Positions 1-64,000 of a stretch of 64,000 nt of DNA are shown here, piece after piece; position 1 is the stretch's first letter; every line of letters begins with the position of its first letter. A program made the position numbers and the translations under genes. Location of the stretch: assembly GCF_003073045.1 (NCBI RefSeq), contig NC_037592.1, forward strand, positions 10,816,007 to 10,880,006, in the 5' to 3' direction. The notes below the pieces were generated by a model. It was not told the DNA's origin. It saw only the letters and a list, made by a program, of their open reading frames with translations, and searched no databases. This DNA comes from Pomacea canaliculata (Eukaryota; Mollusca; Gastropoda; Architaenioglossa; Ampullariidae).

Positions 1-195
1 CTTTTTATCCTTATTTTCACAGACATTTTAACTTCAATAAACGTCAGTAAAAGACAATTCATGTTTGTTTTTTTTTTTTTGTGTAATATTTTGCATTTTT
101 TGTGCACTTTTTTGCTGCTTAATTAATGTAATCATGGCAAAACACTCCTTATTAATCCATTTGTTTGGCATTTACTAGGTTATTTGGATGTATTT

Positions 196-289
196 GATAT
201 TATTGGTATTTTTAGGAATTTTGGCATATCGTGATTTACATTGTTGTAAATCAGGATATGTCAAAATACCTAAAAATACCAATAATATC
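196..289. repeat. Near-perfect hairpin (45-bp arms)
   Basis: Arm 196-240 is the reverse complement of 245-289 with three mismatches, around a 4-base loop (TTGT). The sequence just downstream (about 303-430) holds a second, looser inverted pair (TGGGATTTATCTGGGAT at about 304 and its complement at about 391) and repeated CCCATATGGG palindromes. It looks like a fold-back or MITE-like insertion lying against the LINE fragment that starts near 450. No transposase is associated. Confidence 0.8.
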
Positions 290-449
290 ATCAAGAATTC
301 AACTGGGATTTATCTGGGATCTACCTGGTTTTTACACGGCTTTGCCCGTTTTCACTTTCGGCCTGGGACCCATATGGATTTGTCAGATGAATCCCAGGTA
401 AATCCCATATGGGTCCCATATGGGTTCCCCTTTCAATGCTACTAGGGTA

Positions 450-1099
450 AGTTCCTGACCAAATTTATTTATGCTAAGATCTTTGGATGAGCGTGGAGGG
501 GGTGTTACAGATGTCTCAAACAGAATTTTAAGGTCTTTTAGGGGGTGTACATGTCTATCGCTGTCATCATAGTCAGCATCACTAAGTTCCGCCGTGCGAG
601 CATTAAAATCACCGCATAACAACCATGGTAAGTACGGATGGTCACTAGCTAATTGATTCATATGTTGACCTAAAATTTCTATCCCGTTACTGTTGTCATC
701 CCCATAGATTACTGATCTTTCTGGTGCTACATATACACAGGCAACAATAATATCCTCCCAGCTGGTCAAAACAGACTTACCTATTTTAAGAAAAATAAAA
801 TCCTCTGCCAGCTTAAGGAGTATAATATCTGAGGACAAAGTTTTATGAATACAAACAGCTACACCACCCTTGAGTCTCTGTTCGCGTGAAGATAAGTATA
901 CAACATAGTCTGAGAAGGCATCTTCTATCTCACTCAGCTGACATGACCAGGTCTCCAATAAAGCAAAAATTGTAAACTTTCCGCAGAACTCTCTGAAGGA
1001 TGGCATTTTTAGTTTGTATTTTAGTCCTTGAACATTCCAGGACATCATCTTCATGTTTGAAACACAGATAATTGTCTGATTCCTGGTCCCTGTAGCCAC
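450..1099 (-). mobile_element. LINE fragment, endonuclease domain (CR1/L2-like)
   Basis: A minus-strand open frame of about 215 codons carries an endonuclease/exonuclease/phosphatase domain: MSWNVQGL near its start, LLETW, GGVAVCIHK, and LLCGDFNART with the catalytic D and N. No reverse transcriptase follows. The frame runs into the fold-back repeat at about 450, so the element is truncated at its 3' side. Upstream on the same strand (about 1445-1560) a short frame reading DVHQQIENNKTEVLQR could be a coiled-coil ORF1 relic, but this is weak. The clade is inferred from the endonuclease style only. Confidence 0.75.
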
Positions 1100-1900
1100 A
1101 CGTACAATACGACCTACCGACTCGGCGGTTTCGTTGGGAATCCTCCTACACTGTTCTCGAAGCCTAAGCTTGGAGTGAACTTTTGCTCACTACTTTTGTC
1201 TGGTTTGCACGAGAATTTCATTTTAACACTGGCCGGTCACTTCTCTCAGACTCACTCGCTATCCACGTGACCAAGGGAAACAACTCTCGTCCCTGACACA
1301 ATACACGTACACGACACTTTCTGCGAAAAATTACTTTCTGCATTGATGTAGGATTCAAGAACTAATAATGTGTTGATAATAACACCAAGTTTCCAGACAG
1401 TCTGCAAGATAAAGATGTTAACTCCAGGGGAAATGATGGAAGTAGAGGATGCCACTTATATATACTTTTCAGTTTATTTTCAGAGGCTCTTTGTAGGACT
1501 TCAGTTTTGTTATTTTCAATTTGTTGATGGACGTCCAGGATATTAACATCTACTGTGCTGTGTAGTGGTGTAGATCTGCTGGAGCTTGGAAGTGAGGCAA
1601 GAGGCTAGCAGCTGTGTAGTATCAGCATGCATGTTGATATGATACTGTGTTATCAGCATTATTGTGGTACTTCAAGCTCGAGTGATAGATGGTGGGATCA
1701 AATGGTTGGATGTACACAGGGAATAAAATGAGGCCTAAGAATAGTGTGTGTGAGAGAGACTTTTTGGAGTATGGAGTAAGTGTGAGCAGTGATTTGTATT
1801 GATTTTTGTATGAGAAGAAGCATAGGACGACGATGTGACACTTGTTTTTGGTAGATGAAAGTAATATCTCTTTTCACAATGGATCTTAAACTTGTTAATC
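1100..1900. other. No gene seen; possible LINE 5' region
   Basis: No convincing coding exon. The minus strand at about 1445-1560 has a coiled-coil-like frame compatible with an ORF1 relic of the neighbouring LINE. The rest is unassigned AT-rich sequence. Confidence 0.4.
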
Positions 1901-1999
1901 GTTATCGTGAGCTGGAACAAAATACGGCGAAATCAAGCCTTCGGAGTCATGTTTGCGATTCTATTATTCGGGATGTTTTCAAATAATTGTAGGAGATAC

Positions 2000-2510
2000 G
2001 ATCAATACACATATATAAGTCGACAGTTTCTCGAACAATTCACCGTGTTTCTAAGGCTCTTGCAAATCGACTAAATAGGTAAGATACCGAGCCAGAGATG
2101 TGCAAACACGCAGAAATCCTGATTTTACACAGTCACTGGATTTCCAAACGCGTTCGGGTGCGTAAATGGCACCCATGTACAAATACAGGAACCATCTGAG
2201 CACGAAAATGAATTTGTAAATAAAGAAAGGTTATTTAATAAATGTACAGCTAGTTTGTGATAGTTGCATAAATATAATTTATAAGTATTCCAGGAGGTTC
2301 GGGGACCGTATTCGACGCTGTTTGCGCCGCGAACGTGTTTTTCGGGACAGGAATCCTCCCCTGGACCGGTACAACGACCAAGAACTTTACCAGAAATATA
2401 AATTTAGAAGACACGATGGTTTAGAACTGACAAATGACATTGCAGCAGCAATCGAATCGTCGAATCGACGTGGGTCGCTTACTCCAGTGTTACGGGTACA
2501 TAATAAATGA
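2000..2510 (+). pseudogene. PIF/Harbinger transposase relic, domains out of order
   Basis: Three pieces of a HARBI1-like transposase lie on the plus strand. About 2000-2075 reads STVSRTIHRVSKAL, the helix-turn-helix part. About 2141-2250 reads FPNAFGCVNGTHVQI then SEHENEFVN, the region of the first catalytic Asp; here the family's GCxDGTH has N for D. About 2290-2507 reads RERVFRDRNPPLDRY, ELYQKYKFRR and RGSLTPVLRV, which is the family's N-terminal part and should precede the other two. The pieces are in different frames and in the wrong order, so this is a rearranged, inactive DNA transposon or two overlapping fragments. Confidence 0.75.
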
Positions 2511-2689
2511 GTTATTATGCTGCTGATAAAACTTGTTCAGCTTGTTGTATATTTGATTTTAGCCATGATTAGTTGCTTTTTAAATGATATTTTAAATTTG
2601 AAAAAGGCAAAATTAACGTCCTAGCTTAGGTATTGTGCAGACTAACATGACTGTAATGTGACAGTCAAACATTCTAGTTTTTGACATAG

Positions 2690-3285
2690 GATTTGCATTG
2701 TGTGAGAGAGTTTGTGTGTGTCGAGGCTTTGTACTGTAACCCAAAAATTTTTAGTTTGCACTGCTGAATACCTGTTGCAGGGTGTGTGTGTGTTGAGACT
2801 TTGTACTGTCACCCACATTTTTTCATTTTGCTTTGCATCTCACTTCAGAATATGTGTTGCAGGTGTGTGAGTTTGTGTGTGTTGAGGCTTTGTACTGTAC
2901 ACAAATTTTTATTTTGCATTGCATCTCACTGTTAAATACCTGTTGCAGGGTGTGTGTGTGTTGATGCTTTGTAATGTAACCCACTTTTTTTTTTGCATTG
3001 CATCTCACTTCTGAATACCTGTTACAGGTGAGTGTGTGTGTGTGTGTTGAGACTATGTACTGTAACCCACATTTTTTTAAATTTCGCATTGCATCTCACT
3101 TCAGAATATGTGTTGCAGGTGTATGAGTTTGTGTGTGTTGAAGCTTTGTACTGTAACCCACATTTTTTAGTTTGCATTGCATCTCACTTTTGAGTAGCTG
3201 TTGCAGGGGGGGGGGGTGTGACTTTGTACTGTCACCCACATTTTTTCATTTTGCATTGTATCCCATTTCAGAATATGTGTCATAC
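2690..3285. repeat. Minisatellite, ~76-90 bp unit, about 6-7 copies
   Basis: Units share GTGTTGAGGCTTTGTACTGT, then ACCCACATTTTTT, TTGCATTGCATCTCACTT and TACCTGTTGCAG, recurring at about 2717, 2789, 2880, 2961, 3046, 3137 and 3216. A short GT run between units varies in length. The frames across it are by-products of the repeat and are not genes. Confidence 0.9.
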
Positions 3286-3289
3286 AGAT

Positions 3290-4880
3290 CCACTCTAATA
3301 TACAAAAATGCATACACTGGCAGTATTGCTAGTTTTAATTATCATTTATCTCTTTGTCTAGCTTGCTTATTTAGCGTTTAGCAGCAGACTTCTAGTTTGA
3401 GATTTTAATTTCTAGTTCATTTGGCTTATAATAGACTGCTTTTTTGGTCTTTGAATGTTATATCATGAGATGTTGCTCTGTATCTCCTTTGCTGGCTGTT
3501 TTTCTTTTTTTCATTCTAAGGGTTTTCCAGTTGTCCAGGGTGGTGTTGACAGATAGAAGTTTGTCAACGATTTGAAGGGACTTGAATATTCTGTGGCAGA
3601 GCAAAGAAAATATGTAGTAAATGATGGTTGCAAGAGTGGCAATTAGATTTCTGCATATACATCAATAGCATTCTAAAGAAAAGTGATGTTATCCACAAAC
3701 TGATTTAGTGTAAAGTGTCAGAAAATATCAATCCTGCAAAAATGGACAGAAAATATCATTTAAATGTGGATATATATATATATTTGTGTGTGGATGCAAT
3801 TATTCACTTTTCATTTTGCTTTTGTTTTAAAATGTGTGATTGTGACTGTTTGAGAGTAAAATAAATTTCACTATGTAAATTTTAAGACATTGTGTATTAC
3901 TTGTTGAGATGGCAACATGTTGCACACAAACTTCAGAACACAGCAAAGTTCACAATAGAGCCACCATGAAACATGAATTCATTCAGCCTGCTTACCTCCT
4001 GTGAATCTGGACCATTCACTGGAATAAAAAACACGTTTTAAAAATTGTACTTCATTTAATCAACAAGCATATAGCTGATGTATAAACAATAAAAGAAAAG
4101 TAAATAATGGTTGCATTTGAGGCAAGATTAAACCAACCCATTTCAACCTGTGATGCTGTGTCCCCAGTTACCAAGAATGTAAAGCGTGTAATATTAACAA
4201 TTATAAGTGTGATTTAAACATCCAACGCATACAATATGTTTCACTGCTCCCCTCCCTACATCCAGCTGATTTGCAAAACATAATCACAATTTCTATTATA
4301 ATTTCATAAAAATATAAATAAAAATAAGTAATTATTCTGTCATTTACTGTTTTATATACTTTTTTTAGCCAGTTAATGTGTCACTTACCTCCAATACCAC
4401 TGATCAGGGTAGGTGTTATTGCCAAGGATCGCAGCAACAGCCTCTTCATATTCAGGTGGTGGCATTCCCTTGTCTCCAACTGTTTTATTTGCCTCGCTTT
4501 TTTTTTTTTTTTTAAGCCTTGTCTATTTTTGTAGATCCCTTTATCTTTTATTTCTGGTACAGAACAGCCACCCTGCTTGCCAACACCTTGGCCGCGATTT
4601 TTTTTTCCAAATTTCTTTTTTTTTTTTTTTTGTTTGTTTGTTTGGTGGGTTTTTTTTTTTTTTTTTTGGTATCGTTCTTTTGTTGGAGAAGCAGCTGGAA
4701 AGAATTTTGTCTTCCATGGATATCTCCTCTAACAAAATTTTAATTTCCATGTCACTGAAATTGGCTTTTCGCATATGTTTCGTTTCCCGTTTTTCTGCAA
4801 AAGGACATCGTCAGGGAGAAAAAGTAAACGCTACTTTTAAAACAAATACATGCGCAGTAGCGCATGAAATTCGGGCCTAC
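3290..4880. other. Intergenic, no gene seen; poly-T tracts
   Basis: No supported exon. Long T runs occur at about 4498-4514 and 4617-4667. The long frame spanning 4413-5087 is low-complexity poly-Phe from these T tracts and is not credible as a gene. Confidence 0.6.
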
Positions 4881-4919
4881 CCGGAAGCTATTTATAGAAC
4901 TGCCTTCCCGCGCCGAAAG

Positions 4920-5050
4920 CTAGTGGAGCTCTATCGGCGTGTCCCTGCATACCACGTTAGTGGGGAGTATCGCTGCGATAGCTTTCGGACCGAAAGGCTC
5001 TATCGCTACGATTGGCTAACGGTGTTTCTTGCATACGGGGCCTGTTATTC
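4920..5050. repeat. GC-rich imperfect inverted repeat at LINE breakpoint
   Basis: Centred near 5000, TATCGCTGCGATAG-CTTTCGG faces CCGAAAG-GCTCTATCGCTACGA. Weaker pairing continues outward (CGTTAG/CTAACG, TGCATA/GCATAC). It is more GC-rich than its surroundings and ends where the neighbouring LINE sequence stops (about 5056). It may be part of another small element or a fold-back junction. Confidence 0.6.
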
Positions 5051-7146
5051 TCTAAGTTGTGCGTCCACTGCCTCTGAGATTCGTTGAATGATGATCTTTG
5101 TCATGATCTTGCTCGGGATGGACAGGAGAGTTATTCCTCGCCAGTTGTTGCAGTCGCTAAGGGATCCTTTCTTTGGGATTTTGACGATCACTCCTCTGGT
5201 CCAGTCATCTGGGACTTGCTTCCCTTCCCATATTGCGGTAAATAGGGGTTGCAGGATATTGGCTGCCAGTTCTGGGTCTGCCTTGAATAGTTCAGCATTC
5301 AGATTGTCCTGGCCTGGTGCCTTTCTGTTCTTCAAGGATTTGATTCCTGTGATGATTTCCTGCTTCTCTGGTGGGGCGATGTTAGCGTCTAGGTCCTCAA
5401 TGGCTTCTTGTATGTCGGCTTCTTCGGAAGGTGGTGGTCTGTTCAGGACCTCTCTGAAGTGTTCAGCCCAGCGTGCTTCTTGTTCTCTCTCTGTCGTTAG
5501 CAGCTTCCCTTCCTTGTCCTTGACTGGGGCATCGTTGGTGCTGTGGAATTTGTCGCTAATTGTCTTGGTGATCTTGTACAGCTTTCCTTGTTCTCCTTTT
5601 CTTGCTGCTTCTTCGGCTTCATTTGCTAGGTTGTTCAAGTAGGCACGCTTGTCTGTTCTCGCCAAGCGTTTCACTTTCTGGTTCATCTCTCTGTACTGTA
5701 GTTTGAACTTCTCTTGCAGTCTTTCGGATCTGGTGCTAGTCACCTTCTTTTTTAGTTCTCTTCTTTCCTCTATCGCCTTCCACGTTTCTGGTGTTATACA
5801 TTCCTTCTTCTTAGTTCCTCTCAGTCCAAGACTAGTCTCGCTGCTTTTCTGGTACACTGTTCTCACAAGGTCCCATCTCTGGTTTCTTCTTTCTGCATCT
5901 GCCTCGCAAATGTCTGTCATGTCTGCAAGTGCCTGAAATCTGTTTTTCACTTGAAGAGTGAAGGCGTTTTTCAGTTTGGGGTCCTGCAATCTTTCCACAT
6001 CAAAGCGTCTGTGTGCTGCTGACTTGCGTCCTGTACTTCGCAGTTTCATTTTAATGTCTGCTACAACAAGGTGATGGTCACTTCCAACATCTCCTCTTCT
6101 CGCCCTGACGTCGAGCAGGGAACGTCTCCAGGAGCCGTTGATCATTAGGTGGTCGATCTGGTTACTGTCCCTACCATTGGGTGAGCACCATGTTAGTTTG
6201 TGGACATTGCGGTGAGGGAATAGCGTTCTTCCAATCACTAGGTTGTACATAGTGCATAGCTCCACTAGTCTCTCTCCGTTCTCGTTCATGCAGCCACAAC
6301 CATGTCTGCCCATAGCTCTCTCTACATGGGTGTTGTCGTTCCCAACTTTGGCATTCATGTCGCCCATCACAATCAACAGGTCATGGTGGGGTGCTGCACC
6401 TACTTCTGCCTGCAATTGATCGTAAAAGGTGTCCTTCGCCTCATCATCGCTGTCGTTGGTTGGTGCATAGCACTGGATCAAGGTCATGTTGCCATGTCTC
6501 CCTCTCACTCTGGCTGTAATCAGTCTGCTGTTGATCGGCTTCCACTCTATCAGGCACTTATCTATTCCTTTCCTCAGGATGATGGCTACTCCCTCATGGT
6601 GTTGGTTGTCCTCTCTGCCAGAATACAGCACTGTCTCTCTGGTCTGGGTCTTTACTCTTCCAGAGCCTGTCCATCTGCTTTCACTTACTCCAAGTATGTG
6701 TAAGTTGTAACGCCTCATCTCGGCCGTAATTTGTGTCAACTTACCAGTTTCATACATGGTGCGCACATTCCAGAAGCCTATTCTGGTCTTGCATTTGGCG
6801 CTCAAGACTTCCATCTTCGTGCCAGTAGCTTCCTTTCGGCTTTCACTACTAACAGTCATACAAGGATCTTGCGATACCTCTGGGAGCCCATCGCACACAT
6901 TAGTGGTAGTTTTCTCTGTCGCTGTTTCCGTAACATTTTTGTATTTTATGGGACAGGGTTGTTAGCCCTGTGCGCAACCCCCAACCTGGAGGACCAGGGA
7001 TCATGTTTCGTCTGGTATCTACCCTTTGACCTGCCCGGCTTGGGTGACCCTGCCCGGTATAGCTCTCAGGGTCATCGACACACACAAGGCCCCCGACCTC
7101 GACAAGGTAATGATCCTCCGGGGGGACACTCGAGCATTACACACAT
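5045..7146 (-). mobile_element. RTE-like LINE, 5' end present, 3' part missing
   Basis: One open frame of 617 codons (6898 down to 5045). Endonuclease: IGFWNVRTMYETGKL at about residue 40, GVSESRWTG, GDMNAKVG, NQIDHLMING, SDHHLVVADI. Linker: basic/coiled. Start of reverse transcriptase: [37 protein letters not shown], then the frame stops inside the RT palm and non-LINE sequence begins at about 5056. The YADD region and C-terminus are absent. The 5' leader (6900-7146) contains GGGCTAACAACCC, also found in the other LINE family at 17.6 and 52.8 kb. The long open frame implies a fairly young copy. LINEs usually lose the 5' end; this one has lost its 3' end, which points to a later deletion or recombination. 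Confidence 0.9.
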
Positions 7147-7149
7147 GTA

Positions 7150-7880
7150 AACATTTTGCCTTCTTTCTCACTAGAATATAAACAGTTCAACAGCAAATAG
7201 AAACAAAAAAATACAATCTGAATAGTTTGCAGTCTCTCTTTTCTTGTGCTGGAGCTACTAACGATGATGGGACTTGCATCTTTAAAGGAGGACTTGCTGT
7301 TTGTATGTCTGGGAAACAGGTTAATCATTTTGTTTGTTGAATTTTTTCCTGATATATTTATTTCTTAAATTCACTCCATCGCGGAGCAATGGTTTGAAAA
7401 ATATTAGCTTTAACTTGGACATGCTGCTCAAGTGTCAAAAAATTGTCCCAATTTCTAACAAAACACTTAACCTCAGTGATCTCCTTTCCTATTCTTGTTT
7501 TTGAAATTATTGCATGCAGAATTCATTGTACTTGTGAAAGTTATTTTTATTCTTTTACTTCCATGAAAATCAATTACAGTGTTTCTGCGGACCGTATTTT
7601 TGTTTCATGTGCATTCTAGTAACTACAAGTCGAAAGGAGATGAAAGTGTGAAACAGCAGTCCTACAACAAGACACAGAGTTTTGTGTTCTGGCAAGACGA
7701 ATGGCTTCAAACTTCGGTAAGACATGAATTCCAGACTCTAGCAAGACAAGGACTTTCTATCAGAAGACATAGTTCCAAACTCTGTAGCCGCCTGCTGGTT
7801 CCACCCAGTCGACAAGGGCGCTGTTCGGGGAGTCAGACATTTGTAAACATCGCACATTAATTCGCAGTTTCATGTTGTTC
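7150..7880. other. No gene seen
   Basis: A plus-strand frame at 7579-7860 has no recognisable domain, no homologous-looking motif and no clear splice context. The region is otherwise AT-rich and unassigned. Confidence 0.5.
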
Positions 7881-8590
7881 GTCTCATTATCCATTTTTAG
7901 TCACACTTTGAGGCCAGCTTTCGAGATAAAACTGGCAGTTATCTGCAAAGCGTGCACAGGTCCGTAAAGCTTGATGTCGAGTGGCATCGGCGACGGCCAG
8001 ACCTCCGCCCTCGGCTCCTGGAGGAACCTACACTCCTGTAGGATATGCTCCTTGGTTTGTTTTGCATCTCCACAGGAGCACATTGAGGATAACACCAGAT
8101 GTAGCTTCCGGTAAAGGTGGTGCTTTAGTCTGTTGTCATGAAGTAGAAAATTGTCACCTATCTTATCTGGACAGGTAGTGGTAGCTGCGTGTGGTCTATA
8201 CAAAGCTGTGGTCATCTCTGTTACACTGACTTTGTTTTCATCCTGCCGGTCTTCAGCAACTAGATTTGAAATCTGCTCATTGCCTTCAATACCGCAGTGT
8301 GAGGGTATCCACTACAGTACAATATAGACAACTGATATTTTTCAGTGCTGATATAAGATTAACTACCCAGTCATTGTTGGCGGCTTGTAGCACAAACAGG
8401 GCAATAGGAACATCCGTGAGTCTAAGCTTGCTTTGCTGCTGACACTGTTCACTGCTCATGTCAGGGCTTCGACTTGGGCTCTGTAGTTGGTGCAGGGGGA
8501 GCCTTTTAATATGAATACCGTTGGCCTGCGTCCATCGGGATATTGGATGTATACCATTTCGGATGGCTTCCGTCGCTAACCCATTTGTCT
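7880..8590 (-). mobile_element. LINE 3' fragment, RNase H and C-terminal Cys motif
   Basis: On the minus strand WIPSHCGIEGNEQ (about 8310-8270) is the end of a retroelement RNase H domain. It is followed by MTTALYRPHAATT and MCSCGDAKQTKEHILQECR, the C-terminal Cys-rich tail of I/Jockey-type LINEs. Upstream on the same strand a decayed RNase H start is readable in shifting frames (ALFVLQAANNDWVVNLISAL). Several frame breaks; inactive. No reverse transcriptase core is visible. Confidence 0.75.
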
Positions 8591-8671
8591 GAGCCTGTAT
8601 CCATGCTTCTTGGTGATACTTTTATTCTAATATGAAAAACGGTGTTTATCCTTGGCTGAGAAATGGTGGTG

Positions 8672-9466
8672 CCGATAGCACCTATCTCTTCTGCATTGTT
8701 GACTCATGGCAATGCCTTAACAGACTTGCACAGTGGTGCGACGAGAACTTTCTTGAGTTAAATGTAGACAAAACAAAAGAATTGAATATAGATTTTAGGA
8801 GAATCAAAGAGGATTTTGTTGCTCCTAGTGTGATACATAGCAAACCTGTTGAAACCGCTACCTCTTTTAGGTACCTGGGAACTGTTTTTGATTGCCTGCT
8901 TAAATGGACTCTAAACACTCAACACATTGTCAAATGTGGCCAGCAGAGAATGTACCTTTTGCGGAAGTTAAATAGTTTTTCAGTCAGCCAAGCAATTTCA
9001 GGCCGTTTCTACCAGTCTTTTATTGAGAGTCTTTTATCTTTTTCATTTGTATGCTGGTTTTGTAATCTATCTGTCCATGATAGGAATAGTTTAAATAGCA
9101 TTGTTCACATCTGTTCCAAAATAATTGGGATCAATCAGAGGGACCTGACTTCCTTCCTTGACCAACAACTAGTTAGGAAAGCTTCCCGCATTCTGTCAAT
9201 ACCTGAACATGTGCTAGCGGGGGAATGTGTTTTATTAAGTTCAGGTAAACGCTATGCCATGCCAGTATGCGAAAGCAATAGGCATCTGAAATCTTTTGTG
9301 CCATCAGCAGTCCAGCTACTTAATCACCGATAAACTGTCAGCAGTGTGTGTGCGTGTGATGTGTAGGTGTGCATGGGAATGATTTTTTAAAATATATATT
9401 GGAAACAGAGCACACCTCCCATTTAAATTGCCCATTGGGAAAGTTGGTTGTTATTATTATTATTAA
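8672..9466 (+). mobile_element. Rex1-like LINE 3' fragment
   Basis: A plus-strand frame (to the stop at 9333) covers the thumb and C-terminus of a Rex1-type reverse transcriptase: FLELNVDKTKELNIDFRR, SFRYLGTVFDCLLKW, QQRMYLLRKLNSFSV, FYQSFIESLLSFSFVCWF, CSKIIGINQR, SGKRYAMPVCESNR. The catalytic palm is missing, so the copy is 5'-truncated as is normal for LINEs. A short 3' UTR ends in a (TTA)n run at about 9452-9465. The frame is uninterrupted over about 215 codons. Confidence 0.85.
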
Positions 9467-9639
9467 AAGTATGAAGATAGTAATTTTATTGTCCCCACTC
9501 CCTCACTAAACCCATATGAATTTAAATTGCTATCACAAAATTAATACACTCTCAGTTGACATAATATATGTATATCCCTTGTTAAATTTGTATCATCTTT
9601 ATTTACTAATATTCATGATAGAATTAGGTGTCAGATATA

Positions 9640-10430
9640 CATGATCATAAGTTTAGTTCTGTACGGCTGACTAGATGCATCTCTGTTAAAGATATCAATG
9701 ACATGCTTCCAAAGCAGATGCTGACCATTTAACCAAAGATAGCGTGTCTGCCGACCTGATCCAGAATTATATAGTTTCTCACTGTTTTGAGTAAGTGAGG
9801 AACATCAGAAAAAAATATATATCTCTCTCTCTGGCAAACAGATTTATTGTTTTATAGCAAACATCTGCACCACTGCCATGCATTTCATAGAGCCTTTGAT
9901 TTGGTGAGGCCTTATCACTTGTGGATGATATCACTTTAAACCCTGCTTCCTCAACAAGACCAACTGCCTGCCAAAAAAGTGTGAACAAAGCATCTGCAGT
10001 AACTGTGCGCCAAAGAAACCAATGCTTGTACTGATATTTGTAGTTAAGCCTACAATGTAAAATACTAATGCATGGGTAGCAGGGGTTGATGCCTGTACAT
10101 CCTGACTACCAAAAAACTCAACAAGTTCCCCTTAACGTTTATCAAAACTAGGTCACATTTAATTGTCATTTCGTCATGCAACAAGACGACAAAGCGTTGA
10201 TGATGTACTAAACTCTCTGCTTTTTTCTTCAAATCATCCAGCGAGTTCGTTTGAAAACCAGGCTTTGGATGATAAACATTTTTATAATCTCTAAGGGTAG
10301 ATTCACCTGGAAGGCGAAGTATACCTGTATTTCTTAGAGTATCATATGCTTTTTGGCTCCTGCTGTGCAGTAAAATAGCCAATCTCAGCATCGTAGGATG
10401 CCATCTCATGCATCGAAAGGCGAACATTCA
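9640..10430 (-). pseudogene. P-element-like (THAP9-type) transposase relic
   Basis: Minus-strand pieces follow the order of this family: MRWHPTMLRLAILLHSRS, LPGESTLRDYKN, VVLLHDEMTIKCDLV (catalytic-region DEM), then in another frame HALVFYIVGLTTNIS, then LFWQAVGLVEEAGFKV, SDKASPNQRLYEMHG and ARERDIYFF. After a further one-base shift comes SDVPHLLKT, then LWLNGQHLLWKHVID. At least three frame shifts, with no THAP zinc finger seen, so it is an inactive fragment. Family assignment rests on motif order and is from memory. Confidence 0.7.
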
Positions 10431-10439
10431 AGGGTCTAA

Positions 10440-11605
10440 ATTTTAACCCTGCAGATGGCCCTTGAAGGTCCAGTTCTAACTGGATCAACGCTGCTCATTT
10501 TCCTACAAGTAAATATTGATGGTCTGCCACTCTTTCACTCCTCATGTAATCAGTTTTGGCCTATTCTGGGGAGAAAATATAGTCCTGTAGAAACTGACCC
10601 TTTTGTAATTGGCTTGTACTGTGGGGAGAGAAAACCCGAAGATGTTAATATGTTTTTACAAGACTTTGTAAGGGATATGACAGAATTACAGCAAGGGCCT
10701 GTGCAACTAGAAGTGTCACGATCAACAGTTGGACATGCGCATTCTTTCCAATAACAAAACACGAGATCACTTCAGGTTGGGAGGTCCAAGTAATTATTAT
10801 ACACGAAAACTTCAAAAATAAATAGCAATACACGAAACTTCCAAATTAAGCAGTTTGAACCATACACTTTCCCTCGTACACAACGATATCAGAGTTACAC
10901 TAGCATACACCAAATATTATGAAATGCAGATACTAAGACCGCACGCAGGCTGGTCTACAGCAGTTTCCAAAACTGCAACTTAAATCCACAATAACAGTTT
11001 TACACAGCAACAAGTTATCACACTTATCTGTTCACTAAATCATAAGGCAAAAATCATAATCATAACTGCAGTTAACCATCCTGACATGGCATGAACTCTA
11101 TGAATGTAAAACTCAAGTCAACTATTTGACACAGCCAGCAAGAAAACACAGTCAAGTGGCTAGGATACTCAGGTTGCACATCAAATCACGCTAGCACCTA
11201 CAATACTGAGGGTGCACATTCTCACTCATGCACGGGAAAAGGTGATAACCACATCTACAGAGGTAACAACCCCTTTACCGTCACAAGAAGGTATCCCTCA
11301 GTGTGTACAGATTAATTTGTCTTGTTTCATCAGTGATGCACCAGCTCGCGCGTTTGTAAAGCAAGTGAAAGGTCATTCACGATATTATGGCGTGTGAAAA
11401 GTGTGTACAAAAAGGATTTTGGGATGGAAAGGTTGTTTACCCTGAGCTTGGCTGTTCCCTCGAACGGATGCTCAATTTGATGAAATGTGCTTTTCAAATC
11501 ACAAAACTGGAGAATCTCCTCTCAGAACTCTTAGGAATGGTTTCACAGTTTCCATTAGATTATATGCATTTAGTGTGTCTTGGAGTTATGAGAAGGTTGC
11601 AGATG
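10440..11605 (+). pseudogene. CMC/CACTA-like transposase relic with ~520-bp insertion
   Basis: First part (about 10500-10725): VNIDGLPLFHSSCNQFWPIL, PFVIGLYCGERKPEDVNMF. Second part (about 11305-11605): INLSCFISDAPARAFVKQVK, GHSRYYGCEKCVQKGFWDG, then SQFPLDYMHLVCLGVMRRL. These motifs follow one another directly in the transposases I recall, so the roughly 520 bp between about 10730 and 11300 look like an insertion. The frame then stops at QMKERE. The last ~90 bp recur at 12644-12700 and, decayed, at 15596-15665 inside the cassette-exon array. Confidence 0.7.
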
Positions 11606-11679
11606 AAAGAGCGTGAATAACGAGAGTGAGTGAGGAAAGTATTCAGAATGCGTGTATGGATAACATAAATTATTTGCAG

Positions 11680-11721
11680 TTCACCTATTCTTTCTTCACT
11701 GATCGATACCAACACAACCAG
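11680..11721 (+). CDS. Possible small exon before unit U1
   Basis: ATTATTTGCAG precedes and GTACGG follows a 42-nt open piece reading FTYSFFTDRYQHNQ. A copy at about 12760-12801 has the last Gln codon changed to TAG, and a shorter copy lies near 12019. The acceptor resembles that of the linker exon at 15008. Exon status is inferred from splice signals only. Confidence 0.3.
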
Positions 11722-11763
11722 GTACGGAGTGTAAGAAGTCTTTTTGCGTGTTTATTTTTTCAG

Positions 11764-11930
11764 CAACCCAACCATCAAAAGGGGGCTCCAGCCATCGCAG
11801 AAAGAAAAAAGCAATACACCACCTAACCAGTTACATTGGGACAATGGCAGAGGGTTTAGAGTTCGATGACATCCTTCCTCTTAGTAACATTCTTATCGAT
11901 CGTATGCATCGATTTGTTACAGATAAAAAG
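11764..11930 (+). CDS. Cassette exon U1
   Basis: Acceptor TTTATTTTTTCAG, donor AAAAAG|GTAAACC. 167 nt (2+165). Encodes (x)TQPSKGGSSHRRKKKAI, then GTMAEGLEFDDILPLSNILI and a tail ending TDKK. Strongly basic start followed by two predicted amphipathic helices around a Gly-Leu. Reading on without splicing stays open for about 40 codons into VNHHKASNYKALR and SEESFQNACMDN. The nearest relatives are U5 and U6. Confidence 0.6.
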
Positions 11931-12086
11931 GTAAACCACCATAAAGCCAGTAACTATAAGGCTCTAAGGTCTAAAGTGAGTGAGGAAAGTTTTCAGAATG
12001 CGTGTATGGATAACATAAATTATTTGCAGTTCACCTATTCTTTCTTCACTGTGTAAGAAGTCTTTTTGCGTGTATATTTTTTTCAG

Positions 12087-12250
12087 CAACCGAAACAAAA
12101 GGAGGCTCACAGCACAGACGAAAGAAAAAGGCTATCCATCACCTCACTAGTTTCATTGAAACTATGGCCGCAGGCCTGATCTTAGAAGACATCCTACCAT
12201 TGAGTGTAATTCTCATCGAAAACATGGACAGATTCATCAAATCTAAAAAG
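12087..12250 (+). CDS. Cassette exon U2
   Basis: 164 nt (2+162), between CAG and GTAAACC. Encodes TETKGGSQHRRKKKAIHH, FIETMAAGLILEDILPLS and a tail ending KSKK. In frame with the same entry and exit phases as the other units. The intron that follows lacks two bases (AACTAAGGC) compared with U1, U5 and U6 (AACTATAAGGC). Confidence 0.6.
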
Positions 12251-12328
12251 GTAAACCATCATAAAGCCAGTAACTAAGGCTCTAAGGTACGGAGTGTAAG
12301 AAGTCTTTTTGCGTGTTTATTTTTTCAG

Positions 12329-12496
12329 CAACTGAAACCTCAAAAGGCGGCTCCCGCCACCGGAGAAAAAAAAAGAGCGATTCATCATCTAACTGGGTTT
12401 ATCGAAACAATCGCAGAAGGATTATCTTTGGAAGAAGTCCTTCCATTAAGTGCTGTTCTGATTAATGATATCAACAGATTCGTAGCTGCTGGAAAG
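12329..12496 (+). CDS. Cassette exon U3, one-base frameshift in A run
   Basis: 168 nt, one more than the 2+3n rule. The extra base is in the A run after CACCGGAG, where U4 has one fewer. Apart from this it encodes GGSRHRR, FIETIAEGLSLEEVLPLS and INRFVAAGK. The homopolymer position makes an assembly error as likely as a real lesion. Splice sites and flanks match the other units. Confidence 0.5.
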
Positions 12497-12574
12497 GTAA
12501 ACCATCATAAAGCCAGTAACTAAGGCTCTAAGGTACGGAGTGTAAGAAGTCTTTTTGCGTGTTTATTTTTTCAG

Positions 12575-12643
12575 CAACTAAAACCTCAAAAGGCGGCTCC
12601 CGCCACCGGAGGAAAAAAAGAGCCATTCACCATTTAACTGGGT
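12575..12643 (+). pseudogene. Cassette exon U4, truncated and fused to transposase copy
   Basis: Starts like the others (TKTSKGGSRHRRKKRAIHHL) but after CATTTAACTGGG switches into a second copy of the CMC-like transposase segment (YMHLVCLGVMRRL, 12644-12700) and that segment's downstream flank. The switch lies within GGGTATAT, close to the TTATAT of the donor copy at 11560, suggesting recombination at short homology. The second half of the cassette and its donor are missing. Confidence 0.7.
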
Positions 12644-12845
12644 ATATGCATTTAGTGTGTCTTGGAGTTATGAGAAGGTTGCAGATGAAAGAGCGTGAAT
12701 AACGAGAGTGAGTGAGGAAAGTATTCAGAATGCGTGTATGGATAACATAAATTATTTGCAGTTCACCTATTCTTTCTTCACTGATCGATACCAACACAAC
12801 TAGGTACGGAGTGTAAGAAGTCTTTTTGCGTGTTTATTTTTTCAG

Positions 12846-13012
12846 CAACCGAACCATCAAAAGGGGGTTCAACATATAGAAGGAAAAAAAAGGCAATACA
12901 TCATTTAACGTCTTACATTGCCACCATGGCAGAAACCTTGCAGTTTGAGGAAATCCTTCCTCTAAGTAATATCCTAATAGATCGTATGACACGATTTATT
13001 ACAGATAAAAAG
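12846..13012 (+). CDS. Cassette exon U5
   Basis: 167 nt with intact acceptor (TTTTTTCAG) and donor (AAAAAG|GTAAACC). Encodes TEPSKGGSTYRRKKKAIHHL, IATMAETLQFEEILPLS and a tail ending ITDKK. Against U6, about 26 of 55 codons differ but only four change the amino acid, the pattern of purifying selection on a protein. The introns on either side are nearly identical to those of other units. Confidence 0.65.
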
Positions 13013-13092
13013 GTAAACCATCATAAAGCCAGTAACTATAAGGCTCTAAGGTACGGAGTGTAAGAAGTCTTTTTGCGTGTTTATTTTTTCAG

Positions 13093-13259
13093 CAACCGAA
13101 CCATCCAAAGGTGGATCCACCTACAGAAGGAAAAAGAAAGCGATACACTACTTGACATCGTATATTGCCACCATGGCAGAACCTTTACAATTCGAGGAAA
13201 TCCTTCCTCTCAGCAACATCTTGATAGACCAAATGACACGATTTTTTACAGATAAAAAG
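13093..13259 (+). CDS. Cassette exon U6
   Basis: 167 nt with intact splice sites. Encodes the same protein as U5 with H to Y, T to P, R to Q and I to F changes, but uses different synonymous codons throughout. After its donor the sequence leaves the short-intron array and enters a longer intron (13260-13768) leading to a C-terminal exon, so U6 is the last unit of the packed cluster. Confidence 0.65.
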
Positions 13260-13768
13260 GTAAACCATCATAAAGCCATTAACTATAAGGCTCTAAGGTC
13301 ATAGAGGAACAAGTTTTGTAAATAGTTGAAACATGCAGAAAATGAAAACAGCATGGCTGAGATCAAATTTAAAACCAGGACATTCATTTATCTTTATTCA
13401 TAATCAACTCTAAACTGTTGCCAAAACATCTCTTTAAAAAGTTACTGATTGCTATTAATGACAACATTTATCATCAAAAGACTTGGTCTCTTGGCCTTTT
13501 GAATGTGTGCTGGCGTTTCCCTATCAGATACATTGAGATTGAAATAATCGGTGGGCTTGGCCAGCCACAAGTCTAAGTTGGCCTCAAATCAGTGACTTTC
13601 TGCTCCATAGTAATGCGCACTAACCAAAGCCTCAAGGAAATATTTAGTTACAACACATTTGGTCCCCAGAAGAATAAGCAGTCTTTCTTCTTTTGGAAAT
13701 TGTAAATTCACTTATATGAGAACATTGAGATGATGAAATTCTCAGACCAACGGTCTACCATTTCCCAG

Positions 13769-13849
13769 AGTCCAGCGCAAGAGACTCCAGAGCAAAAGAC
13801 TCCAGCGCAAGAGATGGAGCCCGAGCAGGAAACACAAAATGACCTGTGA
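13769..13849 (+). CDS. C-terminal exon A
   Basis: Acceptor GTCTACCATTTCCCAG; begins in phase 0, matching the phase-0 donors of the cassettes, and reads SPAQETPEQKTPAQEMEPEQ to a TGA. Acidic, Pro/Gln/Glu-rich tail with an internal TPAQE/TPEQK repetition. The last ~90 bases of the preceding intron are almost the same as those before C-terminal exons B and C. Confidence 0.6.
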   Translation, partial: SPAQETPEQKTPAQEMEPEQETQNDL

Positions 13850-13870
13850 CTTCTGCTTGCTGTCATCCAG

Positions 13871-13998
13871 TTTTTGGTGTTAAATCTCTTGTTAAATCTT
13901 TTGTGTTAAAGACTCGAATTAATCATAAACTGAAGCGTTACCGAAGAAAGTTACGAGCTGTGCAACAGCTATTTGGTTTTCTCCAAACTATATCTGAC
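13871..13998 (+). pseudogene. Cassette exon U8 copy, truncated
   Basis: Nearly identical to U8 (16482 onward): FGVKSLVKSFVLKTRINHKL, YRRKLRAVQQLFGFLQTIS, but broken at the end of TATCTGA, where Ser/Thr-rich unrelated sequence begins. It lies directly after C-terminal exon A, as U8 lies directly after C-terminal exon C. The 13.68-14.0 kb and 16.3-16.61 kb segments are therefore duplicates. Confidence 0.7.
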
Positions 13999-14868
13999 AG
14001 CTTCCTGTCATCCACCACGCACCAGTCAACCACCACGACCTCTTCTAGGTTACCAGTTGTCAGCACTACTACCCTCAAGACCACCCGGCCTTCTGTTCCC
14101 ACATTACATGGCACTACGGCCAACAGTAAGTCAGTGGTAGGATGAATATTGTCTGTCTGTCTGTCTGTCTGTCTGTGTCGCGTTCTTGCTATTACGACCA
14201 TCTCAGAATTCAAAACTGAACGTCTATCAGGTAACTGCTGATTTTTTTTCTCATTGGGGTGGATGAGTGCTCCCCCTTAAATGATGAAGAAGTGGATGAT
14301 CAGATGGTTGATTGGCTGGTTGGCTCATTCAATGGATGATCGGTCCATTTTCTAGCCCTGTGGTGGGACAGTGACAAGAAAGCATCTAGAAGACCAGGTG
14401 CATGCAGGCAGCTACACCCATCTTCAGGAAACAACGGGCGAAGTAGCCAGGCGGTACTATCAGTAACAACGAACGGGGACAGTTCGTGTTGAGGAGACCT
14501 ACTGTATTCCAAGACTGTGAACTGTGGGTCAGAGGCGGACCGCGTGTCCGGATATATGTGCAGATACGTAAGACCAAATCATCTCCTTAATTCATTATTG
14601 TGTAATTGTGTGTTTATGTCAACCTAATTTGCTTTTGTTTAATGCTTTTGCTGTGTACACCGTCTTGTCAGTTGGTGTGTTTGCCGGGTGGAGCGAGCCA
14701 GCTATAGAGACCCTTTTCCCCTCGTGCGAGTCAGGTCCAGCCTTCTCCCAGCCCAGTATACGTCACAGAGTGACAAAATTTTTCAGACTGTGCTCGCGCT
14801 GTTATGGATGACGTAAAAAAATACGTATGAGAGAGAGAGAGCGAGCGTTACTTAAAACGAGTAAAGAA
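13999..14868. other. Unassigned; Ser/Thr-rich piece and (TCTG)n microsatellite
   Basis: About 14000-14128 reads as a Thr/Ser-rich stretch (THQSTTTTSSRLPVVSTTT) followed by a donor-like GTAAGT. It could be a relic mucin-like exon brought in at the U8-copy breakpoint. A (TCTG)n run lies at about 14153-14176. The last ~60 bases before 14869 (GA-rich, then TTACTTAAAACGAGTAAAGAA) are presumably the 5' UTR of the exon that follows. No TATA box is evident. Confidence 0.45.
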
Positions 14869-14877
14869 ATGGAGGAG
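14869..14877 (+). CDS. Putative start exon (MEE) of cassette gene
   Basis: ATGGAGGAG directly followed by the donor GTAAGTCCC, phase 0. It joins in frame to the linker exon at 15008. The intron after it resembles the intron after exon 15243 (both start GTAAGTCCCTT and contain ATTAATTAAGACTTTTTT). The protein start is inferred from this in-frame linkage; there is no transcript evidence. Confidence 0.5.
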
Positions 14878-15007
14878 GTAAGTCCCTTTAAGTTTCTTAG
14901 TGCAACAATTTTTCTTTAGGATCAGGTTAAGTTTATTTAATGCACCCCCACACACATATGTATGGCTAGACACATTAATTAAGACTTTTTTTAAAAATTA
15001 TTTGCAG

Positions 15008-15050
15008 AGAAATAAAGAAGAAGAACAGCCAGGGCCAAGCGGAAAAAAAG
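15008..15050 (+). CDS. Charged linker exon of cassette gene
   Basis: Acceptor ATTATTTGCAG, donor AAAAAAAG|GTATGT. 43 nt encoding RNKEEEQPGPSGKK and one extra base, so it leaves in phase 1. Every cassette unit enters needing exactly one base, so linker to cassette to C-terminal exon stays open and gives a protein of about 100 residues. Confidence 0.5.
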
Positions 15051-15242
15051 GTATGTAAAAGTTAAACATCAGATCTGTAGAAAATAGTTCTGGATATTAT
15101 TTTCACTTTGGACCAATGATACCATATGAATGACATTATAGATTTCAAAATGACCTTAGAGGAAAAAAATTCTTAAATGTTTAAGATCTAATGTTTTATA
15201 ATTTTTGAAATGACTTTTTTTTCTCTCTTTTTTTCAAAATAG

Positions 15243-15268
15243 GTAAAGGAAAGAAACGAACTTTAGAG
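15243..15268 (+). CDS. Micro-exon, cassette-class phase
   Basis: 26 nt between TTTTTTTCAAAATAG and GTAAGTCCC. With the linker exon's last base it reads GKGKKRTLE and ends in phase 0, the same 1-to-0 phase as the cassettes. A relative with a near-identical upstream intron lies at 17265. It may be an alternative to a cassette. Confidence 0.4.
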
Positions 15269-15386
15269 GTAAGTCCCTTATATTTTGTCTGATTTTATTT
15301 ACCTGATATAGTAGGTTGAAATATGCACATGCACATGCCTAGAAACGTTAATTAAGACTTTTTTAAAATTATTTGCTGCCCGATAG

Positions 15387-15424
15387 CGACGACGACAACA
15401 GAAGCATCTCGCCGCAGCGAGAAG
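15387..15424 (+). CDS. Micro-exon, cassette-class phase
   Basis: 38 nt ending at donor GTACGTAC. Entered in phase 1 it reads ATTTTEASRRSEK and ends in phase 0. Entered in phase 0 it reads RRRQQKHLAAAR. The upstream intron repeats the ATTAATTAAGACTTTTTT block but has a poor acceptor (GCCCGATAG). Confidence 0.35.
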
Positions 15425-15520
15425 GTACGTACAATACGGAACGTTTATTTAACTTATATATATATACTCTAAAGGAAATATAATATTTATTTATTAATTC
15501 CATGTCCAAAGTCAACGCAG

Positions 15521-15665
15521 AATACCACGCTCATCAGAGAAGGATTAGAGCACAAGTTAGCAAATACATGAAAGGCTTATCAAAATCTAGATCTGAGAAT
15601 CTCCTCTCAGAACTCTTTCTGTAGGATTGGTTTCAGTTGCCATTAGATTATTTGTATTTAGTGTG
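15521..15665 (+). pseudogene. Decayed exon joined to transposase fragment
   Basis: CATGTCCAAAGTCAACGCAG is a plausible acceptor (its relative is at 16847). The open frame then runs at about 15593 into a third, degraded copy of the transposase segment (ENLLSEL; compare 11511-11585) and ends near TGTGTCTTCACTG. From there the sequence continues as the standard flank of a cassette unit. No donor is seen. Confidence 0.4.
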
Positions 15666-15735
15666 TCTTCACTGATCGATACCAACACAACCAGGTACGG
15701 AGTGTAAGAAGTCTTTTTGCGTGTTTTTTTTTCAG

Positions 15736-15890
15736 CTAAAGGTGGCTCTCGCCACAGACGGAAAATAAAAGCCATTGAAAATTTGTGTGGCCTGATCCAG
15801 TCGGCAGCAGAGGGACTAACCCTTGAGCAAATATTACCGCTAGGAATACGTCTCCTAACATCTTTTCAGGAATATGCCACTGGTCGAGAG
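15736..15890 (+). CDS. Cassette exon U7
   Basis: 155 nt (2+153), acceptor TTTTTTTTTCAG, donor CGAGAG|GTAAACC. Encodes (x)KGGSRHRRKIKAIENL, then AAEGLTLEQILPLGIRLL and a tail ending TGRE. It is the most divergent of the short units but keeps the Gly-Leu and ILPL positions. It lies downstream of the MEE and linker exons and upstream of C-terminal exon B, so 14869-16260 is the best candidate for one complete gene. Confidence 0.6.
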
Positions 15891-16170
15891 GTAAACCATC
15901 ATAAAGCCAGTAACTAAGGCTCTAAGGTCATAGATGAACAAGTTTTGTAAATGGTTGAAACATGCAGAAAATGAAAACAGCATGCCTGAGATGAAATTTA
16001 AAACCAGGACATTCATTTATCTTTTATCTCATACATGGAAATATTTAGTTACAACACATTTGGTCCCCAGAAGAATAAGCAGTCTTTCTTCTTTTGGAAA
16101 TTGTAAATTCAGTTATATGAGAACATTGAGATGATGAAATTCTCATACCAACGGTCTACCATTTTTCCAG

Positions 16171-16260
16171 ACTCCAGCACAAGAGTCTGCGGAGGAAGGA
16201 TGCCAGAAACAAGGAAGGGGGACAAACAAGGAAGAGGGACAAATTGCCCCCCTGCCCTAG
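16171..16260 (+). CDS. C-terminal exon B
   Basis: Acceptor GGTCTACCATTTTTCCAG; begins in phase 0 and reads TPAQESAEEGCQKQGRGTNK, ending GQIAPLP and TAG. Shares the (S/T)PAQE start with exon A and then diverges. Reached from U7 by an intron (15891-16170) that is homologous to the one after U6. Confidence 0.55.
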   Translation, partial: TPAQESAEEGCQKQGRGTNKEEGQIAPLP

Positions 16261-16394
16261 GGGAGGCAACCACAGGCAGGCCGGCTCACGGAGCATGATA
16301 AGAGCAGTCTTTCTTCTTTTGGAAATTGTAAATTCACTTATATGAGAACATTGAGATGATGAAATTCTCAGACCAACGGTCTACCATTTCCCAG

Positions 16395-16460
16395 AGTCCA
16401 GAGCAAAAGACTCCAGCGCAAGAGATGGAGCCCGAGCAGGAAACACGAAATGACCTGTGA
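16395..16460 (+). CDS. C-terminal exon C
   Basis: Acceptor TTTCCCAG; reads SPEQKTPAQEMEPEQETRND and stops at TGA. It differs from exon A by a short in-frame deletion and one residue. Part of the duplicated block that also contains U8. Confidence 0.5.
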   Translation, partial: SPEQKTPAQEMEPEQETRNDL

Positions 16461-16481
16461 CTTCTGCTTGCTGTCATCCAG

Positions 16482-16687
16482 TTTTTGGTGTTAAATCTCT
16501 TGTTAAATCTTTTGTGTTAAAGACTCGAATTAATCATAAACTGAAGCGTTACCGAAGAAAGTTACGAGCTGTGCAACAGCTATTTGGTTTTCTCCAAACT
16601 ATATCTGAAGGATTATCGTTGGAGGACTTCTTAAAACTTAGTCTCATTCTCCATACAGAAACTAATAAATTTCTAATTGCCGAAAAG
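16482..16687 (+). CDS. Cassette exon U8 (long form)
   Basis: 206 nt (2+204), acceptor CTTGCTGTCATCCAG, donor GAAAAG|GTAAAACC. Encodes VFGVKSLVKSFVLKTRINHK, YRRKLRAVQQLFGFL, ISEGLSLEDFLKLSLILH and a tail ending IAEK. It is about 13 residues longer at the start than other units and has a different upstream flank, with the same phases. The downstream flank soon diverges into a GTACATAC intron like the one after 15424. Confidence 0.55.
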
Positions 16688-16847
16688 GTAAAACCATCAT
16701 AAAGAAAAAGACACGCTATGAAAGTGTCCTGGAAGAGAGGAGGAGCCCTGTACATACACAATACAGAACGTTTATATAACTTATATATACTCTAAAGTAA
16801 ATATACTATTTATTTATTAATTCCAACCATGTCCAAATTCAATGCAG

Positions 16848-16903
16848 ATTAGATACCTTCGCTCGATTACCGAAGATCTACCAGAAGAAGCGGTGTTATT
16901 TAG
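16848..16903 (+). CDS. Possible exon, relative of 15521 exon
   Basis: Acceptor CATGTCCAAATTCAATGCAG (matches the flank of 15521), donor TTTAG|GTAGGT. Phase 0 reads IRYLRSITEDLPEEAVLF. It is preceded by a GTACATAC...TATATACTC intron matching the one after 15424. It would belong to a second, rearranged copy of the gene. Confidence 0.35.
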
Positions 16904-17264
16904 GTAGGTGGATGACTGTTTAGTCAAGCAAATTGTTACTTCATATATGGATTATTTAGGTAAATGAATGACAGCAAAAGTCACAATGTATTGAACCTGT
17001 GACTTTTTTTTTCAGCCTCTAGTTTAATGTTTATGTAACCATTCATTTCAGTTTCAATGTTATTTTTGTTCAAGTTGTTCTCATTTCATTGTCATTTATT
17101 TTTAAAATGAATGGATTGCATTTGTGTGTGTGTGGGGGGGGGGGTGTAGATACAGGGATTTAATGCATATGTGGTCCTTTGGCCGCCTTAAAAATTCTTT
17201 AATGTTTTAGACCTAATGTCTTATAATTTTGAAGTGACTTTTTTCTCTTTTATTTTCAAAATAG

Positions 17265-17293
17265 TGATGGAAGGGAAAAGAAGAAGACAAGAA
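17265..17293 (+). CDS. Possible micro-exon, relative of 15243 exon
   Basis: 29 nt between TTTTATTTTCAAAATAG and GTAAGTTCC, reading (x)MEGKRRRQE, 2+27 nt as in the cassette phase class. The flanking introns clearly match those at 15243 (both sides), showing that the 5' part of the gene was duplicated too. Confidence 0.35.
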
Positions 17294-17512
17294 GTAAGTT
17301 CCTCATGTTTCTTCTGATTTTATTTACCCTATCCTGACGACTGTGTTTACTTTGCATGCTTGGGAGTAGTGTTAGCTCAGGAAAAGCATTTTATGTTGCT
17401 TTTGCTTGCTTTGTGACAGTTTTATTTTGTTAGTCTTATTTTCTACTGAACTTGTCTTCCATAAATCACTGGTGTGTTATATGGGTATTCTTATACTAGT
17501 AGCCCCTGTGGG

Positions 17513-18047
17513 ACCCCGGGGTATGCTTGCCTAGCGAGCATTGCAAGAATAGGGTCCCTGCCATCCATGTCGCAAGAGGCGACTAAGGTGGACACCTCAC
17601 CTAGAGGTAAAATAGGTTGTGGTAGGGCTAACAACCCCACCATGTAAAAAAAAAACATGTTACAGAAACTGAAACCAGAGAATTAGTCACAGATGGCGAA
17701 GGCAATGAAGCACACCAGGCGACTGGACTTATGACGGACGTTAGCCAAACCCGAGAGGGAGCTGGCGCCCCGACAGCGGATTTACTGAAGCCGAGGCAAA
17801 AGTTGAGGGTGGGGTGCTGGAACATCCAGACCTTGTACCAGACTGGCAGGATGCACCAACTAGTCAAGGAGTTTGACAACTACAACTTGGACATCCTGGG
17901 AGTCAGTGAGGTCAGATGGACTGGCACGGGAAAGAAGAGACTATCGTCAGGACATACCATCTTGTTCTCAGGAAGATCAGACGCTCAGCACTCTGAAGGG
18001 GTAGCTCTACTCCTCAACAAGAAAACGGAAAAGGCACTGCTGGAATG
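17513..18047 (+). mobile_element. RTE-like LINE, 5' 535 bp only
   Basis: Begins CCCCTGTGGGACCCC, the same 5' end as the full-length copy at 52895, and carries the leader (GGGCTAACAACCCC at 17626) and the start of the endonuclease frame: [49 protein letters not shown]. It ends abruptly at GGAATG and host-like sequence follows. Losing the 3' rather than the 5' end is atypical of LINE insertion. No target duplication was recognised. Confidence 0.9.
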
Positions 18048-18632
18048 ACTTTTCTTCTCTCCATACTTCACATGGTTTGTTCCATCATCTTTTTTTAAGA
18101 AACCTGTAGTCCTAACATTTGCTACATATGGACTGGCAGCCATCATGTTATTTGTACCATCTTTAGAACTTGGAAATAATGTATCTTTTGTCCTTCTGGT
18201 GTAGGGACTGGTAAGAGCTTGTCGAAGGTATGCATCAGAACGCAGACTGCTTCCGCAATTTAGAAGACTGTGGGGCACTTGCCTGGGGCTCGGATGGTAC
18301 ACCCCTTCTTTTATACCAAGTCTGGATAATGTCTTGACACCTTCAGCACTGTGGTTCTGAGCATGTACATTCAAAGGAAGAGGATGGACATCATCTGGTG
18401 AAGCAGGTATCTTTCTTCCTGCCAACTGTTGTTGTTTTGCATCACCATGAGGGAAGGGACTAGGATCAAAAACAGAGTCTAAACACACATCTTTCAAAGA
18501 TATCTTTGACTGCTGTTTGTTCATCATAGATGTTCTCAAGGGAGTATTTTGATTCTGAAAGTAGTTTGAGTGACCAAGTATCAGCTCATCATTACCCTCT
18601 TCAAGTGGCGGCCTTTTTCCTGCTGTTTTCAT
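17985..18632 (-). CDS. Unknown ORF, disordered, 3' end from LINE
   Basis: A 215-codon minus-strand frame starting MKTAGKRPPLEEGNDELI. It is rich in Ser, Pro, Asn and Gln with no recognised domain. Residues after about KYGEKKSH are antisense LINE sequence, so the native end has been lost or replaced. Its ATG overlaps the TGA of the preceding exon frame (18629-18631) in a different frame. It could be a downstream coding part separated by a one-base lesion, an exon with an unseen acceptor, or 3' UTR. It sits in the gene lying head-to-head with MZT1. Confidence 0.45.
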   Translation of the reverse strand: MKTAGKRPPLEEGNDELILGHSNYFQNQNTPLRTSMMNKQQSKISLKDVCLDSVFDPSPFPHGDAKQQQLAGRKIPASPDDVHPLPLNVHAQNHSAEGVKTLSRLGIKEGVYHPSPRQVPHSLLNCGSSLRSDAYLRQALTSPYTRRTKDTLFPSSKDGTNNMMAASPYVANVRTTGFLKKDDGTNHVKYGEKKSHSSSAFSVFLLRSRATPSEC

Positions 18633-19728
18633 ATCTGCATGCTAAATAATGCTGCTGCCCTTCTGTCCATCAAGGATACATTCTGAACTTTGAATCCAAA
18701 ATTTTCTCTTCTCCCACTATAAGCTTCAAAATATCCTGATCTCAAATATTTATGTGGAAAAGATAGATGTAGGCTGTCATTTTTAGTCCCCTTGGATTCT
18801 GCAAAAGAATTATAATAAAATTATGCTTAAAATTTGTTTAATCTGAAATCATCCATAATTTTGTGGTTCAATATTTTAATTCTGTGACAATGGATTGATC
18901 TAGCTTTCTTTTTTTTATTTTGGACTGATTCTTGAAACTTCTGAGGTTCACTGACTTGAATGCAAAACCAGTGAATTCCATTCACACACATTCTACTTTC
19001 CCCTCTAGCCCATCACTGTCTCAGTGGAAGAAATACATTCATCTATTGCTCTATTTCTGCTACGCCATCCTTGAAAAATAAAGAACAAACATGGCTGTTT
19101 ACATCAATTTTTTACATAACTCCTAAAGTGAGGCATAATAATAATAAACACAAAATTTGTAAAGCGAATACTCACACTCCTAAGAAAGCATGCACACCCC
19201 CATACAGGAAACTATCAACCATAAAGTAACATGCAGAACTGCATGACTTAAAATGGTTAAATCTATTACTAATAAACACTGTAATCAGAAATTAATTTAA
19301 AATCCAAACATCAAAACTATAAACACCATGCTCAGTGGGTAATTGCTCATGCATCTAATACTTGTTTCTTAACGCATTCCCTTCTGGACTTTAGATTCTG
19401 ATTACGATGATACATCAGCAAGTAAAGAAACACTGTTATCGAAATGAGATGTCTGATTAAAACAGGAATGAGGAGATTTAAACTCTACTTACACTAACAC
19501 TTTGACTGACACGCACATTCAAACGATTCATTGTCTTCACAATGACAAATGTATTTTCAAAAGTTTCAGTCTAGCAATGAACAGCAAGAAAGGCATGATC
19601 GACGACTCGAAAAACAATCGATAAACATTTGATTACTTAAATATTTTAAGTCTCAGCACACTGATTCAGTTAAATCCCTACTTTTCTTCCTCATGTTCTG
19701 TATATGCTTTGAGAGGAGTAACGTCCAT
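18629..19728 (-). CDS. Small gene of unknown function, head-to-head with MZT1
   Basis: Three exons with matching phases: 19682-19728 (MDVTPLKAYTEHEEE, donor GTAGGG), 19406-19452 (HLISITVFLYLLMYH, donor GTAATC) and 18629-18798 (acceptor CTTTTGCAG; SKGTKNDSLHLSFPHKYL, RRENFGFKVQNVSLMD, stop TGA). Total about 87 residues. Exon 2 could be a short membrane segment. I do not recognise the protein. The start lies 224 bp from the MZT1 start on the opposite strand, suggesting a shared promoter. The larger frame at 17985-18632 may be its true continuation, in which case the gene is frameshifted. Confidence 0.4.
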
Positions 19729-19951
19729 TCGTTCAAACCGCCGATTTCAACTCAATACTACGTCACTTCCGTTCGCCTGTGATGTACAGCGACAAGATTC
19801 GAAATAATTTATATATAATTATATAATAATTTTGATAGATATATATGTAGAATATATTTAATATATTAAAGCCTTTCTTTTATGAAGAAGACAATAATAT
19901 AAAAATTTAGCATAGAAGAATATTTCTTGAGCTCGTCAGTCATAAACAAAA
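19729..19951. promoter_or_regulatory. Likely bidirectional promoter for MZT1 and minus-strand gene
   Basis: 223 bp between two divergent start codons, with the sequence CGTCACTTCCGTTCGCC at its left side and an AT-rich right side. No TATA box at a usual distance. Inferred from gene arrangement; the TGACGTA/CTTCCG pieces resemble CRE- and ETS-type sites but are too short to prove it. Confidence 0.4.
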
Positions 19952-20659
19952 ATGGCAGAAGCTGGAGGGAAGCCCAAAGTATCGAATGCCAGAGAAACAT
20001 TAGACAGTACGCTCTTTCCTACTTTTCATAAATAAATATATCTTTTATTTTGCATGTAACTCTCAAAATGTGTATTGTTTTCGGCACAAAAGTAATGGTT
20101 CTGTGTTTAAATTTTTTTGCTTGACGTTTGGTTACCGTCTGCCTACGATCCATTTAGTTTGTCGTGTCGCGCAGTACCAAACCAACAACAACCTATACAC
20201 AAAGTTTCCATTCATATTACTCTAAACATCTAAACATTAGCATTAATCAGCGAAAATTTTGCTTTATGTTCTGTGCAGTCCTTGCCGAAATATCCAAATT
20301 GTTGAACACCGGCTTGGACACAGATACCCTAGCCCTGTGTGTCAGATTGTGTGAGAATGGCATCAATCCTGAGGCTTTGGCGCTGGTTATTCAAGAGTTG
20401 AGGCGAGAATCTGCTGCGATTAAAGTATGTACCTAGTCTATTTCATATTTAACAGCGGCGGCATAGATGCATCACTACAGTGCTGCAAAGTCTTTCATAA
20501 TAATGCATGAGATAAAATTAATCTTAAATAAATAATTTTGTTTAGATTAAATTTATTAAAATGTTTATGTCTCTCTCTCTCTGTGGTTTTCCATTTCAGT
20601 TTTATTTGCCTCTCCAATTTTTTTCTTTACAGGCATCTGAGTCATCCAATTTATCATGA
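19952..20659 (+). CDS. MZT1: MOZART1, gamma-tubulin complex adaptor
   Basis: Three exons: 19952-20006 ([18 protein letters not shown]), 20279-20424 ([39 protein letters not shown]) and 20633-20659 (ASESSNLS, stop). Junction phases agree and the sites are GTACGC, GTATGT and canonical AGs. Length is 75 residues; the human protein is 82. MOZART1 is a small helical protein that binds the N-terminal part of gamma-tubulin complex subunits and is needed to recruit and activate the complex at spindle poles and centrosomes. The conserved core (TGLD..TL..CVRLCE.GINPEAL) is fully present. The N-terminal Ala/Gly stretch is shorter than in vertebrates. The gene looks intact. Confidence 0.97.
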
Positions 20660-22320
20660 AGAAAGGAGAATGCTAAAATACAGGAGAAATATAGTGTCAG
20701 TTTTGTTATTAACCCATTTTTTTTTTTTTATAAGTTAACTTAATCATATCCTAAGGACCTTTCTTGTAACAGGCTTTTGAATTTATATTCTCAGCATGCA
20801 AGATCTGGTAACTCTTTATCAATTTGGCACATCAGTATTGCTGTTGTTACATAAATGATTAAGTTACCTGCTTAGCTAAGACACCCTCTGCAGCAATGTG
20901 TGTAGAATGTACCTGCTTCTATAAAAAAAAACAACAAAGAAAGCATCATTTTAGAGTGGAAGGCAGTATTTGGTAGCACTACTCTGTGTGTGTGTGTTTA
21001 TATTTTTTGAAAGAAATATTGTCACTAGGAACTGGTCCAAGATGATCGTGAGCTGATTGAAAAACTTATCCAAACCCCGAACAAAAAGCTCATAGTTTGA
21101 GGCTCCCACAAAAAAGAAAAAAATAATGTAACTCTTGCTTCTCATTGTTATGAATGTGTGTGAATTAATAAGTGTTGGTGTTTGAATCTATGCACATTTT
21201 AATTAGTAAATTTTTAAGTTGTGATAAAGGAATGCTGTAATGTTTCATAAATACTGTAGTCATAAAAAAAACAAAGAGAAAATAATGTGGAATAGACTAT
21301 AATTGCTGTTTCCATTTTTTTGGTACTGTACATGATGGTGTTTTTGTCCACTTTCACTAATGAAATACTTGTTACCAGGACTATAAAAGTCAACTGCCCT
21401 GAGTTCATATCCCATCTTGGGAATACTGTTTTTTCTCTGCATATACTTGTTTGTAGAACTGTAAAAAAAGTCTTAGTTGCTAGCTTGTGCATGCGCGCAC
21501 ACACACACATGCATATTCAGCTTATAGAAATGCTGGATATCTATTTTTAACATAAATCTAGAATGGCAGTGTGAGACTGATCATATGTTTTTCATACTTG
21601 TGATGGAGACCTGATGGAATGCTTGTTGTTAGTAGTCTCATAGGTTTATTTAGTGCATCCAATGCAAGAAATAAATTATTCTATAAAAAGATGTAATGCT
21701 GTTGGAGTTTGATTTTTTTGGTTGTTGTTATTCTTGAAAGCTTAGAGCAGCTTTACTCAAGAGGAAACCTTCAAATAATTTTCAGGTCAGCGAAAAAGTT
21801 ATCCTCCGTTCAAAGTGTAATAATCCAAGTCATTTCTACATTTATCATTCCCCTGACACAAATGGGACATTGGATTTATGGCAACATGGGCCACCAGTCT
21901 AAACAAAACTAATTGATAAGTAACTTTGTAAAGAAGTATCTTTACCATGCTAGTTGTTGCGCTGGTGCAGTGAAATATTACCATCAGTACTGTTTGCAGG
22001 CAAGTGCAAGCATCTTGCTGTAGATATTTTATAACTATTTTTTTCCCTTCAGTCACAATCTATTGCAGCACACCCAGCAATATCTCATGAAACTATTAAT
22101 AGAGTTCTAAAGACTACTAGGGGAGATAGGCTGGTACTCTGTGAATCATGCTTTTAATTTCTGGTGTGATTTGTAATTTAGGCGTGTGTCTTTCAAATTT
22201 TTTTAAACAGAGTAAATGGGAATGTACAACAGATCTTAAAGGGAGAGAATATTCATCAGTTTATCCTTGTCTCTACATTTTCTGCTTTTCTTTTTCTCGT
22301 GTCATTCTCAGTGGCTGAGT
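20660..22320. other. MZT1 3' UTR / intergenic, no gene seen
   Basis: AT-rich, short low-complexity frames only. AATAAA-like sites occur, for example AAGAAATAAATTATTC at about 21668, which could end the MZT1 transcript. Confidence 0.5.
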
Positions 22321-22369
22321 TAAATGCCAGTGTTTAACACAATCGCATTTTTAGGCATACAAGCCAACA

Positions 22370-22760
22370 CTCACCCCACCCCCACCGCCAACTTTCATGC
22401 ACACACACTCACTGTTTGTGTACTCGTGTGTCTGAAATTTAAGCCAGACAGAGCAAAATTGCTGGACGTTTGCCGCGTCAGCTGTTATTGCGAACCGCCC
22501 AATCCGTCGTTTACACACGTAACCCTAAATGCTTCTTGTATCGCGTGGAAGGTGTGCTTTTGCAGACTCTGGTAGCTTGTAAGTGGCCACACACCTTGTC
22601 ACAGGTACCTGCAAGTCATAAGGTAAGTGGTGCACCCTACATCTGATGTCCTTCCGCTGTAAAGCCGGCGAGACAAATGCAGAACTGGACAGAAATGTTC
22701 TTGCTTACCAAAGACTCAAAAATTGTAATAAGCGTAAATTTGACGTTTCTTTATACAGTG
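22370..22760. repeat. Upstream copy of duplicated EF-hand gene region (anchor 1)
   Basis: GTGTCTGAAATTTAAGCCAGA, GCACCCTACATCTGATG...CTTCCGC, and CTTACCAAA...AAAATTGTAATAAG find diverged counterparts in the same order at about 27505-27700 (GCGCCTGAAATTCAAACCAGA, GCACCCTACATCC...CTTCCGC, CTTACCAAAATTGTAACAAG). Part of an old tandem duplication that includes the EF-hand exons. No coding role is established here. Confidence 0.65.
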
Positions 22761-23888
22761 TTGATAAACGAGGAACCTCATCTGCCAGCTGTCTGGTTCA
22801 GATCCGGCAACAAAGTGGAAATGGCTTTTTTTACAATTACTTGGAGCACCTTCCTGTTCTGGGCGGCACTGATCATGTGAGTAGACTGCTTTCCAATAAT
22901 AATTACAAGGGTATCTCAGCGCTCCACCCACTCCGTGCATTTCGAATGTGTCGGTCCTCGACTGATATTTCAGAGAGAAATCAGTTTCGGTGCTCAAACA
23001 TTTGCCTGGCACCCGATCACTAAGAACAGTAATGACAACACAGAATTTTTTTGTTTAAGTATCAGCCACTGAGTATGGCATTGCTGAGTCAACAGCATCG
23101 ACAACATATGAAGCTGATGTGGCGAAAAAAGTAAAAGCAGTAACATATTTTTAATTTTTAATTTTTTTTTTTTGGTAGTTTGTATAGTACTGTAATGATT
23201 AACTTGTATTTTTCAAAGAAACATATTTAAAACAAACCATTTTATTAAAAAAAACATATGCTTCAGAATACAGAGAATAATACAAGGTATGTGTATGATA
23301 GTAAGCTTTGGGTGGGTGCCGGATGATTGCGGTCGAGTTCTAAGATATCATTGTATAGAGAATTGATACAACATATGCCTCCCTCATCGTGGAGGTCCAC
23401 GGGCCACCTGCACTGAGAACACTTTGCACAAAGAGCCCATCTAGCGACCACAGATGATGGCATGGAGTGTGTGATGGTCTCCTCCATGTACCTCCTGTCT
23501 CCGTGCGACGTCTGCCACCGTGTGGGAATGAGTTGTGATCATTCATGCGGGTCGGAATTGTGTTGGTATGGAGGTATCTCTGGTGTCATGGCTATGAAGG
23601 TGTGATGTTGATTGTTGTGTGATTTTAACCCTTGCTTCCTTACAGAGCTGAGACAAACTGCCCTGTGGGATAAAGTAAGCCGTGAATTATTGTACGGCAC
23701 TAAGAACTAGAGATGTGATGGTGGTGAAGGGGATTGTCGGCGCCTGAGATTTACTTTTGTGTTGGTGGTGGCTATCTGATTGTGTGTGTGTGTGTGTTTC
23801 GGGTGTGTCTGCACGCATTCTCGCTTGTGTGTTCCTCCATTTCTGTATTCGCTAGTGTATATTTATGTGTATCTACTGTTACAAACAG
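22761..23888. other. Probable 5' part of EF-hand gene, exons not resolved
   Basis: A short piece at 23645-23673 has good splice sites (CTTCCTTACAG, GTAAGC) and reads LRQTALWDK, but its phase does not match the first clear EF-hand exon. The minus-strand frame at 23263-23487 contains CAKCSQCRW but has no recognised family. The start codon of the EF-hand gene was not found. Confidence 0.35.
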
Positions 23889-26194
23889 ATTGCACTCTTC
23901 AAACTTGACTTCGACAAAGGAAGCCACACTATTTCCAAGAGGTGGAGGCAGTTTAGACGTCAAACTGCGACGTTTATTTAACTTATTGGACTATGACAAT
24001 AACAACAAAATTGAATTCCAAGAGTTTCTAAATGCAATAGGTAATTTACTCCCTCCATTTTTTTTTCTAGAATGTCTGTGGTAGTAACGAACGTCTTGAA
24101 TTCAGCTTAACTGTTTCTGTATTTTTACTTTATAAGGATTCAATTTATAGTATCTTTATTTTTGTCAGTTTTCTTTAACAGTTCTCGGTTTTATCAAATT
24201 TATTGTTTCTACCGATCACACTATTCATGTACTTGTTTGGCTAAGAGTATGACCCTTGTGTTGCGATAGAGCCCTAATCAAGTTATTTTATTAGTTAGTG
24301 TTCAGTATGATGTATTTTAAAGTATTGCTGAAAGATAATATAATATCCCAAAAATATCGTGTTATCCAACTCGACAAGTCAAAACGCTCTTTAAACCTTA
24401 CTTTGAACAGACTGCGATAAAAGTGAAGATGATGGTCCTGTGTTCTAACAGCAGGTGGAGAATCTGAAGTAACTTCGGTGAAGCCGGAGGAACTAAGAGC
24501 AGCAGTGAAGTTGAGTGAGAAGCGGGTGGAACACATCTTCAAACTGTTTGATGTTAACCAAGATCATCTTCTAGAAAAGTCAGAGATAACCGCCGTCTTC
24601 GAGGCTATAGACAGCGACTGTAAGTAGACAACAGCTTTCTTGTAGCACAATATCAAAGCGCTTGTCACTAATACAGTAATTCGTAGGCAGTAGTTTCGGA
24701 TCTCGCATCCCGCACACTTTTCTCTCTGGCTGTGGCACTTGTTTATTAGACTACTTTAGGTTGATGTCGCCTCTGTTGCTGTAAATCATTAGCAGCTAAA
24801 CTGAACTGAGCTATATTAGGTTAGATGTTGTATACCTATATTTCTCAAACTTACGGTATACATGTTCTGTGCTGAAACAACGAAAACTACACTATTACGA
24901 TAGTGACTGGCTGAACAATCGGAGAGAGAATCTTAAAGTGACTACATCATTAAGAGACTAATTTACCAGGACCAGATACATTTATTGGAGAATTCTTGAA
25001 ACATTTGTTGCATAAATTAGCACTTCTTGTGTCTTTTCTATTTTAATTTTCTTTGGCAAGGATAATATTCCTAATGCTAATTTTGGAAGCAAATTGTTCC
25101 TATGAGTAGGATTTTTATGATTTTATCACAGCATCAATGATTATTATTCCTGTTCTCTCCCAAGCCAGTGTGGTGATTTATCTGTAATTTGTCGGTCTTG
25201 CTGACTATTTCATTCACTCATGTGTTGGTATGTTTTATTGTGTCTATTCGTGGCTTATTTTTATTTATTCACTGCCAATTTACTATGTTGCTAGGAAATC
25301 ATTAGGCAATTGTCATGCAGGAGGTGCATTTACTGTTTCAGATGATGAAGCTATAACATTTGAAGAGTTCGTGGGTTCTGCCATGGAGGTAAAATATTTA
25401 CTTCAGACCTATTTACCTGTACGGGTCGCTCGTAGTCATTACGAGAAATCCTCGGTATTGTGGTATTAACGGCTATGGCCAAACAATAGCGAATGTTTGT
25501 TAAAGCTTTCATTTCTTTCCTTCCGAGAGCAATAATTGAAAGCCATAATGAAGATGCAATGCAGAATTTGTTAGACAATGTTAAAGTGATATAGTTCATG
25601 ATGTTTTGGTAATCATTTGATATGGAGAAGAAATGCAGACAACCGTACAATATAAAATATAATTAATTAAAACAACAAAGTGAGACACATAATAACTACT
25701 CTCCCTAACAAAGCTCGGTAAAAGTGAAACATTTTAGAGAAACTTGCTAGAAAGAAAGAATCATCCTTTGATACTCAGTACTCAACCAAAAATATCCCAC
25801 ATCCGCTCTAAATAGGTTCAAGTTAAACCAGCTGTGATTTCTAATGTCTTGGTTTTTTTTGTTTTTTTTCATCTTGATTCATCTTGAATTGGTATGTTAT
25901 TTCTCTGTATCCTGCTATCTTGTTCGTCTATTGTTTCTTTCTTTGCTTTTCAGTGGGTGATTTTGTACTTTTGTTGTATCTGTCCGCTTACTTCTAATGA
26001 CTAAACTTACAGATCCCCCCATACACCATTTTCCTTCTGACTCCATTATTTACTTCTCTACTAATTCTCTCTCGCACGCACGCACGTATGTATGCACACG
26101 CATGCGCACTGTCATGTCATGACTGTTGTAAATGTTTCAGTTTACTTACGGCGGTGAAACAGCAGACGACTACTTGCGGCACGAGGAGTTCTAG
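23889..26194 (+). CDS. EF-hand calcium-binding protein (5' end not found)
   Basis: Four exons in matching phases: 23889-24040, 24452-24619, 25342-25388 and 26141-26194 (stop TAG). EF-hand 1: LFNLLDYDNNNKIEFQEFL, with the full 12-residue loop DYDNNNKIEFQE. EF-hand 2: IFKLFDVNQDHLLEKSEI, loop DVNQDHLLEKSE. A third, degenerate loop DSDYDEAITFEE is created across the junction of exons 2 and 3. The C-terminus is FTYGGETADDYLRHEEF. Exon 2 has a CAGCAG (NAGNAG) acceptor, so one residue may be optional. About 140 residues are visible. It resembles calmodulin-superfamily sensors, but I cannot assign a named member. The start lies upstream and was not identified. Confidence 0.75.
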
Positions 26195-26462
26195 TGGAAT
26201 CTCCTGCCTCCCCATCCTGCTGTGCTGTCTCCGAACATCCAGAACTATCGTCTCCTCCATAACCAAGCGCTCTCTGTCTGTCTCTCACTTTGTCTCTCTC
26301 TCACTCGTTTTGATTACGCAATACCATCTTCTGCAGCTGTTGCCATCATCACCGTCATTGACTGATATGTATACCGACCACGGGATATTTGTGCATCAAT
26401 ACCCATAAAAAAACTCCACATTGTTTCCAGAATAATCCGTTCTGTTATCCTTGTTAGTTTAG

Positions 26463-26885
26463 TTAATCATCTTCGTTACGACTGGAGCATAAGGCGCCTC
26501 GCTTCATGTTCTCCCTCCTCATGGCGTGGCCCAACCACCTCCATTGTCTCTGTCTCTCTGTTGATACCTGGTCATCTCCAGACATTTTTTTCAGCTTGTG
26601 CTGCGAGACCAGTTCTGGTAAAGATCTCCTTTCTGATATCGTCGTTATCGATGTAACTGCCAAGATACTTGAAGCTCTGCGCTTCTTCCAACTCCTCACC
26701 TCGTATCTTTGTTTTTGTTGTGCCTTTGTTTCTTACTTTCATTGGCTTGGTCTTGTCAGAATGGATCTTGAACCCCACGCGCCTTGCCGCTTGGTTAATC
26801 CTCTTTTCTCAGATTTTCCTGTCTTAAAAGAGAGCGACATCATCCGTAAAGTCTTCCAGTCGGGGTTTAATGACCATGGAGTTAT
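26463..26885 (-). mobile_element. LINE fragment (RTE-like RT palm to C-terminus)
   Basis: Minus-strand pieces in shifting frames: EDFTDDVALF (the FADD motif region, A to T), VGFKIHSDKTKPMKVRNK, SFKYLGSYIDND, then RQWRWLGHAMRRENMKRG. Order and motifs match an RTE-type reverse transcriptase C-terminus. At least three frame breaks, so it is an old copy. It lies between the EF-hand gene and its decayed duplicate. Confidence 0.8.
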
Positions 26886-27500
26886 GGAATGAATGTTGAA
26901 ATATGCCCAATGGAGAGAGAAAAAAATAACGCACACAATCTTGTTAATAATAAGTTTGAAATAAAGTGTGATCCCTTTTATGTCAGACAGCCTTCATTTT
27001 GTACAGGGGCATGGATACTGATGGAATGAAAGTTTGTGGAGAGAGTGAGTAGAAGAGAACATTTCTGCCATCGCCATAATCGAATGTTTGACGGCACGGG
27101 TAGATGATAAGCGAAATGCTTAAAAGCTCTCTACATCCGTTATATTCCATAAACTGGTATTCTACTGATCATACTTAGAAACCAGAAGACCAGGAGGCAC
27201 CATCCAGAATTCATGGTTAGACGGAAAGTCACGTGGGTTAGCCGGCTCACCAGGGAGCTCAGAAAGAGTCCTGTAGACAGTTTTCCTTTGGGCAAAGAAA
27301 ATTATTCGTCAAACGTTCACAAACTGTCACAACTCGTTACATTTACCAGAGGAGCACACATCTACATCTACCAGAGGATACACATCTACAAACATCACGA
27401 TTTTGAACTCTATCCGTGCATGGAGAAGGTCGTAGGCCATCAAGTCACAGATGACCTGGTGAACACTACTCTCCTTCTCCCCTGAGCCCCCTGCCTTCAC
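26886..27500. other. No gene seen
   Basis: An open frame at 27213-27485 has no recognisable motif and no splice context; the rest is unassigned. Confidence 0.45.
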
Positions 27501-27504
27501 ACAG

Positions 27505-28860
27505 TGTGTGTAATCATGCGCCTGAAATTCAAACCAGAAAAAAAGTTTGGCAAGCTGTTGCTGCTAAAAATCTAATCAGTCTCTCACACCTGGAAGCCAA
27601 GATGCACCCTACATCCTGCTTGATGCACTTCCGCCATAAAAGAGTCTTTAATGAAAAATTACTGCTTACCAAAATTGTAACAAGAATGAGTTTCCCAAAA
27701 TGAAATTACGAAAAGATCTTCAATCTCCCTCATCCCACCCTCTACAAACAGAATAAACAAGCATTTAACAGTGTGTGTGGGGTAAAGGGAAGGAGCTCAC
27801 TATAAATACATCATCATTATCGTCAGACAACCTGTGAACTTTCTTTAACATCTTAGACTTGGACAATAACAACAAAGTTGAACTGAACGAGTTTACAAAT
27901 TTCCTAGGCAAGTTTTAAAACTTTGTCCACGTTTGGTGCACTAAGTAAAATCATGCACATAAACATTGTGCTCAATAATAATAATAATAATATAAAAAAC
28001 CTGTGTATTTTGTGGTATACTTTCCTAAATAGTAAATTGGATGTTGGTAATTAGTGTACCTGTGGTTCTAGAATCAGCAAGCTGTTGGTTGTCGTCAGGA
28101 ATATCATATCCGGTGTCATTTTCTAATCAGAATATAAGTGAGGCTAGAGATAAAGTGTCAGGTAATCTGTGTTTATAATTATCTTCTTAAATTATTGGAC
28201 CTTATGTCGAACTACAGCCAAGGTGTTCATTTGTCCACGTATTTTTGTTGTTGTGTCGGTGGATGTGAACCTACAGGCTTTGTGATGCTTTGTTAGTTGT
28301 CTAGGATCAGCGATAGTAGTAGTTCTTTAATACTTTGGGGAAAGAATACGGGAGTGACTGTGTATGCGTGCGTGTGTGTGTGTGTGTTCGCAAGCAAAGA
28401 GGAAACAGGAAAAGAAAATGTGAAGTTTGACGAGTTTTAGCTGCTGCAGCCACTGTGTGTGATCTCCTAACTGCAAACATCCTTCGTGTTTCTGTGTTGT
28501 CTCCAAATGTTCACAAATATTGTCTCATACACCATCGTGCGCTCTCTCACACTTGTTTGTGATTACGAAATAGCAGCAGCAGCAGCAACAACAACAACAG
28601 TAGTTATTGCTAGCATCATCATCACTTTGCTGGCAACAGATTGGGGTCCAATTCCTGTCCATTTCCCTAACAATTAGTCCTATTTCCACTAATTGAAATG
28701 TCTGTCGCAGGCTTATAAAAGTTTGAAGTGACATACCAGCAAGCCATTGATACCTTTCTTATTATCTTTTTGTGCGTCTCTAGTAATCAGCCGAAGAGGC
28801 GTAAACAAAATTGATTTTGAGGACAGTTTAGCCTTAATAACAAGGGGAAAATGGAGGTAC
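27505..28860 (+). pseudogene. Decayed tandem duplicate of EF-hand gene
   Basis: Contains counterparts of three parts of the 22.4-26.4 kb region in order. About 27505-27700 matches 22430-22740. About 27825-27907 matches the first EF-hand exon (FFNILDLDNNNKVELNEF), but an Arg codon CGA has become TGA just before it and the donor is GC rather than GT. About 28490-28625 matches 26220-26350. A further piece at 28786-28857 (SRRGVNKIDFEDSLALI, donor GTACGA) looks like a degenerate EF-hand exon. The copy is much shorter than the original, so large parts are lost. Probably a pseudogene, though the EF-hand loop itself is preserved. Confidence 0.6.
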
Positions 28861-29455
28861 GAATCAAATTTTTAAATATATGTACGCTCTTTTATGGTAC
28901 AATAAAGTTCACTTTACGGTCACGTTTATAATTAATTATTCTTAAACGAAAATATATATATATATATGCAGTCAACGCAAAAAACACCATTTTTACGGAA
29001 CCCGCTTTCTCTCATTCCTTCAAATTCATAAATCATCATCATTATCATCATTATATCTCTCGTCGTTATTTCATAGGTGTCAATATGAAAGTTGTCTAGT
29101 CGGCCCTGAGGCCTACTTCTACCCTGGGGTCAATATGTGGATCACTGTGTTCGATAAAGTAGATAAGTATGACACACTCGCACGCATTCACTTAATAATA
29201 AAAAGAAACAAAAGTATTTATCAGACCGGGACTTTACTATTCAAGTCAAGGTACAGTTAGTACAACCACAGAAAAACAGACTTACATATACATACACAGG
29301 GCACGAGCAGTTGAACAGCATTCTGATAACTTATCGCATCATTTTTTTTAAAAATTTTGTTCATGTCTGATTTTATTCTGTGATTTCTCGAGCTATGACA
29401 ACAGTCAGTGTTTTGTCTCATTAAAGCGGTGATGCAACCTTTCTCTCTCTCTCGT
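28861..29455. other. No gene seen
   Basis: AT-rich with a short TA run near 28960 and ATC repeats near 29030-29060. No supported exon on either strand. Confidence 0.5.
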
Positions 29456-31450
29456 TCAGTCCAATTCTCTCTGTCTAACTCCTCCCACTGGGCTCAGGGA
29501 GGGCAGTCTGAGGGTCTGAGTCATTTGTTCTTCGACTTGACTTTTCACCTGGATCATATGTAAACAGAATTTGACATGAGAAGAGAAATCTGCACACACA
29601 CACACAAATCCTCATCAGACTAGTCTTTTAAATTACATGCTTTGAACTCCTTGCTGTTATTTCAATTTCCTGTTTGATAATTAATTCATATTGAACTATT
29701 TAATACTGTTTAAATTGAATATTAGTAATTATTAATGTTTGAATAAACTCTTATATTTAACTCTTTAAAAAATTTAATATTAATTTTCTTGAATATTATT
29801 CTGGTAATCTTTTACTTTTTATTCTTTCTCTTCCTGCTAATTCTTTGTGATGTGCCCTGCTCATTCACATTTAGTATTTCAACTCCAACATTTTCTATTT
29901 TCTCCTCTCATTTTTTATGTTTTATATCTTTGTGCTTTTTTATTTATTATATCTTTTTATGTTTAATCTAAAACTCATTGTCTCACTCATTCATTCTCAC
30001 TCTTCCACTCTATTCTCTCTCGCTGACTCCTTCAATATCTCTCTCCCTCTTTCTTCCTCACCTGAGGGGCATTTTTCAGCAGGTAGGACTGAAAAAAACT
30101 TGTCAAAGGCAGAAGAGTTTTGTAGCATCTGCAAAATTTAAAAATATTTGACCTTTCAGTGATATGGTAGACAGTTCGGCTAATCTAGGTATGGGTGATC
30201 ATCAGACCACGTGCTTGTCCCGTCAAAACTAATTATTGCAAGTTTCTTCTGCTTTCAGTATTACTCGTCTTACAGACTTCGCACAAACCATTGTTCAACA
30301 GCTCAAAACAATGGATAAAAAAATACAACATATTCGATTAAAGAAATTACCAACCAACAAAATAAAGATAAGAGATAATTTTATTTGTTCATGTTGACAT
30401 ATGCAAAGTATATATATAGTTACGAAGAATTAAAGGTCTTTCTCGTCTGAGGTCGGTCGGTCTGTCAGCACACACACACACTCTCTCTCTCTCGTCATAT
30501 TTGTTTTTGTGTACATACTGGCGAATTATTATTTATGAGGGAGACAGATGAATGTTTTCTGGGGACTTACCACGTTCTTGAGAGAGGAAGCATCGACAAT
30601 GGTGCAATCTGTAATCAGGCATGAGTTCTCATAGCTAGTACACAGGTAAACAAAAGAAGTCAGCATGAACAAGAAAGAGCCATCAACATTTATTTATTTA
30701 GCATTCGGTTACTTTACGCAACTGGCCATCGAATTTATGACAGTCATTTACGGAAGAAAATTTCACTGACCGCACACTGAACAGTCAGACTATATCTGAA
30801 CAGTCACAAGCTGTAATACTGAGCAGTTGTGTGATGTAACTGAGCAGTTGTGTGATGTAACTGAGCAGTCAAATTCCATAACCTGCACTGGTCAGTTTGA
30901 GCAGTCATCTGCCAGTGGAGTCACACACGTGCGTCAATCTACCAGAAAGCTTCGGGTAACTTATAAATATTGAGAAATCTGTTGCGAAATTCACTGAAAC
31001 CATTTTCGCAAAAATGTATCTATGTCACATATCGTCCAGGAGAAGACAGTGTGCAGTCTCGAGAATCGAGATGGTTTGACTAAACCAAAAAAAAGTCCAC
31101 CCTAAAAACAACTTTCCACAAAATACGATCTGGAAGAGGTGAGAAGAAGGAAGGGAAAAGAGAATTGACTGCTGACTGTGGGCTCTGGTGACAATTTTCA
31201 TGGCAAAGGAAGCGAAAAAAGACGGACGGGAAGCTTTGACAGAAATGGCCAGAAACGTAAAAATAAAATAAAACTCAAGAATGAACTATAATGCAATGAA
31301 GACTTACGCGCGATGGCACCCATCGATGTGTATTCCAGAGCAAAGGCAGGCTTTCTCTGGGTCCACAAGCTGGGCCCAGGACAGGACAGATGTCGCGACA
31401 ATGACCGCCGTCACGCACCTCACCAGAGTCCGGTCTGAGTGTCCAGTCAT
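29456..31450 (-). CDS. Small secreted cysteine-containing protein, four exons
   Basis: Minus-strand exons with consistent phases: 31308-31450, 30571-30634, 30062-30128 and 29456-29589 (stop TGA). The donors are GTAAGT, GTAAGT and GTGAGG; each acceptor ends in AG. Exon 1 starts MTGHSDRTLVRCVTAVIVAT and continues SVLSWAQ, a typical signal peptide. The mature part has seven cysteines (ACLC, DGC, NSC, TDC, EKC, KFC) in about 110 residues. An alternative donor (CAG|GTGAAA at 29549) exists within the last exon. I do not recognise the family. The exons are individually too short to be seen as long frames; the support is the chain of matching phases plus the signal peptide. Confidence 0.6.
30775..30905. 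repeat. Short tandem repeat of ACTGAGCAGT-type unit
   Basis: CTGAACAGTC or CTGAGCAGTT recurs about seven times, twice as an exact ~22-bp unit (TAACTGAGCAGTTGTGTGATG). It lies in an intron of the secreted-protein gene. Confidence 0.7.
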
Positions 31451-31505
31451 CTCGCCGTGAGAACTTTTTCTTTTGTCTGAGGTATAGCTATCGAAAATAT
31501 GTCTC

Positions 31506-31529
31506 ACACACACACACACACACACACAT

Positions 31530-31563
<34 letters not shown>
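31506..31563. repeat. (CA)n microsatellite
   Basis: About 29 CA units with a few TA and CG interruptions, just upstream of the minus-strand signal-peptide exon start at 31450. Confidence 0.95.
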
Positions 31564-31566
<3 letters not shown>

Positions 31567-34500
31567 GAATTCGTATGTCCACGTAGTCAATTTAAATCGT
31601 ATGCAATATCACTCAACACTTAATCTGTTAGAGAAGTCCCTGTACCCGGACTGACTGACCCCTCGATCGCTAACACCCTACCTTAGCTTAGCTCCAAATC
31701 AGTCAGTTCCTCTTTGTTGTTCCAGGGAAAAGGATGGAAGTTCCCAAGGAGAATTTTCCGCTAAAAAAAAATCTAGCTTTTGTTAGTCGGGTGTGTCGTC
31801 TAGTCTTTTACCTTGCGCTGTGTTCTTTTCTTACCTAACCTTATCCATTACGCACCCGAACTCAGCCGACCTATGAGCCCTCAAAAGACCTTCTTTACTT
31901 TGTCTTTTCTTCGGTGCATCAATTCCACGGATCTTCATGTGTGTTTCTTTCTCTCTACTGCTGTGTCACGACTACTACATTGACAATACAAACCTCACTC
32001 GATCGTGGTACACGTTCACACTATGAGACACACGTACGACACACTAGTACTCGTTGGCACTGACACGCTCACACAGGTATTGAAGGTTCAAAGACATAGA
32101 TTTATTTACATAATCCACATATACAGCTACTGTACCTATCCTAACCTACCTACCTATAGCCTATCAAACTCTAGCACCTGTCTCCCTAAGGTGGGGTAAA
32201 AGAGACTGAGTGTCACGAGCCGCTATTTCCAGCGGACCAGATCGCTAACTCAGTCTCCAAACTTTTACTTACTGCTATACCCAGCAGGACCAGTTCCAGG
32301 GACGAGAGTACAGGTGCGAACAATGCCTTTAGCCCGGTATTTGTACCGGACAGTCTGGGTACTACGTCACCCGCTGTTGCTGTCCGTCACGTGCCGCGCG
32401 TGGGGTGGGAGGGGATGCGGGGCGGAGGGACTACCCGCTGACCTAAACAAGCGCTCCCGCTACACTCCCATTTTAACCGTCTCGGGAAGTTATCGTGGCT
32501 ACTCAGCAGAAGGACACAAGGGTCGATTTCACTGGATTTTTTCGATTTTTATAAACATCGGCAATCGAAATAGTGCTAATAAGCGATAATTAAGTGAGAA
32601 ACGAATCATTTCATTCTCCTGTGTTGCTCTCGCGCTCTGTAATTGTAACTAAATATATTTTTGAAACGTTTGACCGTCGCCACAGCCTTATCACAACCCT
32701 TTAGTATCCCTTTAAGGGTTCACTTGAACCCCAGCAACGTTCCGTAAAATATACTTTGGATGTATATTTACATAACGGTACCAGCTTGCAACAACGACAG
32801 TTAAATAACCGACTTTCTCTCCAAGTGATGTTCAGACGATTGGAATGTTCAAAACTCCAAGATGTGGATTGCGAGGTGTCAAAGTTAAGTTGCTACACTG
32901 ATTTGAGTATCACACGTAGACATTATTGTTCGTGAGGTCACGTGTAAATTATTGTGAGATCACATATATAGGAATTATTGTGAGATCACATATATAGGAC
33001 TCATTGTGAAATCACGTGTAGATATTATTGTACCTGTTTGTAGAAGCCATTCCCCGCTTCCTCCTCCTCCAGTTTCTCGCCTCGCCAATCTCTGGCTTGC
33101 GTCATGCACAGCTTCTATCATTTCTTTACAGTTGGACAACTTGTATGTATATACATGCGTGTGATTATATGTATCTATATATTTCATGAATATAGGTATG
33201 ATTAACACATAGGTATGTTTGCAAGTAGATGTTTTACCGGTATATATGTATGTATTCGTGTATGCATGTGAAAGACCGCCTTGATCGTGACAGATATGTG
33301 AAGTGATGTATGACATAAATAACTGCGACTACATCACAAATATATTTGTGATATATACATAAAGTAGTACTAGCACCGTCTTACTTCGGTACACAAACAC
33401 AAGCGCGCTTACCTGTGATTTATTTCCAAGTTGGACTCATACACCTGTGATAGGTACACTTTGTACTCTCGCACTGAACACAGACCTGGCGATGATCCTT
33501 ATTTCTGGCTTATTTAGCGGTGACATGGGACAACGGTTCCCACGATTTTGAACTGTTTACACAGATATAGTGTATCTGACAGAAGATACGGTGGAACGTG
33601 AGAGAACAAACAGGTGCAGACGGTTAAATGCTCGAGTTTTGAGAAGACGAACTTGTGCCTGGTATTGAGACAAGGACAGAATACCATAGTCTTCATGGTA
33701 ACAATTTTGGTCCATCTGACTTTTGTTTTGTTTTTTTATTTTGTTTGATTGTTGTTGTTTTTAAAAACAGGCATTCAGCTGGTAAGAAAGCTAAACAGTT
33801 CAGATACGTGTTTGTCTGCAATTTTGTTTTCAAAAGTCTCAAAAGTTTCAGAAGTAACGTGCAAAAGTTTGAAGCTGGTGTGTCCAAAGTTTAATTTTCA
33901 CTAAGGATAAAAAAAACCCCCAATAAACACACATCACAAGCACAAGCAATGGAGTTTTCTGACTTAACAAAAATCCAAATTGATCTGTTTACCGACTTTC
34001 CATTTCGGAGGTGTTGCTTTTGTATTCTGATATCTTTGTTTTTCAAAGCAGCGATTCGTGAGATGATATATGTTTGATTGTGGTCTCGATCTCTACGAGG
34101 ACACTGTGATGTCTACAGTTCTGTTAGCTTGCCTTTTCGGCTGGTATGATGCGCTGGCAAAGTGAACATCAGTCAACATTATTATTAAAAATATTATTAT
34201 TGTTATTGTGAGCGCGAATTAGCATAAAGACGGTTTATGGTAGTAACGAAGCAACGTACCAAAAGCACTCCGATCTGCGAGAAGACAAACAGTAAAAACC
34301 CAGAATTAATCTAGTCACGATTCTGGGTTAGATGGCGATGACATAAGGTGGTGTATGGTCAGAAATATCTTATCCACGCTGCCTATAATAACTTTCTCAG
34401 TCCTTCCCCCCAAGTCTGCGGTGCTTGGACTGGCTTTCTCCCCCAACTCACTCTAAGATCGTCATAAATAGAATTATCGGGCAAGCACGCGTATCCACAA

Positions 34501-34727
34501 ACATATGCATCAAACACGTGCATTATCTGTTTACTTCTTTTCTTTCTTTGAGCACCTGCGAAGGGTGAGGTAGGTGGACAAAAGTCAAATGCTGGTGTTT
34601 TTAAGCGCCAAGTCGAAAACGGAGGCGATATTATAACTGTCTAGACTAGAGAGAGGAAAAAATTGCGTATGTCGCAGCGAAATGTGAACCCAGCACCAAT
34701 TATGCTCGAGATATTGGTGACATGAGC
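31564..34727. other. Intergenic, no gene seen
   Basis: No supported exon. It contains a GC-rich patch at about 32340-32480 and a ~31-bp tandem repeat at about 32930-33020. No transposon protein is readable. Confidence 0.5.
32930..33025. repeat. ~31-bp tandem repeat, about 3-4 copies
   Basis: ATTATTGTGAGATCACATATA and variants (GTGAGGTCACGTGTA, GTGAAATCACGTGTA) repeat at about 31-bp spacing. Each unit contains the near-palindrome GTGAGATCAC. Confidence 0.75.
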
Positions 34728-34735
34728 GTTTATAC

Positions 34736-34919
34736 CAGACCTGGGCAAGGTGCGGCCCGCGGGCCGGACCGCCTCCTGTCTCTGACCGGCCCACCCGCTG
34801 GCCCGCTGGCCAGGATATATACCATTAATATAGTATTGGGTAAAACTGAGTTAACTATATTAGTCCGGCCCTCTAAAACCCTCCCAATTTCTCATGCGAA
34901 AATTCATTGCTCACCCCTG
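34736..34919. mobile_element. hAT-type MITE, 184 bp, with 8-bp target duplication
   Basis: The ends are CAGACCTGGGCAA and, inverted, CAGGGGTGAGCAA. It is flanked on both sides by GTTTATAC (34728-34735 and 34920-34927), the 8-bp duplication expected for hAT elements. The GCGGCCCGCGGGCC stretch after the left end is typical of many hAT MITEs. No coding capacity; non-autonomous. Confidence 0.9.
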
Positions 34920-34927
34920 GTTTATAC

Positions 34928-37900
34928 CGTTTGTCACTGGACCACTGGCTGATATCGGGGACTGGGTGGGTAGAGCAGGGTGGAGAAGGGGTCGAGGCTT
35001 GTCTGGGAGTGTATTGCACGATGATTATACACGATGGAGAACCGGTGTACTGAAGTGGATACTCGTCAACTTGTGCTACATGTTTAGGAAATAAAGTTAT
35101 CAGCTAACAACGCAGACAACAGACGTACTTTGTACAAGTTCTTCCTCTCTCTCAAAAGTGTATACTACTCAGGTCCGGATTCATATGGAATGGTGGACCT
35201 TATGGGCGTCCACAAATTTCAAACTTACAGAAAGTTAAATTCAATTGAATGATTCAGCTGTGAACTCAGAAGAGAGTAAATTTTCGTTCAGACATTAATT
35301 GACATCTTGACCTAGTGTGAACGGTAACAGTGCAGAAATCTTTAGGTCATAGCGGGTGAGATGTTAGAGACAGTTATTGTAGGAATAGCCTTTTTTATTC
35401 AAATAGGGTGGTGCTTATCTTCACTATTCACTGTCTTTCCAGAACTTTCTAAAGGGTCAGATATCCAGAGCGTGGTCAGTGAAGAGAAACACGCAGCAGT
35501 ACACAGATGCTCTAACGACTCTGCTCTCCGCTTTCTTTCAAAATTGCAGTTCTGTGAAATTCATTGCTAAAGCGCTTTTTTCCCCTCTTCGTTTCTCCAA
35601 GTATCTTACTCTGCACCCCAACTACTGCTACCATGCCAAGAAATTGAAAAAAGGATGGAAAAAGTGTGACATTTATTCCACTCTTTTGTGGTCACCCATG
35701 ATGGTGTTGTGTATCTTTATCTCCGTAGTTTGTAGATTATCGGAAAATCTGTAAAAAGTTTACAATATGTAACAGGATGTTTTTTGACATTTTTTTTTCA
35801 TGTCAGGTTGGAAAGTGTGTGAGAAGTTTTGCACCTTGCTTTAAAATGCAATTTACTGGTGCAAAATCAAAAGAAAACAACTGTAAAATTTATTTATATG
35901 AGGATAATTCTCATTCACACAAAAATAACCATGAGTTTTAGCAAAAACAATAACTTTTTTTCTAATGAGTAAAATTCGGTGTAAAATACTATTTACAAAA
36001 TCTGGGTAAGTACCCTCTTTCCATTCTCAAGATACCCCCAACAAACATCACCATGCACAGAAAGAGGTTCAAATTGTGACCTCACCTTTCTGTACACACA
36101 CACAATTAACATGATTCCAGCTTTCCCAGTTAAACATCCATCTACTACTGTGATGCATGTGTTATAAACCTCTTTCTGAGCTTGGTTATGTGAGCAGACA
36201 TATCTTGAGAACAGAAAGAGGGTATTCACCCAGACTTTGGCAAACAGTATCTTGCATTGAGCGTTACCCAGTAATTAGAAAAAAAACATGCAAACAAGAA
36301 GACTTTAAAGCCTTGTTTTTAAACCCCCTTTGGAAACATTAGAAACCTCGCTAGACAGTTTTCTTCCATACCAGACAACTGCTGTTTGGATGCCTTCTCC
36401 TTGGTGTTTATTTATTTATTTTCGTACCAAGTCATCATATTCTATAAATTTTGTTACTTCTTTCATGATTCATCACAAAAATTGAAGTGAGGGAATGAAA
36501 TCCATAACAGAAATGCCTTGACGTATACAGAAAACCAATAACATTACTTTTAAATGCACTGATATCCGATTTTAACATTCACAGTTTTGAATTCACCAAT
36601 CATTTGGTTTTATAAAATTTAAGAGACAGTTATCAAATAAAAGGCCATATAACAAATGTTGAGTATATGAAGAGAGTATTGCAAAACAGATGAGAATGTA
36701 TGAACTGAGTGATAAGTAGAGTAATGTTTGATGTCAAGTAAAGGTCAGGTTACAAATGTGACAAGGAATTGCCAGATTAAAATTTTTTCCCTTATTCACC
36801 ATTTCTCTACAGAACTTAAAAATATTTTGCTGACATTCTTCCTTAAAATTACAAATTTTGAAATTAAAAATGATTGTTTTACAAAAGATGAAGCCTGAGT
36901 TACAAATCAAATATTTGTTACAAAATCCACGGAATATATCAGTGTTATTCTAATAATATGAAATGATTCTGTGAAGAAACAAACGTGCAGGTTGAATACA
37001 GGGTCAGAAAAGGGGATTAAGTGCAAATGAATCATGGCAGCTTCTAGTAATGCCTCAGTAATAATACACAAGGCATACAATTTTCATTCAATGATTTGAA
37101 TGTACAAGAAACGACTATAGCTTATGACCATAAAAATGACAGCCATATCTATTGGAATTGTGACATTTACTTTTAAATACTGTTCAGCCACTAGAAAAAG
37201 CTAATTTAAGAATGCAGGAATTTATTAACAAGTGTTATGGACACTCGTCAGCAGCCACAACACCATGGCTAGTGATCTTTCAAACAGGTGGCACAAAACA
37301 TTTCGAACACCAGACTTCTTTCTGTTGCATAGAATGTGGAATCGTACAAAATCTTATGCATTTGGTTAAACTTAGAAATTTTTTTACAGCAAACAAAATG
37401 GCAAGAAAATATTAGAATGTCTCACTTCTTTTCCAACCAGGATATGCACTGGAGTTGGGCAGTTTTAAAAAGAAAACTCATTGGATCTGCAGCATCATAG
37501 AACCTCTGTCAAAACTCTTTACATCAAATTTTTATGGTTTTACAGGAGAACAAATAATTTGGACATAATCGAATTAGGAGTGCATGTAAACAGTTTGATG
37601 ATATTTACAGATTTATTTAAGAGCTAAATTCAATTACAAATGTGCAATCAATCCAAAATCAAATCCAACTTAACAATGAATTAAGAGGTAAACATTCATT
37701 TTGGTCATTATTAACCAAAAAATTCCAAATATTAAATGATGAATAAAGCTTCGAAGATTTCAAGGGCAGAATTTGCAGGAAAACTGATGACAGCAAGAAT
37801 GAGTGATGGCAAAAACTACAAAAATGATTTCTTTATTCCTTGGCTCTTTATTTAATCTAATTATTGATGCTAAAGCAAAGTTTTCCATTTGTGAAATTTA

Positions 37901-39202
37901 CAGCAGTTTTCTGAATGTAGCTTCATGCTTACAAGCACTGCCTCCTCTGATGATTTCTCATTTGCAACTAAAAGCTTGAAGCCCTAGTGCAGTTCATTCC
38001 TTTTAATTATTTTTAGGAAAGAACAAACTTTAGCAAAAGAATCAGAGAAAAAAAATGCAAGATAATGGAAAAGAAGCTCAAGGTAAGGAGAGTAATAAAT
38101 GCCTGATAAATCAAATAATAACACGTATACCACCTCACCCTCAACACAGAAGGTTAACACTTTGGCATGGTACACTTAAGCTTGACTATTAATATGTTCA
38201 AACTCTGCATGAGGTTTCTGGGACACAGAATGAAGGTATTATGCAACACTCCTTTCATTTGTGACTGGCCAGTGACACCACTTTTAAATTGCAAGTACAG
38301 ATGATTAGATGGACCTAACTTGTCTTCAAAGCACACTCAAAATAGATCTATACATAAAGTTCAGTGGGAAATACAGAAAACAAAATCTGCAAAGAAACAC
38401 TCTCAGTAACTTTCATTGTAAATTTAACCAAACTATGGAATGGTCACATATTGGCCAAAATTAATGCTATTCATCAAAATCTTCATTTCTATTTACAGTT
38501 ACCAGGAAAACTGCACATTTCTGTCCAAATTGTTAGCATGAAAATTTTCCTTAAACTTGAGGCACCTTCACGGCTTTATGCTAACAATTGTATATAGCAT
38601 CTTTTCTTCTAACAGGCCTCTTTGTGAGGACTGATCAAGGAAGATAGCCTGGAATTAGTTCCAAACAATGACAACCCCTGTTTGTGCTTTAGGTGTGAAT
38701 TATGTAGACCATATATAGAAGTACACCTTCTGCCACTGAGGAAGGTACTCCATTAATGGACCTGAAGAAAACAGCACAATTTCCCGTTAAAAACATGTCT
38801 GGATCACACAAAAGAAAACAAACAAAAATGAAAAGGGACCAGTTATATCTCTGTGACATCAAGACATATTGCATCTCAAATCCAGACCTTCTGTTTGCAA
38901 AAAGAGACCTTCTGTAGATAATGCAGTTTGTAATTTAGTTTGAAGTTCTTTAACAAAGTGTTTTGTACTAAAAGAAACAGAACCAAAGAGATGGCATTCT
39001 CGTTAAAATATTTCACAGTGCTCTCACTCACCAGAAAGCTCTAGAGAAGCAAGAAAATTTATTACATCTGGTATAAGGATAACATCTGATAACTTTTTAA
39101 AATTTTTTTCTAATAAAATTACAAAATAGAGTGACAACAAAGCAAGATACCAAAATAGATACTTATCAATTATTTTAGATTATGTGGGGAAACTATCCAT
39201 GT
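34928..39202. other. No gene seen; probable PEX16 3' UTR at the right side
   Basis: Apart from the fold-back element at 35997-36243, no supported exon. AT-rich. The part nearest 39202 on the minus strand presumably contains the PEX16 3' UTR. Confidence 0.5.
35997..36243. repeat. Fold-back element, ~80-90-bp imperfect arms
   Basis: Left arm about 35997-36080 (ATCTGGGTAAGTACCCTCTT, TTCTCAAGATA, CAGAAAGAGGTT) is the inverted counterpart of about 36150-36243 (GTCTGGGTGAATACCCTCTT, TTCTCAAGATA and CAGAAAGAGGTT when read on the minus strand). I estimate roughly 75-80% match. Probably a decayed MITE. Confidence 0.75.
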
Positions 39203-42200
39203 CTAACACATTTGTGTCTTCAGTGAATACTCAGGCATCACAAGAGACATTCCAGGGACATTGTCAGCAAGAAGCTTGAGTGCCATGACAATTTTCGCTC
39301 TGAGAAAAGATACAAAAATGAATATTCTGCAGTAGTAGTGATGATTATGGACCGAGCAGGAGGAGTAGTGTGATAAACGTGAACAAATAAACCAGGGAAA
39401 CTAAATCTCAATACACTAGCAAAACAAATTAAAACAGTTCACACATAGCAAGAAAAATCATGTTTAGATCAGGAGATTATTGCACCAACCAATGGTGGGA
39501 GGCTGGCAAGAATATTTGTTACAAGTTCTCAACTGTTTCTAGATTGGATGGTTTATTTGTTAGAAAACTTCTTCCATCTTGTAGCTGGGTATTTTTGGAG
39601 AAGGGATAATGAAGTGGAAGGAGACTACACAGAGAAAATCTCTGACAGTAAGCTCTGTGAACAGGTATCACATTCAGTTATGTGAACAGTGTGATGTTCA
39701 CAACTCAATGAACAGACATCAAAGTCAAAGCAGGTCTGAACCAATATGTTACAGGATCACCTCTCTTTTCATGGACTGAAAGGAAGTAGTGATACTGTCA
39801 AGACACTAACAAGTCTGAAAAGCACAAAGGTACACCCAGGCTGTATGTGACATCTGTTAAGTTGTTAACTTTAAGCATAGTTGGGTTTAAAGTCTGTTCC
39901 CATAGTACTCATAAAATCTTTACTGTAGCATAAAACAGCTACATTGTAAACTGAAATGTAACAGATAAAAAAGACTAAATCACTCTCCTTGACATCTAAA
40001 AACACTTTCTCAGGGTTTTTAAAAGACACTTGAGACACTTGTGCCAGAGAAAAAAGCTAACAAAACTCACTGAGAATATCTGTCGTAGAAAGGTGAGCGC
40101 AAGAGATAGAGAAGCAGCATGAGTGTACGACGTCGCAGTTCACCTTGCTCATTAATGTTTAGATCTTTGGGATCTCCCATTAAGCAGAGACTGGAAAAAA
40201 GCATGACAATGAACTTAATAAACAATACTCATTAAAGGATCTGAAAATAAAAAAGCAGTGTCTCACAATGACCTAACATTCATGATTTACTAGTTATAAG
40301 CAGCTAACAGATCACTTTCTCGCATTCCTTGACGGCAATTACAAAATCTGATCTTGAATTGTTCTGACTAGAAAACTGTCTTTTAAACATAAAGCAGGTA
40401 AAGACATAGCTATTAAAGGCGCTTTGCAATTTTTTTCACTAGCACTAGGAACCAAGACATAAGTCTTCGGTGACAGAACATAAATAAAACAGCTCAAAAC
40501 ATCAATGACTAAATCCTTTTAAAATGATTTATGCTTAAGAAGAAATACAAATAAGAATACATATTATGTAACAACTCCTCAAAACTGTTATGAAAAATGG
40601 CTTCTTCCTTTCACACAGGTTGAGAAATAGAGTCCCAACATTTAATACTCATATAGGCGAGCAATAAGATAAGCAAGGATGCCCACAAATGTACATCTGA
40701 CACAGATCAATATTACTTTACCTGCTGACATCCATGGCCCCTGACAAAAGCCATGGTTTCCAGGATGATAGCCCAAACAGGTAGAGGCTGGTTACTAAAA
40801 TATGTTAAGCTAAAACACATTTTCAGTCATTTCAAGAGGTATTTACACTGCCATAGCATTTAAATTGTAATGATTGAAACAGACGAAAAATTTACACTTT
40901 CTTATCAGAGCTGAGGCATGATGTCAGATCAGTGACTTGATGTCAAATGAATGCCCTCTAAACTACATCATTCACTGAATTACATAAAAGGATACAGTGA
41001 ACAAGAGGCTTCATGATATGTAATGTTTCTCCCCAGTACTGGTTCACCGTTAAAGGTGTGGGGCATATATTCTCCCTTGATTTCAAACCTGAAGCTGGTG
41101 GTGCTCCACTTCCAGGCAGTCGCCAGTCTCTAAGACTCAGCTGAGGGGCTAACAGCAAAGTAACATAATAAACCAACTTACATCTATTTTATGCTTCCTC
41201 TGCATACAACAAATTCCCTTTATAATCATACAGGATGGTGAAAACTACAGTATGTCTGCTCTCATAAATCCCTTCTGCAAATGGCAGTGTGCTCTCAATC
41301 TGAGGATGCATACAATGTGAAGTTTTTCTTAAAACGTTTCTTTGTACAACAATTTTTTTAACAAAACATTTTTTCAATATTACTAATCGTTGTGGACTGC
41401 TAAGTGTGTATGAAGTTAATTTCAGTTTGCGGGAAAAGACTAAAAAAGAAAAAAAAAGTTAAAACACAGTTTTGTCTACACCGATTGAAAGGACTGATTC
41501 CTTTCTTAAAGTGATATTGTGTGTAATGGAACACTGCATCAGATACAACTTAAATGAATAACTAAAAGACAGCAAGTTGTGTACATTTGAATAAAATTAG
41601 TATAAACCAAATATTAAATATTGTAAACAAATGCAAACAGGGAAAAACCATCTCTCTAAAAACAAAAGTAATGACTTTAAAATGAACTAAATGCAAAGAT
41701 AAAATAAGAACAATATTTACTTTTAGCTAAGGATCTCATAGTTTTTCCTGAACGCTTCAATGTAAATGTAAAGGGAATGTGGAATGAATTTCTGTCTTCT
41801 GTGCTCTCTGATGTTTCCTGGAAACAAACAGTTCAGGTTCAAAAGTGTACACGTGTTCTAACACCTCGACCAGCTCACCCCCTCCTTAGAGAGAGAGAAC
41901 ACACACACACAGACCATTACTCTCAATAACTCACTCACACCCATATATACATATACATCCAATCTCATGACCATTTAAAACAACATTAATGGGTAGATAG
42001 GGTAAATTCTGAAAAAAAACACTGAAACAGTAGACAGTATCTATCTACACAATATCATCACACATTGATAACTTAAAAATATCTGTGGCTCATTAACATT
42101 AATGCTGTGAAGACAAATACCTGAACTGGTTCCTCTGTCTTTTTCTCTGTTACCAGCAGCTGCCTATTGAGGGGCATGATGGGAGGGACTGGCTGAATGC

Positions 42201-44443
42201 CTGCATTGTAATAGTTTAGAAGCACAAATCGAGCCACAGCCCTGCAATAGTTACATCAAGACAGACACACTGGTGTTATGGGCATCATCTCACATTTTTC
42301 TTTTTTTCAGAGTTTGGTAAATTACTCTCTCCATTCAAGACTGGTAATTAGTCACAATAGACTAGCTTACTAATCTCTTCCTAGACACATTCATCTTGTC
42401 TCAGAAGCATGTCCTGGCATGTAGGCATAAAATGCATACAGAACTGTACCTTGATAGTGAAGCAGTGATTAAAGATCAAAAAGTTCTGAGTTTGAGTTTA
42501 GCTTGCTTCTTAATTCTTGGTTCATCTCTACATCCCTTTTCTGTTAAATACATGCTGTCATTGATCTTTTAACCAATACCAGGACAAATAATCTGTGATT
42601 TAACCTCACTTGGAACAGTTCAAGCATAAGTATCACAATGTTTGGTTCATGGGTAAAAATTAAATTTTTAAAATAATTAATATAAAGCAATGTTGGGTGT
42701 TACTGCTACAATCACAAAAAGGAAAGAAGCACTGTAATATATGTAAAAAATATCCAAGAACCAGGCAGAAATAATGCAAAGTAATGTCAGATCATAGATC
42801 ACTTTCGAATTTTAAGTTTATTGTCAGAATTATTTTTTCAATTAATAATAATAGTACTTGAAAGCACAGTTCCCAGTGTGAATGTGTGCTGTGCACAAAA
42901 GACACCAAACAAACTGACAGTCAACCATATAAGAAACACAGCATCAGCAAACAGATGACACCATGGCAAACATGAACAAAGAGCATAGATGAAGAGCTAA
43001 GGAGTGACTGGAATAATTTGCTTGATTATTCGTTGAAGATATCCCTTTAAAATTGTTAAGATTCATCTTCCAAATCAATACATAATACTCTGAGCTTTAT
43101 TCACAGGTTCACAATGTCCTTTTATGTCTTGTACACAACACTCACTTTGCCACTTGAATAGCAGCAATGGCCACCCATCTTCCTGTGTGTCCCCAGAAAC
43201 GCTGTGCTGTCATTTCTATGAAGACTTCAACATACTCCAGTACGGTGATTATTCTCATCAAACGTTTCTGACTCACCTTCTGCAACATTGCCAGCCTCGT
43301 TTTACATATTTACATCATTAATATTTATACATCAACTTTTATATACTACATACATCTATAATTGTTTATTATTAATTATGAAGAAAAATACAACTGGCTA
43401 ACTGTAATTAGGCTCTAATATTTAAAAATTCTGGATGGGTGCAGTTGTGTGGAGAATGCAGAAACAGAATATGTATGACTGTGAAAGCACACCAAACAAT
43501 CAAACGCACAAATCCTGGCACAATTACTGGCCCCCTTTTAGGCTAATGTTACACATACAAAAGCAGATAGTTATGTTAATACAGACTGCTTATAACTAAC
43601 AAAAGCTCACCATTTTTGGAATAACACAGGCTTTTTTGTGAAGAATGGCATCATTTAACATCACAATCAGATTAGATGTGGCATAAAACAACTCTGACAA
43701 AACCTGAGAATCATGGAAACGACCTAAAAATATATAAAAAAAGGACAATAATGACATGTTATATATGTGAATTAGATGCATAATGCTGAATTAAAAAAAT
43801 GGGATGTTTTATATATATCTGCGTGTTTGCATGTGTGTGTGACAGAGGCGGACCATGCAAGTGTGTCTATGGTATATCCTTGTGTAATATTACTAGTCAA
43901 AGAAGATATTGAAATATATACTGGAGTGAAAGCAAGTACATTTATGAAACAAACTCTGCACATAAGTTGCTTAGACTAGAAAAACAAGCACCTGTCTATT
44001 TATATCCTCCATTAAATAAAATTATCATTAAATCGATCATGCATTCAATGTACCTATCTTCCCTCTCTCCCACCCAATCCTAATCACCACCCACACATTC
44101 AAACAAAACTTTATGAAAAGTTTGCCCGTGCGAGTTATTAACATACTTAAGTGATAAAATAGATATTCCAAAATGTTGCATTTATCGAAACATAAAAATC
44201 AAATTTTGGAAGGGAGAAATAAGTCGAGAAAGCGAAAAAAAAAGTATTAATTGTGCATCAGCAAAGACTGACGGAGGTTCATTACTGGATCAGCATGTTG
44301 CTTTATTGCTATATTTAAAATGTACCTGCAATAAGATAAGACGCAACTCGAAAACCTAACTCTAGCTGGCTTACGAGCTGAGGATTGTGAACTACAGCCT
44401 TTTTATAGTCTTCAAATAACTTTCTCAAACAGTCCGCGGCCAT
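39203..44443 (-). CDS. PEX16: Peroxisomal membrane protein PEX16
   Basis: Nine exons, all junctions in phase: 44326-44443, 43611-43723, 43146-43279, 42121-42241, 41721-41817, 40996-41148, 40722-40794, 40071-40190 and 39203-39299. Predicted length is 341 residues; the human protein is 336. PEX16 is an integral peroxisomal (and ER) membrane protein that helps recruit PEX3 and so imports peroxisomal membrane proteins. Recognisable segments: [113 protein letters not shown]. The C-terminus ([11 protein letters not shown]) differs from the vertebrate ending. An in-frame ATG lies 63 bases upstream (44506); [10 protein letters not shown] was chosen because it aligns with the family start. Confidence 0.97.
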
Positions 44444-45681
44444 GATGCTTGTTTTGCTTTCTCTCCCTAATATCAGAGGCCACAGACGATTGGTCTCAAT
44501 TGACATCGTTATCCAATCTCACGTCTTGTTACAAAATATAAGAAAAGACAGGGCTAGTAGTGCCCCTTGATTTGGGCCAGCACATTGGTATCATTCTTGT
44601 TTGACAATTTTCTCGTTAGTGTGAGACTTACAGCCTTAATTTGCCGTTGTCATGGCTGACAGGGTGAGCATATCCCACTTACCGTCTAAGATTTCTTTGT
44701 CGCAAATTTTAAGACAACGTCATGCGAAAACTTAAATCTGCCTGGCTCTTCTTTCTTCTTGAGCATCAAACTTTAATAACTGCATGATGTTTCATTTGTT
44801 TTCTACTTATTTCTTGTTCCTTTTTAAACCTAACAGACGAGGCCACAGCCTATTTGCTGAGTGAAATGGGGTCGACAACATGATTCAAGGCAAACTATAA
44901 TGATCAGCTGTGCTAGTAAAGGTATGAGCTATTGTGTAGACAGTTTTCTTGTGTGAAGTAATTAAGTAGTATTAGCAACTATAGATACTGAGGTACCAGG
45001 CATCGTCTTTGGCACTTTCTGTACTCTTTATATTTTTTCTCTAACTTTTTGAGGTTTACATCTCATTTTCCGCTCTTTTATAATCACTTATTTATCTTTT
45101 CTTCCCTCACTTTCTTCTCATGCACACCTACTCACAAATACTACACAAATTCTAGAGCTGTAAGATGGCTAGGGCTGATCCTTTGGCCTGTGATCTGATC
45201 AAATGGCACTGGGACAATCTTTTGAGTGAAGGGGAAATAAACATTTTGTTGATGTCCCCACCATGTGAAGTTTCATTTCTGACAGATCTTCAACGTGCTT
45301 GTGGGCCAAATCAAAAGGCAAGACCACGGGTGGGAATGCTACTGTCCCCTGTGAGATAAAAAATTACAGTTGTATCAACGGCTATGCAACTGCTTGTTCC
45401 TCCTCAAACATTGTGAATTTTCAGTAGATGAAAGGAGTACTTCTGCAAAACAGGCATAGGTATCAACCAGACCCACCATTCCTCCATCAATGCAAAAAGA
45501 TATCACCACATTATGCTTTACTTATAAGATAGTAACTGGTTAGCACCTTTCCATAGAGTTCTTAATTATAAACAATCTTCTCACATTTTCAGGATCTCTC
45601 TCTCTCTCTGTCTTATAAATGAGCGTAAAGCCAAAAGTATTGTTTTGAGACTTTTATTCTCTGACTTATTTTGAACTGCAG
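44444..45681. promoter_or_regulatory. Shared 5' region of PEX16 and LARGE
   Basis: The two genes diverge from here. A possible non-coding first exon of LARGE ends at ATGGCTGACAG|GGTGAG (about 44662), but its link to the coding exon is not proven. A 64-codon frame at 45165-45359 has no recognised motif and lies in the presumed first intron. Confidence 0.4.
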
Positions 45682-48600
45682 ATGCTGGTGCGTTGGCGTA
45701 AGAATGTGTTGGTGCTGCTGCTCGCTGCTGGAGCTATTCCAGTCACATACATGGTGTACTTCATTGCAACTTCAGATGGTATACTTAGGCAGCTATTATA
45801 TTTATCCTGCAGCTTGTAGTTTTACAGTATAACATTAATCTCAGTGTTTACTATTGCTCTTTTTCTTCTGACAACCAGCATAGCCAGAATGAGTGGAAAT
45901 TTCCTGAAATGACATGTCATGGTTCACAACAGCTTAAAAGAAAATATGTTATTGAACAATTATAATAGAGGAGTATTTGATTTGAAATTTATAGGCTGAT
46001 AGTTTGGTGTTGATATTATTGAAAGACAAACTTTAGTCAGTGTTAACTTGCATTAGGGAGGGAGATAAGAAGACAGGGAGATATTTGTGTGTGTGCCCAT
46101 GCATTTTATGTATTTTCTATGGAAAATGATGAAGAATACAGAAATACAATTTTAAACAAATTTTGATATGATCTTTGTGGATGGGTACCATGTCTGTCAG
46201 GGTTGACATCATTCAATAAGCAAACAGTTTTTATGTGCATAAATATCACCGGAACAAGGGAATGTTGTTCATCTCTGAAACACACATTTCGAGAATATTT
46301 TAAATCTTTGAAATCTGACAGCATTTTTTTTTCATTCTTTTTTAGATGCCTTTGATGTCAATAGCGACAATGCTGGAGTCAGTGCCTTAGAAACCCGCTT
46401 AGTTCAACGTGTTCGTGAAGTAGAAAATCAGAACATTGGGCTTCGCAAACAGCTTAGGTATGGCAACCTTTGTGTCAATATTTGCTTATCTCTGCTGATC
46501 ATTGTTAATGTTTTTTAACTTAATTGGTAATTGTTGCATTTGAATATGAAAAAAAAAGTTAAAAAGGCACTCTAAATCCCCAAAGTTTTACAGTTAGGCT
46601 GTGTACATCACTGTGATATGAGCTAGATAGCTTTTAATTTTTAGCCTGTTTTTCTAGTGTGCCTGTTTTCCTGCAGCTGTATATGGTAGACAGTTGTGGT
46701 ATCCTTTTTGCCAGTACAAAAGAGATTTTTTTTTTTTCACAACCATATAGCCATTGTATGTTTATTTCCCTGACATATATACAAACTAAATATGCAAAAC
46801 AAATCTCTCAAAAGGAAAGGAATTTTGTATATGCTCTTCATTCTATAAATCTACAGCCAAACCCAAAATCATCTACTTCGACTACAGATGACACTTGCTG
46901 CTGCCAATGATTCTGCAGGTGCTGGTGGCAATGGTACAAAAATAAAATGTCTGAATGCTGAACCTGATGTACCAAAGTGTGAGGTAGGTTAAAGGTCATC
47001 AGTCAAATCAAATCAAATCAGATTTTATTGTCTGTCGAAGAGACCCAGGACAGAAATTTTTCTTCGCTCACAAGGGCAGGTCTCAAACTGTTGTGAATTT
47101 CCTGCATTTGTAAACCTATAAACCTAAAAATCATCTTAGTCTTTCATTTGAAAAGATGAACAGCATTGCACTAGTAAATTTGTGTAATGATAACAATGAG
47201 GATTCCAAGATCTGATAAGTGCTAGACTTGCCTCCATGGTAACACATTGTCCTTGAGGCAAAAAAAATAGAGAACTCGTGTTTTCATTCAATATTTTGGG
47301 AGAAGCTATGTTTCACTATATTGGATAATATCCAGTCAGATTTTTTTCTCAATAGTTCAAAATCTTGAAGTGGTCATGATAAAAATGCGTGTCCTCCATT
47401 AACTGATGATGTGGGTCAGCATTGTTTTATCCCAAATCAGCAGCTAAGGCTGGGTCACTAATTATGTGACCTGGCAAGAGATGAACAACACCGGTACAAT
47501 CAAAAGAAAAGTTTTTTTTACAAAGTTGAGCAATTATTAACATTCAGATGATTATTAAATGTTATTGGCCATAGAGGGATAGCTTTTCTTAAAAGAGTAC
47601 GAAAATTTAAAAAGAAAAATTTAATGTCGAGTAATAAACATGAAATATGAATTTGTGGATATTGTATGCTTGAGTGTATTTTTATTTGAGCATCAATTCA
47701 TTTTCTTAATTTTCTTTCTTTCTGAATAGGTAATCCATGTTGCCATTGTGTGTGCTGGACACAACTCAACTCGTGATGTGGTGACCCTTATCAAAAGTAT
47801 TCTGTTTTATCGACACAATCCTCTACATCTTCATTTCATATCAGATTCTGTGGCCCAACTCATTCTCACAAAACTGTTTGAGTCATGGAGTGTTGCTGAA
47901 GGTTTGTACCATCCTGCAAACTATTCATTAGGTGTGATATAGGTTTGCATGTGGATATCAGGATGTGCCAATATTAGTATTATGAAAGAAGGCTCCGAGA
48001 CTTCTGAAGGTTAAGCCACGTGCTCAGCACCAGGGGTCCAGTCATTTTGCCCCAAGGCCATTTCATCCCACACCAAAACTCAATTTGTCCCACATAGGTC
48101 CATTTCGTTGCCAGACAGAAAAGTCGAATTGCCCAAACCCCAAAAGGCAATCGATCACAGATGAAACAAGTAGTTATTAACATCAAATATTACCATCAGT
48201 GATCGACCGGGCACCATTGATGTGCATGCTGGAAACAGCTAGTGTCATATTTATAGTGTCATATTACATTTTTAATTTTTCATCTGCCGTCAATTGGGAC
48301 TTTTGTTTGAACACATTTACACACAAATGCATGTGAGCATGCATGCTCTTTCTGTCTTCTCTCTTTCACACAGACACGTGCAAACAAACATGTAAAATGA
48401 AAAAAATGTATATATGAGGTGCATGATGCATGGTTTATTAAAATATCTTTGACTTGTTACTCTGTTGAGTGTAATGTATATCTGAGTTTTTTTTACAAGG
48501 TTTTAGGTTGAGAGTTTTCTTAGTTCTTATTTATAGGATTAGGATCAGAGATTTTATGTGCTGGTGCACAACTTCTAATGCTTTTGTTAATATAAAAATA

Positions 48601-51600
48601 ATGTTGTCTCTTTAAACTAAAAATTGCTGAAAATTGACTAATCTTTATATTTTATTGTTCTGTCAAATCCAGTTTCAAACTTCTTTTTTTGTTTAATTTG
48701 CAGTTGAAGTGAGTTTTTACCCTGCAGATTCCATAAAGGTCTGTATAGTAGTATCCTATAAGTTTTTGATAATCAGAAAACACTGGGGAGAAAGATAACA
48801 TACTTGATTCTTTCTATTTTTTTGTTAGCAGTATGTAAGATGCTTGTCAGATAGCGAAATTGTGTGTAGTAATTCAATGATTTGAAAAGCAAACTCTGGC
48901 TCCAAAAAATACATCAGACAATGTCATCTTCAAGTAGATAATCTCATGAAGTTTTTCTTTACATGCTAGAATTAATGACAAAGTTTGTGATGTACAAAGT
49001 TTATGATGTATATTGCACAACATCAGCAGCACTCTGATCAACAAGAATTTAAAGCAGAGGTCATTGCATTGCTTGTTGTGTAAGTGATTTAATGTAAATG
49101 CTGTGTAAGTACTTCAATGTAAATGTTATTTTATAATACAGCCTGATGTTACCTGGATCCCAAACCGCCATTACTCTGGAGTATACGGATTGATGAAACT
49201 TACACTGCCAAAAACACTGCCTGCAGAGCTAGAAAAGGTGAGCAGAAGTAATTTTTTCAAACTGGTTAAAACAGTCTTGTCTTTGACTATGATTTTTTTC
49301 CGTTCATTTGGAGATATTTTGCTTTTAGATTGTGATACCTATCACTTTTTTTTCAAAGGAAAAAAGGACCATATATTTTTAATGTGAGTCATAAGGCTTG
49401 GTGCAGTTATAGTCAGGTGTGGTTTATGGAAAATGTGTTTTGTGCCCAGGTGATCGTGCTGGACACTGATGTCACTTTTGAAACAGATATTGCTGAGTTG
49501 TGGAAAATCTTTAGGGTATTGAAAGGGAAACAAGTAAGTGTTCATGGTACCAGAGAGAGTGTGTGTGTCAGAGAAAGAAAATAAGAAATAATAGAAATCT
49601 TAAAAGTTTATTCTTATTCTGATTTATCAATAACAAATGATTAATTGCTGCTTATTACTCTGTCTACATCTATCTATCTATTCCTCTTCGTGCATCAGGT
49701 TGCACATAAGGCCTCAACCAGAGTCCGCCACCGATGTCGATCGGCTGAAACCCGCTCTAGGTGACCCCATGTCCAGCCCTTTCCTTTCATCTCCCTTTCC
49801 ACTGTTCTTTCTCCAAGTTTCCTTTGGGCGGCCTCGTTTCTTCGGCGTCTGGAGTCCATCGTAGGGCGACTCTGGAAAGGTCTGCTGTCTGCTGGCGGAG
49901 CACATGTCCAATCCATCGCCAACGCCTTCGTTGAACCTGCGGTGTGATGGACTCAGTTTCAGTTCTTCGGTGGAGTTCTTCGTTGCTGATGGTATTTGGC
50001 CAAAAGATGTTAAGTATTGCGCTGAGGCATCTGTTTTGGAAGACGTCAAGCTTGTTACTGATGGTTTTGGTCATCTTCCAGGATTCTGATCCGTAAAGGA
50101 GGGTGCTGATCACATTTGACTTGAAGATTCTCAGTTTGATCTTCTGGCTGATGTTTTTTGCCTTCCATGTGCTCCTGAGTGAGGCGAAGGCCTGGCTGGC
50201 TTTCGCCAGTTCGGGCTCGAATCTCCACCTCCGCATCCCCGGTGTTTGACATTTTGGACCCAAGATAGGTGAAACTGTCAACTTCCTCAATCTCTTCTCC
50301 ATTTAGTTTGATGCCGTCTGGACTCTGGCGTTCACTCTCATACTTTTCGTTTTCTTTGTGCTGACCTTCAAGCCAAGGTTTCCAGCTGTTTCTGAGAAGG
50401 CCTTTGTTTTTTCATGCATGTCTTGGTGGCGGTGTGACAGCAGGGCAATGTCATCAGCAAAGTCCAAGTCTTCCAGCGATGTTGTTGCTGTCATAGTCAT
50501 GGTCCATCTGATCCCTCTCCTCTCACTGTCGGTGGAAGTCTTCATGATCCAGTCCATGGCCAGGATGAAGAGGAACGGCGACAGAATGCAGCCCTGCTTC
50601 ACCCCGGTACTGACGTTGAAGGGGTCTGTGAGCTCCGTGTCACAGACAACCTGGGATTTGAAATCGCTGTACAGCATTGCAATGACCTGAACAAGTTTTG
50701 CAGGGACTCCGTAATGCCTCAGGATCTTCCATAAGGACTCGCGGTGGATGCTGTCAAAAGCTTCTCCAGGTCGATGAAATTGATGTACAGCGGTGTGTTC
50801 CATTCATTGCTCTGCTCCAGAATCTGTCGCAGAATGAAGATGTGTTCGGAGCAGGATCGCCAGGACGAAATCCTGCTTGCTGTGGTCGGAGGTCTTTCTC
50901 AAGAGTTGCCGTCAGTCTTGACAAAACAATCTTGCTGAAGACCTTGCTGGTGAGGGAAAGAAGTGTTATGCCCCTCCAATTATTGCAGTCTCCAAGATCT
51001 CCTTTCTTGGGTAACTTGAAGATGAGCCCTGTCTTCCAAGCAACAGGGAGCTGCCTGATTCCAAACTTGCTTGAAGATTTCAGTCAGCTTGGGAGCTGTC
51101 ACATTTATATCTGCTTTCAACATCTCTGCTGTTATTCCATCTGCCCCTGGTGCTTTGCCGCTCTTCATTGTCTTGACTGCTGCTGTCACTTCTTCCAGGC
51201 TTGGTGGGTCTGTGCAGATGTCAAGGTCTATAGCTGCTGGCTGGATGTCTGCAAGCTGAGGGGGATCTGGTCTGTTCAGAACCGACTCAAAATGTTCCTT
51301 CCAGCGCTGTAGTTTTTCTGCCTCTCCCTCGATGACATTTCCGTTCACGTCTTTCACTGGCACATCACTGTTCTTAAACCCGTTGTTTAGCTGTTTGTTT
51401 ATCTTGTACAGTGTCTTCAGGTCATTTTTACTTGCTGCATTTTCTGCTTCATCTGCCAGTTTCTCTATGTGGTCTCTTTTGTCGGTTCTTGCCATCCTCT
51501 TTACCTCTTTGTTTAGTTTTGCATATCTTTGTCTGAGTTGTTCTTTCAGGCGTTCAGATCTGGTGCTGTTGATTCTTTGTTGGCTGACTTTCTCTCTTCT

Positions 51601-54600
51601 ATCTTCTTCCATGTCTCTTCTCTGATCCACTGTTCTTTCTTTTTCCGTTGGAAGCCCAGTATTTTCTCTCCTGATTCCTGTAAGACTCGATTGAAGTTGT
51701 CTAAGGTCATCTCTTGTTGGTCTCCTAGTGCTTGGAACCTGTTCTTTACTTCCATAGCAAAGGCCCTTTCGATGACTGGATTTTTCAGTTTGCCAGAGTC
51801 CACTCTCTGCTGACGTGCCTGTTTTCCTCGTGATCGACGCAGCTTCAGGGAAACTGTGGCTATCACAAGAGTGTAGTCACTGGCAACGTCTGCTCCTCTG
51901 TAGGCTCTAACATCTTGAAGTGAGCTCCTCCATTTTCGGTTGATGATGACATGGTCTATCTGGTTCTTTGTGGTCCCATCTGGTGATGTCCATGTTGCCT
52001 TGTGGATGTCTTTGTGTGGGAAGAGTGTGCCACCAATCAGTAGGTTGTTTTCTTCACAAAAGTCTGCCAGTCTCTCTCCGTTGTCATTGATGGTTCCGAT
52101 TCCATGTTTGCCCATGACATGCTCCCTGCAGGTGTTGTCACTTCCCACCTTGGCATTGAGATCGCCGACGATGAGCAACATGTCATGGGCTGGAACGCTC
52201 TCTGAGGCTGCTTGGAGCTGATCGTAAAAAGCATCCTTGTCTTCTGCCTCAGAGTCATTGTTGGTGCATAGCAGGCTAGCACTGTCAGCTTGGTGTACTT
52301 TGAATGGAATCTTGCTCTCAAAAGCCTAGGTCCATAAGGCTTCCATTCCAGCAGTGCCTTTTCCGTTTTCTTGTTGAGGAGTAGAGCTACTCCTTCAGAG
52401 TGCTGAGCGTCTGATCTTCCTGAGAACAAGATGGTATGTCCTGACGCTAGTCTCCTCTTTCCCGTGCCGGTCCATCTGACCTCACTGACTCCCAGGATGT
52501 CCAAGTTGTAGTTGTCAAACTCTTTGACTAGTTGGAGCATCCTGCCAGTCTGGTACAAGGTCTGGACGTTCCAGCACCCCACCCTCAACTTTTGCCTCGG
52601 CTTCAGTAAATCCACTGTCGGGGCGCCAGCTCCCTTTCGGGTTTGGCTGTCGTCCGTCATTAGTCCAGTCTCCTGGTGTGCTTCATTACCTTCGCCATCT
52701 GTGACGAGTTCTCTGGTTTTAGTTTCTGTAACATACTTTTTTTTACATGGTGGGGTTGTTAGCCCTACCACAACCTAATTTACCTCTAGGTGAGGTGTCC
52801 ACCTTAGTCGCCTCTTACGACATGCCTGGCTGGATGGCAGGGACCCTATTCTTACAATGCTTGCTAGGCAAGCATACCCCGGGGTCCCACAGGGGACTCT
52901 GTCTACATACCATGTTTCATCTTCTGGTATTTTCTGTTCCATCCTTAGTCTTTATATTTTGACTTGATAAGTATACATGTAATGCACAACATGAACTAAA
53001 CTTTTGCTGGGGTCATTCTTGTAGATGTTTTTTTTTTTTCCAGGCTATTGGTTTAGTAGAAAACCAGAGTGATTGGTACCTTGGGAAACTGTGGAAAAAT
53101 CACCAGCCATGGCCTGCACTGGTAAGTTTCTACAAACAGCATACCTAAAAATGTAAAGAGATCTCAGTTATTTTAAAAGATCAAGGACATAATATGTGGA
53201 ACACATAGACTATACATAAAATCTATATAGAGCAAGATATGTCGGTAGTGAGGATTTTCTCCTAAAAGAACCTGCAGAGAGTAATTTGCATCAAGATAAA
53301 GTATGTGCCCATGTTAGAAGAAGCTGCATTTTGTTTAGAAGTAAAAAATAATTAGGAAATGATTGCTGATAGGGCCGGGGCTTCAATACAGGAGTGATTC
53401 TACTGGACCTGAAGATGCTGCGGGAGCTGAGCTGGATGCAGATGTGGCGACTTATTGCTGAGAAGGAGCTTATGAGCATGCTTGCTACCTCACTAGCAGA
53501 CCAGGTGGGTTGGCCAGCAGGCGAAGATCAAACCATAATTTCAAAATCATCAGGTCATTTATCGATTCAGCAGATAGAGTCTATGTAGGCTGATATCTGA
53601 CTAGCGGAGCGCTCTGCACGCCAGGCGCATGCTAGCTCACTGTCAGGGGAGACAACTTTTCGATGGTTAAAGAGCTAAAGTGACCCTTTATCTCCTATGG
53701 TCATGTCATTTGATAAGTCTGAAGAAAGAGAATTTACTCTCAAAATTTATGTTTCTATCTGATGGGAGACATTGATCACATAATTAATACTTGTATTAAT
53801 ATGTTAATCAGATCAGCCGACAGAATGTTACTCAATGAAGCTAAATATCTTGATGTGTAAACTGTACAGGACATTTTCAATGCTGTACTGAAACAGCATC
53901 CCTACTTGGTGTATCGTCTTCCTTGCCAGTGGAACGTTCAGCTGAGCATGAATACACGAAGTGAACAATGTTACAGTGAAGTTGCTGACATCAAGGTGAG
54001 AACAGTCTCCAGGATTCCTTCTAATTTAGTAATATAAATCAAGATATGAAATGTAATAAAATTAATCATTATAAGTAATAGTTTCGGAGTTGTATTTCAG
54101 ATGGAAAAAAAATTAAAGATGTTCTGTTGAGGCAAAAGATTTATGTAAAGTCCTATCAGTCTGGCTTATCTAATAGAAGGTGGATAGAAGACGGCAGACA
54201 TAAATAATAAACACTAACTACAAACTTATCTACCACCAAATATGTATATATGTCTGCTTTTCTTCACCCAAATGACTCACATAGCCAAATTTATTTTTGA
54301 TTTTTAATAGAAAATATATTTTAGGAAATATTTTATCCCTAAAATAATTTTACTATGAATATAAAATGCTATATGTTTTCAGATTATCCACTGGAATTCT
54401 CCAATGAAGCTGAAAGTGAAAAATAAGCATGTGGAGTTTTTTCGCAACAAGTATTTGACTTTCTTGGAGTACGATGGCAACCTTCTCCGCCGCGAACTCT
54501 TTGGCTGTCAAACTGCAAGTGGTGGAGAAGGAGCACGTAACCAAGATCCCCTTGGAGAGCTGACAGAGGATGATGATTGCTATGACTTCCGCAGTGAGCG

Positions 54601-57600
54601 AGAGCTTGTGCACCGGACCCATCTTTATTACATGGACTACAGATACGAGGTAGAGTTGAAACAGTGAGGATATTTTTGTTTGTGTAGATGAAATTACAAG
54701 TGACATAATAACCCTTCCTTAAGAAGTAAATGCATGTAAATATATCAAATGGCAAGGTTTTATTTTGATTGTTAATTTAAAATTTTTGAAATACTTTACT
54801 TCTCCTGGCAAATTTTGGTTTTGAAATATTGTTGAGCAGGTCTGCCTCAAACTGGTGTTCCTGCATGCCTACTTGTATGTAAAGCTCTTTGACTCCAGCT
54901 GATGAAAGGCGCTATATAGATAAGCTTATATTAAGTGTATGTAACTGAGAATTAGCAGCATTTCTGTTGACCTACTGTGTCATCAGCCTTGTTTCCAGAT
55001 TTTAGTCAGCATCTGACACTGTCATTTGCATTTGCTGTTTTTTGGGTCTAGCCAGCTCCTGATGATGTGACATTGGTGGCCCAACTTTCACTGGACCGCT
55101 TGCAGATGTTGGAGTTGATATGTAAACACTGGGAAGGACCTATCAGCATTGCTCTCTACATGTCTGACGCAGAGGCACAGCAATTCCTGCGCTATGCTTT
55201 GGGATCAGATATTCTTATGGCTCGTAAAAACATTGGCTACCACATTGTATACAGAGATGGGGTAAGGAAATAAATAGTGTAACCATTTTAAATATATCTT
55301 AATTTTCTTTTTCTAAGGTTTCTTTTTTTAAATCAAATGTATAGGCAGTCATTCTTTCATCAACAGTGTCAGCAAACTCAAATTTATCAAAACTACTACT
55401 GTGTTAAGGCTTAAATGATTGACCAGGGATCATCTTAAAAGTGTACTAAGTGCTTGTGGATATGAAAAGTCTGGAACCTATAAAGATTGTAGAATTTTGA
55501 GGTCAAATTAAATTTTATTTTGCCCAGCAAACTAGTACAAACCAAATGACTATCATTACTGTGTGCCGGCTGTTCTTGACAGTATTATTTAGTTTCAGCA
55601 TTGTACTTTGACTAGATGCCACAGATTTCAAGATAATTTAGTAAAATAAAAGCAGTGGCAATATTCAATAATCCACTCATTTGAATAACAAAAAAATTTT
55701 GTTTATTTACTGGTTCTTGAATATTTACCAAGTAGATAAAAATATCAGTGTTTATTTACTAGTCATAAATGATTCTTCTGTAAGTTAGTATGATTTATGA
55801 GATGACATTTTTTTTTTTAGTTGTTGTCAGTAGGTTAATTTGCTTATTTTCTGTGTACAGCAATTTTACCCAGTGAACTATCTACGTAATGTGGCCTTAC
55901 AGGAAGTGAAGACATCATATGTATTTTTGTCTGACATTGACTTTCTGCCCATGTTTGGGTTGTATGAATATTTGAAAAAAGCTGCAACAACGATGGCTAT
56001 AGGAAAACAGAAAAAAGTGAGTGAGTGAGTGCATGTTTACCCCAACAGACTTTGTTCTCCAACCTTTTTTCTTGCATTAGACATTTGCCGTCAGCTATAC
56101 AGATGGGGTTTAGTAGCTCTCATCATTTTGTGAAAAGCAGAGTGCAGCCATTCCTCCTTATTTTTTGCCTCTTCCTTTTTAATTTTTGTACACCTTTATT
56201 TAAAAAAGTATTTATTTTAGAAATGTGTTTAAACCCTTATGTGCCTGCATGCATATGTGTTTTGATATCTAAAGCAAATCTGAAATTTGTGAGGATAGTC
56301 TATGTGAAAGAGAGAGAAAAAGAAAGTGTGCGTGCATGTGTATGTGGAAGGAATAATTTTTGGGGTGTACAAGTAACAGTTAAAGTGGAGGCATCTGTGA
56401 CTGTGGGGATGTGTGATTGGTATTTGTCAAGTAAGTAGCAATCAAGTCAAATTTACTAATGTAAGGTCACTTGGCAAATATATTGTTCTTCTCTATTAGG
56501 ATTTTTTAATGATTCCACACTGCTTAATGAAGTAAATAACACTTGTCATTCATTGCCGCTATCTTGCTCAGGCTTTGGTTGTGCCAGCCTTTGAGACCCA
56601 GCGATACAGGCTGCAGTTTCCTAAGTCCAAAGCAGAATTACTGTCCATGCTAGACATGGGAACACTTTTTACATTTAGGTAAGCGAATCGGGTTTCATGT
56701 TTCATGTTTCATGTTTAATGTTTCATTGTAAAAGCATCGCTGTCAGTGTAGGGACATCTACTGGCAGCTGACTCAAGAATTGAGACAAACAAAATGTGTT
56801 GTTCACTTGTACTTATTTCTTTCATTCAGACTTGCCAACTTTAATCTACTTGATATTAATCCTGAGTTTGCATGAGTTCAGAATTTTATGGGAAAGTAAT
56901 TAACTCAAGCAGCAGTCAGGCTTCAACACTGCATCCAGTGTTTTTGGCCTATTCTTAGTGATGCTCAGGGTTAAATAATAAAATTCTGAGACCAAGTAAA
57001 TTTCAGGATTAACCATTCTTACATAAAATTTCAAGCCTGAGCAATGCTATGAGTGAATGTCAAGAACAATAAAAGTTTGGTATAGATACAAAGTTTTACA
57101 CTTTAAACCCCTTTGTATGTCAGGTACCATGTGTGGCCAAAGGGTCATGCTCCAACCAACTTTGCAAAGTGGAGGACTGCAACAACTCCATACACTGTAA
57201 GTAATACAAAAGAACAAACATTTTATTTGTGTAATACAGACTCCTGCATCACTGTAGACTGAAATCTTTTATTGGTAAGGTGCAAATTCTTCAGACAGTA
57301 TGCTGGATGCTATTCTCCTTCGACTCAAGCAGTGAGAGGAGAAAAAAAAATGTAGTAGACAGAAATAAATATTTTCCTACCATTTTTTTTTCACATCTTC
57401 GCTCAGGTAAACTGGGAGCAGGACTTCGAGCCATACATTATGGTGCAACGAGACATTCCTCAGTTTGACCAGCGTTTCTTGGGGTTCGGCTGGAACAAGG
57501 TGTCACACATCATGGAGCTCGATGTGCAAGGGTGAGCATCAGTAGTTAAGCTTTAGCAAACAGCAGCAAGTATGTGCCTCACTCCTCAGATCATGACAGT

Positions 57601-58362
57601 AAAGGCCAAATATTTTGATAGTCACGCATCAGCCGGCTGTGCCATGGAGGCTGTAGTGACATGATGGTAGAATTTTGGCTTTTAAATGGGCCATTTTCAC
57701 ATGTTGTCTTTCTTTGCAGGTATGAGTTTGTGGTTCTCCCAAACGCTTTTGTCATCCACATGCCTCATGCACCCAGCTTTGACATTGCCAAATTCCGCTC
57801 AAGCTCTAACTACAGAAAGTAAGTTTGTAATTTTCTGGTATGCTGTTGCTCAGTCTCTCTCTCATAATCTGTTTGACCCTTTCATCCCAGGACCCCTTTT
57901 CTCCTTTGGTACAAGCTTTGTTGTTTATAGTATTTAATTTCCTTGTATAGAGCAAGTTTTGTACCTATTTGTACAAGAACAATCATAAAACAAGCTGTAA
58001 AATAAGATTTATTATGGATAGAAGACTTGCCACAGACAGTCATTTAAAACATTCTGCAGCATTCTGTTTGTTGGTTGGCTTTATTCAGGTTGCAGGAAAC
58101 GCATGACATCAAATAAGCTGCACCGGCATGAAAAAAAAAATTGCATAGAAGTAGACATGGTTCAAAGTTGTAGATTTCTTCACTTATTCTTACATCCATT
58201 ATTTCTTTTTATGTTCGAGAGTCTTAATCTTTCCTTAGTTTTGTTTTCTTTGCTACTTCAGTTTTTTTTTCCAGGTGTCTTAAGGTGCTAAAAGCAGAAT
58301 TTCAGAAAGACCTCTCAAAGAAATATGGTATAAAAGCATTGAAGTATTTGGATGTGGAGTGA
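45682..58362 (+). CDS. LARGE1: LARGE xylosyl- and glucuronyltransferase
   Basis: Eighteen coding exons in phase: 45682-45778, 46346-46457, 46857-46983, 47730-47901, 48704-48738, 49142-49237, 49450-49533, 53044-53121, 53373-53504, 53870-53995, 54383-54649, 55052-55261, 55861-56016, 56572-56678, 57124-57196, 57407-57531, 57720-57818, 58275-58362. About 727 residues (human LARGE1 756, LARGE2 721). Type II Golgi enzyme: N-terminal anchor ([20 protein letters not shown]), coiled-coil stem, GT8 xylosyltransferase domain ([30 protein letters not shown] with DTD), then GT49 glucuronyltransferase domain ([30 protein letters not shown] with DID, FGFGWNK-type [28 protein letters not shown]). It builds the xylose-glucuronate repeat (matriglycan) on alpha-dystroglycan. 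Both catalytic motifs are intact. LARGE1 versus LARGE2 cannot be decided; invertebrates usually have one gene. Confidence 0.97.
47000..47075. repeat. Short interspersed repeat tail in LARGE intron
   Basis: TCAAATCAAATCAAATCAGA followed by TTTTATTGTCTGTCGAAGAG looks like the reversed 3' tail of a SINE/LINE (ending AATAAAATCTGATTTGATTT). Family not determined. Confidence 0.45.
49670..52895 (-). mobile_element. Full-length RTE-like LINE in LARGE intron 7
   Basis: A 3226-bp element, antisense to LARGE, flanked by the 13-bp duplication ACTCTGTCTACAT (49657-49669 and 52896-52908). 5' end CCCCTGTGGGACC; leader with GGGCTAACAACCCC; endonuclease ([50 protein letters not shown]); reverse transcriptase ([53 protein letters not shown]); C-terminus ([24 protein letters not shown]). 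The 3' end is a short (ATAG)n tail. The frame is split into at least five pieces, so it cannot make the full protein, but the insertion boundaries are complete. Same family as 17513-18047. Confidence 0.95.
54840..54935. repeat. SINE/LINE-like 3' tail in LARGE intron
   Basis: GTAAAGCTCTTTGACTCCAG followed by GAAAGGCGCTATATAGATAA resembles the widespread (AAAGCGCTTTGAG...GCGCTATATAAATA) 3' tail of metazoan SINEs and CR1/L2-type LINEs. Only the tail is clear. Confidence 0.5.
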
Positions 58363-61300
58363 TTCTACATGTGGGACTATTGTTTGACAACTTTCATTTT
58401 TTCAGATATATGCCTCTATGCCTTTATTATATTATTTTTCCTAATGTTTAAAAAAAAGTTCACAAAGTAGATTGCGGGTGGAATGTTCAGTATATACTCA
58501 TGTATTTTCTAGGAGGATTTGCATTTTTTTCAGTCAAACATAAATACTTTTATTAGTCTTTTATACTTTTTTTTAACTTTCATTGATTTATCCCCAAAAC
58601 TGGATAAGGGGAGATGCAACAGGATTTGGTTTGCTGATACTCATTTGAGCAAAAATTTACAATATATAATACTACTCAATAGAAATGCTCCAGCTAAAAG
58701 GTCCATTTTACCATTTTTGTGATTTAATTTAGATAGTATGCTCAGTTATTCTGTTCTGTATTAGGTTGAGCTGTGTTGTACTATGTACTGTAGAAGAGGG
58801 TGCCAGCCCTTGCAAGTGTAAGCTCCTGATTTCCAGTAGATATTTGACAAGGTGTTTCCTCGAAGCTGTTGTGAGGGATAGAGAGGGAGGAATTGGTGTT
58901 TTACCCAAAGCCAGCAACTAAGGCTATATCACAGCAAAGCAGCCAGCCCTGTAGATAGATGCCACATGCAGAAAAAGAACAGTGTGCCCGAGATGAGAGC
59001 TGTACCCAGCCAGGACAGCCAACCTTCACTGTATTGATGACAGATGCTAACTAAGGAATCAGATGCAAAAATATTAATGTATGCACATTAATGTGTACTT
59101 TTCCTGTCACTGGTCATTAAATCCACCCCACGGGTTCAGATCTCGTTGCAGGCACTTTGCATGTGGTACCTGTTTACAGGGCTAGCTGCTTTGCCAGGAT
59201 ATAGCCTTAGTTGTGGGTTTGACATAAAATACCAATTCTCCACCCCAAAGTATGTTCACTGTGTTCGTAAGACACAGTTGTAACTCCAGCAATCCTTATA
59301 AGGGTACGAAGATCCCTTGCAGTTTATAGCAAAACGCTGCTAGACGTAACATAGTTTTTGATTGTTGCAGTAGCCATGTTTTTATGATCCTTGCAGTAAT
59401 ATGTTTTGACTGTCACCGGTGCTGTTTTATGTTAGTACTGCATGGTCTCAGGGAAGCAGGCTGTATGAGCTGATGGTTGTCGACGTTCATTTCCTTGTGA
59501 CAAAGTTGTCTAGAATATGATACAGGGCATCTTGAAGAGAGAGATCTGTCATTGCATTTATATTGGTCAAGACTACAAGAGTCTGGGCGTTTTTTATCTG
59601 GGGAAAAAATGGTGGGGACATGAAATGGTGAAATCTAGTCTGCAGATACTTTTGTCATGTGTATGTGCCAACATTTAAAAATATTAGGAAACTGAAAATC
59701 TTCATACTTGTATGTGTGTGCGAGAGAGAGAGAGAGTCCTTGTGTGCATATTTTCATAAATATTCAATATGCATTTGTGCCTCGCATTTTGTATTTTAGT
59801 GTCTTGCATGCAGACACAATCAGATAATGTTCTGGAAGTTTATCATCAGGCTATGGACTAATGGCACATGTTAAATAAAAAGATTTCAACCTGTTATGCC
59901 AAAGTTTACATTTCCAAATCATGAACTTCCTGCTAAATTCATTTGCAGATATTACACAGTGTGTTTGCGTGTGTCTAAAAGAACTGGGTGGCATTACTAT
60001 GAGTCTGTTTAATCATGGTACTTGTAATTGTTTTGATAACAATAAATGTGCAGGTACATTGCTTTAAGTTTGTGAACATGCTAAAGGCTGGAATTATGAA
60101 AGGTGAAAGGTTAGCCAGTGGTGTTACTTTCTTACATCAAGCTTGTAAATTTTATAGAATTTTTTTTAAAGCAAAAGGTGATGATGTTAGTGTAAAGACT
60201 GGTAGATGGGAAGATGCATGTATGAGAAATATGTGTGCAGGTAGGTAATGCAGTTAAATGTGTTTGTTTGTGATTAGCATATCTCAAAATGAGTGAGTAT
60301 AACATGCACAAAGCCAAATTCTTTTGTATTGATATCTGTGTGTGTGGGGCCAGGGGCACAATTACTAGAATTTGCCTGTTGCCATGGCAGCAAGTTGTAC
60401 ATAACATAAACTGTAGCTGTTAGTCAGGGTGGCTTGTTTTAGTAACTGTACACTTTTACTTCATATAATGATATTTATATATAGCTCAATGCTAAGCTAA
60501 TATTATTTTGTGTGCCTTTAGTTTTTTTAATTAAGGGGTGGGGTGTGTCAGAATAGGGAGGATACTTGTACCTTAGAGACATTTCTGATTACCAATTACC
60601 GCAAGTAAAGAGAGTAAGTATTAATGATCAAAATGATTATTAGACCAGGTCATTTTATTTCAGCAGCTGTGCAGCCGCTGCTATGGTTACAAGCATTGTG
60701 AGTTTCATGTGCAGAATGGTATGAATGATACTGGGTTTGTGATCATGCGCGTAGAACATTGTACAACCATTCTTTATCCAAAATGATTGTTCAAAGCATT
60801 AGTTGTAACCACTCTGATTCACCCCTTGTGAAGTTTCTTTTTATACATGCAGGAAAATTGGTCTAGCTTCGAATTTACAGCAACTTTTACCTGAACTTGT
60901 GTTCCCAGTGACAATATTTGATTTTGCAAGACATGTGAATGTGCAAGATATATTGCAAAATCATTTCTGGCATGCCCTCTCATCACTTATATAATGTCTG
61001 TAACCATGTAAAATCAGTGTTTAAGCAAAGCCCCTTGAAAATTGTCAAATCAAAGAATGAAATTGAAATATTGCTAATAAATTATTATAATGGAGTTCAT
61101 GGTTTTTTGTAATGGATGTGCTCTAGAACAACTGTGCTCACAACGTTTTCAGGGGGGAGAGGAAAGGCATTACGCCAGATTTTGTCTACCAGATTGTGCC
61201 AAAAATACCAGCAGCAGATCTGGTGGAAATGGGTAACCAATGGATGAATGGCATGTCATGACAAACTATCAGCGAAGCCAGGCTGTTATGCTAAGGTAAC

Positions 61301-64000
61301 CTTTAAACAAAATAAAGCTGTGAGAAAGTTGGGGTGTTAAACATTATCAAAGTGTCAATGTTTATTGGTTTTATAAATTCAATATTGAAAGTGTTATTGT
61401 CTTTTAACTAATGCTGATATAAGTTTTGTTTAGTTGTACACAAGGCACACCCAAACTTTTTAAAATTACTTTTCACTCAAGCACAACATCCTCAAAAAAC
61501 AACAATACTGAAGTAACAAGAATTGCTGTGATAAAATATTTTATTAATATGCTTCAAAACATTTTACAACTGCCATTTGTTAGTTTCAAAGTGCAGAAAA
61601 AAACATATAACATCACTTAGTAAAATAAGGCAGGATGATGAGTTTTACCTGCTCTGTAATATTTGTAGTCCTATCAGAAACTTGTGTAGTTACATGGTTA
61701 TCTCCCTTCAATCACACCTGATCACATATGCTTACAGTTCTCACTCAGTGTGCACATCGAAATAGAAGAGTATTCAGACATTGACTTCAAACAGCATGCT
61801 GCTATTGAATTCTTACCAGTGTAAAAATTTCTTCTGATCGAAATTTACAGATCAATGCAAGCTACTTAAGACAATAAATGGGTTGATGTCAGTACAGCAA
61901 GGGAGAAGTGGGGCAACTTGAGGAAGTGTGTGGTAATTTTGTAATATATGCAGCCTTAAAAATAGTTGATACATACACTTCTTATTTCATTAAAATATCT
62001 TTTCCCATTCATTTTTTTAAAGTGGTTGCAAAACATTTCATCCCACCCTTGCATTACCTTTTCTATTAATACTAGCATTTACAATCTCTTTTACTCTGTG
62101 TGTGAATGAGATATGGTTGTACCTCCCTCCTACTCTCCATTCATCATCAGAGTCAATAAAACATGCATACAAATTCACAGATGATAGCAATTAAAAGTTT
62201 TTGACATGTCAACAAAGATTAAAAACTTTCAGTATTTAACATTTGACACTATGCATCATTATTCCTTTGAAGGAAAAAAAAACCCAAGTGAAATAGTATA
62301 GTGAAATTAATATTAAATACTGTTCAGTCGTTGCAAAATTCAGGAAACACATTTCTCGTATTATCACTCAATTAGTAAAAAGGATTGGTTTTGGTGAATT
62401 CTATGAATTTTTAGGGGAACATTCATACCTCTTAGCACAAACACCTTTATCATTTAGACAGTAAGATATCACTGTCTTATGGTAGCATAGGGTTGGGCAG
62501 GGCCCACCATGAACATGTGCGTGCACACACATAGAGGATCTGCCAATGTTCAGTAACCCTGTGCCCTCCCTCTGGTTTTCCAAGAAAGAGAGGGAGATGG
62601 GTGTGGGGGCTTCATAGCAACAGGGGACAGTACATTCTAGATCTGAGGTAGAAATGATAAGAGGGTGGAACAGGAAGCAAGCTAGAGTTTCAGAGGTGGG
62701 AGCTTCACCCCACCAAGAAGATCAAGCATCTTTGTGAATGTTTCAAAGGGCATGAGATTAAAATCAGCTAAAACCCACAACTGTGTTTAGTAATGTGGTG
62801 AGGAGTGGGAGACTGGGCAAGCCACTGTCCCTCCAATCTCCCCTGTTATATAAATAAACTCTGAGAACGTAACTGTTCAGTGTTGAGAATGTGAAAATGC
62901 TTATAAGGCACAGAAAAAAAGGGAAATATCTTTCTTTGTTTTAATTCGCTAGGTATAGATATCTGGGGCAGATGAACAAATTTCAAATTCTCACTTTAAA
63001 TTATGCAGAAAAAGCAAAGGCAGTTCTAATCTGGCTTATAATACTGATCACAACAGCAGTAAAACAAGTCTTGGAATATAATCTGAACATAGCACAACCA
63101 TATTAAGGCACTGCATTTTATTTTTAAGATTTTCATATATTGTAATCTCTAGAACTACTCAACAGAATTATTCTGGTCACTCCCTCCTCCCTGATTTATA
63201 AAAGAAACTTAAAAGGGAGATAAGTTTTGGATAGTGCTTGGACTTTCAAAGTATAGGAGTTGTTAAAAGGTGGTGGAAAAAAAGTACAACTTATAAACTT
63301 GACCTGCAAATATTGTAGTAAAAGAAAATAAGTCCAAGAACGATGCATCAGGTCATTAAAAAGAGTACTGGTGATACTATATTTTTTTTTGAGGATTGTT
63401 CAAGCAACCTTTGGATGAAGCAACAACAACAAAGATGTCAATGTATAACAAATTCTAGGTCAATCACTCAGCAGTCCTTAATTAATATGTCACTTGGTAT
63501 ACTATCAAAGATATACATACTACTTCACACCTAGTTATCAAAGATTCTGTCTTTACATATGTACCTTGGCTAGCAACTAATAAAATACACCTGTTTCTCA
63601 AAAAGCCTCCAAAACTCCCCACGTAAAAATCATCAATGAAGGCAGTAACAAGTGTGCACAGCAAAACAAGTGTGCACAGTTAACAAGTGTTCACAGTCAC
63701 TGGGAATTTTTAGCAAAAAACATTCAGCTATGCAGTTCACAAAGTAACTTCATGAAATTGAATGATACAAATTTTAGGAGAGTGAAAAATAATACTGTGA
63801 TATATGATTTCATCATACAACTGTAACAACAGATCCACACACACAGTTTCCCACTTAGAGAAAATCAAAATGCTGATACCTAAATAAAATACAAAGCCAC
63901 ATTTATGAACTAATGATTACTGGTAGGCTTAAAAGTTGTGCTTTACAAACAAGACTAGTGCTACAGGCAATGCAACTAGTTTATGGACAGTCACAAGAGC
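58363..64000. other. LARGE 3' UTR / intergenic, no gene seen
   Basis: No supported exon on either strand apart from repeats. Several AATAAA sites occur (for example near 59875 and 61312). Short frames at 60015-60248 and 61426-61620 show no motif or splice support. Confidence 0.5.
58880..59265. repeat. Two inverted copies of a dispersed repeat
   Basis: About 58885-58980 (GAATTGGTGTTTTACCCAAA, CAACTAAGGCTATATCACAG, CAAAGCAGCCAGCCCTGTAG, GCCACATGCAGA) matches the reverse complement of about 59155-59255 (CATGTGGTACCTG, CAGGGCTAGCTGCTTTGCCA, GATATAGCCTTAGTTG, AAAATACCAATTC). A further diverged copy starts at about 47425 (TTTTATCCCAAATCAGCAGC). Probably a SINE-like family; the internal promoter boxes were not verified. 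Confidence 0.7.

What the first reader, a model, noticed from the sequence alone, without database searches (positions are those of the whole stretch)
11764..16687. Undescribed-looking array of cassette exons encoding variants of one helical domain
Eight related exons (plus one truncated copy), most with intact acceptor and donor, lie in tandem with a start exon, a linker exon and three alternative C-terminal exons. All phases fit the scheme start - linker (phase 1) - one cassette - C-terminal exon (phase 0), giving a family of ~100-residue proteins with a constant basic/acidic leader, a variable helical core and an acidic Pro/Gln/Glu tail. I know no gene family with this design. It could be a Dscam-like exon-choice locus in miniature, or a transposon-borne gene.
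Basis: partly seen in the sequence, partly recalled or inferred. Interest (0 to 1): 0.95.

Follow-up and report, generated by a model that had tools for sequence, protein, structure and literature searches.

The report
Snail micro-exon gene cassette array
This stretch of apple-snail DNA holds part of an unnamed, many-copy family of small spliced genes whose coding pieces differ strongly while the introns beside them stay almost identical, which makes it a useful place to ask how an animal keeps many protein variants apart.

Summary
The window is golden apple snail DNA. It holds seven full-length copies and one truncated copy of a ~52-residue domain exon (U); five have an open frame and both splice sites. 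They belong to an unnamed family with about 102 U places, fragments included, on three chromosomes.

The exon scheme is real. The only protein found with the family profile (80 aa) equals start micro-exon + linker micro-exon + U exon of a sister locus at C3:1.318 Mb in 78 of 78 residues, across two introns; its last two residues fit a third intron.

The strangest feature is reversed conservation: between two collinear loci exons differ at 23% of aligned bases and the rest at 2.7%. U exons of one type at different loci differ about as much as their introns, so I favour old exon types with homogenised introns over exon hypermutation.

Function is unknown. A transposase relic accompanies many clusters, but no transposon boundary was found.

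The parts
11764..11930 (+). U1, domain exon, open frame, both splice sites
12087..12250 (+). U2, domain exon, open frame, both splice sites
12329..12496 (+). U3, domain exon with a one-base frame break in an A run; both splice sites
12575..12648 (+). U4, truncated domain exon; continues into a copy of transposase-relic sequence
12846..13012 (+). U5, domain exon, open frame, both splice sites
13013..13092 (+). 80-nt intron-like spacer U5-U6, nearly the same beside the other units
13093..13259 (+). U6, domain exon, open frame, both splice sites
13769..13849 (+). C1, tail exon with in-frame stop
14869..14877 (+). possible start exon (MEE); not found at other loci
15008..15050 (+). x2, linker micro-exon (x4 class, length 1 mod 3)
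15243..15268 (+). x3, micro-exon (length 2 mod 3)
15379..15424 (+). x4, micro-exon whose acceptor reads TG here (AG at sister loci); probably unusable
15736..15890 (+). U7, domain exon; the only intact U downstream of the leader exons
16171..16260 (+). C2, tail exon with in-frame stop
16395..16460 (+). C3, tail exon with in-frame stop
16523..16687 (+). U8, open domain frame without the shared acceptor; possible relic
17265..17293 (+). x3-class start micro-exon (ATG at 17267) of a further module; no U exon was found downstream of it in the window
   Evidence: class shown to hold the start codon at C3:1.318 Mb
10504..11620 (+). decayed transposase relic (coding pieces 10504-10713 and 11283-11620, interrupted); parts repeated at 12643-12702 and 15595-15669

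Best explanation
The locus is part of a multi-copy snail gene family. A gene consists of a start micro-exon, one or more linker micro-exons, one U exon (a basic, then probably helical domain of about 52 residues) and a short 3' exon, giving a charged protein of about 80-100 residues. Clusters change by unequal exchange and gene conversion in the introns, which keeps introns nearly identical, while U exons persist as a limited set of old, distinct types because selection keeps each type's protein. In the window one leader-bearing gene is readable (x2-U7-C2 or -C3, with an uncertain start exon); U1-U6 with C1 are an array without a recognised leader. Shown: splicing at one sister locus, the phase scheme, reversed conservation, protein constraint. 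Inferred: homogenisation as its cause, selection for distinct types, helical structure, and any role. My guess for the role, at about 0.25, is a recognition-type protein in immunity or genomic conflict.
For: P0001 equals the joined x3-x4-U exons of C3:1.318 Mb in 78 of 78 residues. In the window/C3:1.76 pair 61 of 265 exon columns differ against 25 of 939 other columns, and 0 of 1203 circular shifts of the exon mask do as well. 31 of 39 non-self matches to the intron before x2 end within three bases of the acceptor. U5/U6 pS 0.71, pN 0.03; 4-fold sites differ more than introns in 175 of 182 pairs. Same-type U exons between loci: exon 6.9%, intron 5.1% (11 pairs); different types within the cluster: exon 35.2%, intron 8.7% (133 pairs). 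Silent differences are bimodal: 24 pairs below 0.2, 2 at 0.2-0.3, 164 above. Precedent: gibbon L/M opsins (PMC3213168, abstract).
Against: Types were defined by exon divergence itself (below 15%), so the same-type comparison is partly circular. U7 against its C3:1.76 counterpart (exon 18.7%, intron 2.9%) and the Ua-like pair C3:0.75/10724398 (22.2%, 10.1%) look like one type whose exon changed faster. Introns are alike even between chromosomes, which asks much of gene conversion. No conversion-tract test was run. In two of six pairwise scans the low-identity stretches did not single out the exon. One product only, from an unnamed source.
Confidence: 0.6

Rival explanations
1. Exon-targeted rapid change: exons mutate, or are selected to change, faster than introns, so recent duplicates have near-identical introns and divergent exons.
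For: Collinear window/C3:1.76 pair: x2 79%, x3 85%, x4 58%, U7 81% identical, introns mostly 96-100%. Micro-exons vary in sequence and length at almost every locus: exon divergence exceeds flank divergence in 292 of 311 x4 pairs and 126 of 156 x3 pairs.
Against: Same-type U exons at separate loci differ no more than their introns. Most change in U is silent, so fast protein change is not the driver there.
Confidence: 0.2
2. Dscam-like exon choice: one leader is spliced to one of several U exons of an array.
For: One U per protein is enforced by phase (20 of 20); at C3:10.7305-10.7213 Mb five leader exons are each followed by two to four U exons, several with frame breaks, with one recognised C exon at the end.
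Against: In the window the leader lies downstream of U1-U6. The one known product has one U behind its own leader. No junction counts were available.
Confidence: 0.3
3. The clusters are copies of a large transposon that carries these genes as cargo.
For: A transposase relic lies on the same strand and 5' of nearby U exons at six of the seven C6 and C11 places within 30 kb of U exons, and directly before a U exon at four C3 places.
Against: Open over all 122 query residues in only two of the eleven copies compared. At C11:8.967 it lies on the 3' side, at C3:1.799 and 1.931 on the other strand. Of 40 inverted-repeat pairs at 6900-20500 the 25 shown include no convincing terminal pair. C3 copies share long flanks, as segmental duplications do.
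Confidence: 0.12
4. Decayed tandem repeats without function.
For: Several copies are frameshifted, truncated or lack a splice site: 20 of 26 units with recognised sites are open.
Against: Protein constraint, conservation that breaks at splice sites, and a spliced product from a sister locus.
Confidence: 0.05

Closest known systems
Catarrhine L/M opsin genes, exons 3-5 (gibbon study PMC3213168, abstract read)
   Same: Divergence between duplicates is higher in exons than in introns; that paper explains it by gene conversion in introns and selection against it in exons.
   Different: Two genes there; here about 102 domain-exon places, micro-exons, and silent sites near saturation.
Schistosoma micro-exon genes (PMC10526429, abstract and introduction read)
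   Same: Highly variable small proteins built from very short exons; many members spread over chromosomes.
   Different: Described there as secreted, with exons up to 81 bp; here the main domain is a single 155-177 nt exon and P0001 has a charged N terminus.
Dscam duplicated exon arrays (PMC3236188, passages read)
   Same: Tandem related exons of 130-160 bp with short introns (about 100-200 bp), one per protein.
   Different: That paper found no sign of gene conversion between the duplicated exons; here introns look strongly homogenised, leaders are interspersed, and exon choice is unproven.
Venom gene families with accelerated exon change (recalled; PMC6609765 passages on a snake serum-protein array)
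   Same: Rapidly diversifying small-protein arrays; exons changing more than introns is recalled, not taken from the passages.
   Different: Fast amino-acid change is recalled there; here the U protein is conserved and silent sites are nearly saturated.

Membership tests
Micro-exon gene (MEG) | Protein built from very short exons (up to 81 bp in PMC10526429) | tested here: not met
   x2, x3 and x4 class exons are mostly 26-61 nt, but the U exon is 155-177 nt.
Micro-exon gene (MEG) | Secreted product | tested here: inconclusive
   By eye only: 15 of the first 25 residues of P0001 are charged, unlike a signal peptide; no predictor was run.
Dscam-type mutually exclusive exon array | Tandem duplicated exons whose phases allow one per protein | tested here: met
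   U length 2 mod 3; 20 of 20 intact U exons hit a stop if entered after another U.
Dscam-type mutually exclusive exon array | A shared upstream leader for all exons of the array | tested here: not met
   In the window the leader exons lie downstream of U1-U6; elsewhere in the cluster this stays possible.
Dscam-type mutually exclusive exon array | Alternative transcripts that use different exons | not testable with these tools
   No RNA reads.
Opsin-type intron homogenisation | Divergence higher in exons, silent sites included, than in introns | tested here: met
Opsin-type intron homogenisation | Conversion tracts lie mostly in introns; exon and intron trees disagree | tested here: inconclusive
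   Trees differ (deep exon types, nearly flat intron tree) but intron support is weak; no tract test was run.
Large DNA transposon with cargo | Terminal inverted repeats and target-site duplication | tested here: inconclusive
   No convincing pair among the 25 of 40 inverted repeats shown at 6900-20500; complete cluster ends were not compared.
Large DNA transposon with cargo | Intact transposase gene | tested here: not met
   Only a partial segment is present; two of eleven copies compared are open over all 122 query residues. Copies outside those read were not examined.
Accelerated (venom-type) exon evolution | Amino-acid change at or above silent change | tested here: not met
   U units: pN below pS in 21 of 21 pairs. 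Not computed for the micro-exons.
Known protein domain families | Profile match to the U domain | tested here: not met
   20 members scanned: Pfam gives two families, one member each, best E 0.034; NCBIfam none; PDB best E 1.5.

The most novel reading that the evidence does not exclude
The leaderless U arrays are silent cassettes. Because introns are nearly identical and U exons are not, recombination within introns could move a whole U exon from a silent array into a leader-bearing gene, in the germline or even somatically, as antigen or mating-type cassettes are swapped elsewhere, but in an animal and with introns as the exchange sites.
Probability: 0.1. Interest if true: 0.92.

Novelty: new variant of a known kind. 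Interest (0 to 1): 0.64.

Why it matters
If right, this is a large, so far unnamed repertoire of small proteins in a widespread invasive snail, with each variable piece delimited by splice sites. It offers a clear system, with about 102 domain-exon places, for asking how selection keeps many exon variants apart while recombination makes the introns beside them alike, and whether arrays without leaders act as a reservoir. It is also a practical warning: micro-exons of 26-61 nt between repetitive introns are easily missed by gene prediction (inference).

Tried and rejected
Considered and rejected or left open. (1) A BESS-like domain, suggested to me by eye from the C6 members: no such Pfam match in 20 members at E up to 10 (weak matches are mostly filtered out there). 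(2) Viral relatives: one scan of viral contigs with the transposase fragment found nothing; the scan with the U alignment could not be made, so U was not searched there. (3) Constraint as the sole cause of intron identity: a stretch holding transposase-relic sequence is as alike, 98.2%, but regulatory constraint on part of the introns is not excluded. (4) RNA families: none at gathering threshold in 10000-18000.

Literature: nine searches. None of the listed titles and abstract beginnings describes this family; the listings show 6-15 papers each, of open-licence full texts only. Papers opened: PMC6129957, PMC6609765 and PMC3236188 (passages), PMC3213168 (abstract), PMC10526429 (abstract, introduction).
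Full report
WHERE THE WINDOW COMES FROM. The window lies at C3:10816007-10880006 of a 440,159,624-base genome in 24 contigs. [quoted passage not shown] I take this as the species. That assembly was made from PacBio reads corrected with Illumina reads (same passages), so one-base frame breaks in A or T runs may be errors.

THE OBSERVATION. U1, U2, U5, U6 and U7 have open frames and both splice sites and are 2 mod 3 in length. U3 carries one extra base in an A run. U4 runs into a copy of transposase-relic sequence. U8 lacks the shared acceptor. C1, C2 and C3 are tail exons with in-frame stops. A joined reading start-x2-U7-C3 gives 90 residues and a stop. The geometry contradicts the proposed scheme: U1-U6 and C1 lie upstream of the start and linker exons on the same strand, so only U7 can be reached by linear splicing.

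FAMILY AND LAYOUT. Two protein searches of the genome (54 and 27 matches), merged with 72 profile segments from the regions fetched first, give 102 distinct U places, fragments included: 60 on C3, 27 on C6, 15 on C11. The further profile hits were not added, and the genome searches score only the best candidates, so this is a lower bound. Exon order in C3:10.71-10.83 Mb is modular. At 10.7305-10.7213 Mb, minus strand, five x3 leader exons (four with a canonical x4) are each followed by two to four U exons, several with frame breaks, with one recognised C exon at the end. At 10.797-10.783 Mb modules x3-x4-U are followed by none to three C exons. At some C6 and C3:0.76 Mb members a stop precedes the conserved donor, so there that intron is 3' of the coding part.

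THE EXONS ARE REAL. A profile of 20 U variants found one protein at E up to 10, among 560 candidates from 5.8 billion sequences: P0001, 80 aa, E 4e-15, on a 973-nt contig. Two earlier searches, with a hand-made composite and with a smaller alignment, found none. Joining the predicted x3, x4 and U exons of C3:1.318 Mb gives P0001 letter for letter over the 78 residues that they encode, across introns of 229 and 530 nt; the last two residues and a stop fit an acceptor 522 nt further on. These introns plus the coding sequence would exceed 973 nt, so the contig must be spliced. At that locus the x3 exon with TGATGG holds the start codon; the window has such an exon at 17265-17293.

REVERSED CONSERVATION. 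Between the window and the collinear C3:1.76 Mb locus, 61 of 265 exon columns differ but only 25 of 939 others, gap columns left out (Fisher p 5e-24; 0 of 1203 circular shifts reach it). A sliding scan that knew no exons marks, in that pair, only the surroundings of x2, x3, x4 and U7, and only the U exon in U5/U6, U1/U5 and window/C3:1.91. In two further pairs it was less clean: at C3:0.75 the low stretch held the U exon and its surroundings and a second one lay 3' of it, and in a C6 pair the U exons were alike and the low stretches lay elsewhere. Genome-wide, 31 of 39 non-self matches to the intron before x2 end within three bases of the acceptor. Micro-exon lengths: 13 of 17 distinct x4-class exons are 1 mod 3 (31-61 nt); in the x3 class only 7 of 14 are 2 mod 3. 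For U, silent change is near saturation while protein is conserved: U5/U6 pS 0.71, pN 0.03. Over 20 open units, 4-fold sites differ more than introns in 175 of 182 non-identical pairs; 12 of 32 full-length units were dropped first, six without recognised splice sites and six without an open frame.

WHY. If exons simply mutated faster, U exons of one type at separate loci should outpace their introns. On average they do not: 11 same-type pairs between loci differ by 6.9% in exon and 5.1% in intron, while 133 different-type pairs within the cluster differ by 35.2% and 8.7%, and 67 different-type pairs between loci by 38.2% and 6.8%. Types were set by exon divergence below 15%, so this is partly circular. 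Two pairs just outside that limit, U7 with C3:1.76 (18.7% and 2.9%) and C3:0.75 with 10724398 (22.2% and 10.1%), speak for faster exon change. Silent differences are bimodal. Along the exon they are absent in the last three codons, but the 5' end is mixed: codons 2 and 5 show none, codons 1 and 3 show 0.56 and 0.39. The exon tree has deep types; the intron tree is nearly flat, weakly supported, with identical introns beside different types. My reading is old exon types with recently homogenised introns, as described for gibbon opsins (PMC3213168, abstract); the micro-exons leave room for faster exon change as well.

TRANSPOSON QUESTION. A transposase-relic segment lies beside many clusters. 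Seven of the eight C6 and C11 copies read share flanking sequence, and two of eleven copies compared are open over all 122 query residues. It is on the same strand and 5' of the U exons at six of seven C6 and C11 places within 30 kb, but 3' at C11:8.967 and on the other strand at C3:1.799 and 1.931. Copies at C11:7.12 and C4:18.2 Mb continue further. I would call it CACTA-like from recall; Pfam gave no match for the window pieces. I read it as an old passenger amplified with the clusters; a role in their first spread is not excluded.

WHAT IS NOT KNOWN. No function can be assigned: no convincing Pfam, NCBIfam or PDB sequence match, and structure prediction was off. A recognition or conflict role is a guess from the maintained variety. 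Whether related snails have the family could not be tested.

Noticed in passing
L044, L045 (C7:29.48-29.50 Mb); places on C1, C4, C9 and C12: Introns of the x3 and x4 micro-exon classes also occur on chromosomes where no U exon was found. In two 3-kb pieces of C7 the micro-exons are there but no convincing U domain follows (best E 0.32), so the leader modules may serve other 3' exons or be strays.
   Followed up: partly
window 9779-10427 (-): Remains of a P-element/THAP9-like transposase: two frames match Pfam TNP-like_RNaseH_N above its cut-off, just 5' of the other transposase relic.
   Followed up: no
window 6001-11971 and 18056-23323: Long local duplications: 6001-11971 matches C3:10759824-10753868 (97.6%), 6001-11388 matches 10802262-10796868 (99.1%), 18056-23323 matches 10745232-10739969 (97.2%).
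   Followed up: partly
window 5045-6961 (-), 50303-52774 (-), 17503-18047 (+): Reverse-transcriptase-type ORFs, named by eye; the fragment at 17503-18047 is 94% identical to 52344-52895 reversed and follows the last start-type micro-exon.
   Followed up: no
C6:4239727-4242965 (L032-L033); also C3:10.714-10.716 and 10.747 Mb (L010, L013): A tandem repeat of about 0.93 kb lies 3' of the C6 cluster and recurs 3' of two C3 arrays.
   Followed up: no
window 14560-14773: A dispersed repeat found on C2, C3, C4, C7, C9 and C10 lies just 5' of the possible start exon.
   Followed up: no
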